Assembly (NCBI GenBank): GCA_015179125.1
Contig: WHVA01000101.1
Location: 186,001 to 250,000, forward strand
Direction of reading: 5' to 3'
Origin: Gautieria morchelliformis
Lineage: Eukaryota; Basidiomycota; Agaricomycetes; Gomphales; Gomphaceae
DNA length: 64,000 nucleotides
Shown here in pieces: positions 1 through 64,000 of this stretch. Made by a program: the position numbers and the translations under genes. The notes under the pieces were generated by a model, which did not search any database, was not told the origin of the DNA, and was given only the letters and a program-made list of their open reading frames with translations. How positions within the stretch are numbered: position 1 is the stretch's first letter; each line of letters starts with the position of its first letter.

Positions 1-1305
1 AGACGTCCATGTCATCTAGGTTGAAGGTGCCATCCGCGTTGTCACGGATGGCGGAGGGGATTCCTTCAGGGTTGTGTATCCAACCCTTTAGAATGGCCGC
101 GATGTCATGCAGGGTACCGCCCGCTATCACGAGACAATCCCTTTTGGGATTGCGAGCGCGTTGTTCGCGCTCGATGTGTTTGAATACGCCGATCATCTCG
201 CGTGTACGCGCGAGCTGCGGCGTTTCTTTGCCCGCGCTATGAGTTCGACGAAGCGTGGGTCGTCGAGCGGGCAGACGTCGTACCATTGAGTATGACGCTG
301 TTGGGCCTTTCCTACTGGTCATGGTAGGAGGCCCATCTCGGAGATCGGTGGATCTCCGAGTGGGATGATCAGTCCCTCCCCCGGGTAGGGAGGGTGAACT
401 GTCCCCGCCGGTGGAGGTAGGGCCACGCCAGGCCCAATGTACTGGGCCTCGACCTGTGCTACCCGCCGCTGAAGGGCGGGGTCGTTGATGGTGTGCGACG
501 ATGATGCCGCTAGGTAAGCGCTGATTGCGCTTTCCTTCGCAATGGCTAGCCCATTGATGGTGTGGAGGGAGCCGCGCAATTTCTTGTGCTTTTGCTTTGG
601 CTGCTCTGCCAGCCGCTGTGCCCGTTCGGGGTCGTACGTCTTCCAGACGGACGAGACGGACTCCCATCCATCCGGGATGCCATACGCAGAGTCGGAAGGT
701 GCGCTCTGCCCTTCCGTCGTTGTCGTGGTCGGAGTCAGCGCCGACAATCGGGACGCTAGCCCCGATGTTGCGCGCGCCGGCAACGGCGCCGTCGCGCAAG
801 GTGAAGATGGCCCGGACACTGGGTCTGTGGCCGGGTCATGTCGCGGCCTTTTTGAGGCAGCGTGGACCAGGGTAACCTGGAGCTGGGCTGCACTCAGCTG
901 CTGCTCCAGTTCCTTGATCCTGGCGCGCTTGGTTACGAGCGCGTCATCACGGTCCTCGACCGCGCGTTCTAGCTCCTTGACCTCTTTTTTGAGGTCGTGG
1001 ATGTCCCGGAGGGGCTCCTCTCGCGCGTCACGCGCGATGCCCCTTGGGAGCCATCCCCAAGCTGCATCGACGGCGTCGCCGATGTCTTCATCCCGCAACT
1101 TGACCTTGCGGGTGCCGGTCGCGGCCCTAAGGTGCGCGGCGTAGTCGGCGCACGTTGCGCAATCGTCCGGGTGGACGATGGCGAGGGCGTCCTCCCATCC
1201 CACGCTCATCCAGTGCTCCTGGTATATCGGAGCACGGAGAATGTCAGCGGCCCCTTGTCTCGGGGCCGTTGTTCGCGTTGTGGATGTTGACGGGTCAACG
1301 TCCAT
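1..1305 (-). pseudogene. D1 ORF3, accessory protein downstream of pol (C-terminus outside window)
   Basis: Sense-strand accessory ORF lying 3' of pol in D elements, the counterpart of 53028-54575 in D3. It starts MDVDPSTS at 1305. It has an N-terminal region with Cys-x2-Cys (DDCATCADYA), a predicted coiled coil rich in Glu/Lys/Leu heptads, a basic KRPRHD patch, a Ser/Thr/Pro-rich linker, and then a conserved block. A TGA at 319-321 replaces the CGA present in D3, a CpG to TpG change, so D1 is a pseudogene. One fewer C in a C-run near the start shifts the frame of the alternative upstream Met that D3 has. I recognise no enzyme motif; the function is unknown. Confidence 0.7.
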
Positions 1306-1448
1306 CCCATCCTTGGGGGCATCATCTTCATGGGTAGATGATGGTGGTGGTTGCTTCCAAGAAGCGATGCGCCCTCGGAAAGATCCGAGGTGAAAATTTA
1401 ACCGCGCCGTGGCCGGCGCGTCACGTGGTCTACACGTGACAGACACGT

Positions 1449-4122
1449 CTAGCGGCGTCTGGGGAGGTCGCGTGGCTTGCCCACCCCTCGAAGCTCTAAG
1501 TAGCTATCTAGGGCTTCGAGGTCCTTGCAGGACGACATGGGTTCCCATGTCACGTCGCCTAGGGTCCAACGGACCTGGAACTCCAGGTCCGTCGAGTTTA
1601 TCCATCGATGTGTGATAATCTCGTCGACGAGCCACTCCTCGTCGTCATTTGCTCCGAAGTCATAGAATGACTTGGCCTCGCGACGAGGGAACAATTCGTC
1701 GTTGTTAGCCTCGTATCGCCGCACGAGGCTGGAATGGAAGACCGGTGAAATGCGACGGCTTTTCAGTTCGTCGGGAAGATCGAGGGTCAACGTCAAGGCG
1801 TCGTTGTGAGCCTCGACGACGCGGTATGGTCTGATGTACCGCGGGACTAGCTTTCTGGCTCTTCCTGTCGCTCGCCATATGTTTCTTATTTGCTCTTGAC
1901 GAGTGACTCATCCGAAGATGAGTCCAGGCCAGTGACCCGTTGTGTTGACTGTCCAGGAAAGTGACGGTCATTGTGAAACATTTGCGTCACTCGATGCTCT
2001 ATGATTGCATCGTGTGCTGCCATCAGGTTCCATTTTGCCTGATGTGCGAATCGGGCCACCCCTCGAACGGGGTGTCCGCGGCTATGGGGAGGTCTATCCA
2101 TGGCATATAGCGGTGGTTCAGCTCGAAAGGTGCAAATCCTGTGGTCGCGCTGATGTTGCTGTTGAGGGTGACCTCAACCATTGGGCATTTCACTGCCCAA
2201 TCCTTCTGATCGTCTCTGACGACCGCGCGCAATATCTGGCTGATCGAGCGGTTTGCCCGCTCGGTGGCTCCATCCGTTTGTGGATGGAAGGCAGTTGACA
2301 TGAGGAGCTTAGTCCCCATGAGTCGCTGGAGTTCACGCCAGAAGATCGACGTGAACTTTGAGTCTCTGTCCGAGACGATGGAGTCGGGAACTCCGTGCAG
2401 TCGGATGACCTCTTTCAGAAACAGCCAGGCTACTCCCTTGGCTGACACGCTCGTCGTGGTTGGCACGAGGTGTATGAGCGACGTTAGTCGGTCGATGACT
2501 AGCGTCAGGTAGTCACAGTCGTTGGATTTGGGCAGGGGCCCCATGAAGTCGATGCCAATCGACTGCCACGGCCTATCCGGAATGGGTAGGCTGTGTAGTA
2601 GGCCCGGTTTTCGTCATCTGACACCTCACGCACGATGTGCAGAACACTTCTATGTCTGGGTTCATGCCCGGCCACCAATATGCTCTTTGAACGTAGTTCG
2701 AAGTCTTCAGATGGCTGTAGTGGCCGACTATCTGATGTGCCCGATCGATGATGATTTCGATCAGCTTCCTTCCCCCTTGAAGAACAGAGCGGGGGACGGC
2801 AATGACATCTCTCTTGAGCTGATTCTTAGTCCAGATCAGCCCGTCCCGGATCCCGAATCTCGGGTGCGCGTCCGGGTGCGCCATGATCTTTGTGAACATG
2901 GTGTCCCTATGGTACGCGTCTCGTAGGACCTTAGACAGGTCTACGCCTTGCTCGACGATCCGGCGCAGGGGTGCACCGTCATTCCCTGCGGCGATGGCTC
3001 TGACGTCATCGTCGTCGTCGCTGGACGCGGCGACGTTCGCGGGCTCTGGTGAGCCCTCGTTTAATGCGGCGGCTTCCGTTGCTCTCGCCTCTGTCTTCTC
3101 AGCGAGGCGTTTAGAGCATCTTGTCGCCGCTGTTCGCAGCTCGACATACCGGTCAGTGGGCAATAACTCACCGTCCGGGTCTAAACGCGCATCTGCGTTC
3201 ACGAAGACGTGGTCCGGGTGATTGTCATCACTCGTGTCGCTCTCGTAGTAGCGTGACAGGCAGTCCACTACCTTGTTCTCTACACCATCTACATGAACGG
3301 TGTTGAAATTGAACCGGGATAGAAACTCCCACCATCTGACCTGTCGGTCAGATAGGCTCTTTTGGGTCTCGAAGTACTCGAGTCCCTTGTGGTCTGTGAC
3401 GAGGGTGAACCTTCGCCCCAGCAGCTTGTCCTCCCATTTCATGAGAGCCTCGAGCACCGTGATCGTCTCGTGCTCGTGAGTCCGGTAGTGTTGCTGAGCA
3501 ACGCTGAACTTCTTTGACAAGAAGCCGGCTGGTCGACAAGTTTTCCAGTCAGGACCTTGGCCGTAGACCTCACCGACGCCGGCTTTTGATCCGTCGGTGA
3601 TCACCCAGATCGGCTCTGGGCACCTTGCGTCTACTGGACGCAGGATCGGGGCCTTACAGGCCAACGCCTTAATGCTTTGCCAGCATTTGTCGAGCAGTGG
3701 TGTCCATTCGAATGGACGGTTATTACGTGCACAGCCCGATAGCGGGGTGGTATATGCGCTAACATCCGGCATGTAGTGTGCCAGATACTGTACGAGCCCG
3801 AGGAAACGCTGGATGTCGTTGAACGTCCGTGGCCTGCGCCACTCGTGGATGCATTGCATCTTATCCTCGTCGGCATGTACCCCTCGGCCATCGATCATAT
3901 GGCCGAGGCACTCCATTCGGATGGAGTAGAGGTCCACCTTTTTCTTGCTCAGAAAGAGGTGGTTCTTCCTCAGTCTGTCAAAGACGATGTAGAGGTGTTC
4001 TTCATGCTCTTGTATTGAGAGCGAGAATATGAAGATGTTGTCCATGTATACATGGACGAAGCGACCTATGCAGTCGCGGAAAATGGCTGATGTCAGCCGT
4101 TGGAATGTTGATGGGGCATTAC
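1449..4122 (-). pseudogene. D1 pol: RT C-terminal half, RNase H, integrase, chromodomain
   Basis: Reading on the minus strand: RT fragment with the catalytic box mutated to Y-M-D-N (Asn codon 4037-4039; D2 and D3 have YMDD), RNase H (about 3250-3700), integrase zinc-binding HHCC motif (about 2600-2800), integrase core with IDRLT and SDRDSKFTS signatures (about 2100-2540), and a C-terminal chromodomain (1500-1700; W-L-V-D-E-I, HRW, EFQV-W, TWEP). The frame breaks near 2550 and in 1870-2020. It shares with D3 a ~60-bp deletion just after the integrase core that D2 lacks, and carries an extra ~75 bp near 1895-1973. Non-functional. Confidence 0.85.
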
Positions 4123-4138
4123 AGTCTATGTTGTATCA

Positions 4139-4694
4139 TGGCTGCGCACCCCTATCCAACCCTGACTCGTGACGGCCTCTTTCCTATTCGCTGATACCTT
4201 ACGAGTATTCGATATAAGTAGTTTACATTCGCATGTATATTACCCAGTTCAATTATCATACGTTGTGCATCTTGTGCAAACTTGACCTCACTGTGATCAT
4301 CGTCTTAAGCCTTCTCTTGAAGATTTCTATCTTCGACCAGCAAAGGACTTAGGCATCACTGGTGAGTTCTCATACTTCATCTTCGTTACCTTAGCCTTCC
4401 AACCATTTTCTGTGCTGTTGGCGAAGGGCTCAGAAGGAGCACCTTTGCCAGCGAAGGGATTGTCGAGACTTAGACAGCCCTTCCGTGAGACCTTGCACGT
4501 TACATCATCAAGAACCACGGGCTATTTCGCTACGACTGTAGATAGGGCGAGCCCCGTTTAGGCAAACCCTCTTACCTTGTGAACATTCATTGGTTCACCT
4601 ATTCGCCGAACGGCATACTTATTCGCACAAGTTATTCGGGCATTCGCTGTGTTCACTAATACACGATATTAACGCTTGAAAACCAATCTTGACA
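4139..4694 (+). repeat. A 5' LTR (556 bp)
   Basis: Starts TGGCTGCGCACCCC and ends TCTTGACA. It matches 11008-12056 with a few substitutions (for example cttacgagt against cgtacgagc), so the LTRs have diverged slightly since insertion. Both LTRs are preceded by TATCA, so the true start could be five bases earlier. No typical tRNA primer-binding site is recognisable after it. Confidence 0.85.
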
Positions 4695-4740
4695 GTATAA
4701 TTGAACTAACAGCTACAGTCAAAGCATTACCCTATTTTTC

Positions 4741-7512
4741 ATGTCATCTACACAACAAGAAAACCCTGTTGTCCATAGAACTCGCTCGACAGGTCCAGTT
4801 CCGACCCCAGCACCACTCCAGAGGCGAACAGTTTCCGCCTCGTTCCCTTCGCAAAATCCCACAGAGGACATTATTCCTTTCTCTCGCCTCGTCGCCATGT
4901 CTGCATCTCGGCCTACAACACACCACCCGGTCCCCGAACACGCATCACCGCCTCTTTTCGATGTTCAACGGCAGCTGACTCCAGGCAAACAGCACTTCTC
5001 CCCTCAACGACCACTTTCAGCCAACACCCCCATATCTAGTCATAGGCCTGGCGCCGATTCTTTACGCCGCTTATTCGCCCCTAAGTTGCCCAGCGGTCGC
5101 CCACAAAAACCTAGCACATTTCAAGAACCTTATCCTTCTAGGCTCCCTTGGATTGCCGGTGCTTCAGGACTGAGATTACAATCGGCCTTCGCATGACCCC
5201 ACTTGCCACCTGCTTTGCCTAGTCACACTCCGAACCCTTTTCTCGACGTGCACTACGCCCAGCATCCTCTTAACCCCCAGCCTACATCTCCTCTCAATTC
5301 TAGGCATACCACCCCTGTACACGCAGAATCCCGGGCTCGCACACCTGCTTCGCACAATTCTTCATCTCATTCGCATCACTCACATGTTTCTTTGCACTCT
5401 TCGCAGGCTCTTCGCAGGCTCTTTGCAGGCTCTTTGCAGGCTCTTTGCAGGCTCTTTGCAGGCTCTTTGCAGGCTCTTCGCAGGCTCTTCGCAGGCTCTT
5501 CGCAGGCTCTTCGCAGGCTCTTCGCAGGCTCTTCGCAGGCTCTTCGCAGGCTCTTCGCAGGCTCTTCGCAGGCTCTTCGCAGGCTCTTCGCAGGCTCTTC
5601 GCAGGCTCTTCGCAGGCTCTTCGCAGGCTCTTCGCAGGCTCTTCGCAGGCTCTTCGCAGGCTCTTCGCAGGCTCTTCGGCTTCGCAGGCTCTTCGCAGGC
5701 TCTTCGCAGGCTCTTCGCAGGCTCTTCGCAGGCTCTTCGCAGGCTCTTCGCAGGCTCTTCGCAGGCTCTTCGCAGGCTCTTCGCAGGCTCTTCGCAGGCT
5801 CTTCGCAGGCTCTTCGCAGGCTCTTCGCAGGCTCTTCGCAGGCTCTTCGCAGGCTCTTCGCAGGCTCTTCGCAGGCTCTTCGCAGGCTCTTCGCAGGCTC
5901 TTCGCAGGCTCTTCGCAGGCTCTTCGCAGGCTCTTCGCAGGCTCTTCGCAGGCTCTTCGCAGGCTCTTCGCAGGCTCTTCGCAGGCTCTTCGCAGGCTCT
6001 TCGCAGGCTCTTCGCAGGCTCTTCGCAGGCTCTTCGCAGGCTCTTCGCAGTCTTCACCATTCGGTACATAGTGACCATACTCGAGTCAGCTCTCAAACTA
6101 CTTCCCCTTGCGAGGCACCTTTGGCGGACCAGGGACATCACGCTGACCCTGCACCCGGGCAAAATCTTGGCTATCCCGTTGCTGGCGTGCCCTATTATGA
6201 CCCGCATGCTTTGCCTTTCGGCAGTGCCCCACCTGGTGGGCCTATGCCTCTTCTATTCGCAGGACAACCTCTCCCCTTCGCGGGACAACCTCCCCCGCAA
6301 CAGCCCCCGGCCCAGATTCCTGCCCCACCTGGTGGGCCTGCGCCTCTTCCATTTGCAGGACAACCTCTCCCCTTCACGGGACAGCCTCCCCCGCAGCAAC
6401 CTCCGGTACAGATTCCTGCCCCACCTGGCGGGCCTGCACCGCCTCCTCCACCACCTCTCGGGCCACCATTTCCCCATTTCGGAGTGCCTCCGATCGGGCC
6501 TCCCGGGCCTCCCGGGCCCCCCGGACCTCCTGGCCCACCTCCGCCCTTTGGTGGAGGGCCTTGGCCACAACCAGGTTTCCCGTGGAATCCCTATTATCCC
6601 TTTCCGTTCGCCTACCCTCAGGCCGCCCCTGATGGTGACTCCGACGCTGCTAAACCTGACAAATTCACAGGGAAAGAACCCCGCCTTCTCCAAACATTCA
6701 TCGCTAGTTGTATTATGGTCTTCGACAACAAGCCCCGAAAGTTTCAGCAGGAGCGACAGCAGGTCTCCTATGCAGCATCCTACCTCAGCGACATTGCCTT
6801 GATTTGGTGGCAGCCTTTTCTCATTCAGTTCCCAGAACCTCCCATTCGGAGCAACTGGCTGATCTTTGTCGATGAACTTAATCGTCTTTTCGGTCAGGCC
6901 GACATCATCCAGGTGTCCGAGCGAGCTATTCGCAGGCTCAAAATGCTCGACACCCATCGTGTCAATCGCCACATGACCACATTCGCTGAGTTGTCCTCTT
7001 ACGTCGAGTGGAATGATGCCGCCCTTTACGACACTTTCTACAACAGCCTCGCTGAGCGCATCAAAGACCAGATGCTCTCCTACGAATGTCCCGAAAGCCT
7101 CGACGATCTCAAACGTCAGGCTCTTCGCATTGACAATCGCTACTGGGAGCGCCAAGGTGAAAAGCAGATTACAACCTCTATTCGTCCCCCTTCCTCTTCC
7201 GAACCTTCTTCTACGCCACGTGCTAACGCTCGACCCAGACCCTCTGCCGCAGCCAAGCCCGACGAACAGAAAGATCTTTCCGGCATCCTCGATGCTACCG
7301 GACGTCTGACTGAAGCCGAGAAAGAGCGACGAAAAACCAAAGGCCTTTGCCCTTATTGCGGCGAACCCCCCACACATCACGCAAAGGGGTGCCGCTTCCA
7401 AGAGTCTGCCCCAACTACTGGCAGAGCTATCTTCACTCTCGAAGGCGACCCCCAGGTTGCGATTCTCGAAGAGGTTCCCGAAGATGGCGAAAGCTCTCCC
7501 GTGGAATATTAA
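4741..7512 (+). pseudogene. A Gag (chromovirus capsid) with in-frame TGA
   Basis: A single frame from ATG 4741 to the stop at 7510-7512, interrupted by one TGA at 5194-5196. The N-terminal half is Pro/Ser-rich and contains an 11-bp minisatellite translated as repeats of ALRRLFAGSSQ. Then come two Pro/Gly-rich blocks (PPGGPAPLPF) and the retrotransposon Gag domain (about 6650-7150; KPDKFTG, YAASYL, ...RYWER), which resembles Gag of B (YALSYL, ...RYWER). It ends with a CCHC-like knuckle, C-x2-C-x5-H-x4-C, near 7350-7395. If the TGA is a mutated CGA the ancestral protein was about 923 residues; starting at 5203 the intact part is 769 residues. It would form the particle; no protease follows. Confidence 0.75.
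5399..6050 (+). repeat. 11-bp minisatellite inside gag A, about 59 copies
   Basis: The unit is GCTCTTCGCAG (early copies GCTCTTTGCAG), with one irregular 17-bp step near 5671-5687. Because 11 is not a multiple of 3, every frame of a strand reads the same 11-residue peptide in rotated form (ALRRLFAGSSQ on plus), and no frame contains a stop. Copy number changes therefore alter length and phase but not peptide content. Confidence 0.95.
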
Positions 7513-8695
7513 AGCTCGCAACCCCTCTGTGGTGTTAGGAATGGCTCGTTTTAGCCCATCGAACAACGATCTTACCCACTTTGTACGAATCCCTGTATCT
7601 GTTCGCTTTGACTATCCTGCCCCCTTCACCTCTTCCCATCCATGTACACCTTCTCAGTCTCTGATTCTTTCCCCTCTCACCCTAGTTCTCAAAATCCTCG
7701 CACAAATGTCTCTTTCTCCTCCTCCTTGTAAAAGCACACTAGCCACTACTTGTCTCGTTTGCCGAACACGTACATATCCATCTCATTCAGAACAAACTCT
7801 ACTTCGATAGATAGTTTTTCCACATACCACTCTCCAGTTACCTTCGACACACATTCCGAACACTCGTCCCCGTTATCCTTGGGTTACGCCCCGAACACGG
7901 CGATTGGACAACTCTATTACACCTTGGATCTTCCTCTAGGTGTCGTTTCTTTGTACGCTCTTTCCTATCCCGATTCTTCCTGTTTTCGCACAGACGTTCG
8001 ACATGGACAGCAAACTATTCGCTACCTCAGCAAAAAGCCTATCGAGCATCACTCCACCGAGTCCTCCATATCGCTGATTTATACTCGTCCCCGCTATCCT
8101 TGGGTTACGCCTCGAACATGGCGATTAGACAACTATATCACACCTTGGATCTTCCTCCAGGTGTCGTTTCTTTGTTCGCTCTCTCCTATCCCGGATCTTC
8201 CTGTTTTCGCACAGACGTTCGACATGGACAGCAAACTATTCGCTACCTCAGCAAAAAGCCTATCGAGCATCACTCTACCGAGTCCTCCAGACCGCCGCTT
8301 TATACTTGTCCCCGCTATCCTCGGGTTATGCCCCGAACACAGTGATTGGACAAACTCTATTACACCTCGGCTCTTCCACCAGACGTCTGACAAGGGTAGC
8401 GAACCATTCTTTCTCCCAAAACAGCGTCCCGAACCACCCCCACGCATTTTACCCGTCGGGGCGACGTGTACCATAAAGGGGGGAATGGTGCTCGAGCAGT
8501 GGATAAAATCCTCACAGCTCCTACATGCTAGAAACCTGGCGATCACTTCAGCCCCCTTCGCACAGCTTCGCCTACTTTCACACGAAGCCCCCGAAGGGAC
8601 CCAAGGCTTAAAAGCACCATCGAAAAGAAAAACAGCAATGAAAAATGCAAGAAAATATTCCTATGTTCAGATTGTTTATACAACAAACCCCTACC
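7513..8695 (+). repeat. Non-coding spacer of A with 221-bp tandem repeats
   Basis: Occupies the place where pol would lie. Two full 221-bp units (7867-8087 and 8088-8308) and a partial third (from 8309 to about 8385) are aligned by the shared block TCCCCGNTATCCTNGGGTTA and a later block CAGACGTTCGACATGGACAG. Long open frames across it are by-products of the repetition and show no known domain. The rest of the spacer has no recognisable feature. Confidence 0.8.
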
Positions 8696-10110
8696 CTACT
8701 TCGTTAATTTTTTGATCATCGCCTGGACCCCCTCTAGTTCTAATACCTCTCCGCTCAAATCATTGAGCTTTCGGGACACACTCCTCATCAACTCCTCCGA
8801 CCTCTCCACCAGATCCTCCAACCTCTCCTCGCCGGCCAGCGTAGACGTTCGGGTGTCTTCGGGGGTATCTGAGAATCAGCCGAAGATATTCGGGAAGAGG
8901 ATTCAACAGGCTTACCAAGGATGCCCTTCGACGAAATCGAGGACGAAGCCGTCGCCAATCCCTTATCCTTTCCTTTCCCCTTACTCTTCCCTTTCGACCC
9001 TCGCTCTTTTACTGCTGGCTCTCGACCATCCTTCTCGTCCTTCGCCACATACTCTAGGAGAGGGATAAGGACTCCACATGAGTTCGAACGGTGTAGGAGG
9101 AATGAGAAAATTGGAAGCTTACCCTCTGCTGCAACACAACCCTGGCGATCACGAATGCATCGCCCACACATCTTTCCGGCATCGCCGCTGCAGGTATGCC
9201 CGTAGCGAAGGCATCGCCCACACTTCACAGGCCTCTTCAATATGCCGAGCTACGAAGAAAGTCACAGTCAGCGGGCGAAGGGCATCATCAAAACATGTGC
9301 CGCTTACCCCTTTATAAATCAGCCACCCGAGCAAATACGCCTCCTTGGGATAGCCATGCTTCACCACCGATTGCGGGACCTTGTCCGATTCCGCAACTAG
9401 GGCATTCGCCCGACCCTTGCGACGATGAGCAGGAGTTGGCTCAACTGCGACGACCTCTGGCGTAGGGCTCCGAGTGCGTTCTTTGCGAGGCTTCTTCGGC
9501 GTCGGAGCCTCGTCGCCTTCGTCCTCGGATGACAGAAACATCGGTCGACGCTTCGTGCCCACAGATGGGCCTGTAGCTGAGAGTCGGAGCGATTTGGATG
9601 ATGCAGTGATTGGCTCAACAACAGGAGCCGAACCTTCGACAGGGCTCAGAATTAGACTCGCTAGTGAACGAGAATGTATCACGTACTTTCAGCTTCCTTC
9701 GCAGCATCCCCTATTACCTCGGGTTCCTTCGATGGGCCTCGCGACGCTGTCGGGCCTTGCACCGCGTTCATCTCGGCATCGAGGAACTCGGGGCTAAGCA
9801 GGAAACCCGCGCCCCTGAGCCACTCCTTCGCTTCCTTCACCTCCCTCATGAGGTCGTCCACATCTGACGGACGTTCGAAATCGGGATCCACAATCGCCTC
9901 GACACGCAACGTGGTCCTCAGTTCGGCCTACAACAGACTGTTCAGCGAAAATACCCAATAAAAGAACTCTCTTACCTGTAGTTCTTCAGCCGCGACGACC
10001 CATTCCTCCATATCTTTGCGCAAGTCTCTCCGAAATTCAGGGCAAACCTTCAACTTAACCCGCGTTCGCTCGATGAGCACAGCAAGAGAGAGAGACTTGT
10101 TATCGGCCAT
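8696..10110 (-). CDS. Antisense gene of A: Zn2Cys6 cluster protein, six exons
   Basis: Runs against the retrotransposon transcript. Proposed exons (plus coordinates, read right to left): 10110-9976, 9927-9687, 9633-9308, 9249-9123, 9053-8916, 8868-8696. Introns 9928-9975 (48 nt), 9250-9307 (58), 9054-9122 (69) and 8869-8915 (47) all have GTAAG donors and TAG or CAG acceptors and keep frame. The intron from 9686 is certain at its donor (GTACGT) but its acceptor could be at 9634 (AAG) or 9577 (TCTCAG). Product about 360-379 residues: helical N-terminus (MADNKSLSLAVLIERTRVK), basic KKPRKER, Zn cluster C-x2-C-x6-C-x7-C-x2-C-x6-C at 9136-9222 (about residues 244-272), Lys-rich tract, C-terminal coiled coil ending IKKLTK. 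The Zn2Cys6 spacing is that of fungal GAL4-type regulators; DNA binding is inferred. Confidence 0.75.
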
Positions 10111-10156
10111 GGGAAATCGAGTGGTGAAACGAACCCGTCGTCTCACACCGCAATGC

Positions 10157-10164
10157 CTTTTATA
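10157..10164 (-). promoter_or_regulatory. TATA box of the antisense gene of A
   Basis: Minus-strand TATAAAAG in the context GGGCTATAAAAGGC, 47-54 nt upstream of the ATG at 10110. This spacing fits a core promoter with a short 5' UTR, and it supports MADNKSL as the start rather than the upstream in-frame codons, which would overlap the TATA box. Confidence 0.6.
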
Positions 10165-10185
10165 GCCCAGGGCTGAGCCGTGCAC

Positions 10186-11007
10186 AGACCAGGCGGCAAG
10201 AGATCATATCGGGGGCACTATTACGTCCTCGGACTCGTCCCCCGTCCTAAGGCACTACGTCGTTGGACTCCGAAGCTAGGAGGGGGGTGCTGTCATGATG
10301 CGTTTATTTCTCATATTCAGGTGCTCTGTCCTACCATTTGTCACTCCATCTCCGTGTTCGTTCCGATCGCCATTTTCATGTTCGGCAACCAATTCTCGCT
10401 GTTTGCAACAATGACCATGGTTATGCCATCAACAAGCGATCGACGTCTTCGGACTAACTTAGCAGTCATTGTTGGGCCTATCACCTCCTCTGCTCGGCCC
10501 TCTTCCGATGGTGTTCTGCCAATCGGATTGTCATGACCTATGTATTTCCTGCACCTTGCTACCCCCATCCCCTCGTTCGCTACTCCTCCTCCGTGTTCGC
10601 TCGGCTTCACCCCTCCCTTTGGCCACGCTCCTCTATGTTCTCTCCGTTCACCCTTCGCCGCATTTCGCCGAACCGCTATTCGCTGCTCGCACATTTTGCC
10701 AACAATGCATGCCATCAAATACGATCGATACCATTTACCCGGCGTGATGATTCATCACTAACCCCATCATCTTCTTAAATACAACCCCTTTGGGTTTTCG
10801 TATGGCCAAAGTATGTTTGCGGAGTGTTCCTTCCGTAGGTCGTGTGGGATCGACCCAGTGGACGAAGAGTCCGTGCAGGGTGACATGTATGCGGGTCCCA
10901 AGACATGGTTTTGTACATAAGTACCTTCGCCACCTTTACTCTCCGTCATTTCATGTTCGCACCCCTCCCTCACTCTATTGTATGTTTATTCCATCTCCTT
11001 AGTATCA
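10186..11007. other. Non-coding region between antisense gene and 3' LTR of A
   Basis: About 820 bp, pyrimidine-rich on plus, with no open frame that resembles a known protein. It holds whatever upstream control region the antisense gene has. I see no clear polypurine tract directly before the 3' LTR. Confidence 0.5.
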
Positions 11008-12056
11008 TGACTGCGCACCCCTATCCAACCCTGACTCGTGACGGCCTCTTTCCTATTCGCTGATACCGTACGAGCATTCGATATAAGTAGTTTACATTCG
11101 CATGTATATTCCCCAGTTCAATTATCATACGTCGTGCATCTTGTGCAAACTTGACCTCACTGTGATCATCGTCTTAAGCCTTCTCTTGGAGATTTCTATC
11201 TTCGACCAGCAAAGGACTTAGGCATCACTGGTGAGTTCTCATACTTCATCTTCGTTACCTTAGCCTTCGAACCATTTTCTGTGCTGTTGGTGAAGGGCTC
11301 CGAAGGAGCACCTTCGCCAGCGAAGGGATTGTCGAGACTTAGATGTTGGGTGCATTTATGCTCCTGCACCAAAATCAAGCATAATATGTTCGATTTATTG
11401 TATGGTGTTTCAATCTTTTCTCATATTGTTCTTGTACCATGCATTCATTTCCCTGATTATTTTCGAAAATTTCCAGTCACTCCCTATCTCTCCATTCCAT
11501 TTTGTTATCTCTATTTTCACAGGCGGCTGCACCCAGCGGAGTTTGAAATGACTTCGATGCGCGAGCTCTTGAGCGCTAAAGGGCCGGGTGCACGTATATG
11601 CCTTCTGAGACAGGATTGTACTCCTCTCTCAGTGACAATAAATTCACTGAGAGAGGCGAGTAGTATATTTCATATTTACATAGCATGTTGACTGAAAATC
11701 ATGTAGTGTATTTGATTCTAGGTATTGTATTAATATAACAGTGACTATAAATTCACTGAGAGAGTGTATTTGATTCTAGCTTTCTAAGAACTCTACCGAA
11801 CCTTCCCTGCCATAGCCCCTAGTTGCTAACATTAGACAGCCCTTCCGGGAGACCTTGCATGTTACATCGTCAAGAGCCACGGGCTATTTCGCTACGACTG
11901 TAGATAGGGCAAGCCCCGTTTAGGCAAACCCTCTTACCTTGTGAACATTCATTGGTTCACCTATTCGCCGAACGGCATACTTATTCGCACAAGTTATTCA
12001 GGCATTCGCTGTGTTCACTAATACACGATATTAACGCTTGAAAACCAATCTTGACA
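11008..12056 (+). repeat. A 3' LTR, interrupted by a solo E LTR
   Basis: Starts TGACTGCGCACCCC and ends TCTTGACA at 12056. Removing 11344-11831 plus one copy of the 5-bp duplication leaves 556 bp, the same length as the 5' LTR. The nested insertion shows that A was already in place when the E family was active. Confidence 0.9.
11344..11831 (+). repeat. Solo LTR of copia family E (488 bp)
   Basis: TGTTGGGTGC...GTTGCTAACA, flanked by the 5-bp duplication TTAGA (11339-11343 and 11832-11836). It contains the family hairpin CCTCTCTCAGTGA / TCACTGAGAGAGG (11623-11656), followed by a partial duplication of the region carrying TGTATTTGATTCTAG twice. The intact duplication means the internal part was lost by recombination between the two LTRs. 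Confidence 0.95.
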
Positions 12057-13405
12057 CCTGGTCCGGTATGCCCTGGCCTTCTGTTGGGGCCATGGATTGT
12101 TCACGCGACTGTGACGCCACGCAGGGCAGGCTGTTATATGCCCTGACGGGCCCCAGGCCCTGGGCCTGGATCGGGCTTGGGATCGGGAGCATTTTGTGCA
12201 CTTGAGTCCGGGGGCGTCTTGTGCCTGGTGTCCCCAGTCAGTCCTGCATTGCGGATCCGCAGCCTGCTGTTGTAGGCTGCGCGTGCTTGTCATGCATCCT
12301 GCACGGCTCGTGTGAGCTGTTCGTCAGGCTGCTGGGCGACGTGGCTTTGGGCCACTGCTTCCTCAATGTTCTTCGCCAGCAGCTCGAGGGCCCGCGTATG
12401 GCGGCGTGCGGCTGTGGCCTCTTTACGCTACCAGTGCTTGACTTTGAGCTCTAAGCTCTCAGTTGTGGTCTCAGAGTCAGGCTCTGAGGCGACTTGTTTT
12501 CTAACGATCTGCTGGATCGTCTTGCGGCTGTCCGTTGGGGCAGCCGGTGTCTCCTGGGGTTCATTTCTGAACTGCACATCCTGTTCAAGTGGGACGGCTG
12601 GCAGCGGCATTTGCTGCCTGTCCAGTTCCTTTTGTCACAGGTCTTCCGCGTCATGACCGCGTTCCTTAGCTGCGGACTGTTGCGAGCTTTGACGTGGTGT
12701 GTCGCGTTCCCCATGTGGGCGGAGGGCCATTTGGATGTTCTCCAGCGTGGCCGTGTCTTGCAGCCTGATCTCCTCAGCTTGGTGGAGCTCCTTGCCGATC
12801 TCTATGATGGTGGCGGCAATGTTGTCAAGCTGTGAGGCTAGCTGATCGTGCTTGTGGCATGTGAGGGTGCTCCGGTGCAGCGCATCCTGCACCTGCTTGT
12901 TCAGTGCCTCTGCCGTGTCGTTGTCGATTGCGTGAGTTCTTGAGCTCTTGCGACTTGAGCTCGAGTATTCCGAGCCCTGACCGTCGTCTGTGGCTCGCCT
13001 TTTTTGCCTTCGTCCTCCTTCAGGGACAATCGTCGTCACTCTACTTCGTGAGTGGCGGTTCGAGTTGTGGCTTTGTGCCCGTCTTGGTGTTGATGCTCTG
13101 CCGTCTGATGATGGCGAGACCCCTCTGCCTTTTCCCTTGTCTCTGGGCAGAGGGGATTGGGGGGGTGGCACTGGCTTGTCGCCTGGCGATGCCTCGTCCT
13201 CGACCATGCTCGGTGAGACATGGTTGGGGCTCTCCTCGTCCTCTATTGGGGGGACGAGGGCGGTGAGATCTACGATCTCTCCATCTTCTGGTGTCCTGGA
13301 CTCTTGGTCCAGGGTAGCATCAGCCGTCGTGTCACTGGGCTGCACCTGTGGCGTGGACTGCGAGCTCGACGCTCGTGTCCATCTTCGACTGCGTGGAATC
13401 ATCAT
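12057..13405 (-). pseudogene. D1 gag, N-terminal part
   Basis: Begins MMIPRSRR at 13405. It has an acidic/Ser-Pro-rich stretch (EDGEIVDLTALV), a basic segment (GRRQKRRATDD) and a helical region (EALNKQVQDAL...) as far as 12635, after which the frame breaks. Fragments continue in other frames to the junction with A at 12057, equivalent to about 46530 in D3. The capsid core, zinc knuckle and protease are missing from this copy. Confidence 0.75.
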
Positions 13406-13543
13406 GCTCGCAGCCGACAGTAGAGGGTCTACTGGAGGGTATCAACGATGTTTAGTCGTTGACGCAGTGATCTTTTTCAAGATTGCTTCGAATCCACAAT
13501 CGGTTGGTCACGTGGCGATCAACCACAGGATAGTTCAAAAAGG

Positions 13544-13757
13544 TGTAAAGATATCAATCTTAAGACCTTGTATCACAAGGGCACAACAGAACTTGACCAA
13601 TGAGTGGTATTCTGAATGCTATGAAGTGACAGGTAAGAGTAAGATGCGATGGGAACTGCTGACTGGTTCCCACGCATAAACTATACAGTGGGTCACTAAG
13701 GGGCCCACTGGGATTATGTAATAACTAGTGTACATGTAGATACATAGGTTATTTACA
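13544..13757 (-). repeat. D1 5' LTR (214 bp)
   Basis: On minus, TGTAAATAACC...GATATCTTTACA, matching the D3 LTR at 44366-44578 (213 bp). It sits directly against the truncated chromodomain of D2 (…EFQIRWT), so D1 inserted there. The five target bases would be ACTCT; the partner copy is outside the window. Confidence 0.8.
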
Positions 13758-16700
13758 AGAGTCCACCTGATTTGGAACTCTAGGTCCTTCGAGTTTATCC
13801 ATCGGTGGGATAAGATCTCGTCGACTAGCCACTCTTCCTCGTCATTCGATCCAAAGTCATAAAATGACTTTGCTTCCTGACAAGGGAATAGATCATCGTT
13901 ATTTGCTTCATACCGTCGTATGAGGTTGGTATGAAACGTCGGCGCAATGCGTCGGTTTTCAATTCCTCCAGTAATTTGAGGGTTACCATCGAGGTGTTAT
14001 TGTGGGCTTCCTTCACACGATATGGCCCAATATATTGTGGTACTAGCTTGCTGGCCCTTCCTTTCGGCAGGGTCAGGTTTTGGGTTGACAGATATACGCG
14101 GTCTCCCACTGCATATATGTCCCCTTCATGACGTTTCTTATTTGCGTGAAATGTCTGCATCATGCAATGCTCTATGATTGCATTGTGTGCTGCCATCAGG
14201 TTCCATCGAGCCTGATGTGCGAATCACATCACTCCCTTGAAGGGAGTGTCCATAGCCATTGGTAGGTTGATCCGTGGCATATATCCATGGTTCAGCTCGA
14301 AGGGTGCGAACCCTGTTGTTGAGCTGACATTGCTGTTTAAGGCAACTTTGACCATTGGGCACTTTTTGGCCCAGTCCTTTTGATTGTCCTTGATGACTGA
14401 TCGAAGGACCTGGCCTATCGAACAGTTTGCCCATTCAGTTGCCCCATCCGTTTGAGGATGGAATGTGGTGGACATGAGGAGTTTTGTCCCCATGAGCTGT
14501 TGAAGTTCACGCCAGAATATGGATGTGAATTTTGAGTCTCGATCCGAGACTATGGAGTCTGGGACCCCATGAAGTCTTATGACCTCTTTTAGGAATAGCC
14601 AGGCTATTCCTTTGGCCGTCACACTCATTGTTGTCGGGACGAGATGTACGTGAGACGTGAGTCGATCTATGATTACCATGAGGTAATCACAGTCATTCGA
14701 TTTGGGCAGTGGGCCCATCAAATCTATACCGATAGATTGCCATGGTCTATCGGGTATGGGCAGGCTATGCAATAGTCCTGCGGGCCGCTGCATGCCTGTC
14801 TTGGTGGTCTGACACTTCGTGCATGAAGTGCATAATGCCTCGATATCTGAGGCCATACTGGGCCACCAGTATGTTCTCCAAATGTAGTTCGAAGTTTTCA
14901 GTTGACCGTAGTGGCCAATTGTCTGGTGGGCATGATTGATTATAATCTTGATCAGCCTCCTTCCCCCTTGAAACACATTCCGAGGGATGGCTATGACATA
15001 CCTCTTGAGCTGATTCTTTGTCCAAACCAGCCCATCCCAGATGCCGAACCTTGGGTGCGCATCCGGGTTCTCCATGATCTTCATGAACATGGGCTCCCTA
15101 TGGTAGGAGTCACATAGGACCTTTGGCAGGTCCATGTTCTCTTCTACGCTTACATGTAGGGAGGTTCCATTATTGCTTGCCGCAATGATGCAGATGTTGT
15201 TGTCATCGTTGTCTGTCAATGACGCGCTGTGGCGAGGTTCCTTGGCAGAGCCTTCGTTCATGACCATTGCTTCTATTGTTCGCGGTTCAGTCTTCTCTGC
15301 GAGGCACGTCAATTGCCTCGTAGCTTCTGCACGCAGTTCCATGTATCGGTTGGTGGGCATTAGCTCACCGTCCGGGTCTAGTCATGTGTCTGCGTTGACA
15401 AAGATGTGGTCCGGGTGATTGTCATCACCCATGTCGCTTTCATAGTAGTGGGATAAACAGTCCACTACTTTGTTCTCAACACCATCAATGTGGACGGTGT
15501 TGTACTTGAAGTGGGATAGGAACTCCCACCACCAGACCTGTCTGTCTGACAGGTTCTTCTGGGTCTTGAAGTACTCGAGACCCTTGTGGTCCATGACTAG
15601 GGTGAATTTTTGCCCTAGGAGTCTGTCCTCCCATTTCATGAGGGCTTCAAGCACGGCGATGGTTTTGTGCTCGTGTGTTCTGTGTTACGACCGTGCATTT
15701 CCGACTCCCGACCTTCAGTTCCGCAACCTTTCTGCCCCTCCGATAATTCCGACATTCCGCCCCTTGTTCTACTCCCTTGTTCTTTCGACTCTATTACTCG
15801 GACACTCCGGACGCGCTTCACCGTTCATCAAGATCATATATCCGGTCACTCTTGTAGTTCGTTGTCAGATATGATTTCCGACCCCTTGTTCTTTGTCATT
15901 GTTTTACCTTACCCTGAACCCCCCCTGTAGTCCCATTGTTCCCAATTAGTTAGTTCCCACGAATGTCTACCCGACTTCCACTCCCCCCGGAATTTGCTTA
16001 GTACCATCTCATTACCTGTTGTCTCAGCTCTTTGTATAAAAGCCTCTCATGTATGTCTGCTATTCTGCAATCAGATAATCACCTTCGGTACTTGACTTCC
16101 TTTGCTCCATCTCCTGTTCTTAGCACAGCGAGTCTAGCAATACCTCCATCTCTCTGCCTTCCGCCTTCCGCCCTCCGCCCTCCGCCTTCCGCCTTCCGCC
16201 TTCCGCCTTCTGCCTTCCGCCTTCTGCCTTCCGCCTTCCGCCTTCCGCCTTCCGCCTTCCACCTTCCGCCTTCCGCCTTCCACCTTCCGCCTTCCACCTC
16301 AGTTCCGACTCAAGTCTTTGACAAGAAGCCAGCTGGTCGACAGGCTCTCCAATCTGGTCCCTGGCCATATACAGCTCCGACATCAGACTTTGAACTGTCA
16401 GTGATGACCCATATCGGGTCCGCATTCCATGCGTCGATTGGACGCAGGATCGGGGCCTTGCAGGCCAGTGCCCTTATGCTTTGGGAGCATTTGTCCAGCA
16501 ACAGCGTTCATTCAAAGGGACAGTTGTTGCACACACATCCCGATGAGGGGGTGGTGTATGTGCTGACATCTGGCATGTAGTGTGCCAGGTATTGGACAAG
16601 GCCGATGAACCTCTGTACGTCATTAAATGTACGGGGCCTCCTCCACTTGCAGATGCATTGCATTTTATCACCATCCGCGTGAACTCCTTGGCCATCTATG

Positions 16701-17540
16701 ATATGGCCAAGGCACTCCATTTGTTCCGAATAGAGGTCAACCTTCTTTTTGCTTAAGAAGAGATGACTGCTCTGTAGTCTGTTGAAGACTATGCGAAGAT
16801 GTTCCTCGTGCTCTTGTATCGAGTGTGAGAAGATGAATATATCGTCCATGTATACATGGACAAAGCAACCTATGCAGTCGTGGAATATTGACGTCATGAG
16901 ACATTGAAACGTCGATAGGGCATTGCAATCCCCCATCTGTATCACCTGGCTCCTAAATGTGCCAAGGATTGTTGCAAAGGCTGTCTTTGGGACGTCTTCA
17001 GGACGAATACGGATTTGCTCGTATGCCTCTGACATATTGAGTTTCATCCTGGATTTGCAGCAAGCGACATTGCTCCTGATAACATCCTGATCTGGGAAGG
17101 GCGTCACATCCTTCACTGTGTTCTCATTTTGCTGTCGCAGATCGAAGACGGTACGTGGCGTACCGTTTTTCTTCGGTACACACAGCATTGGCACTGCTTG
17201 ATGGGCCACTGCTGGTATCCACCACTTCGCAGTGGTGTATCATTCTAACTTCATGGACAATTCCTCATGGAAGTGTTCAGGGCACTTGGGTAGTTGATAC
17301 CGCATGTGTTTGTCGGGATCAATGAGATTGATCTCGTGATTCACCTCCTGTAAGGGAGGGAGTTCTAATGGGATACCGCCAACAAGGTCGGCGATCTTGT
17401 CCATCGATTCCTTGTGCAAGCGAGGGATGTCATCGTCCGTGAGGACAATGGTTGTAGTCTGGGCAGCCATCAAGCGCCATGTGCATCTGTTTGGACCCCC
17501 GGCACCCGGTGGCTTTTTCCTTTTTTCTAGCGCTTTCATT
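13758..17540 (-). pseudogene. D2 pol: RT, RNase H, integrase, partial chromodomain
   Basis: RT (16508-17209) with VPKKNG, DLRQ and the intact catalytic YMDD (about 16850). RNase H straddles the LTR fragment 15683-16314. Integrase HHCC (about 14790-14930) and DDE core (IDLMGPLPKSND, IDRLT, SDRDSKFTS; 14400-14720) follow, then a truncated chromodomain cut by D1 at 13757. In-frame stops occur near 17240 (Arg CGA of D3 replaced by TGA) and near 16506 (Trp replaced by TGA). The frame joins gag-protease through the TGA at 17615-17617. Confidence 0.8.
15683..16314 (+). repeat. Truncated LTR of family B inside D2
   Basis: Starts TGTTACGACCGTGCATTTCC like the B LTR and keeps its TATAAAA (about 16034) and the block TGCAATCAGATAATCACCTT. 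It is about 150 bp short at the 3' end, stopping at the motif TCAGTTCCGACTCAAG. About 30 bp of D2 are missing at the right junction. From about 16150 to 16300 a 7-bp repeat CCGCCTT has expanded. Confidence 0.8.
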
Positions 17541-17607
17541 GTGAGATGACAGCATCTCTCCCTGCAAGTGTAGGGAGAGGTTGAGGACGAGTTGCAAGAC
17601 GCACCCT

Positions 17608-17627
17608 CCTGGCTTCAATTGGCCAGG
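17608..17627 (-). promoter_or_regulatory. D2 gag-pol stop codon (TGA) inside a hairpin
   Basis: On minus, CCTGGC and GCCAGG pair around a loop containing the TGA (17615-17617) that ends gag-protease. The same frame stays open into pol. A second stem begins 6 nt beyond the stop (GAGGGTG pairing with CGTCCTC, two G-U wobbles). D3 has the same arrangement at 48317-48364. Inferred to be a readthrough signal. Confidence 0.55.
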
Positions 17628-19334
17628 GTGGGCATGGGCCCCAAGGTGATTCTACTCACCTTTGGATCTGCACCTCTCTTCAATGACTTTTTGTCATCGA
17701 AGCTTACTTTTCCTGTGGGGATGGTTTCATTCCCCACACGGATTGTCCCTGGACTGGCAAAGTCCAGCGTCACTCCTAGTTTCCTTAGGAATGGAGTTCC
17801 CAAGATAGCATTGTAATACTCGACATTCGCCACATCAAAGTATTCTTCAACTGTTTCATGACCAAATTTAATGGTTGTGTTTGTCCCGTAGTTGATCATT
17901 GATTGACTACCGATGCACGCCAATTGCAGGGCAATTGGCTGTTCCAAGGCAAATGTTTTAATGCCAGTGGCACAGGTGAATTCGGGGGATAGTAATACCC
18001 CTTCACTCCCACTGTCTAGTAGACAGTGGGCCTTCATGCCATTGATCTCCCAGTACCCCGACAGGGTACGGTTCTTGCTATGTGGCCATGCAGGCTATGT
18101 GTGGTGTTTGCTCCGATGATGATACATTGGTTCGGCTGCCTTGTCTGGGGCCGTTGTTCGAGCAGCCATGACTTTGGCTGTCTCATCTACCAGTGTGATT
18201 CTAATCGTGCTGGATCTGTAGGCAGTCTGAGTGTCTGCCATGTCCTCATCCCAATCATAGTATTGGGATGGCTCTGGCTCCCAAGCCTCTGATGGCTCGC
18301 CACTCCCCTCCTGATCCTCAGTTTCCTGAGGGTCACCCTCCCCCTCTTCAATCTCTTGAAGAGAGGTGTCGATGGATCCTCTGGATCCCCATTGTCATCC
18401 TTCCGTATGGCCACTGTCTGTACTTTCAGCTTCAGGCATGGGCAATTCACCTTAATGTGACCTGTCTGGCCGCATTCAAAGCAGCTTGCACTGCTATGGG
18501 TGTTTTGTGGCCTGTCTGGGGGGCGGCCAGATGTTTTTGCGGGTAGCTCGGCTTCGCCGAGCTTCCTGATGCCTGAGGCGGACAACCTGTTTGCAGTGAC
18601 TTTGTTGCCAAGGGTCAGCGGAAGGCATTGTTTGCCTGGAATGCAGAGGGCTTGTTAAAGCCTGACTGTGTGGCCGGCTTGCTTGTTGCAAGCCATGACG
18701 TGATGGCCGTTGTGGTCGCGGTTTCAGCCCAGTGCATCCCTTGGTTGTACCGGGATGCTTCCTCGATCATCTGGGCAGCTTCAAAGAGCTGCTCGATCAA
18801 GCTGCACTCAGCGTTGTAGCCTTTCTTCAGGACTTCATTGTGCAATGTATCGCGCAATGCTGAAACAAACCATCTTCGGAGCATGTATTAATCAGGCAGC
18901 TGTATCATCCACGCCGAGTATTTTGTGAGCTCGTTCAGCATTTCCTGAACGGTTTTTGTGCCTTGCACTACTGTGTCGAATAAATTCGACACGTGGTGAT
19001 ATGTGAGGGTGTGCATGAATCTCTTCTGCAACCCTTGCATAGCCATTTCCAAGGTCCATTCATGGACCTGATGATTGAAATGTTCAATGTTTCAAATGAA
19101 CTACTCTTGGGCCTCGCAGGTTAGGTGAGTGCCCAGGTAATCTACCTGCATCTGCACGGTGGTTGGCCCTAGTAGGCAGTTTTAGATTAAAATGTTAATT
19201 AGTGCCTTTTTATCAAATGAAATACTGATGAATGAGGGTCACGTGACCGTGTCGTCAGAAGAACAGTGTCGATCCAAGGGATAGTCAAATCAAAAGCGTT
19301 CGCTTTTAAGGTAGTATAGAGTAAACAGTGATAG

Positions 19335-20015
19335 TGTTACGACCGTTCATTTCCGACTTCCGACCCTCAGTTCCGCCACTCCTTCCGCCCCTCCAATAGT
19401 TCCGCACAACGTTCCGCCCTCCGACATTTCCGACATTCCGCCCCTTGTACATTTCCCTTGTTCTTTCGACTCTATTACTCGGACCCACCGGACCCACCTC
19501 GCCATCCATCAAAACCATATATCCGGTCACCCTTGTAGTTCGTTGTCAGATATGTTTTCCCGACCCCTTGTTCTTTGCCATTGTTCTACCTTACCCTGAA
19601 CCCCCCTTGTAGTCCCATTGTTCCCAATTAGTTAGTTCCCACACATTGTACTCGACTTCCGCTTCCTCCGGAATTTGTTTAGTACAACACCATTACTTGT
19701 TGCTCTGCGCTTTGTATAAAAACCCCCTCATGTATGTCTGTTATTCTGCAATCAGATAATCACCTTCGATACTTGATTTCCTTCGCTCCATCTCCTGTTC
19801 TTAGCACAGCGAGTCTAGCAAGATCTCAGTCTCTCCGTCTTCCGCTTTCCGCCTCAGTTCCGCCTCAAGTTCCGACCAAACCTTTGGCTCAGTACTTTCC
19901 AACTTCGGACTCATTTCCGAAATACCTAGGACGATAGTTCATTGGGGGCGCAACCTATAAGTTGAAGCCGCTGTCCTTTCCAGTTCCGACTTAGTGGAAA
20001 TCTCGATACGTAACA
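19335..20015 (+). repeat. B1 5' LTR (681 bp)
   Basis: TGTTACGACC...GATACGTAACA. A TATAAAA at 19715-19721 is a plausible core promoter for the genomic transcript. It differs from the 3' LTR by one base in a short GGACCCACC repeat; I noticed no other difference. Confidence 0.95.
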
Positions 20016-20048
20016 GTATTATCTGATTCCCACCCGATAACTATCACT

Positions 20049-21438
20049 ATGCCTCCTCGTACCACAGCTACTTCAGCTCGAGCAGGAGCTGTCGAAGCTC
20101 TCTCTTATTTTGGCAGTCTTAGATCCGCAGCACCAAGGCACGCGGAACCCTCCAGCAGCTCTCGTGCCGACGATGAGCTTTCCGATGCTTTTCCGCAACG
20201 ATTCGAAGAAGTTCCCGACGCTAATCCCGACGAAAATCCCGACTACGACGGGAATTCAACGAGTAGCAGCGGCGAACAAACAGCAGCGTCATTCCGACGC
20301 CCAGCCCACCACCACCACCTCCACCAGGACCACCTCCAGGCGGCCCTCATGGCGGTCCTCCACCTCCAATTCCACCTCAGATTCCCGCCAACCCAGTTCC
20401 GCCCGCGCCAGTTCCGGATCTTGCACAAGCCATCGCCATGCTAGCCGGACAACTCCAGCGCCCGGCCCAAGCACCACCACGCCCCAAGACAAAGGTCCGC
20501 GAACCAGATCAGTTCGACGGTTCTGACCCCAAGAAGCTCCAGCCATTTCTGGTTCAGCTTCAACTCAATTTCCGTGATTGTCCCGACGCCTTTCCCGACG
20601 ACGAACGAAAGGTCAATTATGCCCTTTCCTATCTCCGAGGCACGGCGCTCGACTATTTCGAACCCGCCCTCATGGATCCGTTCGCTCTCGTCGACTGGGC
20701 CGACGATTACCCCAATTTCATTTCCGAACTCCGCAGCAACTTCGGACCATTTGATATGGAAGCCGATGCGGAAAACGAACTCGATAAGCTTCGCATGAAA
20801 GACACTCATAAGATAGCTAAATATATCGTCACGTTTCAGCAGCTCGCTCCTCGAGTCCAATGGGGAGAAGCCGCACTCCGACGCCAGTTTTACATGGGCT
20901 TGCCATCCCGCATCAAGGATGAAATTGCCCGCGTCGGAAAACCCGCCACCCTTACCGACCTCCGCAACCTCGCCCAATCCATCGATTCGCGCTACTGGGA
21001 AAGACACTCCGAGATTGCTCGTGAAACTTCCGCCCAGAGCAAGAACGACAAGTCTTCCGACAAGAAGTCTGATAAAGACAAGAAGAAGACCAATTCCGGA
21101 AACACCAACTCCGGAAACAACAACAACAACAGTTCCGGATCCAACTCCGGCAACCGGAACAACAACAACACCCCTCGGAACAACCAGGCCTCTGGTTCTA
21201 ACACCAACGCCCGGAAGAGCACCCCGGATCTTTCCGACAAACTTGGGAAGACGGAAAACTAACCCCTGTAGAACGCCAGCGTCGCATGGACAACAACCTT
21301 TGCCTCTTCTGCGGCAAAGGAGGTCACGTCGCTCGCGACTGCACTTGCGCTTCCGCCTCCGCTGCTAAGGCCAAGGGCCGCGCAGCAAAGACGGAAGAGA
21401 AATCCGAAGCGGTTCCCGCTGCGGATTCAAAAAAATAG
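20049..21438 (+). pseudogene. B1 Gag (capsid, zinc knuckle), two frameshifts
   Basis: Starts MPPRTTATSARAG. An acidic/Ser-rich N-terminus and a poly-Pro/Gly linker precede the retrotransposon Gag domain (20480-21000; YALSYLRG, RYWERH), an Asn/Ser-rich tract (about 21080-21180) and the knuckle C-x2-C-x4-H-x4-C (CLFCGKGGHVARDC, about 21300-21345). The frame changes near 20283, and again near 21250 where B1 reads GGGAAGACGG against GGGAAGGACGG in B2. With the B2 base the frame runs through the knuckle to TAG 21436-21438. Confidence 0.85.
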
Positions 21439-21475
21439 TCAGCAGTCCTCCGGCCTCCGCACGAGCTGAGGGCTG
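21429..21475 (+). promoter_or_regulatory. -1 ribosomal frameshift signal between gag and pol of B1
   Basis: Seven A residues (21429-21435) in the gag phase A AAA AAA, immediately followed by the gag stop TAG (21436-21438). Seven nucleotides downstream of the heptamer an 8-bp stem can form: CAGTCCTC (21443-21450) with GAGGGCTG (21468-21475). Slipping back one base puts ribosomes in a frame open from ATA GTC AGC directly into the protease (LVDSGSTH). Heptamer, stop and stem are conserved in B2. Confidence 0.7.
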
Positions 21476-24400
21476 TGTTGACCCCATTCGTGCGACAAAC
21501 GAGGTTAAACTCAACGCATCCGCTCTTTCGTCCTCCGACTCTCTCTCTGTTCCGCTCACTTCCGACACCATTTCCGCACCCCCGTTTACAGCATTGGTCG
21601 ACTCCGGTTCGACTCATTGTTTCCTCGATTCCGACTTTGTTTTGAAACATAAACTTCCGACCCGCAACATTCCGACTATTCCGCTCCACCTTTTCGACGG
21701 GTCTTCCAACACGGGAATTTCCCAAGTTGTGGATCTGTCTATCCGTTTCGCTACTGGGGACAACCATGAAGTTACGTTTTACGTTACTCCGCTAGATGCT
21801 AGCTGTTCCGTTGTACTAGGACACAATTGGCTCACCCGATATAATCCGTCGATTAACTGGGCATTGGGTCAAATACAGTTCCGTACCCCGGATCAACTTC
21901 CGTCTATTCCGACGTCTTCTGCAAAGATGGCTCAGGCCTCTTCTGCAACTCCGCTCGTGGATTCAGTTCCGCACTCCGGTCCCGCTTTAGCACCTCCGCC
22001 CCTCGAAGCCCCTCGAATTGCGCTCGTTTCCGCCACCGCTTTCCGCGTATTGCAACGGCAAGATGATACGACCGTCTTCCAGCTTCACCTCTCCGATTCG
22101 GCTTCAGTCAAGGCTCGTTCCGCCTCAACTTCCGCTCCGGTCGACATGAGCTCAGTTCCGGAAGAATATCGTGACTTCCCGGACGTGTTCAATAAGACCA
22201 AAGCCGACAAACCTGCTGAACATCGACCTTACGACTTGAAGATAGATTTGGAAGAAGGAGCATCTCCGCCCCTTGGACCGATCTACTCTCTTTCGCAAAG
22301 TGAACTCCTAACTCTCCGAGAGTTCGTCGATGAACATCTCAACATGGGCTTTATCCGCCCTTCGCTGTCTCCGCACGGCGCTCCGGTCCTCTTCGTCAAG
22401 AAGAAGGATGGATCTCTCCGCCTCTGCGTCGATTTCCGCGGACTCAATGCCCTCACTAAAAAGGACAAATATCCGCTTCCGCGCATTTCCGACTTACTCG
22501 ACACTCCCCGCAGGGCGAAGATCTACACCAAAATTGACCTCCGGCACGCTTATCACCTTGTCCGCATCCGGGAAGGTGACAAGTGGAAAACCACCTTCCG
22601 CACCCGCTACGGTGCCTTTGAGTGGACTGTCATGCCTTTTGGTCTAACCAACGCTCCCGCCGCTTTTCAGCGATTCATGAACGACGTATTTTCCGACCTC
22701 CTCGACGTATGCGTTCTAGTCTACATTGACGACATCCTCATCTATTCTGACACACCGGGAAAAACATCGGGAACATGTCCGCGAAGTACTCCGCCGCCTA
22801 CGCAAACACCATCTCTACGCAAAAGCAGAGAAATGCGAATGGCATCGCGACACGGTCGAATACCTCGGCTACATCCTCTCTCCAACAGGTCTTACCATGG
22901 CAGAGGACAAGGTCAAGGCAATTCAAGAATGGCCGGAACCCCGACGTGTTAAGGATGTACAGTCTTTCCTTGGCTTCGCCAACTTTTACCGGCGTTTCAT
23001 TTATAATTTTTCCGACATTACTGTTCCGCTCACGCGTCTCACCAGGAAGGGTGCCCCATGGAATTTCACACCGGAATGCCGTTCCGCATTTGAAGCTCTC
23101 AAATCGGCCTTCACCACGGCTCCCATACTCGGTTTCTGGATTCCTGATGCCCAACTTGTACTCGAAACCGACGCTTCTGACTACGCGCTAGCCGCCATTC
23201 TTTCCATCATTTCACCCGACGACGGAGAAATTCATCCGATCGCCTTTCATTCCCGCACCTTTTCCGCCCCGGAACTCAACTACGACGTCCACGATAAGGA
23301 ACTACTTGCGATTTTCGAAGCCTTCAAAATCTGGAGACATTACCTCGAAGGTCCAACTTATCCGATCGACGTTGTAACGGATCATAAGAACCTTGAGTAT
23401 TTTGCAACCACTAAGATTTTGACTCGCCGTCAAGTCCGCTGGTCTGAATACCTCTCACAGTTCAACATGGTGATCCGTTTCCGCCCCGGAAAGCTCGGAG
23501 CAAAACCCGACGCGCTCACTAGACGTTGGGACGTCTACCCAAAAGAGGGAAGTAGCGACTATGCCAGGGTTAATCCGCACAATTTCCGCCCAGTATTCTC
23601 CACTGAGCAACTGGCATCGTCCCTGCGTGCCACAGCATTGCAGTTTCCGCTACTCCGCGCCTCAATTATTATGGACACCGAGTCTCTCCATTCCGACATC
23701 CGTTCCGCACTCCGTTCCGACCCCACCTCCGAAACCCACCTCGATGACCCCACCAGTCCTGGATGGTCCCTCGATTCCAACGGATTTCTCCGGTACAAGT
23801 CCCGGATTTACGTTCCGGACACCAACGATCTACGACTTCGCGTGCTCCAGCAAAGCCACGATCATCCGCTCTCAGGACACCAAGGCCAGAACAAGACCCT
23901 CGACATAATCCGACGTACCTATACTTGGCCTCTCCTCCGCACGATGGTCCAAGACTACTGCAAGTCATGCACCACCTGTATGCGAGCCAAGCCTCAACGT
24001 CACAAACCCTACGGCCTCCTGAAGCAACTTCCGATCCCGGAACAACCGTGGAATTCAATATCCATGGATTTCATTGAGAAACTTCCTAAGTCATCTGGCT
24101 ATGATACCATTCTAGTGATCGTTGACCGCCTCACAAAGCAGTCCATCTTTATTCCGACCTACGACACCATAACTTCCGCCCAACTCGCACAGCTCTTTGT
24201 GCTCCACGTCTTTTCCAAGCACGGAATACCTTCCCATGTCACTTCCGACCGTGGATCCGAATTTGTGTCCTCCTTTTTCCGCACACTCGGCAAGGCTCTC
24301 GACATGAAACTCCACTTCACCTCCGGTTATCACCCCGAAGGAGACGGACAGACGGAACGTACTAATCAGACCCTTGAGCAGTATCTCCGCGTCTATTGCA

Positions 24401-25143
24401 ACTACCAACATAGCAATTGGTCCGACCTTCTTCCACTCGCGGAATTTGCCTACAACAATGCGCCTTCCGCTACCACCGGAATTTCACCCTTTTACGCCAA
24501 CAAGGGCTACCACCCGAATCTCGCCATCCACCCTGAACGCGACCTCGCCTCTGCAAGAGCCCGAGATTTCGTTGTGGAACTTGACGACCTTCACCAGCAC
24601 CTCCGAGAGAACATTACAGCTGCCCAGAAGAGATACCAAACTTCCGCCGATCGGAAACGCCTTCCGCAACCGGCATTCGAGATAGGCGACAAAGCCTTTG
24701 TCAAAGCGGAAAACTTCCGCACCACTCGCCCCTCGAAGAAGCTCTCTGAGAAATACCTCGGTCCTTACGAGATCATCGCTAAGGCCGGCAGTCGTTCTTT
24801 CACCCTCAGACTTCCTGACAATATGCGCGCAGTACATCCGGTATTCCATGTCTCTATGCTTGAGCCAGCAGTTCCGAATACAATTCCGAATCGAGAACAA
24901 CCTCCGCCTCCGCCAGTCGTCATCGACGGAGAACCGGAATATGAGATTTCGGAAATTCTCAACTCCAAGCTCGACAGAAGATACCGCTGCCAACTCCAGT
25001 ACCTAGTCAAGTGGGCAGGCTATGAAAACACTGACGAAGAGACTTCGTGGATTTCCGCCACGGAACTTGACCACGCCTCTGACCTCGTCTCTGATTTCCA
25101 CAAGTCATATCCTGACAAGCCTGGCCCCATTTCCGCGCCCTAG
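21439..25143 (+). pseudogene. B1 Pol: protease, RT, RNase H, integrase, chromodomain
   Basis: Aspartic protease [10 protein letters not shown] (about 21594), RT (22270-22750; [18 protein letters not shown] and the YIDD box near 22730), RNase H (about 23090-23520; ETDASDYA), integrase HHCC (23860-23990; HPLSGHQG...CKSCTTC), DDE core (SMDFIEKLPKS, SDRGSEF, NQTLEQYLR; 24050-24400) and a C-terminal chromodomain (24960-25100; QYLVKWAGYE, ETSWISA). One extra A near 22757-22761 (five A, four in B2) breaks the frame right after the catalytic box. Otherwise the protein is open. Expressed by frameshift from gag. Confidence 0.95.
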
Positions 25144-25328
25144 TCATTTCCGACCTCATTTCCACCTCATTTCCGACCTCATTTCCGACCTCATTTCCGA
25201 CCTCATTTCCGACCTCATTTCCGACACCATTGCTTTCACAGTTCTCAGGACATTTATCAAAAACCGATTAATCTTCCGATATCCTATTTTCCGACACTTC
25301 AAGAAATTATCTACAGGTTTTTCGACAT
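25144..25328 (+). repeat. 12-bp tandem repeat and spacer after pol of B1
   Basis: About six copies of CTCATTTCCGAC at 25144-25232, then AT-rich spacer up to the end of the antisense gene. It probably holds the 3' ends of two convergent transcripts. Confidence 0.75.
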
Positions 25329-26564
25329 CTACTCCTCCCTCATGGTCTCCGCCTCGACCTCCCTTTCCGCTTCCGGATCCTTCTCCGACCCTCCTACCTC
25401 GACGATCGCCAACTCCGTGTCTACCCGTTCCCTCGTTTCCGCCCCGTTCTCCTCCTGCACCTGCGGTTCCATCCTTTCCCGGACCATCTCGTTCCGCCAC
25501 CGGTACTCGCGCTTGAACTGCTCCAGGACCGCCGACATGACGGTCATCTGGTTCTGGAACGACAGCAACTGCTGTTCCTGAACCACCGCCATATCCGTCA
25601 GCAGTTTCCGGATCCCGCGTTGGGTTTTCCGGATCCCCCTCAGCGACTCCGCGATGTCTAGCAGCGGAGATGCCATGCTGAAGCGGTTCAGCACCGCTGT
25701 CTCCGATGTTCCGGTCACCGGAAACCCTTCCACCTTCTTCCCGCTTGGTCCCGGTTTTGACTTGGGGGTTTCAGGCCCCTCGGTCTCAACCCTGCGCCGT
25801 TTCCGCTCCACCCTCGCGGCACACCCATCCACCACGCAACGGCACTTCTTGTCCCGGCACCGTTCGCAGGCCGTCTCCCGCGGATTTTCCGACCACACGC
25901 ACTCCAGGCCCTTGACCTCGCACGTATCGCAAGGAGCCTTCTCCTCCTCACCGTCCCTGGTCTTCCTTTTCCGGGTCGCAGGATTTTCCGGCCCCAGCTC
26001 TCGCAACTCCAGTATCCGAGCCAGCTTCTCTTTCCGAGCCTGCTGGAACTCGTCCGCCCTCCGTTTCCGCTCCTCAACTACGTTCGGCATGGGAGCACTC
26101 TCTTTTTGCTTCCCCTTGCCCTCTGGAGTCGGCGTGCTTTCCGCTTCCGACTCCCCTCGGAATCGGCAACTCTCTGGCAGTTCTCTGTGAGCACCGGAAC
26201 CTCCCCACGACATTTCCGACTCACCCGGAACCTCCCCACGACATTTCCGACTCACCCGGAACTTCCCTGCCTTTTCCGCCACGGCCTTTTCTTCCGCAGC
26301 CTTTTCGGCCGCATCCCGTTTCCGTTGTTCTTCACGGGCGCGCGACTCCTCCTCGCGACGCTTACGGTCACGCTCCTCCTTCTCCTTCCGTTCCTGCTCC
26401 CGATGCTCTAGTTCCTTGCGCTCCTCCTCCAGCCGCTCCCTCTCTTTCCGCGCGGCTTCCTCGGCCTCGCGCTTCTCGGCCAGTTCCTTCTGCGCAAGAA
26501 TATCAGCAAAGTGCTGCTTCATCTCGGCACTGGACATTTTAGAGAAATCGACTGAAGAGCTCAT
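25329..26564 (-). CDS. Antisense gene of B1: coiled-coil Zn2Cys6 protein (411 residues)
   Basis: One uninterrupted frame opposite to gag-pol, between pol and the 3' LTR. Start MSSSVDFSKMSS at 26564. Residues about 25-100 are an almost pure Glu/Lys/Arg coiled coil. At residues 212-243 (C1 at 25929-25931) lies C-x2-C-x6-C-x10-C-x2-C-x6-C, the exact Zn2Cys6 spacing, followed by basic RKRRRVE. The C-terminal third is a second helical region (LLDIAESLRGIRKTQRG). Architecture and position match the spliced gene of A, though overall sequence is distant. Family knowledge: such clusters bind DNA in fungal transcription factors. A role in self-regulation or targeting is inference. Confidence 0.8.
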   Translation of the reverse strand: MSSSVDFSKMSSAEMKQHFADILAQKELAEKREAEEAARKERERLEEERKELEHREQERKEKEERDRKRREEESRAREEQRKRDAAEKAAEEKAVAEKAGKFRVSRKCRGEVPGESEMSWGGSGAHRELPESCRFRGESEAESTPTPEGKGKQKESAPMPNVVEERKRRADEFQQARKEKLARILELRELGPENPATRKRKTRDGEEEKAPCDTCEVKGLECVWSENPRETACERCRDKKCRCVVDGCAARVERKRRRVETEGPETPKSKPGPSGKKVEGFPVTGTSETAVLNRFSMASPLLDIAESLRGIRKTQRGIRKLLTDMAVVQEQQLLSFQNQMTVMSAVLEQFKREYRWRNEMVRERMEPQVQEENGAETRERVDTELAIVEVGGSEKDPEAEREVEAETMREE

Positions 26565-26598
26565 GATGGAGTAAACAGAAGACGCGTCTTGTTTCCCG

Positions 26599-26608
26599 CC
26601 TATATTTC
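26599..26608 (-). promoter_or_regulatory. TATA-like box upstream of the antisense gene of B1
   Basis: Minus-strand GAAATATAGG, 35-44 nt before the ATG at 26564, so the layout resembles that of A. A CACGTG palindrome (26635-26640) lies a little further upstream and could be a bHLH site. Confidence 0.45.
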
Positions 26609-26684
26609 AAACTCCGACGCGTTTGTTCACAGGTCACGTGATTCCGACTTGTGGTCTCGCGGGCTCGACCTTAGAAGGAGATAC

Positions 26685-27364
26685 TGTTACGACCGTTCAT
26701 TTCCGACTTCCGACCCTCAGTTCCGCCACTCCTTCCGCCCCTCCAATAGTTCCGCACAACGTTCCGCCCTCCGACATTTCCGACATTCCGCCCCTTGTAC
26801 ATTTCCCTTGTTCTTTCGACTCTATTACTCGGACCCACCGGCCCACCTCGCCATCCATCAAAACCATATATCCGGTCACCCTTGTAGTTCGTTGTCAGAT
26901 ATGTTTTCCCGACCCCTTGTTCTTTGCCATTGTTCTACCTTACCCTGAACCCCCCTTGTAGTCCCATTGTTCCCAATTAGTTAGTTCCCACACATTGTAC
27001 TCGACTTCCGCTTCCTCCGGAATTTGTTTAGTACAACACCATTACTTGTTGCTCTGCGCTTTGTATAAAAACCCCCTCATGTATGTCTGTTATTCTGCAA
27101 TCAGATAATCACCTTCGATACTTGATTTCCTTCGCTCCATCTCCTGTTCTTAGCACAGCGAGTCTAGCAAGATCTCAGTCTCTCCGTCTTCCGCTTTCCG
27201 CCTCAGTTCCGCCTCAAGTTCCGACCAAACCTTTGGCTCAGTACTTTCCAACTTCGGACTCATTTCCGAAATACCTAGGACGATAGTTCATTGGGGGCGC
27301 AACCTATAAGTTGAAGCCGCTGTCCTTTCCAGTTCCGACTTAGTGGAAATCTCGATACGTAACA
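26685..27364 (+). repeat. B1 3' LTR (680 bp)
   Basis: One base shorter than the 5' LTR, apparently otherwise identical, ending GATACGTAACA before the duplicated GATAG. Confidence 0.95.
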
Positions 27365-28796
27365 GATAGTAGACTCTCAACGAAGATTTGGAATAAACTG
27401 TTAAGAACTGAGCTCTGTAACTATCAAACAAGATTACAGCAATTTCAGGAGGCAGAAAAAATCGATTCTGGATAATTTTGTTCATATATTCGTGCTAGCT
27501 ATTTATACTATTTTAGTAGTAAGTACTAGTACTCAAGATACTAGATAAATGGGTCGGGAAGGCTGTTTGTAACTAGGGAGTGACTAATTAATAGTCATAA
27601 TGTCATGGGGTGATGGGGATGATGTTAGGATTCTCTGGGCTTTGGAGCAAGGGTCTATACCTAGTATACCAAAGCCCCTGTCAACATAATACTGAGATAA
27701 TAGCCAGTGAGACGTGTCATGGAGCTAGAATAGAGAATGATACTATATTTGCCCTGCCTAGCATAAATGCTAGGCTTGGAGATGGGGCCCGCTGTCTCTG
27801 TGCCTCTCTTGTGTGGCAGCTGATTGAGTATATGTGTTGCAGATGACTTTCTCAGGTCATTCCACAACACCCTGTACCCCTGCGCAGTCTACTATTCTCT
27901 GCGGCGTTTGGTGCCCGTACCCTCGGTACCTATGGCCTGGCGCCTGTCGACGTCATGGCTGATACCATCACCCGATAGGCGCGCCGTCCCTGATCGGCCG
28001 CACGTGGCCGAAGCTCGAACTCCTGTATACTACCCGATCTATGGGTAATATAGCGTGTCGTAAGATTCGTGTGATCGTCGTTTGCGCCGACGTCTATCGT
28101 GAATGTAGTTTGTGTTTCTTTTGATTTTTTTTTTGTTTTGATTTTCTCTTCTTTTTTTATTAGTTTCTTTTTATATAAATGATTTGAGTAAGATAATTGC
28201 GTTTATCACAACAGGCAGTTCATCTTGAGCCACCTCAAGATGCCTACTATGAACCCCTTGAATTCTTCGAGGTCCCAACCTCCGGCGTATGGCTCAGGGT
28301 GTGCCAGCTTCATGCTGGCTTTTGCGAGCATGGACTTTTCTGGGACCATGTCTGCAGCATCTGTGAGCGCTACATGGATCATCTGTGTGATACCGTCATA
28401 TGGCTCCTGTGGGCCTTCGATCTGGTCTGGAATGCCTTGACCTTCAGTCAAGGCCATGGACCGTTCGCGCAGCTGCACAGCTGTGCATGGCATGGCAGTT
28501 TCTAACTGCTCACTGCTTCACGGGGATTGATGCTGGGTGTCCCCTGTCAATCCCCGTTCTGGACTCGTAGTCTGCTCGAGAGAGCAGAACATGCCTGTCT
28601 GGCCTCCTGAACAACATGCTCCTGCTGTTCGTTTGGTAGCTGGGTGGTCTGCACTCGAGTCACTGCCTCTTCAGCGTGTTGTCTCCACAGCTCCAGGGCA
28701 CACGTATAGTGACAGGCAGCTTGCGCCTCCTTTTGTTGCCAGTGCTCGACTTCGAGCTCCAGGCTTGTGGCCGTGTCCTCGGAGTCGACCTCTGAG

Positions 28797-29260
28797 TGTC
28801 AGGGGACACCCTGCTTTCCAGTTCTGACACCACACCAAGTTCCGATTCCATTTCTGACTCCGCTTCCGGTTCTGATTCCATTTCCGACTCCGCTTCTGAG
28901 AGAACTTCCACCAGTTCTGTTCACTTTGCCAATTCCACTCCACTTTCTGACTTCTGCTCTCGGAACAGTGTTGGAAGTCAAGCGACTCGCGTAATAGGTG
29001 GCATCAAGGGTCGATCAAGGGTCAGGGAGGTCAGGGATGCAGGGTTGATGGCAAGTGCCAAGGGTTGTCCCTGGCTGCGGAGTGTAGTATAATATGGGCT
29101 CGCTGACATTGGGGGTCCTTAGACTTTCCTCTTCGGATTTCCCCTTGTCAGGTGAGAATCCCTTCTCTTGTATACTCTGTTCATTTATACATACTTTGGA
29201 TTTCCCCCTGTCAGTTGTGTGGTAGTGTGATCTCTACAACCAGCTAGGGTTGCCCTTACA
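28797..29260 (+). repeat. Solo LTR of family F (464 bp) in D2 gag
   Basis: TGTCAGGGGACACCC...GTTGCCCTTACA flanked by CTGAG (28792-28796, 29261-29265). It matches the F LTR at 41910-42336, including the Ser/Asp-codon-like TTCCGACTCC repeats and the block GTAATAGGTGGCATCAAGG. Confidence 0.9.
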
Positions 29261-29770
29261 CTGAGGCCACCTGTTCGCAGATCGCCTGTTGGATGGTTTT
29301 GCCATCCTTCACTGGGGCCATGTTGGTCCTGGGGTGCTTTGGTTCATTTCTGAACCGTATGTCCTGCACGGACGGGATGTTCGGCGGCGGCATCCATCGC
29401 CGGTTGTGTGCTTCGTGCTGCTCCTCAGCGGCACTTTTACGCCCACTGTCTGTCGCTCGGTGTGACCCTCGGTGGCGGCAGTGCTCGTTCTTGTCTTCAA
29501 GAGCTTGTAGCGTCACCCTTACACCGGCAATTTCTGTATTGCTCTGGTGCACGTCCATGCATGACTTGGTCAGCGATGCTCACAGACCCGTGAGCAACTT
29601 TGCTAGTTTGCGTGCCATCGTGATATGGTGGTGATCCTGTCTGCCACGTTCTCCAGCTCACGGCCATCTGCTCATTCCTCACATTGGCATGGCCGATGCG
29701 CTGGGTTGCTTCGTGCAGCTGGTTGTTCAGCCACACGGTCACCATTGTTTCATCAATGATGTTTGTCCTT

Positions 29771-30143
29771 GAGGTCCCATCGGAAGTTTTGTGATTCGGA
29801 GTTCGAATCACACCCACATTGTGACCAAACGCCTGCCGAACTCATGATGCGAATCACACCTTGGGGCCGCACGAATCACGGTTTCGAGCCAGAAGTCTGC
29901 ATGAATCATGGTCTGAGCCCCTGTGAATCACGGTTCAACGGGGCCTAATCACGAAAATAATCACAACTTTTACGCCCGTTTGCCAGACTTCTGAACATTT
30001 TAGGTGTGTCCATGTTACCGGCATCAATACTTGCGTCGAACAACTTGTAATTACAATACTTCGTGCTACTCTTCTCGAAGGGGGAGCACTACTGAGGCTT
30101 TAATAACTGCTGTAATTATTTTCACAACACACTAAATACATAA
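29771..30143. other. Gene-free stretch with clustered GAATCAC motifs
   Basis: Between the end of D2 and the recombinase relic. The motif GAATCAC or its complement occurs about six to eight times between 29790 and 29970, including an 8-bp hairpin GTGATTCG / CGAATCAC. No gene is visible. Confidence 0.6.
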
Positions 30144-30709
30144 CTAACTGGGAACATCGGACTGTGTCTGCTTGACCGAAGCTGCTTCTATGGTACCATC
30201 ACTGTCGGCCATCCTTTTCCCTTTTTTCACCTGCAGATGTGTCACAAAAAACCTTGGCAGTGAGTCATTACCACGCATTTTATCCAGCGTTGCAATAGCT
30301 TCAGTGGATGACTTCCCCTGCTCAATCTCCAGCTGTATTCTGTCGACGATGGCGATGAACTGATGCCATTTTTTGGGCACCTGTACAGTGGACGGTGCAG
30401 CAAGAGGATCGGGTGACAGAAGGTATATGTCAATCCATGACCATGACTGACAATATCAGGATAGATATTTCACTTACATTGGTGTCGCCAGTGGGCCGCC
30501 AGCGCTGGTGGCTACCCTTCTTTATCCCTACGATTTTCTTTGCACCCCACTGTCTCTCCACCATTTGTAGTGGTACTTTCTGACCGACACCCTCTACTAA
30601 TGCCCCCTCTGTCCACACTCTCCATACATCTCCGCATGTCTGATATGCACCAAGAGTGTCTGTCCCCCAACACTCCCATGTCCACGATGGATCCCGTATG
30701 AGCTCAAGG

Positions 30710-31240
30710 TGTTACAATACCATCCTTCGTAAGATTGACCGAGCTCGGGGGCGAAACCTGAGGTAAGGTCTGAGGTTACGGGGCGAGGTTCTGATAGGGA
30801 GGTCGGAGAGGGACTTGGATTCAGCTTGCTTATGTGCTGCAGTGACCCTACGTACGAGTCCCAACTTCGGAGGTAAACAAATAAGAGGCGAGTTTTGGCT
30901 TAAGAGGCGAAGACTTAAAAACTAGCTAAGGATCAAAGAGTACGATAGTTGATTTTCAGACTGAACAATAGGAATGCATACAGGGGGGTTATATATGGGC
31001 GAGAGTAAGGGTCAGGGGCGAGCATATATGGGGGAATCAGGGCGAGGTCAATATACAAGTGATGCGTGATGGAACGGGATCAGTAACTAAGGGGATTCAG
31101 GCATGGGATCAAGGTCAGATATGAATCCAGGCTTGGGCTCAGGCTTAGAATCACAAGTACTCGGGCACGAGTATCACAAGGCTCGGGCTCAGATAAAGGG
31201 TTGTACCGGTAAGTAACCAGCCAAAGGCCGGGTCCTTACA
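30710..31240. repeat. I: solo LTR (531 bp) in the recombinase relic
   Basis: TGTTACAATACC...GGTCCTTACA with a perfect duplication CAAGG (30705-30709, 31241-31245). Removing it restores an open exon (…WQAILELIRD…), so it landed in coding sequence. No internal region of this family is present. Confidence 0.9.
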
Positions 31241-31543
31241 CAAGGATGGCCTGCCACGTGCAGAGCCGTCCAAATTGGTACTGAGCTTCAGTCCCGCTCA
31301 GGGATTCACTGAGAATGCAGAGGGAGGAGGGATAATGTAATCATGTGGGGTACATGGTGCTGAAAGACTGGGTGACAATGGAAGAACTGTATATGAAACA
31401 TTGCCATATGATACATGCCGTGGAAAGAGCTGGCTTTCCCTGGCACTTTCACTTGACAGGGGTTGGAGTGAGAACTTTCCAGCAGTGGTATGAGCTAATG
31501 GTTCACATCATATGTATTATGAGGAACAGTACCGTGTTGTCCA

Positions 31544-32616
31544 TGTTGTGACAAACGCAATTATTTCACTCCAAATCATTTATATATAAAAGGAAACTAA
31601 TAAAGAAAGAAAAGAAAATCAAAAGAAAAATCAAAAGAAACAAAAATTATATTCATGATAGACGTCGGCGCAGACGACGATCACACGAAATTTATGTCAT
31701 GCTATATTACTCACAAATTGGGTGATATACAGGAGTTCGAGTGTCGACCACGTGCGGTCGATCAGGGACGGCGCGCCTATCGGGTGATGGCATCGGCCAT
31801 GACGTCGACAGGTGCCAGGCCATAGGCACCGAGGGGTGCAGGCACCAAACGCCGCAGAAAATAATAGACTGCGCAGGGGTATGAGATATTGTGGAGCGAC
31901 CTGAGAAAGTCACCTGCAGTATACATATTCAATCAGCTGCCCCACAGAAAGGGCACAGAGACAGCGGCCCCATCTCCAAGACCAGCATATGTGCTGGGCA
32001 GGGTAGACTCAGATCCATTTTTCTATTCTAATATCATGACACGTCTGACTGATTACTATCTTAACATCATGTGGACAGGGGCTTTGTATACTAGGTACAG
32101 ATCCCTATTTCAAGGCCCAGACAATCCTAACACCATCCCCATCACCCCATGACCTTATGACTATAAATTAGTCACCCCTTAGTTACAAAGTAGTTTTTCG
32201 ACCCATCCATCCAATATCTTGAACACTAGTAGTTACTATCAATATAGTATAAATAGCTAGTACACATGTATGAATGAGATCATCCAGAATCGATTATTCT
32301 GCCTCCTGAAATTGCTGTAGTCTTGTTTGATAGCTACAGAGCTCAGATCTTGATAGTTTATTCCAAATCTTCGTTGAGAGTCTACTATCACTGTTTACTC
32401 TATACTATCTTAAAAGCGAACGCTTTTGATTTGACTATCCCTTGGATCGACGCCGTTCTTCTGTCGATGCGGTCACGTGACCCTCATTCATCAGTGCTGG
32501 ACGCGCCTCGAAAGGCTTAGTCAGCACATAAACGAGGGGCGAACACAGTGGTTTCAATCACTGAGCAATAGAATTCTACTTGTTGAAGGCACTAATTGAT
32601 ACCTTAATCTAAAAAA
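31544..32616 (+). repeat. C2: LTR-like repeat (1073 bp), inverted relative to C1 and C3
   Basis: Begins TGTTGTGACAAACGC and ends TTAATCTAAAA. Contains TATATAAAAGG near 31582 and the palindrome GGTCACGTGACC (32471-32482). Its flanks are GTCCA on the left (31539-31543) and AAAAT on the right (32617-32621); these do not match each other, but each matches a flank of C3. Confidence 0.9.
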
Positions 32617-33074
32617 AATTGTCTACCTGTGTCCTGTCTCATGCCTCATTCGGACAGAGTTCCAACTGATGATATAGATGCAATAGGTCATTGGCAGGGT
32701 AACACGAGGCATGAAGTGTACTCATCTAAGATACCTAAAGCTGTGTGTTCAATCGGCAAGTATCTGCCTATATCTTAGCTGATCCCGAGGACCCTATAGG
32801 GTGTGACAGCTCTTGCTGGCTTCTATGTTGGTGAGAACTATAACGTGCCCTGGGCCATTGTAGATGTGCCAACAGAGTTGCAAACATGCATCTTCCCCTT
32901 TGCTGAAGTGGCACTTGCCAAAGTGAAAGGTGTTGCAACTCTGAACCAGGGAACGATCAATCTACTAGAGCTGCTAGTTTAGCCTCAAGTTCACACCCAA
33001 CTCCATCTTCTTTGACGATGTGGCATGTTCAGCCCTCAGGGCAATTTCAAGAAAGGCCACAACAGATTCTGGAC
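32617..33074 (+). other. Inverted 458-bp segment of the recombinase relic
   Basis: Reads on plus although the rest of the gene reads on minus. It encodes the stretch with VPTDD, IGHWQGNTRHEVYSSKIP (GH box and Tyr), then PWAIVDVPTELQ and FPFAEVALAKVKG. Bounded by the oppositely oriented repeats C2 and C3 with exchanged target duplications, as expected after recombination between inverted repeats. Its acceptor site at 32657 would complete the intron whose donor is at 34159. Confidence 0.8.
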
Positions 33075-34144
33075 TTTTAGATTAAGATATCAATTAGTGC
33101 CTTTAACAAGTGGAATTCTATTGCTCAGTGATTGAAACCACTGTGTTCGTCCTTCTTCTGTGCGCTGACTAAGCCTTTCGAGGCGCGTCCAGCACTGATG
33201 AATGAGGGTCACGTGACCGCATCGACAGAAGAACGGCATTGATCCAAGGATAGTCAAATCAAAAGCGTTCGCTTTTAAGGTAGTATAGAGTAAACAGTGA
33301 TAGTAGACTCTCAACGAAGATTTGGAATAAACTATCAAGATCTGAGCTCTGTAGCTATCAAACAAGACTACAGCAATTTCAGGAGGCAGAATAATCGATT
33401 CTGGATGATCTCATTCATACATGTGTACTAGCTATTTATACTATATTGATAGTAACTACTAGTGTTCAAGATATTGGATGGATGGGTCGAAAAACTACTT
33501 TGTAACTAAGGGGTGACTAATTTATAGTCATAAGGTCATGGGGTGATGGGGATGGTGTTAGGATTGTCTGGGCCTTGAAATAGGGATCTGTACCTAGTAT
33601 ACAAAGCCCCTGTCCACATGATGTTAAGATAGTAATCAGTCAGACGTGTCATGATATTAGAATAGAAAAATGGATCTGAGTCTACCCTGCCCAGCACATA
33701 TGCTGGTCTTGGAGATGGGGCCGCTGTCTCTGTGCCCTTTCTGTGGGGCAGCTGATTGAATATGTATACTGCAGGTGACTTTCTCAGGTCGCTCCACAGT
33801 ATCTCATACCCCTGCGCAGTCTATTATTTTCTGCGGCGTTTGGTGCCCGCACCCCTTGGTGCCTATGGCCTGGCGCCTGTCGACGTCATGGCCGATGCCA
33901 TCACTCGATAGGCGCGCCGTCCCTGATCGACCGCACGTGGTCGATGGTTGAGCTCCTGTATATTACCCGATCTATGAGTAATATAGCATATCATAAATTC
34001 GTGTGATCGTCGTCTGCGCCGACGTCTGTCATGAATATAATTTCTGTTTCTTTTTGATTTTTCTTTTGTTTTTCTGTCTTTCTTTATTAGTTTCTTTTTA
34101 TATATAAATGATTTGAAGTAAGAATAATTGCGTTTATCATAACA
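33075..34144 (-). repeat. C3: LTR-like repeat (1070 bp)
   Basis: On minus, TGTTATGATAAACGC...TTAATCTAAAA. It carries GGTCACGTGACC (33207-33218). In minus orientation its flanks are AAAAT (outer) and GTCCA (inner), the complements needed by C2. It inserted within an intron of the recombinase gene, a few bases after the donor at 34159. Confidence 0.9.
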
Positions 34145-35056
34145 ATTTTCAATGCATACCCCATCTCACCAATCTTTGTAGGGATGCTATGACGAGCCAG
34201 GTGCTGCTTCTTATCCGATCTGATACTAGTCTCTGCCAAAAATGTTGTATACATGCTGAGCATACCACCTTTCTTGAGAGGTTTCTCAACTGTCCGTCCG
34301 AACATGAGCCGATGCTGAGTTTGTTCGATCAGCTCATGCTGGTGCATCTGTAGTCTTAGTCATGAATACCTTTCGCCATGTTGATGGATGAGTCCATTCC
34401 CAATCCGGAAGCTTCTCAAGGAGGCACTGATCATCAAATATATAGTGGAGCATTAATGCCAGGCTAGAGATCGGACATCGGAGCAGTTCACAATGTGGTA
34501 GCACAAAATTATAGTCGGGTTCTTGTTTCTAGTGCGTTATATGTAAGAGTCAGTTCTGTATATCGAAATAAAGCTTACTCCTGGTTTCTTGACCTTACTT
34601 TCATAATACAGTGATAGCACACCAAAATGCCACTTCCCTGTCCCACTTTGTCGACCGTCAGGCGTTAAGTAGTCTGGAATATGAATTTGATGTGGTTGTA
34701 GACATGAAAGGGGCAGGTTAATAAGCTCATCACCACCGATTATAGTGGTGCATTGCCAGTTCCGTGAGAAATGAGATTTAATGATTGACGGCACTAGAAG
34801 TTGCATGAGTTGATCGCGCAGTTGGCTAGGGTGAACACGATGATAACTTACTCTGGTTAAGATGGAAGATAGCACGCTCAATTTCTTGAAATTATATGGG
34901 AAACAAGGAATAATACAGGATTGTATTCTTGGCAACATCGAAATCATCGTCCCTGGCGTTCACACTTAAATTGTTTATGCATGAAAATGAATCAGAGGAC
35001 TCACTCCATTTGCTGGCGCTGGGCTTCAACCATAATGGATTTAAAAAAATCCTTGG

Positions 35057-35450
35057 CACTGGAGGCATATAAAAATTTTCTGGTCTGAAAAACTGTTCAA
35101 AAACTGTAAAGATATTCCAAAATTTTTTAGCGTTTTTAATGTAAAAAAAACTTTAACAAAATTTTGTGTTTTTGTTAGAATCTGTTGAGCAAGAAAACTG
35201 TAAAAAAGTTTAAAGTTTTTTGCAGGGTTTGTAATGTGTTTTTTCTAAGTTTCTTTGTGAAATCACAAAGAAACTCATAAAAAACCCTGCAAAAAACTTT
35301 CAATCTTTTTACAGTTTTCTTGCTTGATAAATTCTAATAAAAACACAAAATTTTATTATAGTTTTTTCACATAAAAAAAACACTAAAAATATTTGGAAAC
35401 AGTTTTTTGAACAGTTTTTCAGACCAGAAATTTTTTATGTGCCTCCAGTG
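35057..35450. mobile_element. Foldback MITE (394 bp)
   Basis: Two arms of roughly 190 bp form a long imperfect palindrome with termini CACTGGAGGC / GCCTCCAGTG, very AT-rich. Flanked by TGG (35054-35056, 35451-35453), a 3-bp duplication. It lies in an exon of the recombinase relic, and removing it restores the frame (…HTSC-T-KDFFKS…). No coding capacity; the superfamily is not assigned. Confidence 0.8.
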
Positions 35451-36715
35451 TGGTGCATGAGGTATGTGCAGGCCGACTCTGGGTTGCTGTCGGGTTACTT
35501 TCCTCTTGGCACTGACGGACACGGCCAAGCATCACCATTATTTTCTTTAACAAGGACTGCAACAGGGTTTCTGATAAACTTACAATACAAAGATCAATAG
35601 GAATTGTACATACCACTGATAACCGTCGAGTCAAGGCCAACATCTTTCCATTTGGAGCAAACATCTTACGAGTTGCAGCATATTTCAGATACTCAATCAT
35701 ATGGTGCACGTTGATAATATCGTCAGGTAACACACCAGCAGCCAGCTGATGTCCCAACCAACGCTGGATTAATAAACACGTCAATTGTCAAATGCTAAAC
35801 CGAAACATAATAAATAAAATCCCCTACCTTCCACAGTGAGAGCACACTTTTTTCGGTCTTCCTTGCACTATCTCTTCGACATTCAAGAATATATTTGTCA
35901 ACCTGGGAAAGAATCCATTTATTTCAGAGATTAGTTAGATAAACAACAAATTATATACGTACCCAAGCAAAAGTATCAGCCACTTTACTGGCCATAACAC
36001 AATCCATCTTGACCGCCGTCGCCATCGTCACCACCTCATCACTAGAACCATCGTCCTCATCCTCACTGTCATCTGGCCCATGGCAATTATTTTCCACTGA
36101 AGAGAATTTATTCAAACCACTGAGAAAGCTTTGACAAGCTCCTCGACCTCTTTCTGCATGGTTGAGTTGACTATGAGATAATTGAGCTCAGCATCGTCCG
36201 CCTCATCTACTGCATGCCCTTCTTCACGAACAATGTCGATCCTTGTGTAAGTCCAGGTGAGTGTGCATCCCACTCCGCTAGATCAATAACTTAACTGCAT
36301 TTTGCGACCCTCCACCGCTTCATGCTCCTGCAGCCGCAAGACAAGATTGGCTTTTCCACCCATGGGCAACCCCTTGCTTTTACACTCTGACTTCAGGTCC
36401 GCAACATGGCTATTAGGATATCTAAGTGCTAGCGAGCGGTTGAGATGAGCATGACTTACCTGTTGCTCCTAGCCTTCTGCTGTCATGCACTGGCCGTGTG
36501 ACTTGTTGTAGTAACCTCTGAAACTTCTGTCAGTTTGATATGTCACATTTTAGATGTAGAGGGACATACGTAGACATACAGTTTCGGTAACTCTTCATTC
36601 ACGTCTGCTGGCTGGCTCCTTTAGAGTCAGATTTTCCTATCAAACACCGGATTTCATCAAGAGAGGCTGTGACAAAGATATGATTAGTTTCTGTCCACTG
36701 TTCTGTGAGATAGTG

Positions 36716-37194
36716 TGTTGGGTGCATATATGCTCCTGCACCAAATCCAAGCATAATACATTCAAATCTTCGTATGGTGCTCCAATTATTTCTCATTTTG
36801 TTCTCCTGCTATGCATCCCCTTTCATGATTGTTTTTCGAAATTTTTGAGTCACTCCTTAATTCTCTATTTCATTCTGTTTTCATAGGCGGCTCTGCCCAG
36901 CGGAGTTTGAAATGACTTCGACGCGCGAGCCCATGGGCGCTAAAGGGCCGGCTCGAGGTATATGCGGTTTCAGACACATTTCCGCCCCTCTTTCAGTGAC
37001 AACAAATTCACTGAAAGAGGCGAGTAGTTACTATTATTTTTCTACATCATGTTGACCCAAAATCATGTAGTGAATTTAATTCTAGGTATTGTATCAATAT
37101 ATCAGTGACAACAAATTCACTGAAAGAGTGAATTTAATTCTAGCTCTCTAAAACCTCCAATGAACCTTCCCTGCCATAACCCTGAGTTGCTACA
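36716..37194 (+). repeat. E1 5' LTR (479 bp)
   Basis: TGTTGGGTGC...GTTGCTACA. The family hairpin is present as CCTCTTTCAGTGA (36987-36999) with TCACTGAAAGAGG (37008-37020): one C-G pair of the other copies is replaced by T-A on both arms. Confidence 0.9.
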
Positions 37195-37200
37195 AGGGTT

Positions 37201-40200
37201 ATGGGCCCCGCAGACAGTTCACAGAAGCTCTTGGGTGTTGAGAAGCTTGCTACAGATGGAAGTAATTGGCCATTGTGGCAAGCCACTCTCACAAGCTATT
37301 TTGAGTCCAAAAATCTACTCAAGCATGTAGAAGGGAGAGTCACTCGACCTCCTGATCCTCCAGTCATGCCCCCAGGCCATATTCTTACAGAAGCTGAGGA
37401 AACTGAGATGGACAAGGCTGAGGAAAAGCTGGAGAGATATCTTGCTAGAGAAGGACAAGCCAAGACCCAAATCATTGTCTCAGTGTCAGAGTCACTAGCT
37501 CTGATGCTACAGAAACAAAAGACAGCAAAAGAGACTGGGGATGCACTGGTCAATGAAATGACCAAAAAGCCCAAGATGGTCCTCACCAACCTACAGAGAC
37601 AGCTTTGCTGTATGAGGTGTCCTGAGGATGGCGATTTGAGAGATCACTTGGATAAGGCCCAAGACCTCTATGCTCATCTCAATGAGATGGGAGCCCGAAT
37701 TTCTGAAGGAGAGTTCACGGATATTATCCTTGCGTCACTACCACCCTCCTATGAGGCAGTCATGAATGCCCTTACCACGTCGCTTGAAGAATGCAGAAAG
37801 CCATTAGTGCCTGATATCATTAGAGTGCTAAAGGCCCAATACGACAGGAGGAATACCCTCAATATTTTGCAAGAAGAGCAGGCATTTATTGGTTCATCTA
37901 CAAAGGGGCAGAAGGGCTGGAAAGACCTGAAGGTGCATACATGCACTAATTGCCACAAGCATGGACATACTATTGAGAGTTGCTGGGCTAAAGGAGGTGG
38001 TAACGAAGGCCAGGGGCCACGTCAGAAAAAGAGAGCTAAAGCCAAGAAGAAGAAGGGTAAAGCGAAAGCCAATGTTGCCAAAGAAGTGTCTTCTGAGGAG
38101 GATGAGAGTGGTAGTCCAGCCGCTTTCGCCAATTTCAACTGCTCCAATTTGAGTAGTCTATCCTTGGACACTGTTTTTATCCTTGACACTGGAATGACCG
38201 TGCATATGACCGCTCACAAGAATTTATTGAGGGATTACAGTCCATTCTCACAGCCGCGCACAATTCGTGCAGCCAACAAAGGCACTTTTGATGCCTTCGG
38301 TTCAGGCTCACTCGTGCTATCTAATAAAGTTGGAGATAAGACTGTGAACATTACATTGAAGGATACGTTCTACGCGCCCAAAATGGCTGTCACCCTGATC
38401 TCAATCGGCCAGTGCGATGATGCAGGCTATAACACTCAAATAGCTGATCAGAAATGCACAATATCCAATCGGCCAAGATATTGATGCAAGCACTGAAGCT
38501 GAATGGCTTATATCAATTTGACTTGCAAAACTCAAGTGCTGAGGCGCATATATGCGCATCAGCCATGGAGATACATCAAAAAATGGGTCATATTTCACAA
38601 AAGTCCCTACAGTACTTGCTCAACCGTGGCATGATATTAGGCATTGAATTGAGCTCAAAAGGCGACAAAGTTGTCTGCGACGCATGCATTCAAGCAAAGA
38701 TTGCACGTAAATCTCTTCCTCAGGAGCCCAGAAGCTGATCATCAAAATTCGGCGACAGGATTTATTCTGATGTCTGGGGACCTGCGAGACACTCCACAAT
38801 TGACAAGAAATCTTATTATGTGTCTTTCATCGACGACTACTCAAGGGAATCGGTTATTTATTTGATGGCAAACAAATCGGAGACATTTTCAAAATACAAG
38901 CTCTATGAAGCTCTGATGCTTCGGCAGAGGAATGTGCACATTAGAGCACTTGTTTCCGACAGAGGGGGAGAATATACAAGCTCTAAATTCGAACGGCATT
39001 TGGCCAAGCAAGGCACAAAGCATCGGTTGACTGTGCAGGACACCCCAGAATCGAATGGTGTTGCGGAACGTCTAAACCGAACTCTGGTAGAGAGAGCTCG
39101 TGCCATGCTATTGGAATCAAGTCTTCCTAAGACTCTATGGGGCTATGCAATTTTGCACGCCAATTATCTTAGGAATAGGACACATACAAGAGCCTTGCCA
39201 GACAAAACCCCTTTCGAGATGATTCATCATGAAAAACCGAACCTGAAAGACATACATGCGTGGGGGATTGAAGTCTGCGCTAAAATCAAGGAAAGAGACA
39301 AGTTTGCAGCCCATGCCAAAAGGGCTTGGTGGATAGGAATCTCTGGACAGAGCCACGGCCACTACATTTACTGGCCAGACTCTCAGAAGGTTTCTGTTGA
39401 ATGGAACATTATATTTGACTCAGAAATGAAAGGGGGCAATGCTCCAATCATTTCTATTGATGAGTCACAGCTACCTACATCCAGAAAAACTATACAGACC
39501 ATTCTGGCACCAGCGCCAATGCCTACTCGCTTATTCAGCGAAGAGGCGAAGATTGAAGAAATTGATGATAATGAGCCAGAGGAATGTCTCGAAGAGCTGC
39601 AACCTAGTCAGACTGTTGGTGCTAGACCTAGAGAAGCTGCTCCAATAAGGAGAAGCAAGAGAATCCATCAGCAGCAAGTGCAGTTGGCCCCAAGTGGTCC
39701 CGTAACAAGGTCCCAAGCTAGGAGACATGCTGGTGGAGATATAACTACACTGGCTTATGAGGATATTGAGGACCATCAAGAGAAATTATTCGAACAAGAT
39801 TCATCCTCTGAAACTGACGGCATCAACAATCATAATCTTGCCATCAGTACGCTTTCGACCTCCGATAAAAATGACGATAAAACACTGCTGGATTTAAGTC
39901 AGACTGAATCTAGCAATGCAGATGAGGCCCTAAATGATCCTACATGGGAAGCATCAATGGATAAAGAGTACAAAGTATTAATCGACAAAGGTGTATGGGA
40001 AGTGGGTAAACCACCTCCTGGGGCAAATATTGTTGGAAATCGATGGGTATTCCTCTGGAAACGCAACCCAGAAGATAAACCCATTACACTGAGATCGAGA
40101 ATGGTTGCCCAAGGCTTCACACAAAGTTTTGGAGTTGACTATAATGAAACGTATTCACCTGTTGCTCGACTGGCTTCCTTGCGGGTTATATGCACCATTG

Positions 40201-41909
40201 CTGCTAGGAATAACTGGCCTATTCATCAAATGGACATGGACAGTGCGTATTTGAATGCTACATTTCCAGAACCTATTTACATGAGGCAGCCGTATGGATA
40301 CGAGACCAGAGAAAAAGATGATGTCCTCCTGCTGAAGAAAGCACTTTATGGCCTCAAACAGTCTGGAAGGGAATGGTACAAACGTCTGAGTAGTGAATTC
40401 CTCAAGTTAGGATTTACTAAATCACCTTTGGACGGAGCTGTATTTTACAGACGTGGACCGAGAGGACATGCAATTATTGCAACAGCAGTGGACGACCTCA
40501 CTATCACAGCTGAGAGTCAACCAATCCTCGATGGGGTAAAGCATGACCTTGCCCAGATCTTCAGCATGAAAGATCTAGGTGAGATTCACTGGCTTTTGAA
40601 CCTCAAAATCGAAAGAGATTGGAACAACAAATCGATTGCAATATCACAAGCCGCATACATCCAGAAAATCATCAAAAAATTCAATCTTGATGATGCAAAA
40701 ACATTTTCCATGCCTCTCGACCCAGCCGTTAAATTATCCAAAGACCAGTGCCCTTTGACAGATGAAGAGAAGAAAAAGATGTCTCAAGTTCCATACAGGC
40801 AGGCGATCGGCTCACTGATGTGGGCAGCAGTAGCGACCCGACCCGACATTGCATTCGCAGTGTCATTACTCTCACAATTCCTCGAAAATCCAGGTGTCAT
40901 TCATTGGACTGCAGTTAAACGTGTCATCAAATATTTGAAAGGCACGATTGACTACAAGTTGACGCTTGGGAAAAATCGAGATGGTCTCATTGTGTAAAGA
41001 AGTGGATTCAGAGGGGGGGGGTCCACAAGACCCCACTATATAGTAGTGCGTGGGAACCGCTGGTGGCTCCCCAGCTTGATCGCATCTTACTCTTACCTGT
41101 CACTACGTAGCATTCAGAATACCACTCATTGGTCAAGTTCTGTAGTGCCCTTGTGATACAAGGTCCTTGTTAGGAAACCAGACTGTACAGTACCCATTGA
41201 CCCACGCACCCTTCTCTGTCCCTCTAGTCACTTACCACTCCTTCCCCTCCACGAGCTTCCACCATCCAGCGAGCCAAACGAATTCACCGAGGCGCGTACG
41301 CGCGCACCGAGTCGAGTCGAGTCGAGTCGAGCGGGGTCGAGGAGCCACGCGATCTCACGGGCTCACAACACCGCACACACATCGCGGATCAACCGGACGA
41401 TCGAGTCCTATGTTTCTCCCCTTTTCCCCTTCTCCTGTCTCGACCCTGTCCCATTTCGTGATCACACTATGTTGCTCCACAAAATGTACATGTAGGTAGT
41501 TCCATTTTCCTGATCTACCCCACAGACGCTCCACACCCATCTCCAACCCTCGGCCCCCCTCCTTCTGACCTTCCTCTCGCCCATGCCCCCTCAATTTCTC
41601 CATTAGTTACCTTGGATACGTTTGTATAAAAGACTGAACGATGCTCTCAATTAAAATCACCAATTCTACTGGTCACTATTCCTGCGCTCGAGTTCTAAGC
41701 GCATCGAGTCCCCGCCGAAATATTCCGGGCCACTCCAGACCCCGATTCCTTAAAGCTACATTTAGTAGCACATCCTATAGTTACCTAGTATTCTTTAGAG
41801 TCCTAAGATCAACATCCTTTACACATTGGGTATTCAGATGCGGATTGGGCTTCGCAAGAGCACAGGCGTTTGTACTCAGCTTATATCTTCCAGATTGATG
41901 GAGGGACAG
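37201..41909 (+). pseudogene. E1 copia polyprotein, broken
   Basis: Gag with the copia-type N-terminus (KLATDGSNWPLWQATL) and knuckle C-x2-C-x4-H-x4-C (CTNCHKHGHTIESC, near 37950), protease VFILDTG (38175), integrase (SDVWGP, FIDDYSRES, NGVAERLNR), RT (VDDL near 40490; GLKQSGREWY) and the start of RNase H (YSDADW, 41833). The frame breaks at 38484 (indel against E2), a TGA at 38736-38738 stands where E2 has CGA, and LTR G interrupts RT/RNase H at 40993. Confidence 0.9.
40993..41823 (+). repeat. G: solo LTR (831 bp) in E1
   Basis: TGTAAAGAAGTGG...CATCCTTTACA with duplication CATTG (40988-40992, 41824-41828). TATAAAA at about 41625. A short (GAGTC)n run lies near 41311-41340. The segment 41029-41165 is clearly related to the D LTR (GCGTGGGAACCG, CATTGGTCAAGTTCTG), while the remainder is not. 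Confidence 0.9.
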
Positions 41910-42336
41910 TGTCAGGGGACACCCTGTTTTCCATTTCCAGTTCCGACACCACACCCAGTTCCGACTCCATTTCCGACTCCGCTTCCGGTTCTGATTCCAT
42001 CTCTGCCTCCGCTTTCGGAAATGATTCCGCTTCTGGGAGAACTTCCACCAGTTCTGTTCGCCTCGCCAGTTCCACTCCAATTTCCGACTTCCCCTCTCGG
42101 AACAGTGTTGGAAATCAAGCGACTCGCGTAATAGGTGGCATCAAGGCTCGATCAAGGGTCAGGGTGGTCAGGGAGATGCAGGGTTGATGGCGGGTGCCAA
42201 GTGTTGTCCCTGGCTGCGCAGCGTAGTATAATACGGGCTCGCTGACATTGGGGGTCCTTAGGCTTTTCTCTTTGGATTTCCCCTTGTCAGTTGTGTGGTA
42301 GTGTGATCTCCACAACCAGCCAGGGTTGCCCTTACA
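41910..42336 (+). repeat. F 5' LTR (427 bp)
   Basis: TGTCAGGGGACACCC...GGTTGCCCTTACA, matching the solo copy 28797-29260 but about 37 bp shorter. Confidence 0.85.
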
Positions 42337-44365
42337 GCAGAAAAGTCTCTCCCCTAGAGGACCGGCGGTCGTTCTGCACGTTGCATTCGCCATAGGTGCG
42401 TTCGGAATCAGAGACAGCGACTCGGAGATCGCGACCTCTTCCGCACACACAGCGTACGACAGCCCCTCTTCTTACGTCGAGCTCCCAACCCCAGAAATCC
42501 CGTCCCATATTTCTCCTTCCGACATGGATCCGGACGATCGTCTTCGGAATATGGAGGAGGAACTGACGCGGAACTGGATGAAGACCGACGTGATTGAAAC
42601 AGCCTTACAAGCGATTTTGGCTAAGTTAGATATTCCACAAAGTGGTGGAAATGAAATGCTGGACGATCCGGATTTTTGAAAAGCTGAAGTAGCGGAAGAG
42701 AGGGTCTCCGCGAAGTTAGCAAAGGTCAAACCCGCAAGTCCGGCGGACTTTGACTGAGATCGGGAGAAGGGATGCGCATTCTTCAACACATGCAGCATCT
42801 ACTTCACAATTGTCGGAGACCTCTTTCCGAACGACCAGGCTCGGATTCACTGGGCATTGTCCTTTTTCAAGTTGGACCGCGCAGCCCGTTTTGCAAACAA
42901 GGTGATCCGACATGAAGCAAAGGGCAAGGGGAACTACTTCCGGGACTGGGACGCCTTTGAGAAAACATTTTCCAACCAGTTCTGCCCAAAAAACGAGCAG
43001 CTCACAGCCCTTACGAAGCTCGAGGGGACCAGCTGGTACCAGGCCAAGGATCCGATCGATGACTACATCGATCGCTTCCAGGAGCTCATCGACCTTGCGG
43101 AGTATGACGATGACAAGACAATCATCATCAAATTCCAACGAGGACTTGATCCGACACTCCAGAACCAAGTCGCGCTGCTTGGGGATGGAGCTCCGGATTT
43201 TGATGACCCGGAAGGGTGGTACCAAGCTGTGCAGAGGGTGTCCCAGAACAGGGAAGCAAATGAGGCCTTCGTGGAGACAAGCTGGAACATGACATGCAGT
43301 TCCACTCGTCCTACTCCACCTGTGCCAAAACCCGGAAGCGCATTCATTCCCACCTGGAAAATATTTCCGACGCTTGCTCCGCCTGCTCCTATTAGGAACC
43401 ATAGCCCTCCTCCCTCGAAGAGTGGCCCTGCCCCGATGGATGTTGACCACATGCGCGGAAAAGGCCGCGGAACTATCACCTGCTTCCGATGTCGACAACC
43501 AGGCCACTATGCTTGCGAGTGCCCCCAAGCCTTTGATATCCGGCTTATGACCACAGAGGAGAAACTCGAGCTCCTTCCAGAGTTCCTCGCACTTGCAGAC
43601 ATAAGCAGAGTGCCCTCTGCGGAAGAGGTTTCCAAAAATGCGGAACATGATCCACTGGAAGTGGAGGATGCGTCGGATTTTTGTGACACGCAGCGGGTGA
43701 GATGTGTGCCCCTGCTGCCTGTACATAACCGGTTTGCCTGTCTTGAAGTAGAGAATGAAAAGCCCCCACTCCCCTCACTTCGTACAGACCCACCGGATAA
43801 AGTCACACAAAAACCAAATCCGACACCCCGTCCATCCCGCATCTGCCCTTGGGAGAAACGCCTTCCGAAGCGCTATGTTGTCGCTGCCACCCCTGGCCCC
43901 AAGTCACTAGTCATTAAGGTGGAGATCCAGACGACGGATACGGCGGAAGTCAAATCCGGACCCGCCCTTGTCGATTGCGGGGCCACTGGTCAGTTTATAG
44001 ACCGGGACTATGTGGAACGGAACCGACTGACCACACGGAAGTTGCAACGTGCAATCCCGGTGTTCAATGTGGATGGAAGCCCCAATGAGGCAGGGTCCAT
44101 CACAGAGATAGTAGACACAATTCTCCGCTACGATGGGCACTCAGAACGCACTTCCTTTGCAGTCACCAGCCTGGGGAAGCAAGACATCATCCTTGGGTTT
44201 ACCTGGCTTCAGGAGCACAACCTGGAGATCAATTGGCAGACTCGGAAGGTACTGATGAGTCGATGTCCAGCCAAGTGTGACATGTGCCGGTCGGAAGTGC
44301 GGAAGGAACGCCAGGAGCAGCGGAAGACCGAACGGCTCATACAGACATGTCGTTCTGGCCCCCAT
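41910..44365 (+). mobile_element. F: 5' half of a gypsy element
   Basis: 5' LTR followed by gag and protease, then cut by the D3 LTR at 44366. The left flank is GACAG within E1 RNase H. RT, integrase and 3' LTR are not in the window and may lie beyond D3. Confidence 0.8.
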
Positions 44366-44374
44366 TGTAAATAA
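42524..44374 (+). pseudogene. F gag-protease
   Basis: Starts MDPDDRLRNMEEEL. Two in-frame TGA codons (42677-42679 and near 42755) interrupt an otherwise open frame. Gag core (42840-43270; HWALSFFKLDRAA, YFRDWDAFEKTF, DYIDRFQELI), knuckle C-x2-C-x4-H-x4-C (CFRCRQPGHYACEC, near 43480) and aspartic protease LVDCGATGQFIDRDYV (near 43970). The last residues are read from the D3 LTR, so the true C-terminus and pol are lost. Confidence 0.85.
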
Positions 44375-44578
44375 CCCGTGTATCTACATGTACATTAGTT
44401 ATTACATAATCCCAGTGGGCCCCTTAGGGACCCACTGTATAGTTTATGCGTGGGAACCGGCTAGCGGTCCCCATCGCATCTTACCCTTACACTGTCACTA
44501 CGTAGCATCAGAATACCACACATTGGTCAAGTTCTGTCGTGCTCTTGTGACTTGAGGTTTAAGATAGATATCTTTACA
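44366..44578 (+). repeat. D3 5' LTR (213 bp)
   Basis: TGTAAATAACCC...GATATCTTTACA, paired with the D1 LTR 13544-13757. The five bases before it are CCCAT; the matching 3' copy is not found. Confidence 0.85.
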
Positions 44579-44716
44579 CCTTTTTGAACTATCCTGCGGT
44601 TGATCGCCATGCGACCAACTGATAGTGGATTCGAAGCAATCTTGAAAAAGATCGCTGCGTCGACGACTAAACATTGTTGAGACCCTCCAGTAGACCCTCT
44701 ACTGTCGGCTGCGAGC

Positions 44717-47700
44717 ATGATGATTCCACGCAGTCGAAGACGGACATGAGCGACGAGCTCGAGGTCCACACCCCAGGCGCAGCCCAGTGACATGACGGCT
44801 GACGCTATCCTGGACCAAGAGAACAGGACGATAGAAGACGGAGAGATCGTAGATCTCACCGCCCTCGTCACCTCAGTAGAGGACGAGGAAAACCCCGACC
44901 ACGTCTCATCGAGCGTGGCTGAAGAAGAGACGACGCCGAGCAACGAGCCGGTGCCACCCCCCCATCTCCCTCTGCCCAAGGACAAAGGAAAGGGCTGAGC
45001 CATCGTCGGACGGTAGAGCAACAACGTCGAGGCGGGCACAAAGCCACGACTCAGACCGACGCTCACGAAGTAGAGCGACGACGATCGTCCCTGAAGGAGG
45101 ACGACAGCAAAAGAGACGAGTCCCAGACGATGGTCAGGACTCAGAATACTCGAGCTCTAGTCGCAAGAGCTCGAGGGCTCACACCATCGACCACGAGATG
45201 GCAGAGGCCCTGAACAAACAGGTGCAGGCTGCGCTGCACCAAAGTACGCTGACGTGCCACAAGCACGATCAGCTGGCATCGCAGCTTGACAACGCCGCCG
45301 CCGCCCTAATGGCAATCGGCAAGGAACTCCACCAGGCGGAGGAGGTCAGGCGGCAAGATGCAGCCACGCTGGAGGACGTCCAGAAAGCACTCCACCCACG
45401 CGGGGTGTTGGGTGCATTTATGCTCCTGCACCAAAATCAAGCATAATATATTCAATTTATTGTGTGGTGTTTCAATATTTTCTCATACTGTTCTTGTACC
45501 ATGCATCCATTTCTCTGCTTATTTTCGAAATTTTCTAGTCACTCTCTATCTCTCCATTTCATTCTGTTATTTCTACTTTCACAGGCGGCTGCACCCAGCG
45601 GAGTTTGAAACGACTTCGACGCGCGAGCCCTTGGGCGCTAAAGGGCCGGGTGCAAGTATATGCCTTCTGAGACAGGATTACACTCCTCTCTCAGTGACAA
45701 TAAATTCACTGAGAGAGGCGAGTAGTATTCTTCATATTTACATAGCATGTTGACTGAAAATCATGTAGTATATTTGATTCTAGGTACTGTATTAATACAT
45801 CAGTGACAATAAATTCACTGAGAGAGTATATTTGATTCTAGCTTTCTAAGAACTCTACCGAACCTTCCCTGCCATAGCCCCTAGTTGCTAACACGGGGAA
45901 CGTGACGCAACTCATCCGAGCTCGCGACAGTCCGCAGCTAACGAACGCAGTTGCGACGCGCTCCGAAGGGAGCGAGACAAACAGCGAATGCCGCCGCCAG
46001 CCGTCCCGGTCGAACAGGACGTAAGGTTCAGGAACAAACCTCAGGAGCAACCGGCTGCCCCAACGGACAGCTGTAAAACGATCCAACAGATTGTTAGGGA
46101 TCAGGTCGCCTCAGAGCCTGACTCTGAAACGACGACTGAGAGCTTAGAGCTCGAAGTCGCACACTGGCAGCGTAAAGAAGCTGCAGCCGGGCGCCACCAC
46201 ACACGGGCACTCGAGCTACTAGCAAAGAACGCCGAAGAAAGGGTGGCCCACAGCCACACCGCTCAGCTGCCCAACGAGCAGCTCACGCAAGCCGTACAGG
46301 ATGCACGGCAAGCGCGCGCTGCCTACAACAGCAGGCTATGGATCCGCAACGCGGGACTGACCGGGGACACCAGGCACAAAACGCCCCCGGAACCGAGACC
46401 ACAAAATGCTCCTGATCCCGAGCCCGATCCGGGCCCGGGGCCCGTCAGGGCATATAACAGCCTGCCCCATGCGGCGTCACAACCGCGTGAGCGATCCATG
46501 GCCCCAATGGAAGGCCAGGGAATCCCTGACCAGGCCGACGTCGTACCAATGGAGCCGTACGACGGGATCACACGGATGATCCGCGTGGTGTTGGCAGACG
46601 CCGCGGACACAGACCCGGAGAAGTCTGTGCTAGCGAAAGCCGGCATGAAATTGGCTCACCCCGAGCCATACGCCGGGGGATCTGACCTAGAAGAGTTTGA
46701 AATATTCGTGGCAGCCATCCTACGATGGCTGAAAATGAACTGCCTCCTAGGGCCAACCAGCATTGACACGCAGGTCGGCTATGTGGGCACTCGCCTCACC
46801 GGCGAAGCCCAGGAATGGTTCCTTCGAAACATTGAACGCTTCGATCGCCAGGTCCGCAGCTGGATGCTGGAATCTGTGATGCAAGGCCTTCAAAAGAGGT
46901 TCCTGCACACACTGACATACCATCACGCCTCGAATAAGCTCGACGCGGTCATGCAAGGCATGAAAACCATTCAGGAGATGCTGAACGAGCTCACGAAATA
47001 CGTGGCACGTATGATACAGCCGCCAGACGAGTACACGTTCCGGAGATGGTTCATATCGGCGCTACGCGAAACGCTGCGCAACGAGGTCCTCAAAAAGGGC
47101 TACATGCCGAGAGCAGCTCAATAGAGCAACTCTTCGAGACGGCCCAGATGATCGAGGAGGCATCCCGATACAACATGGGGATGCACTGCGCAGAAAGCGC
47201 AGCAGCAACGGCAAGCGCCGCCCGGCTCACAGGGAGCAAGCCGTTGACACAAACGGGCCTGACCAGGCCCAGCCTGTTCGCAAGAAGCGGAACAGGTCAA
47301 CGGCTACCGCCCTCACGCCCAGCACAAGCTGGACGCCCACCTGAAGCTAAACAGCCTCAAGCGTCAGGATCGTCCCCGCGACCTGCCCCACCGACGAAAA
47401 CGTCGGGCCGGCCCAACGACAGGCCCAGCGGCAGCCAAAGCAACACCACATGCTTTGAATGCGGCCAACCTGGCCACAAGAAGGCAGAATGCCCCCGGCT
47501 TAGGTCCGGTATAAGGACAGCGGCCGTGAGGCACGACGGTGAAGCCGAGGATCCGGAGTCAGATCCCGATCAAAACTCTCTTCAACAGATTGATGAAGAG
47601 GGGGAGGGTGATCCCCAACCCAACGACACTCCGGATAACGGAGACACGCCCACTGAAGAGTGGGACCCTGAGCCGTCCCAATACTATGAATGGGACGAAG

Positions 47701-48329
47701 AGGTGGAGGACACCACCTACAGGTCCAGCGCGATCAGATTCACGCTGGAAGACGAAACCGCCACGAAAGTCATGGCGGCACGCACATCAGTCACGCCAGA
47801 CAAGGCGGCCGAGCCGGTGTATCACCACCGAAGCAAACACAGAACGCGGCCAACGCATCCGCGTAGTGAGAACCGTACCCTATCGGGGTACTGGGAAATA
47901 AACGGCGTAAAAGCCCACTGCCTGCTAGATAGCGGCAGCGAAGGGGTACTGCTGTCCCCCGAATTCACGCGAGCTACAGGAATGAAGACATTCTCCCTGG
48001 AGCAACCAATTGCGCTGCAGCTAGCCTGCATAGGCAGCCGTTCCACGATCAACTATGGAATGAACACAACCATGAAGTTTGGTCGTGGGACATACGACGA
48101 ATACTTCGACGTAGCAAATGTCGAATATTACAACACGATCTTAGGGACACTGTTCCTAAGGAGATTCGGCATAACCCTGGACTTCTCGAGCCCAGGGACG
48201 ATCTGCAAGGGAAACGAGGTGATCCCCACGGGCAAGGTCTCATTCGACGATGACGAATCGAAGAACGAGGACAAAGGGCCATGGGTGAGCAGGATCACCC
48301 AAGCACCGACGCCGAACCTGGCTCATTGA
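44717..48329 (+). pseudogene. D3 gag-protease
   Basis: Starts MMIPRSRR. TGA at 44747-44749 (CGA in D1) and at 44996-44998. The solo E LTR lies at 45416-45893. The capsid region resumes at 45988 (MKLAHPEPYAGG near 46645; ILRWLKMNCLL) and shifts frame near 47100. The next frame holds a Gln/Ser/Pro-rich linker, the knuckle C-x2-C-x4-H-x4-C (CFECGQPGHKKAEC, 47450-47495) and the protease LLDSGSEGVLLS (about 47920). Gag and protease are in one frame, ending at TGA 48327-48329. Confidence 0.85.
45416..45893 (+). repeat. Solo E LTR (478 bp) in D3 gag
   Basis: TGTTGGGTGC...GTTGCTAACA with duplication CGGGG (45411-45415, 45894-45898). The hairpin arms are 45685-45697 and 45706-45718. Confidence 0.95.
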
Positions 48330-48364
48330 AGCCAGGAGGACGAGTCGCGGGACGACCCGTCCTC
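48317..48364 (+). promoter_or_regulatory. D3 gag-pol UGA with flanking and downstream hairpins
   Basis: The TGA (48327-48329) lies in the loop of CCTGGCT / AGCCAGG (48317-48323, 48330-48336). Six nt after the stop a second stem begins: GAGGACG (48336-48342) with CGTCCTC (48358-48364), with inner GTCG/CGAC pairs. The frame after TGA stays open to pol at 48408 and beyond. Both stem positions and the same stop recur in D2. Confidence 0.6.
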
Positions 48365-49980
48365 GAACTCACCCTACAGTCGTAGGGAGAGACGCTCTCA
48401 CCTAACGGTGAAAGCGATGGGAAAGAGGAAAGTGGGCCCGTGCGCCGCGGGACCTAATAGACGCCAACAGCGCCTAATGGCTTCTAAGCCAACCACTACC
48501 ATCATCCTCATGGATGATGACCTTCCTCGCCTCCGCGAGGAATGGATGGAAAGAATCACTGACCTAGTCAGTGGAATTCCATTAGAACTCCCGCCACTGC
48601 GGGAGATCAACCATGAGATCAACCTCATCGATCCCAACAAGCACATGCGGTATCGACTACCGAAATGCCCCGAACACTTCCGAGAGGAACTGTCGGCAAA
48701 GATAGAACGATACACCACTGCAAAGTGGTGGATTCCGGCAGTAGCGCAGCAGGCAGTGCCCATGCTGTGTGTGCCGAAGAAGAACGGTACATTGAGAACC
48801 GTCTTCGATCTGCGCCAGAAGAACGAAAACACGGTGAAGGACATCACGCCCTTCCCGGATCAGGATATCATATGCAGCGACATGGCTCGCTGCCAATATT
48901 GAACTAAACTCGATATGTCAGAAGCATACGAGCAGATCCGGATCCATCTGGATCACGTAGCAAAGAGAGCCTTTGCCACGATCCTCGGCACCTTCAGGAG
49001 CCAGGTGATACAGATGGGGGACTGTAACGCCCCATCAACATTCCAACGGCTGATGACAGCCATTTTCCGCGACTGCATAGGTCGCTTCGTCCATGTATAC
49101 ATGGACGACATCTTCATATACTCGCTCTCAATACAAGAGCATGAAGAACACCTCTACATCGTCTGTGACAGACTGAGGAAGAACCACCTCTTTCTGAGCA
49201 AGAAAAAGGTGGACCTCTACTCCATCCGAATGGAGTGCCTCGGCCATATGATCGATGGCCGAGGGGTACATGCCGACGAGGATAAGATGCAACGCATCCG
49301 TGAGTGGCGCAGGCCATGGACGTTCAATGACGTCCAGCGTTTCCTCGGGCTCATACAGTATCTGGCACACTACATGCCGGATGTTAGCGCATATACCACC
49401 CCGCTATCGGGCTGTGTGCGTAATAACCGTCCATTCGAATGGACACCACTGCTCGACAAATCCTGGCAAAGCATTAAGGCGTTGGCCTGTAAGGCCCCAA
49501 TCCTGCGTCCAGTAGATGCAAGGTGCCCAGAGCCGATCTGGGTGATCACCGACGGATCAAAAGCCGGCGTCGGTGAGGTCTACGGCCAAGGTCCTGACTG
49601 GAAAACTTGTTGACCAGCCGGCTTCTTGTCAAAGAAGTTCAGCATTGCTCAGCAACACTACCGGACTCACGAGCACGAGACGATCGCGGTGCTCGAGGCT
49701 CTCATGAAATGGGAGGACAAGCTGCTGGGGCGAAGGTTCACCCTCGTCACAGACCACAAGGGACTCGAGTACTTCGAGACCCAAAAGAGCCTATCTGACC
49801 GACAGGTCAGATGGTGGGAGTTTCTATCCCGGTTCAATTTCAACACCGTTCATGTAGACAGTGTAGAGAACAAGGTAGCGGACTGCCTGTCGCGCTACTA
49901 CGAGAGTGACACGAGTGATGACAATCACCCGTACCACGTCTTCGTGAACGCAGATCGTTTAGACCCGGACGGTGAGTTAT

Positions 49981-50084
49981 TGTTAGAGAATCAAGCGCGA
50001 TGATAGCAGGTTCCAACTGCGTAAAGAGCTAGTGTACAACGCGAACAAAACTATAAACCGTATGACGTCGCTCGCCTTCCAACA
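49981..50084 (-). repeat. H 3' LTR (104 bp)
   Basis: Plus-strand ends TGTTAGAGAATC and GCCTTCCAACA. It has one TGACGTCG-type site. Two substitutions and an 11-bp indel separate it from the other LTR. Confidence 0.9.
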
Positions 50085-50132
50085 CACCTCCTCGAGCGAC
50101 GGCTTCTCGAGTGACAGAAAGTCGAAATGTAA

Positions 50133-50885
50133 TCAAAACAAAGACGCTGCGATTTTATCGCTCGCTTCCTCCTTCTTCGGTTCAGGACAATTGGACTTGT
50201 AATGACCTTTCTTGCCACAACTGTAGCAAGTGATCTCGGAAAGTTGCATTTTGATCTTCTTGTTCTTGACATCTTGTGCAGAATAGATAGGTCCTGAGAG
50301 TTCTACGACGTGTTCGTGGGCATTTTGTCGCACCTCCTCATTCAAAAGACGGGTGATGACATTTGGAAGTGTGAGTTCATTCGGGGGCAGGTTGTCAAGC
50401 GTGACGATGAGCGTGGAATACGAATCTGGTAGTCCAGCTGTGAGTGCAAGAATGATGTCTTCATCGATAATCGTAACTCCAGCAGCGTCGAGACGGTACG
50501 CGGTATTTTTGACATCGGCAATCCATGAATTCATGACCTGGTCGTCCTGTTTCTTCATATACAGGAATTCGCGGTGAAGGGCAAGGCGGGTCGCAAATCC
50601 GCGAGCGCGATGGACTTGTTCAAGGTTCTCCCAAATCTCCGTTGGGTAACTGAACCGAGCATGAGGAAGCTGGGACGCTTCGATGTGGAGAATGATTTTC
50701 GCGTGGGCCACTTGTTGCTTCTTGACATAAGCATGAACGGCCTTAGAGCTGTCAGTGCCCACAGGGCGACGCTCAGTCCCATCAACTACATCCCAAAGGT
50801 CTTTCTCAATGAGCAGGGCCTCCATCATATAATGCCAGTCCACATAATTCTTTTCATTCAGCTTCTCAAACTGAGTCTCCGGCAT
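50133..50885 (-). CDS. H Gag (copia type, 250 residues)
   Basis: Intact frame starting MPETQFEKLNEKNYVDWHY, the usual start of copia Gag (UBN2/DUF4219-like). It has a central helical region (EIWENLEQVH, EFLYMKKQDDQVMNSWI, ALTAGLPDSYSTLIVTL) and a C-terminal knuckle C-x2-C-x4-H-x4-C (CYSCGKKGHYKSNC), ending soon after KIAASLF. Length is typical for a stand-alone copia Gag. It should assemble particles and bind RNA through the knuckle. An uninterrupted frame inside heavily mutated D3 suggests late arrival or selection. Confidence 0.9.
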   Translation of the reverse strand: MPETQFEKLNEKNYVDWHYMMEALLIEKDLWDVVDGTERRPVGTDSSKAVHAYVKKQQVAHAKIILHIEASQLPHARFSYPTEIWENLEQVHRARGFATRLALHREFLYMKKQDDQVMNSWIADVKNTAYRLDAAGVTIIDEDIILALTAGLPDSYSTLIVTLDNLPPNELTLPNVITRLLNEEVRQNAHEHVVELSGPIYSAQDVKNKKIKMQLSEITCYSCGKKGHYKSNCPEPKKEEASDKIAASLF

Positions 50886-50898
50886 GATTGCAAGTGAT

Positions 50899-51060
50899 TT
50901 GAGCTTTCAATAGGCTCAACAACGGTGCACGCTTTCGGCAGGCGTGACTTTCAACAATTGAGCTTTCGGTAGGCTCAACAACAGTGCACGCTTTCAATAG
51001 GCGTGTCTTTCGATGCGTGAGCGCGCTTTCGTTAGGCGCGACGCGCTTTCGGTAGGCACG
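50899..51060 (-). promoter_or_regulatory. Array of six hairpins in the leader of H
   Basis: Plus-strand loops TTTCAATAG, TTTCGGCAG, TTTCGGTAG, TTTCAATAG, TTTCGTTAG, TTTCGGTAG (sense: CTRNYGAAA), each 9 nt. Stems: TTGAGC/GCTCAA (50899-50919 and 50958-50978), CACGC/GCGTG (50928-50946 and 50987-51005), CGCGC/GCGCG (51022-51040) and CGCGC/GCACG with one mismatch (51042-51060). Hairpins 1+2 and 3+4 are a 59-bp duplication. It ends 14 nt before the gag ATG. A role as RNA packaging or dimer signal is inference. Confidence 0.7.
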
Positions 51061-51110
51061 ATTTTCGAGTGTCGACTTCGGCCTCGACAGGCAAGGGGTG
51101 TACGCAGTTG

Positions 51111-51225
51111 TGTTAGAGAATCAAGCGCGATGATAGCAGGTCCCAACTGCATAAAGAGCTAGTGTACAACGCGAACAAAACTATAAACCGTATGACGTCA
51201 ACATGACGTCGCTCGCCTTCCAACA
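51111..51225 (-). repeat. H 5' LTR (115 bp)
   Basis: Same ends as the other LTR. It has an 11-bp duplication that gives two adjacent TGACGTC sites (one a full CRE-type TGACGTCA), in the copy that would drive transcription. Confidence 0.9.
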
Positions 51226-53000
51226 GTTATTGCCCACAGACCGGTATGTCGAGCTGCGAACAGCGGCGACAAGATGCTCTAAACGCCTCGCTGAGAAGAC
51301 AGAGGCGAGAGCAACGGAAGCCGCCGCATTAAACGAGGGCTCACCAGAGCCCGCGAACGTCGCCGTGTCCAGCGATGATGACGATGACGTCAGAGCCATC
51401 GCCGCAGGGAATGACGGTGCACCCCTGCGCCGGATCGTCGAGCAAGGCGTAGACCTGTCTAAGGTCCTACGAGACCCGTACCATAGGGACACCATGTTCA
51501 CAAAGATCATGGCGCACCCGGACGCGCACCCGAGATTCGGGATCCGGGACGGGCTGATCTGGACTAAGAATCAGCTCAAGAGAGACATCATTGCCGTCCC
51601 CCGCTCTGTTCTTCAAGGGGGAAGGAAGCTGATCGAAATCATCATCGATCGGGCACATCAGATAGTCGGCCACTACGGCCATCTGAAGACTTCGAACTAC
51701 GTTCAAAGAGCATATTGGTGGCCGGGCATGAACCCAGACATAGAAGCGTTCTGCACATCGTGCGCGAGGTGTCAGATGATGAAAACCAGGCCACAACAGC
51801 CCAAGGGCCTACTACACAGCCTACCCATTCCGGATAGGCCGTGGCAGTCGATTGGCATCGACTTCATGGGGCCCCTGCCCAAATCCAACGACTGTGACTA
51901 CCTGACGCTAGTCATCGACCGACTAACGTCGCTCGTACACCTCGTGCCAACCACGACGAGCGTGTCAGCCAAGGGAGTAGCCTGGCTGTTTCTGAAAGAG
52001 GTCATCCGACTGCACGGAGTTCCCGACTCCATCATCTCGGACAGAGACTCAAAGTTCACGTCGATCTTCTGGCGTGAACTCCAGCGACTCATGGGGACTA
52101 AGCTCCTCATGTCAACTGCCTTCCATCCACAAACAGATGGAGCCACCGAGCGGGCAAACCGCTCGATCGGCCAGATATTGCGCACGGTCGTCAGAGACGA
52201 TCAGAAGGATTGGGCAGTGAAATGCCCAATGGTTGAGGTCGCCCTCAACAGCAACATCAGCGCGACCACAGGATTTGCACCTTTCGAGCTGAACCACGGC
52301 TATATGCCACGGATAGACCTCCCCATAGCCATGGACACCCCGTTCAAGGAGGTGGCCCGATTCGCACATCAGGCAAAATGGAACCTGATGGCGGCACACG
52401 ATGCAATCATAGAGCATCGAGTGACGCAAATGTTTCACGCAAATAAGAAACATATGGCGAGCGACAGGAAGAGCCAGAAAGCTAGTCCCGCAGTACATCA
52501 GACCATACCGCGTCGTCGAGGCTCACAACGACGCCTCGACGGTGACCCTCGATCTTCCCGACGAACTGAAAAGCCGTCGCATTTCACCGGTCTTCCATTC
52601 CAGCCTCGTGCGGCGATACGAGGTTAACAACGACGAATTGTTCCCTCGTCGCGAGGCCAAGTCATTCTATGACTTCGGAGCAAATGATGACGAGGAGTGG
52701 CTCGTCGACGAGATTATCGCACATCGATGGATAAACTCGACGGACCTGGAGTTCCAGGTCCATTGGACCCTAGGCGACGTGACATGGGAACCCATGTCGT
52801 CCTGCAAGGACCTCGAAGCCCTAGATAGCTACCTAGAGCTTTGAGGGGTGGGCAAGCCACGCGACCTCCCCAGACGCCGCTAGACGCGTCTGTCACGTGT
52901 AGACCACGTGACGCGCCAGCCACGGCGCGGTTAAATTTTCACCTCGGATCTTTCCGAGGGCGCATCGCTTCTTGGAAGCAACCACCACCATCATCTACCC

Positions 53001-54575
53001 ATGAAGATGATGCCCCCCAAGGATGGGATGGACGTTGACCCGTCAACATCCACAACGCGAACAACGGCCCCGAGACAAGGGGCCGCTGACATTCTCCGTG
53101 CTCCGATAGACCAGGAGCACTGGATGATCGTGGGATGGGAGGACGCCCTCACCATCGTCCACCTGGACGATTGCGCAACGTGCGCCAACTACGCCGCACA
53201 CCTTAGGGCCGCGACCGGCACCCGCAAGGTCAAGTTGCGGGATGAAGACATCGGCGACGCCGTCGATGCAGCTTGGGGATGGCTCCCAAGGGGCATCGCG
53301 CGTGACGCGCGAGAGGAGCCCCTCCGGGATGTCCACGACCTCAAAAAAGAGGTCAAGGAGCTAGAACGCGCGGTCGAGGACCGCGACGACGCGCTCGTAA
53401 CCGAGCGCGCCAGGATCAAGGAACTGGAGCAGCAGCTGAGTGCAGCCCAGCTCCAGGTTACCCTGGTCCACGCTGCCTCAAAAAGGCCGCGACATGACCC
53501 GGCCACGGACCCAGTGTCCGGGCCATCTTCACCTCGCGCGACGGTGCCGTTGCCGGCGCGCGCAACATCGGGGCTAGCGTCCCGATTGTCGGCGCCGACT
53601 CCGACCACGACAACGACGGAAGGGCAGAGTGCACCTTCCGACTCTGCATACGGCGTCCCAGATGGATGGGAGTCCGTCTCGTCCGTCTGGAAGACGTACG
53701 ACCCCGAACGGGCACAGCAGCTGGCAGAGCAGCAAAAGCAAAAGCACAAGAAATTGCGCGGCTCCCTCCACACCATCAATGGGCTAGCCATTGTGAAGGA
53801 AAGCGCAATCAGCGCTTACCTAGTGGCGTCATTGTCGCACACCATCAACGACCCCGCCCTTCAGCGGCGGGTAGCACAGGTCGAGGCCCAGTACATCAGG
53901 CCTGGCATGGCCCTACCTCCGCCGGCAGGGACAGTTCACCCTCCCTACCTGGGGGAGGGACTGATCATCCCACTGGGAGATCCACCGATCTCCGAGACGG
54001 GCCTCCTACCACGACCAGTAGGAAAGGCCCAACAGCGTCGTACTCAATGGTACGACGTCTGCCCGCTCGACGACCCACACTTCGTCGAACTCATAGCGTG
54101 GGCAAAGGAAATGCCGCAGCTCGCGCGTACGCGCGAGATGATCGGCATATTCAAACGCATCGAGCGCGAACAACGCGCTCGCAATCCCAAAAGGGATTGT
54201 CTCGTGATAGTGGGAGGTACCCCGCACGACATCGCGGCCATTCTAAAGGGTTGGATACACAACCCTGAAGGAATCCCCTCCGCCATCCATGACAACGCGG
54301 ATGGCACCTTCAACCTAGACGACATGGACGTCTGGATGTGGTTGAAGGCCCTTGCACCCCGGGTCAAAGGGGTCGCATCACTGCTCAGGGCGAGGCTACT
54401 CGACCTCTTCGGCTCGACGGACCAATGGTCGAGCCTCGTCGACGCCAGGGAAGTTGTTTTGGAACCCTTCAAGACTTTGGTGTTATTGCTAACACTTCAA
54501 TCTATCAGAACGTGTCGTTTACGAGACTCAAAGAATATTAAACAATGCTGCAGCACAACTCCAGAAATAATTTAA
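53001..54575 (+). CDS. D3 ORF3, accessory protein of family D
   Basis: Open for 524 codons from ATG 53001; the start shared with D1 is MDVDPSTS at 53028. Features in order: Cys-x2-Cys near the N-terminus (DDCATCANYA), coiled coil (about residues 105-150: DLKKEVKELERAVEDRDD), basic KRPRHD, Ser/Thr/Pro-rich linker, conserved helical region (KKLRGSLHTINGLAI), Pro-rich stretch (MALPPPAGTVHPPY), and a C-terminal region present here but beyond the window edge in D1 (IVGGTPHDIAAILKGWI). The last ~35 codons may be non-D sequence. No catalytic motif or membrane segment; function unknown. It lies in sense, unlike the antisense genes of A and B. Confidence 0.65.
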   Translation: MKMMPPKDGMDVDPSTSTTRTTAPRQGAADILRAPIDQEHWMIVGWEDALTIVHLDDCATCANYAAHLRAATGTRKVKLRDEDIGDAVDAAWGWLPRGIARDAREEPLRDVHDLKKEVKELERAVEDRDDALVTERARIKELEQQLSAAQLQVTLVHAASKRPRHDPATDPVSGPSSPRATVPLPARATSGLASRLSAPTPTTTTTEGQSAPSDSAYGVPDGWESVSSVWKTYDPERAQQLAEQQKQKHKKLRGSLHTINGLAIVKESAISAYLVASLSHTINDPALQRRVAQVEAQYIRPGMALPPPAGTVHPPYLGEGLIIPLGDPPISETGLLPRPVGKAQQRRTQWYDVCPLDDPHFVELIAWAKEMPQLARTREMIGIFKRIEREQRARNPKRDCLVIVGGTPHDIAAILKGWIHNPEGIPSAIHDNADGTFNLDDMDVWMWLKALAPRVKGVASLLRARLLDLFGSTDQWSSLVDAREVVLEPFKTLVLLLTLQSIRTCRLRDSKNIKQCCSTTPEII

Positions 54576-55993
54576 TATTTGTACCTTGGTTGCAATCCGC
54601 GTAAAAACTAGTCCAAGTTAATACAGATGGAAGGCAATACGTTTCTCCGCAGCACTGAACAATAAACTAAAAGAATGTAGGTTCAAGGACACTATCGGGG
54701 TCCAAGCGTATTCCAAAATATAAAGGAATGTACTTAGCAGGCGAGTTTATAAATGGACTGCCCTGATAATCTACCAGCGCACAGCAATAAAACGAGGGAC
54801 GAGTTTTGTGAACAAAGCGACTTGTGAAAGTCTCTAATCAGGAAAATCGACTGACTAGATCGTCTCGGGTATTGGAGTGCGAATGGCAAGACTTTCAATT
54901 GACAGACTCACTCTGTAGAATTACACCCGGAGGATTAGTCCAAGTGGCTAAGCAGTAAAGTAACTACTTAACAAGGAATTAGACACTAAAGTAAGTGAAT
55001 AACCCTAGCTGGGATTAGCAGCTTAGTAAGATGCAAGTCACACGAGGTCACGTGTAGGATAGAAGATGGGTAGATTGCTAGAATGATCAAGGAGGTCAGA
55101 ATGGCCTCCTTTTATATTGTAAAATACACAGGATTATGTAAAATGGGGTTCTTCTATCTATTAGGCGAGTGATGTCATAAGTAAATATTTGCACTGCTGA
55201 AACACACCCTCGTAACTATTGTGGCGTGTTTGTGCAAAGAAATTGGAAATAGATAGCCAATCACCTTCCCTGGTTTGCACAGCCTTTCACAGCCTTTCAC
55301 AGCCTTGCACTGCCCTGCACAGCCCTACACAGCCCTACACAGCCGCTATGACATCAAGGGGCCTATTTGGTGTCGTAGCGTTGCGTTTGGAGGATCCATT
55401 CATCCAATAGGCTTTATCAAACCTGCACCCTAGTTTTGGCTTTGTACATCTTTGTGTGACTTTGTACGCAGCCTTGCACAGCCATGGTTGCTATGATGCA
55501 AGTCATGTGCCAGCTGGGTTTGAATTGCACAGGCTTGTGTAAGCGGTAGAGGACACATTCAGTCTCAGTGGCTGAGTTTGAGTGAGCCAAGGTACCGGAT
55601 TTGTAGGTGCTTGAGTGCCTGCAACTCCGAGTTTACGGTTCGTGGGAAGCTCCGGTCGGAGTTTGAAACTGAGCGGCTGTGGCAGAGTTGTGGACGTGCG
55701 TGGGTTCATAACTCTGCCTGACAGAATAAGGAGTTTTTGAGCCAGGGAAGCCAAGTTAAATGGTGAAAAAATAAGAGGAAATTTAAGGGATATTTGAATA
55801 GAGTTCTCCCAACAATAGCCACGTGTATTAGCTACTATCAGCTGGGAAAACAGGGTTTTAGAGCGATTTTAATCCTTTTTTCGCGAGGCTTTTCATTAGC
55901 AACGGTTCCCACACAGAAGTGCTGACGCCTCAGAGCACCACCCTGCGGCTCTCAATCACGGGCCCATTCCCTGTGGAGGGCCGAGCCGGCCCC
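54479..55993. other. About 1.5 kb without a recognisable gene
   Basis: AT-richer than D3. No convincing open frame or LTR pair. The only structure I see is a 10-bp tandem repeat (next entry). It probably belongs to an unrecognised element or to old intergenic DNA. Confidence 0.5.
55268..55348. repeat. 10-bp tandem repeat (CACAGCCYTN)
   Basis: About eight imperfect copies such as CACAGCCTTT, CACAGCCTTG and CACAGCCCTA; a further isolated copy lies near 55470. Confidence 0.75.
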
Positions 55994-56161
55994 TGTTGGG
56001 TGCATTTATGCTCCTGCACCAAAATCAAGCATAATATGTTCAATTAACTGGTGTTCCAATTCTTTCTCACATTGTTCTTGTACCATGCATTCATTTCTCT
56101 GATTATTTTCAAAATTTTGGGCTCACTCCCTATCTCTCCATTTCATTTTGTTATTCCTATT
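55994..56161 (+). repeat. Partial E LTR (first 168 bp)
   Basis: TGTTGGGTGC... in plus orientation, cut off exactly where the oppositely oriented E2 begins at 56162. The rest of this LTR is not found on the other side of E2. Confidence 0.85.
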
Positions 56162-56659
56162 TGTAGAGGACAGGAATTATAGGCAGTAGGTATGGGCTTG
56201 TTATTCAAAAGAATAGACTAGAAATCAATTCACTCTCTCAGTGAATTTAGTGGTCACTGTAAATATATTATACACTACCTAGAAATCAATTCACTACAGA
56301 GCATTTCTAGGTCAATAAATGCAAAGACTACTAGACTAATTTACTTGCCTCTCTCAGTGAATTTAGTGGTCACTGAGAGAGGGGGAAATGTGTTCCACTG
56401 CGCATGTACTACTACCCGGCCCTTTAGCGCCCAAGAGCTCGCGCGTCGAAGTCATTTCAGACTCCGCTGGGTGCAGCCGCCTGTGAAAGTAGGAATAACA
56501 AGATGAAATAGAGAGATAAGGAATGAGTGGAAAATTTCGAAAATAACCAGAGAAATGGATGCATAATACAAGAACAATGTGAGAAGAAATTGGAAGGCCA
56601 CACAACAAATTGGATATATTATGCTTGATTTTGGTGCAGGAGCATAAATGCACCCAACA
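56162..56659 (-). repeat. E2 3' LTR (498 bp)
   Basis: On minus, TGTTGGGTGC...CCTCTACA. Hairpin CCTCTCTCAGTGA / TCACTGAGAGAGG at 56348-56382, with a 9-nt loop unlike that of the other copies. Reads GAAATTGG near 56588 where the other LTR has GAACTTGG. Confidence 0.95.
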
Positions 56660-56672
56660 CGCCCCCTCAAGC

Positions 56673-59600
56673 TTAATATATTCCGATTTGCTCGTTGAGA
56701 ATCTTCACTCTAGGACTAGGAAGTCCTTTAGTGAGGATATCTGCCAACATTTGTTCGGTTGGCAAATAAACGAGCTTGGCTTGTTGATTTTTGATTATAT
56801 CTCGAAGGAAATATAACCTGATGTCGAAATGCTTGGTTCTCGTGTGTTGTTGGGTGCCATACGTGATGGCAATGGCTGATTGATTGTCTGAATAAACTTG
56901 GATGGGTCTGTTCAGTGGTTGGAATATTTCAGAAATAAAATGGCGCATCCAAAGAGCCTCTTTGCCCGCATGGGTCAGGGCGACGAATTCGGCTTCAGTT
57001 GATGAGAGGGCTACTATCGACTGTTTCTGGCAACTCCATGAAACAGTGCCTCCATCAATCTGAAATAAGTATGCCGAATACGAACGCCTATGACTCTGTG
57101 AACCCCAATCCGCATCTGAATACCCCATCAAGCCGTCTTGATTTCTTCCAAGTGTGAGCTTGTAATGCTTCGTGCCTTTCAAATATTTGAAGACACATTT
57201 GACTGCATTCCAGTGTGTGCCACCTGGATTTTCAAGGAATTGCGAGAGTAATGACACCGCAAATGCAATGTCAGGTCGAGTAGCTACAGCCGCCCACATC
57301 AGTGATCCTATAGCTTGCCTGTATGGAAACTTCGACATGGCTTTCTTGCCTCTCTCTGTAGAAGGGCATTGGTCTTTAGATAATTTTACGGCTGGATCAA
57401 GAGGCGTAGCATAAGTCTTTGCATCTTCGAGATTGAATTTCTTGATGATCTTCTCGATGTATGCAGGTTGTGAAATTGCAATAGTTTTCTTCTGCCAGTC
57501 TCTTTCGATTTTGAGATTCAATAGCCAATGAATCTCGCCTAGATCTTTCATACTGAAGACCTGAGCAAGATCTCGTTTGACTTCGTCCAGGACTGACTGA
57601 TTCTCAGCTGTGATGGTGAGATCGTCCACAGCTGTTGCAATGATCACATGCCCCTTTCCGCCACGTCTATAAAATACAGCCCCGTCTGTGGCTGACGTAG
57701 TGAATCCTAACTTGTGGAATTCACCACTTAGACGTTTGTACCATTCTCTTCCAGATTGCTTGAGGCCGTAGAGTGCTTTCTTCAAAAGTAGCACTTCGCC
57801 TTTGTCTCCTGACTCATATCCATACGGCTGCTTCATGTAAATAGGTTCGGGCAACTTAGCATTGAGGTATGCATAGTCCACGTCCATTTGATGAATAGGC
57901 CAGTCATTCCTAGCAGCAATGGCGCATATGATCCGTAGGGAGGATAACCGAGCAACAGGTGAGTATGTCTCATCATAGTCGATTCCAAACTTCTGCGTGA
58001 AGCCTTGGGCGACCATTCTCGATTTAGGTACTATTGGTTTCCCTTCTGGATTACGCTTCCAAAGGTAGACCCATTTGTTGCCGACAATGTTGGCTCCAGG
58101 AGGTGGTTTGGTTCTTTCCCACACTCCCTTGTCGATTAGGGCCTCATACTCTTTGTCCATTGATTTCTTCCACATAGGATTATTCAGAGCTTCGTCTGCA
58201 TTGCTAGGTTCAATTTGACTCAAATCCGGCGCCTTAATGTTGTTTTGACCGTCGGTTAGAAACGCACTGATGGCACACTCATAGCTACTGATGCCATCAA
58301 TCTCGGAGGATAATTCTTGGTCGAATAAAACTTCTTCATGGTCCTCAACGTCCTCGTAAGCTAGCGTAGTCGTATGTGCGCCAGTTTGTCTCTGAGTTTG
58401 AGATCTTGTCACGGGACCTGATGGGGCCGGCTGCACTTGTTGTTGACGGATCCTTTCGCTTCTCCTTATCGGTTCAGCTTCTCTAGGTCTGTCATCAACT
58501 CCCTGAATAGGTTGCAGCTTTTCAAGATATTCTTCCGGTGCACTTTCATCAATTTCTTCGATCTTTGCCTCTTCGCTGACTAAGCGACCGGGCACAGGCA
58601 CTGATGCCGGAATGGCTTTCTTCTCTTCTTTAGACGTAGGTAGCTTGGATTCCTCAATAGAAATGATTGGGACCTTTCCCTTCTTCATTTCTGAATCAAA
58701 GACAACGTTCCGCTCGACAGAAACTTTGTGCGAGTCAGGCCAATAAACATAATGACCATGGCTCTGCGCAGAAATTCCTATCCATCGAGCTCTTTTGGCA
58801 CGAGCTGCCAATTTATCTCCCTGAGTGATTTTAACGTAAATTTCAGTTCCCCACGCGTGAATGTCTTTGAGATTCGGTTTTTCATGGTGAATCATCTCGT
58901 AGGGCGTTTTATCTGGTAGAGCTCTTGTATGCGTCCTGTTCCTAAGATAATTGGCATGCTGTATCGCATAGCCCCATAATATCTTAGGAAGGCTTGATTC
59001 TAGCAGCATGGCACGAGTTCTCTCAGTGAGGGTTCGGTTCAGGCGTTCCGCAACACCATTGGACTCTGGTGTGTCGTGTACCGTCAACTGATGCTTCGTG
59101 CCTTGTTTGGCTAGATGCTGTTCGAATTCAGAGCTCGTATACTCGCCCCCTCGATCAGAAACAAGTGCCTTGATGTGCACATTTCTCTGTCGAAGCATTA
59201 AAGCCTCGTAGAGCTTGTACTTTGAGAATGCTTCTGATTTGTTCGCCATGAGATAGATCACCGATTCTCTTGAGTAGTCATCGATAAAGGAGACATAATA
59301 TGACTTCTTATCGATCGTGAGGTGTCTTGCAGGTCCCCAGACATCAGAATAAATTCTGTCACCGAATTTTGATGTTCGGTCTCTGGGTTCTCGAGGAAGA
59401 GGTTTGCGCGCAATCTTGGCCTGAATACACGCATCACAGACAATTCTATCGCCTGTGGAGCTCAGTTCAATGCCCAATATCATGCCATGATTTAATAGAT
59501 GTTGTAGGGACTTCTGCGAGATGTGCCCCATCTTTTGATGAATTTCCATGGCAGATAAACACATATGGGCTTGAGCACTTGGTGACTGGAGGTCTAGTCG

Positions 59601-60917
59601 ATATAAGCCATTGACTTTCGGTGCTTGCATCAATACTTTTCCAGCAGCATTAGATATTGTGCATTTCTGGCCACCGAGTCGAATGTCGTAGCCAGCATCA
59701 TCGCACCGACCGATCGAGACGAGGGTAGCAGCAATTTTGGGTGCATAGTATGTATCTTGCAACGTGACTTCTACTGTTCTATCTCCAACCTTATTGGATA
59801 ATACGAGCAGTCCTGAGCCGAAGGCATCAAAGGTACCTTTGTTGGCTGCTCGGATAGTCCTCGGCTGTGAGAATTGACAGTAGTTCCTCAATAAATTTTT
59901 GTGAGGAGTCATATGCGATGTCGTTCCGGTGTCGAGTATGACTATAACTCCTGAGGATGTGCTCAAATTGAAATTAGAGCACTCGTCAAAATTGGTGAAG
60001 GCAAGATGCCCATCACCACTTTCCTCAGAAGTAGACTCTTCTTCGGCAACATTCGCTTTTGCTTTACCCTTCTTCTTCTTCTTGCCTTTGGCTTTCTTCT
60101 TCTGACGTGGTCCTTGACCTTCTTTACCACCTCCTTTAGCCCAGCAATTTTCGATGGAATGTCCAGGCTTTTTGCAGTTGGTGCATACATGCGCCTTCTG
60201 CCCCTTCTGGTCCTTCTTAGTAGATGAACCAATAAACACCTGCTCTTCTTGCGGGAGTGTTTTCTTCCTGTCATACTGAGCCTTTAGTACCCTAATGATA
60301 TTATCAGGGACCAATGGCATCCCGCATTCTTCAAGCGAAGTTGTAAGGGCATTCATGACTGCCTCATAGGATGGTGGAAGTGACGCAAGGATTATGTCCA
60401 TTAATTCTTCTTCAGAAACTCTAGCTCCCATCTCATTAAGACGAGCATATAGGTCTTGGGCCTTGTCCAAATGATCTCTCAAGTCTCCATCCTCAGGACA
60501 TCTCATACTGCGGAGTTGTCTCTGCAGGCTGGTGAGGACCATCTTGGGCTTTTTGGTCATTTCATTGACCAGTGCATCCCAAGTCTCTTTTGCTGTCTTC
60601 TGCTTCTGTAGCATCAGGGCTAATGACTCTGACACTGAGACGATGATTTGGGTCTTGGCTTGTCCTTCTCTAGCAAGGTATCTCTCCAGCTTCTCCTCGG
60701 CCTTATCCATCTGAGTTTCCTCAGCTTCTGTTAGAATATGGCCTGGGGGCATGACTGGAGGATCAGGAGGTCGAGTGACTCTCCCTTCTACATGCTTGAG
60801 CAGATTTTTGGACTCGAAATAGCTGATGAGAGTGGCTCGCCACAATGGCCAATTACTTCCATCAGTAGCAAGCTTCTCAACACCCAATAGCTTCTCAGAA
60901 GTGTCTCCGGGGCCCAT
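56673..60917 (-). CDS. E2 Gag-Pol polyprotein (1414 residues)
   Basis: A single frame from MGPGDTSEKLLGVEKLA to …KILNEQIGIY. Domains: copia Gag (residues about 10-240), knuckle C-x2-C-x4-H-x4-C (CTNCKKPGHSIENC), Lys-rich stretch, aspartic protease VILDTGTTSHM (about 330), integrase zinc region (MGHISQKSL...CDACIQAK), integrase core (SDVWGP, FIDDYSRES, SDRGGEYTS, NGVAERLNR), RT (QMDVDYAYLNA, catalytic VDDL, GLKQSGREWY) and RNase H (SDADW, SSTEAE, DNQSA, HIR-like TKHFDIR). All catalytic boxes appear intact and length is normal for fungal copia. It could supply enzymes to E copies; whether it serves H is unknown. Confidence 0.97.
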   Translation of the reverse strand: MGPGDTSEKLLGVEKLATDGSNWPLWRATLISYFESKNLLKHVEGRVTRPPDPPVMPPGHILTEAEETQMDKAEEKLERYLAREGQAKTQIIVSVSESLALMLQKQKTAKETWDALVNEMTKKPKMVLTSLQRQLRSMRCPEDGDLRDHLDKAQDLYARLNEMGARVSEEELMDIILASLPPSYEAVMNALTTSLEECGMPLVPDNIIRVLKAQYDRKKTLPQEEQVFIGSSTKKDQKGQKAHVCTNCKKPGHSIENCWAKGGGKEGQGPRQKKKAKGKKKKKGKAKANVAEEESTSEESGDGHLAFTNFDECSNFNLSTSSGVIVILDTGTTSHMTPHKNLLRNYCQFSQPRTIRAANKGTFDAFGSGLLVLSNKVGDRTVEVTLQDTYYAPKIAATLVSIGRCDDAGYDIRLGGQKCTISNAAGKVLMQAPKVNGLYRLDLQSPSAQAHMCLSAMEIHQKMGHISQKSLQHLLNHGMILGIELSSTGDRIVCDACIQAKIARKPLPREPRDRTSKFGDRIYSDVWGPARHLTIDKKSYYVSFIDDYSRESVIYLMANKSEAFSKYKLYEALMLRQRNVHIKALVSDRGGEYTSSEFEQHLAKQGTKHQLTVHDTPESNGVAERLNRTLTERTRAMLLESSLPKILWGYAIQHANYLRNRTHTRALPDKTPYEMIHHEKPNLKDIHAWGTEIYVKITQGDKLAARAKRARWIGISAQSHGHYVYWPDSHKVSVERNVVFDSEMKKGKVPIISIEESKLPTSKEEKKAIPASVPVPGRLVSEEAKIEEIDESAPEEYLEKLQPIQGVDDRPREAEPIRRSERIRQQQVQPAPSGPVTRSQTQRQTGAHTTTLAYEDVEDHEEVLFDQELSSEIDGISSYECAISAFLTDGQNNIKAPDLSQIEPSNADEALNNPMWKKSMDKEYEALIDKGVWERTKPPPGANIVGNKWVYLWKRNPEGKPIVPKSRMVAQGFTQKFGIDYDETYSPVARLSSLRIICAIAARNDWPIHQMDVDYAYLNAKLPEPIYMKQPYGYESGDKGEVLLLKKALYGLKQSGREWYKRLSGEFHKLGFTTSATDGAVFYRRGGKGHVIIATAVDDLTITAENQSVLDEVKRDLAQVFSMKDLGEIHWLLNLKIERDWQKKTIAISQPAYIEKIIKKFNLEDAKTYATPLDPAVKLSKDQCPSTERGKKAMSKFPYRQAIGSLMWAAVATRPDIAFAVSLLSQFLENPGGTHWNAVKCVFKYLKGTKHYKLTLGRNQDGLMGYSDADWGSQSHRRSYSAYLFQIDGGTVSWSCQKQSIVALSSTEAEFVALTHAGKEALWMRHFISEIFQPLNRPIQVYSDNQSAIAITYGTQQHTRTKHFDIRLYFLRDIIKNQQAKLVYLPTEQMLADILTKGLPSPRVKILNEQIGIY

Positions 60918-60922
60918 AACCC

Positions 60923-61420
60923 TGTAGAGGACAGGAATTATAGGCAGTAGGTATGGGCTTGTTATTCAAAAGAATAGACTAGAAATCAATTCACTCTCTC
61001 AGTGAATTTAGTGGTCACTGTAAATATATTATACACTACCTAGAAATCAATTCACTACAGAGCATTTCTAGGTCAATAAATGCAAAGACTACTAGACTAA
61101 TTTACTTGCCTCTCTCAGTGAATTTAGTGGTCACTGAGAGAGGGGGAAATGTGTTCCACTGCGCATGTACTACTACCCGGCCCTTTAGCGCCCAAGAGCT
61201 CGCGCGTCGAAGTCATTTCAGACTCCGCTGGGTGCAGCCGCCTGTGAAAGTAGGAATAACAAGATGAAATAGAGAGATAAGGAATGAGTGGAAAATTTCG
61301 AAAATAACCAGAGAAATGGATGCATAATACAAGAACAATGTGAGAAGAACTTGGAAGGCCACACAACAAATTGGATATATTATGCTTGATTTTGGTGCAG
61401 GAGCATAAATGCACCCAACA
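60923..61420 (-). repeat. E2 5' LTR (498 bp)
   Basis: Same ends as the 3' LTR; hairpin at 61109-61143. Its right edge abuts B2 at a point where B continues with GTTGGG, a six-base match to the LTR start. Confidence 0.95.
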
Positions 61421-63508
61421 GTCTAGTGAGCGCGTCGGGTTTTGCTCCGAGCTTTCCGGGGCGGAAACGGATCACCATGTTGAACTGTGAGAGGTATTCA
61501 GACCAGCGGACTTGACGGCGAGTCAAAATCTTAGTGGTTGCAAAATACTCAAGGTTCTTATGATCCGTTACAACGTCGATCGGATAAGTTGGACCTTCGA
61601 GGTAGTGTCTCCAAATTTTGAAGGCTTCAAAAATCGCAAGTAGTTCCTTATTGTGGACGTCGTAGTTGAGTTCCGGGGCGGAAAAGGTGCGGGAATGAAA
61701 GGCGATCGGATGAATTTCTCCGTCGTCGGGTGAAATGATGGAAAGAATGGTGGCTAGCGCGTAGTCAGAAGCGTCGGTTTCGAGTACAAGTTGGGCATCA
61801 GGAATCCAGAAACCGAGTATGGGAGCCGTGGTGAAGGCCGATTTGAGAGCTTCAAATGCGGAACGGCATTCCGGTGTGAAATTCCATGGGGCACCCTTCC
61901 TGGTGAGACGCGTGAGCGGAACAGTAATGTCGGAAAAATTATAAATGAAACGCCGGTAAAAGTTGGCGAAGCCAAGGAAAGACTGTACATCCTTAACACG
62001 TCGGGGTTCCGGCCATTCTTGAATTGCCTTGACCTTGTCCTCTGCCATGGTAAGACCTGTTGGAGAGAGGATGTAGCCGAGGTATTCGACCGTGTCGCGA
62101 TGCCATTCGCATTTCTCTGCTTTTGCGTAGAGATGGTGTTTGCGTAGGCGGCGGAGTACTTCGCGGACATGTTCCCGATGTTTTCCCGGTGTGTCAGAAT
62201 AGATGAGGATGTCGTCAATGTAGACTAGAACGCATACGTCGAGGAGGTCGGAAAATACGTCGTTCATGAATCGCTGAAAAGCGGCGGGAGCGTTGGTTAG
62301 ACCAAAAGGCATGACAGTCCACTCAAAGGCACCGTAGCGGGTGCGGAAGGTGGTTTTCCACTTGTCACCTTCCCGGATGCGGACAAGGTGATAAGCGTGC
62401 CGGAGGTCAATTTTGGTGTAGATCTTCGCCCTGCGGGGAGTGTCGAGTAAGTCGGAAATGCGCGGAAGCGGATATTTGTCCTTTTTAGTGAGGGCATTGA
62501 GTCCGCGGAAATCGACGCAGAGGCGGAGAGATCCATCCTTCTTCTTGACGAAGAGGACCGGAGCGCCGTGCGGAGACAGCGAAGGGCGGATAAAGCCCAT
62601 GTTGAGATGTTCATCGACGAACTCTCGGAGAGTTAGGAGTTCACTTTGCGAAAGAGAGTAGATCGGTCCAAGGGGCGGAGATGCTCCTTCTTCCAAATCT
62701 ATCTTCAAGTCGTAAGGTCGATGTTCAGCAGGTTTGTCGGCTTTGGTCTTATTGAACACGTCCGGGAAGTCACGATATTCTTCCGGAACTGAGCTCATGT
62801 CGACCGGAGCGGAAGTTGAGGCGGAACGAGCCTTGACTGAAGCCGAATCGGAGAGGTGAAGCTGGAAGACGGTCGTATCATCTTGCCGTTGCAATACGCG
62901 GAAAGCGGTGGCGGAAACGAGCGCAATTCGAGGGGCTTCGAGGGGCGGAGGTGCTAAAGCGGGACCGGAGTGCGGAACTGAATCCACGAGCGGAGTTGCA
63001 GAAGAGGCCTGAGCCATCTTTGCAGAAGACGTCGGAATAGACGGAAGTTGATCCGGGGTACGGAACTGTATTTGACCCAATGCCCAGTTAATCGACGGAT
63101 TATATCGGGTGAGCCAATTGTGTCCTAGTACAACGGAACAGCTAGCATCTAGCGGAGTAACGTAAAACGTAACTTCATGGTTGTCCCCAGTAGCGAAACG
63201 GATAGACAGATCCACAACTTGGGAAATTCCCGTGTTGGAAGACCCGTCGAAAAGGTGGAGCGGAATAGTCGGAATGTTGCGGGTCGGAAGTTTATGTTTC
63301 AAAACAAAGTCGGAATCGAGGAAACAATGAGTCGAACCGGAGTCGACCAATGCTGTAAACGGGGGTGCGGAAATGGTGTCGGAAGTGAGCGGAACAGAGA
63401 GAGAGTCGGAGGACGAAAGAGCGGATGCGTTGAGTTTAACCTCGTTTGTCGCACGAATGGGGTCAACACAGCCCTCAGCTCGTGCGGAGGCCGGAGGACT
63501 GCTGACTA
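61421..63508 (-). pseudogene. B2 Pol fragment: protease, RT, RNase H
   Basis: Protease LVDSGSTH near 63345, RT with [11 protein letters not shown] and YIDD, RNase H with ETDASDYA. The frame is open through the position where B1 is shifted. The last residues before the cut are DALTR; the frame then runs into the E2 LTR. Integrase, chromodomain and the antisense gene are absent. Confidence 0.95.
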
Positions 63509-63515
63509 TTTTTTT
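63469..63515 (-). promoter_or_regulatory. -1 frameshift signal of B2
   Basis: Seven T on plus (63509-63515) = A AAA AAA on minus, next to the stop (63506-63508), with stem arms at 63469-63476 and 63494-63501. Identical to B1. Confidence 0.7.
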
Positions 63516-64000
63516 GAATCCGCAGCGGGAACCGCTTCGGATTTCTCTTCCGTCTTTGCTGCGCGGCCCTTGGCCTTAGCAGCGGAGGCGGAAGCGCAAG
63601 TGCAGTCGCGAGCGACGTGACCTCCTTTGCCGCAGAAGAGGCAAAGGTTGTTGTCCATGCGACGCTGGCGTTCTACAGGGGTTAGTTTTCCGTCCTTCCC
63701 AAGTTTGTCGGAAAGATCCGGGGTGCTCTTCCGGGCGTTGGTGTTAGAACCAGAGGCCTGGTTGTTCCGAGGGGTGTTGTTGTTGTTCCGGTTGCCGGAG
63801 TTGGATCCGGAACTGTTGTTGTTGTTGTTTCCGGAGTTGGTGTTTCCGGAATTGGTCTTCTTCTTGTCTTTATCAGACTTCTTGTCGGAAGACTTGTCGT
63901 TCTTGCTCTGGGCGGAAGTTTCACGAGCAATCTCGGAGTGTCTTTCCCAGTAGCGCGAATCGATGGATTGGGCGAGGTTGCGGAGGTCGGTAAGGGTGGC
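63506..64000 (-). CDS. B2 Gag, C-terminal part
   Basis: Enters from the right edge within the Gag domain (RYWERHSE), passes the Asn/Ser-rich tract and the knuckle CLFCGKGGHVARDC in one frame, and stops at TAG next to the slippery heptamer. It shows the frame that B1 has lost near 21250. Confidence 0.9.
   Translation of the reverse strand, partial: ATLTDLRNLAQSIDSRYWERHSEIARETSAQSKNDKSSDKKSDKDKKKTNSGNTNSGNNNNNSSGSNSGNRNNNNTPRNNQASGSNTNARKSTPDLSDKLGKDGKLTPVERQRRMDNNLCLFCGKGGHVARDCTCASASAAKAKGRAAKTEEKSEAVPAADSKK

Follow-up and report, generated by a model that had tools for sequence, protein, structure and literature searches.

Two gypsy elements of Gautieria morchelliformis, A and B1, each carry a gene in antisense orientation to gag-pol, placed downstream of the coding region and ahead of the 3' LTR. 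The question is what such a gene does for its element. Both genes proved real, as originally predicted, within the window (i.e. the whole 64,000-nucleotide stretch analysed here), where the six-cysteine spacing of zinc clusters occurred only twice in six frames, once in each gene (Table 1). The reading developed below, which we regard as possible but short of probable, is that each gene encodes a Zn2Cys6-like protein that would recognise a motif of its own element and oppose silencing in the manner of VANC proteins.

Table 1. Features of elements A and B1 in the window.
Feature	Position	Strand	Remarks
A 5' LTR	4132-4694 (approximate ends)	+	
A gag ORF	5203-7512	+	domain matches
11-bp array CTCTTCGCAGG, 59.9 copies	5397-6050		inside A gag ORF; carries motif
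A antisense zinc-cluster gene	8696-10110	-	exons 10110-9976, 9927-9687, 9633-9308, 9249-9123, 9053-8916, 8868-8696
A cysteine cluster C-x2-C-x6-C-x7-C-x2-C-x6-C	9136-9222	-	
A TATA-like box	10158-10164	-	about 54 nt upstream of ATG
A 3' LTR	11002-12056	+	split by an insertion at about 11344-11831
B1 5' LTR	19335-20015	+	preceded by GATAG
B1 gag	20438-21262	+	Retrotrans_gag, Ty3_capsid
B1 protease and reverse transcriptase	21594-22952	+	RVP_2, RVT_1
B1 RNase H, integrase, chromodomain	22726-25143	+	domain matches
12-bp array TCATTTCCGACC, 6.9 copies	25144-25225	+	gap between pol and antisense gene; holds B motif
B antisense zinc-cluster gene	25329-26564	-	probable exon 1 26564-26225, intron 26224-26174, exon 2 26173-25329
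B cysteine cluster C-x2-C-x6-C-x10-C-x2-C-x6-C	25836-25931	-	
B TATA-like stretch	26600-26604	-	about 40 nt upstream of ATG; differs among copies
B1 3' LTR	26685-27364	+	followed by GATAG

Element B1 was complete (19335-27364), with LTRs differing by one inserted base and a flanking 5-bp duplication, GATAG. Element A displayed gag; Pfam detected no pol domain in its three main forward ORFs, which agrees with the earlier view that A had retained its antisense gene while lacking pol. An autonomous relative of A (L055) possessed pol together with an A-type antisense gene in the same position, whose protein was 37% identical to that of A over residues 43-377.

The A gene, read on the minus strand from the ATG at 10110 to the end of the stop codon at 8696, comprised six exons encoding a predicted protein of 379 aa. 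Its five GT-AG introns measured 47-69 nt, and the splice sites aligned across 22 sequences, with a single GC donor. The gene was intact from ATG to stop in six of these, including the window copy; the remaining ones displayed stops, frameshifts or truncation (L008). For B, the 411 aa correspond to the unspliced ORF (26564-25329), which probably reads across an intron, and the gene probably has two exons rather than one. An in-frame GTGAGT donor followed by a CAG acceptor 48-54 nt further on was observed in 28 of 32 B gene sequences (window counted twice), and in a frameshifted copy (L010) a GTGAGT-CAG splice of 80 nt restored the open frame. Copies L014-L016 were devoid of any in-frame splice option, and the window copy displayed a 31-nt duplication at the putative intron site. 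After splicing, the window B protein would likely measure 394 aa. TATA-like boxes had been proposed upstream of both genes; the one in A recurred in all copies shown except L006, for which the script picked a different ATG, and the one in B was present but more variable between copies.

The position of the B gene was itself conserved over 20 loci besides the window: pol adjoined it in opposite orientation at 18 of the 20 and in the window, and an LTR lay on its far side at all 20. Six B pol ends out of 40 lacked an adjoining gene among the matches listed, which weighs against the reading proposed here.

Selection had originally been argued from shared architecture, and it was found at the protein level. 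Median dN/dS was 0.25 for the A gene (22 sequences) and 0.21 for the B gene (20 sequences), far from the values of about 1.0-1.4 obtained in shifted forward frames, and it reached its minimum near the zinc cluster (0.14 in A, 0.13 in B). Two of the three reverse frames gave at least 1.07; the third gave less (0.35 for A and 0.39 for B), as would be expected if the third codon positions of the true frame land on a more degenerate position there. Both genes are under purifying selection. Of the refuting conditions originally named, neither a lack of the ORF in other copies nor a dN/dS near 1 was encountered. An antisense RNA or a chance ORF was ruled out by these ratios together with the shifted-frame controls.

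The spacing that defines Zn_clus domains, C-x2-C-x6-C-x5-12-C-x2-C-x6-8-C, was displayed by both genes and kept in most copies read. Like fungal Zn2Cys6 regulators, both proteins combined it with basic residues beside the cluster. Unlike them, neither attained the Pfam cut-off, a point against the reading proposed here: the window B protein scored 11.1 bits (cut-off 21 bits), weak matches occurred in 11 of 18 B members (best E 0.0021), and none was detected in 17 A members. The basic run of B is located between the last cysteines, in contrast to Gal4-type proteins, where it lies between the first ones. Comparison of the A and B profiles aligned the six cysteines at a match probability of 1.7% and detected no homology beyond them; homology between A and B is not claimed. 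Searches of solved structures returned no useful match.

The strongest clue to function came from a motif dispersed throughout the element, rather than from the LTR. In B, TTCCG was the top 5-mer in the LTR plus leader, the RNase H-integrase region, the gap between pol and the antisense gene, and the antisense gene itself. Its frequency exceeded that in synonymous-codon shuffles for protease-reverse transcriptase (19 vs 6.4), RNase H-integrase (24 vs 7.1) and the antisense gene (22 vs 10.1), none of 500 shuffles reaching the observed count in any of the three. The antisense gene exceeded its shuffles in all 21 sequences, which are related to each other (385 vs 193 in total). With the window copy as reference, synonymous sites within the motif were less variable in gag-pol (16 of 5000 permutations); the same test was not significant for the antisense gene (432 of 5000).

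In A and L055, whose antisense proteins are 37% identical, the top 5-mer was TTCGC (40 vs 10.7 and 27 vs 4.6, respectively), so that the motif tracks the protein type in these two elements, a link based on two protein types. TTCGC was not clearly beyond codon usage in A gag (6 vs 3.7, 40 of 500 shuffles) or in the A antisense gene (5 vs 3.4, 114 of 500). Short arrays bearing the motif occurred in both elements (11 bp in A, 12 bp in B). Copia and family F sequence in the window displayed no such loading. Zn2Cys6 proteins bind CGG triplets, and the loading of each family with its own motif suggests, without proving it, recognition of each element by the protein it encodes.

On this reading, each element would express its protein from its own opposite-strand promoter. 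The product is predicted to be nuclear, zinc-binding and Zn2Cys6-like, with coiled-coil parts, and would bind the loaded motif (TTCCG/CGGAA in B, TTCGC/GCGAA in A). Acting jointly, numerous low-affinity sites might direct it to its own family and to no other DNA. There it would most likely counteract host silencing by maintaining the chromatin of the element in an open or transcribed state, much as VANC does for VANDAL elements. A broader proposal, which we consider doubtful, is that fungal LTR retrotransposons run a VANC-like self-recognition system in which a cassette-swapped antisense zinc-cluster protein coats an element whose DNA, coding and non-coding alike, has been remodelled for a high motif density, and evades silencing while hardly affecting the host; motif-only elements such as family C would then cheat by exploiting the protein in trans.

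Family C, which weighs against the preferred reading, also lies behind the first alternative, namely that motif loading is independent of the antisense protein and meets the needs of a host factor, of RNA packaging or of some other signal in the nucleic acid of these families. The single copy of C that was read displayed the B motif, with CGGAA (14 vs 3.0) and TTCCG (14 vs 4.9) as the two most enriched 5-mers of pol, and had neither an antisense gene nor room for one. The strand bias of B (in total, 101 TTCCG vs 30 CGGAA along the sense strand), likewise a point against the preferred reading, would also suit a role in RNA. Yet the motif in C pol was even on both strands (14 and 14), which is ill-suited to an RNA signal, C could borrow the B protein in trans, and A shares with a distant relative a motif unlike that of B and C. 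We regard this explanation as rather doubtful too. No family C gag was found by eye in the expected arrangement beside D-type or Zn_clus places.

The antisense gene of B is an exchangeable cassette: copies mostly shared 93-99% identity in pol but often only 70-80% in the cassette, and the pol and cassette trees conflicted. Such exchange is of interest for a second alternative, an antisense repressor that would bind the LTR or the internal region of its element so as to limit expression or copy number, since a newcomer with another cassette could evade a resident repressor; exchange of phage immunity regions allows escape in this way. The genes also match retroviral antisense genes in location and orientation. 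HTLV-1 HBZ, which dampens the sense transcription driven by the 5' LTR, is likewise a nuclear regulator encoded antisense at the 3' end of a retroelement, but it is a bZIP protein of an infectious retrovirus, and its transcription begins in the 3' LTR, whereas the TATA-like boxes of A and B sit between LTR and gene. However, a motif loaded across the entire element, including its coding parts, exceeds the needs of a promoter switch. In B, cluster and motif stayed conserved while the remainder of the cassette varied, so that there was no sign of a change in specificity. A repressor appears unlikely.

It is highly improbable that the protein steers integration or binds integrase, picking targets with no action on its own element: the gene does adjoin the one for integrase and chromodomain, and its product has coiled-coil parts, but B already has a chromodomain, which in chromoviruses is thought to direct target-site choice, and nothing in the present data ties the gene to target sites. 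A captured host gene, or a passenger without function for the element, would account for the broken versions in many copies but is scarcely credible given the dN/dS of 0.25 and 0.21 across copies and the retention of the gene in a non-autonomous element without pol.

The preferred reading, recognition of the element by its own protein against silencing, finds its closest likeness in the VANC proteins of Arabidopsis VANDAL elements, for which we know of no zinc cluster. VANDALs are DNA transposons, and the likeness is one of features, homology not being claimed. In both systems an element-encoded protein is accompanied by a dense motif of its own, mostly in one orientation, by tandem arrays, and by a protein more variable than the enzyme (PMC5735166, PMC10398659); for VANC21, the reported traits are motifs arrayed in a single orientation, tandem arrays, and greater variability of the protein than of the transposase (PMC5735166). 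The VANC21 motif is mainly non-coding there, whereas that of A and B is found in coding DNA too (PMC5735166). Binding and demethylation were demonstrated for VANC (PMC5735166, PMC10398659), whereas DNA binding and an anti-silencing effect are predictions for A and B.

A positional parallel exists in plant Gypsy elements of the Retand lineage, where a TRP28 gene lies antisense between pol and the 3' LTR (PMC11963269, PMC7264820). As described in these papers, Retand resembles A and B in gene position, predicted DNA binding, family-specific tandem repeats and the existence of some non-autonomous members, and differs in that TRP28 is another domain, reported from flowering plants only, and in that the motif of A and B spans the whole element; the function of such plant genes near the 3' LTR is left open there (PMC7264820, PMC11963269). 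TRP28 (PF04195) was absent from the Pfam matches of both our proteins. Retand is not a chromovirus lineage, whereas B has a chromodomain.

How fungal retrotransposons resist silencing is an open question; fungal elements with TET/JBP demethylases are reported to include no retrotransposon (PMC12730594). If true, the preferred reading would mean that a retrotransposon's own DNA-binding protein has shaped the nucleotide sequence of its coding regions. Since targets of zinc clusters can be read in vitro and the elements themselves supply the prediction (TTCGC for A, TTCCG for B), function is directly testable. A literature search covering few subscription journals returned no report of antisense Zn2Cys6 genes within LTR elements of fungi.

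Protein searches considered candidates sharing 5-residue words, up to 8000 each for A and B, and retrieved at least 50 proteins for A, all from Gautieria among the matches listed. For B, the matches listed contained one Gautieria protein, covering 7% of the query, and none of 68 candidates reached E 0.01 with the B core. B-type genes seem to be unannotated, hence these misses do not show absence elsewhere. The A copies correspond to annotated Gautieria proteins (P0001-P0050). A third gene type, D (L058), was traced through coordinates and across the 1.1 kb of the gene itself, and P0050 consists of a D-like start fused to an A-like end.

Both antisense genes were found where the original prediction had placed them, in an assembly of 122 Mb and 1113 contigs whose contig C14 contains the window at 186001-250000 (see table). 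In element A the gene encodes 379 amino acids in six exons; all 50 proteins matched by its product came from Gautieria morchelliformis, the closest among the matches listed displaying 92% identity or less, which identifies the host as this species or a near relative. In B1, the window copy of chromovirus family B, the antisense ORF of 411 amino acids probably contains an intron. The frame was kept by a GTGAGT donor and a CAG acceptor 48-54 nt further on in 28 of 32 B gene sequences (window locus counted twice), an in-frame splice option being absent from three; this spacing alone proves little since most copies counted had been selected for an open frame. Better evidence is a frameshifted copy (L010) opened by a GTGAGT-CAG splice of 80 nt. 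No other stretch of the gene evolved as fast as this candidate intron (dN/dS 0.45). B1 itself is complete (LTRs of 681 and 680 bp, one inserted base apart, and a GATAG duplication at its flanks) and is a recent insertion. Membership in Zn_clus, the Pfam family of fungal Zn2Cys6 clusters, was mixed for both proteins, which displayed the cysteine spacing and did not reach the curated Pfam threshold.

Features in the window and at one other locus (window positions unless a contig is named)
Feature	Position	Strand	Remarks
Array in A gag ORF	5397-6050		sixty 11-bp units CTCTTCGCAGG, 98% alike, A motif in each
A antisense gene	8696-10110	-	
Copia-like solo LTR	11344-11831		within A 3' LTR; duplication TTAGA
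B-related LTR	15649-16111		about 70% identical
(TTCCGCC)n array	16153-16306		about 20 copies, just behind B-related LTR
Element B1	19335-27364		
B1 antisense gene	25329-26564	-	
Gypsy family C	41955-44374		also L056 and L057; CGGAA/TTCCG enriched on both strands; copy read without antisense gene
Family C gag	42857-44374		
Third zinc-cluster gene type (D), L058	C1103:216900-218000		cluster above Pfam cut-off; 12-bp array of 31 copies downstream

Median dN/dS of the A gene was 0.25 (231 pairs among 22 sequences not picked for intactness, i.e. the window, L002-L008 and L041-L054) and 0.14 in the cluster exon. Divergence in its introns (0.23) matched that at third codon positions (0.25) and was higher than at first and second ones (0.12 and 0.10). 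For the B gene, median dN/dS was 0.21 and median dS 0.71 (189 pairs; 20 sequences, namely the window copy plus loci L021-L040 except L040, whose start went unrecognised), and dN/dS fell to 0.13 in the core region that surrounds the cluster; these loci were taken from stop-free rows, a bias against nonsense but not towards dN/dS this low. Shifted forward frames, used as control, gave 1.0-1.4. A genome search recovered the B gene in at least 102 rows (101 of 1113 candidates), at least 38 of which spanned residues 1-411 without a stop.

An LTR adjoined the B gene start in 20/20 loci and an oppositely oriented pol end its stop in 18/20; among these loci, L030 had no pol match and in L031 pol was inserted in the other direction. 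Conversely, at least 34 of 40 B pol ends faced a convergent antisense gene, 27 at 88-233 bp and seven more by comparing listings; none was among the matches listed for the other six (C1002, C315, C394, C137, C136 and C1). The main ORFs of A comprised gag and no pol domain. Its distant relative L055 displayed gag, protease, RT, RNase H and integrase, with an antisense A-type gene at the pol end (37% identity over residues 43-377), and seven of 20 A-type gene ends had an integrase 0.9-3.2 kb away, in convergent orientation every time (36 integrase places checked, of 151 rows). A is therefore most readily viewed as a derivative of L055-like elements, or their parasite, that lacks pol but retained the gene. 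The A-type gene of L008 (C670) is cut short close to its end, immediately next to RNase H and integrase sequence of a different kind.

In family B the antisense gene is exchanged between copies as a cassette. When 14 copies were compared with the window element, RNase H-integrase was mostly 93-99% identical, whereas the antisense gene of divergent copies reached 70-90%, the shift falling at the gene borders; for L040 the values were 95-100% over the greater part of pol and 70-80% for the gene. Median synonymous divergence was 0.145 for pol versus 0.70 for the gene over the same 105 pairs (correlation 0.24). L036 grouped with the window copy in the pol tree (98/96) and in the other main group in the gene tree (100/100). 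The pol grouping was rejected by gene data (p-AU 3e-5) and the gene grouping, more weakly, by pol data (p-AU 0.03), the groups having been named only after the trees were seen. Recombination between co-packaged RNAs, the ordinary route to such a pattern, probably underlies the exchange. In a large B subgroup near L040, pol was nearly identical and antisense genes often had stops or began at about residue 105 in one frame, compatible with the probable intron there or with decay.

Against counts expected from dinucleotides, TTCCG was the top 5-mer in B LTR and leader (20 versus 2.6), RNase H-integrase (24 versus 4.2), gap (8 versus 0.6) and antisense gene (22 versus 4.1), and second to TCCGC in PR-RT. 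It exceeded synonymous-codon shuffles in every coding part, its count being reached by 0/500 in PR-RT, RH-INT and the antisense gene and by 1/500 in gag. No comparable loading was seen where the window contains copia or family F sequence. Taking the window copy as reference, gag-pol synonymous sites within TTCCG/CGGAA varied less (2.06 versus 5.55 site-equivalents expected, 16/5000 permutations); those of the antisense gene gave a non-significant 6.28 versus 8.21 (432/5000). The pair ranked third of 103 in conservation, three of the other top five overlapping it, and second of 109 with a majority reference (28 versus 40.1). TTCGC led in A non-coding DNA (16 versus 2.8), over A without its 11-bp array (40 versus 10.7) and in L055 (27 versus 4.6; pol 12 versus 2.2); its excess over codon usage was not significant in A coding DNA and modest in that of L055 (10 versus 4.5).

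The best explanation, tentatively and at slightly less than an even chance, is that each antisense protein recognises the motif of its own element. By analogy with VANC21, such a protein would mark that element and keep it expressed. Dense short sites, site arrays and a protein gene more variable than the enzyme gene are shared with VANC21/VANDAL21, as reported in PMC5735166; this likeness to an Arabidopsis anti-silencing system concerns the way of working, not descent, and homology is not claimed. For the role of the protein, the main rival is a repressor like HBZ of HTLV-1. For the link between motif and protein, it is a motif of other cause, and our preference for recognition is kept this low because family C carries the motif and its copy read has no room for the gene. 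In this distinct chromovirus (pol 39.5% identical to that of B), CGGAA and TTCCG headed the 5-mers enriched over codon usage, and in the C482 copy pol reaches the LTR; either the motif has a different cause, or in family C the gene has been lost or the B protein serves instead.

Many places resembling the D-type gene were among the matches listed in the genome, and one annotated protein (P0050) resembles the D type at its start and the A type at its end.
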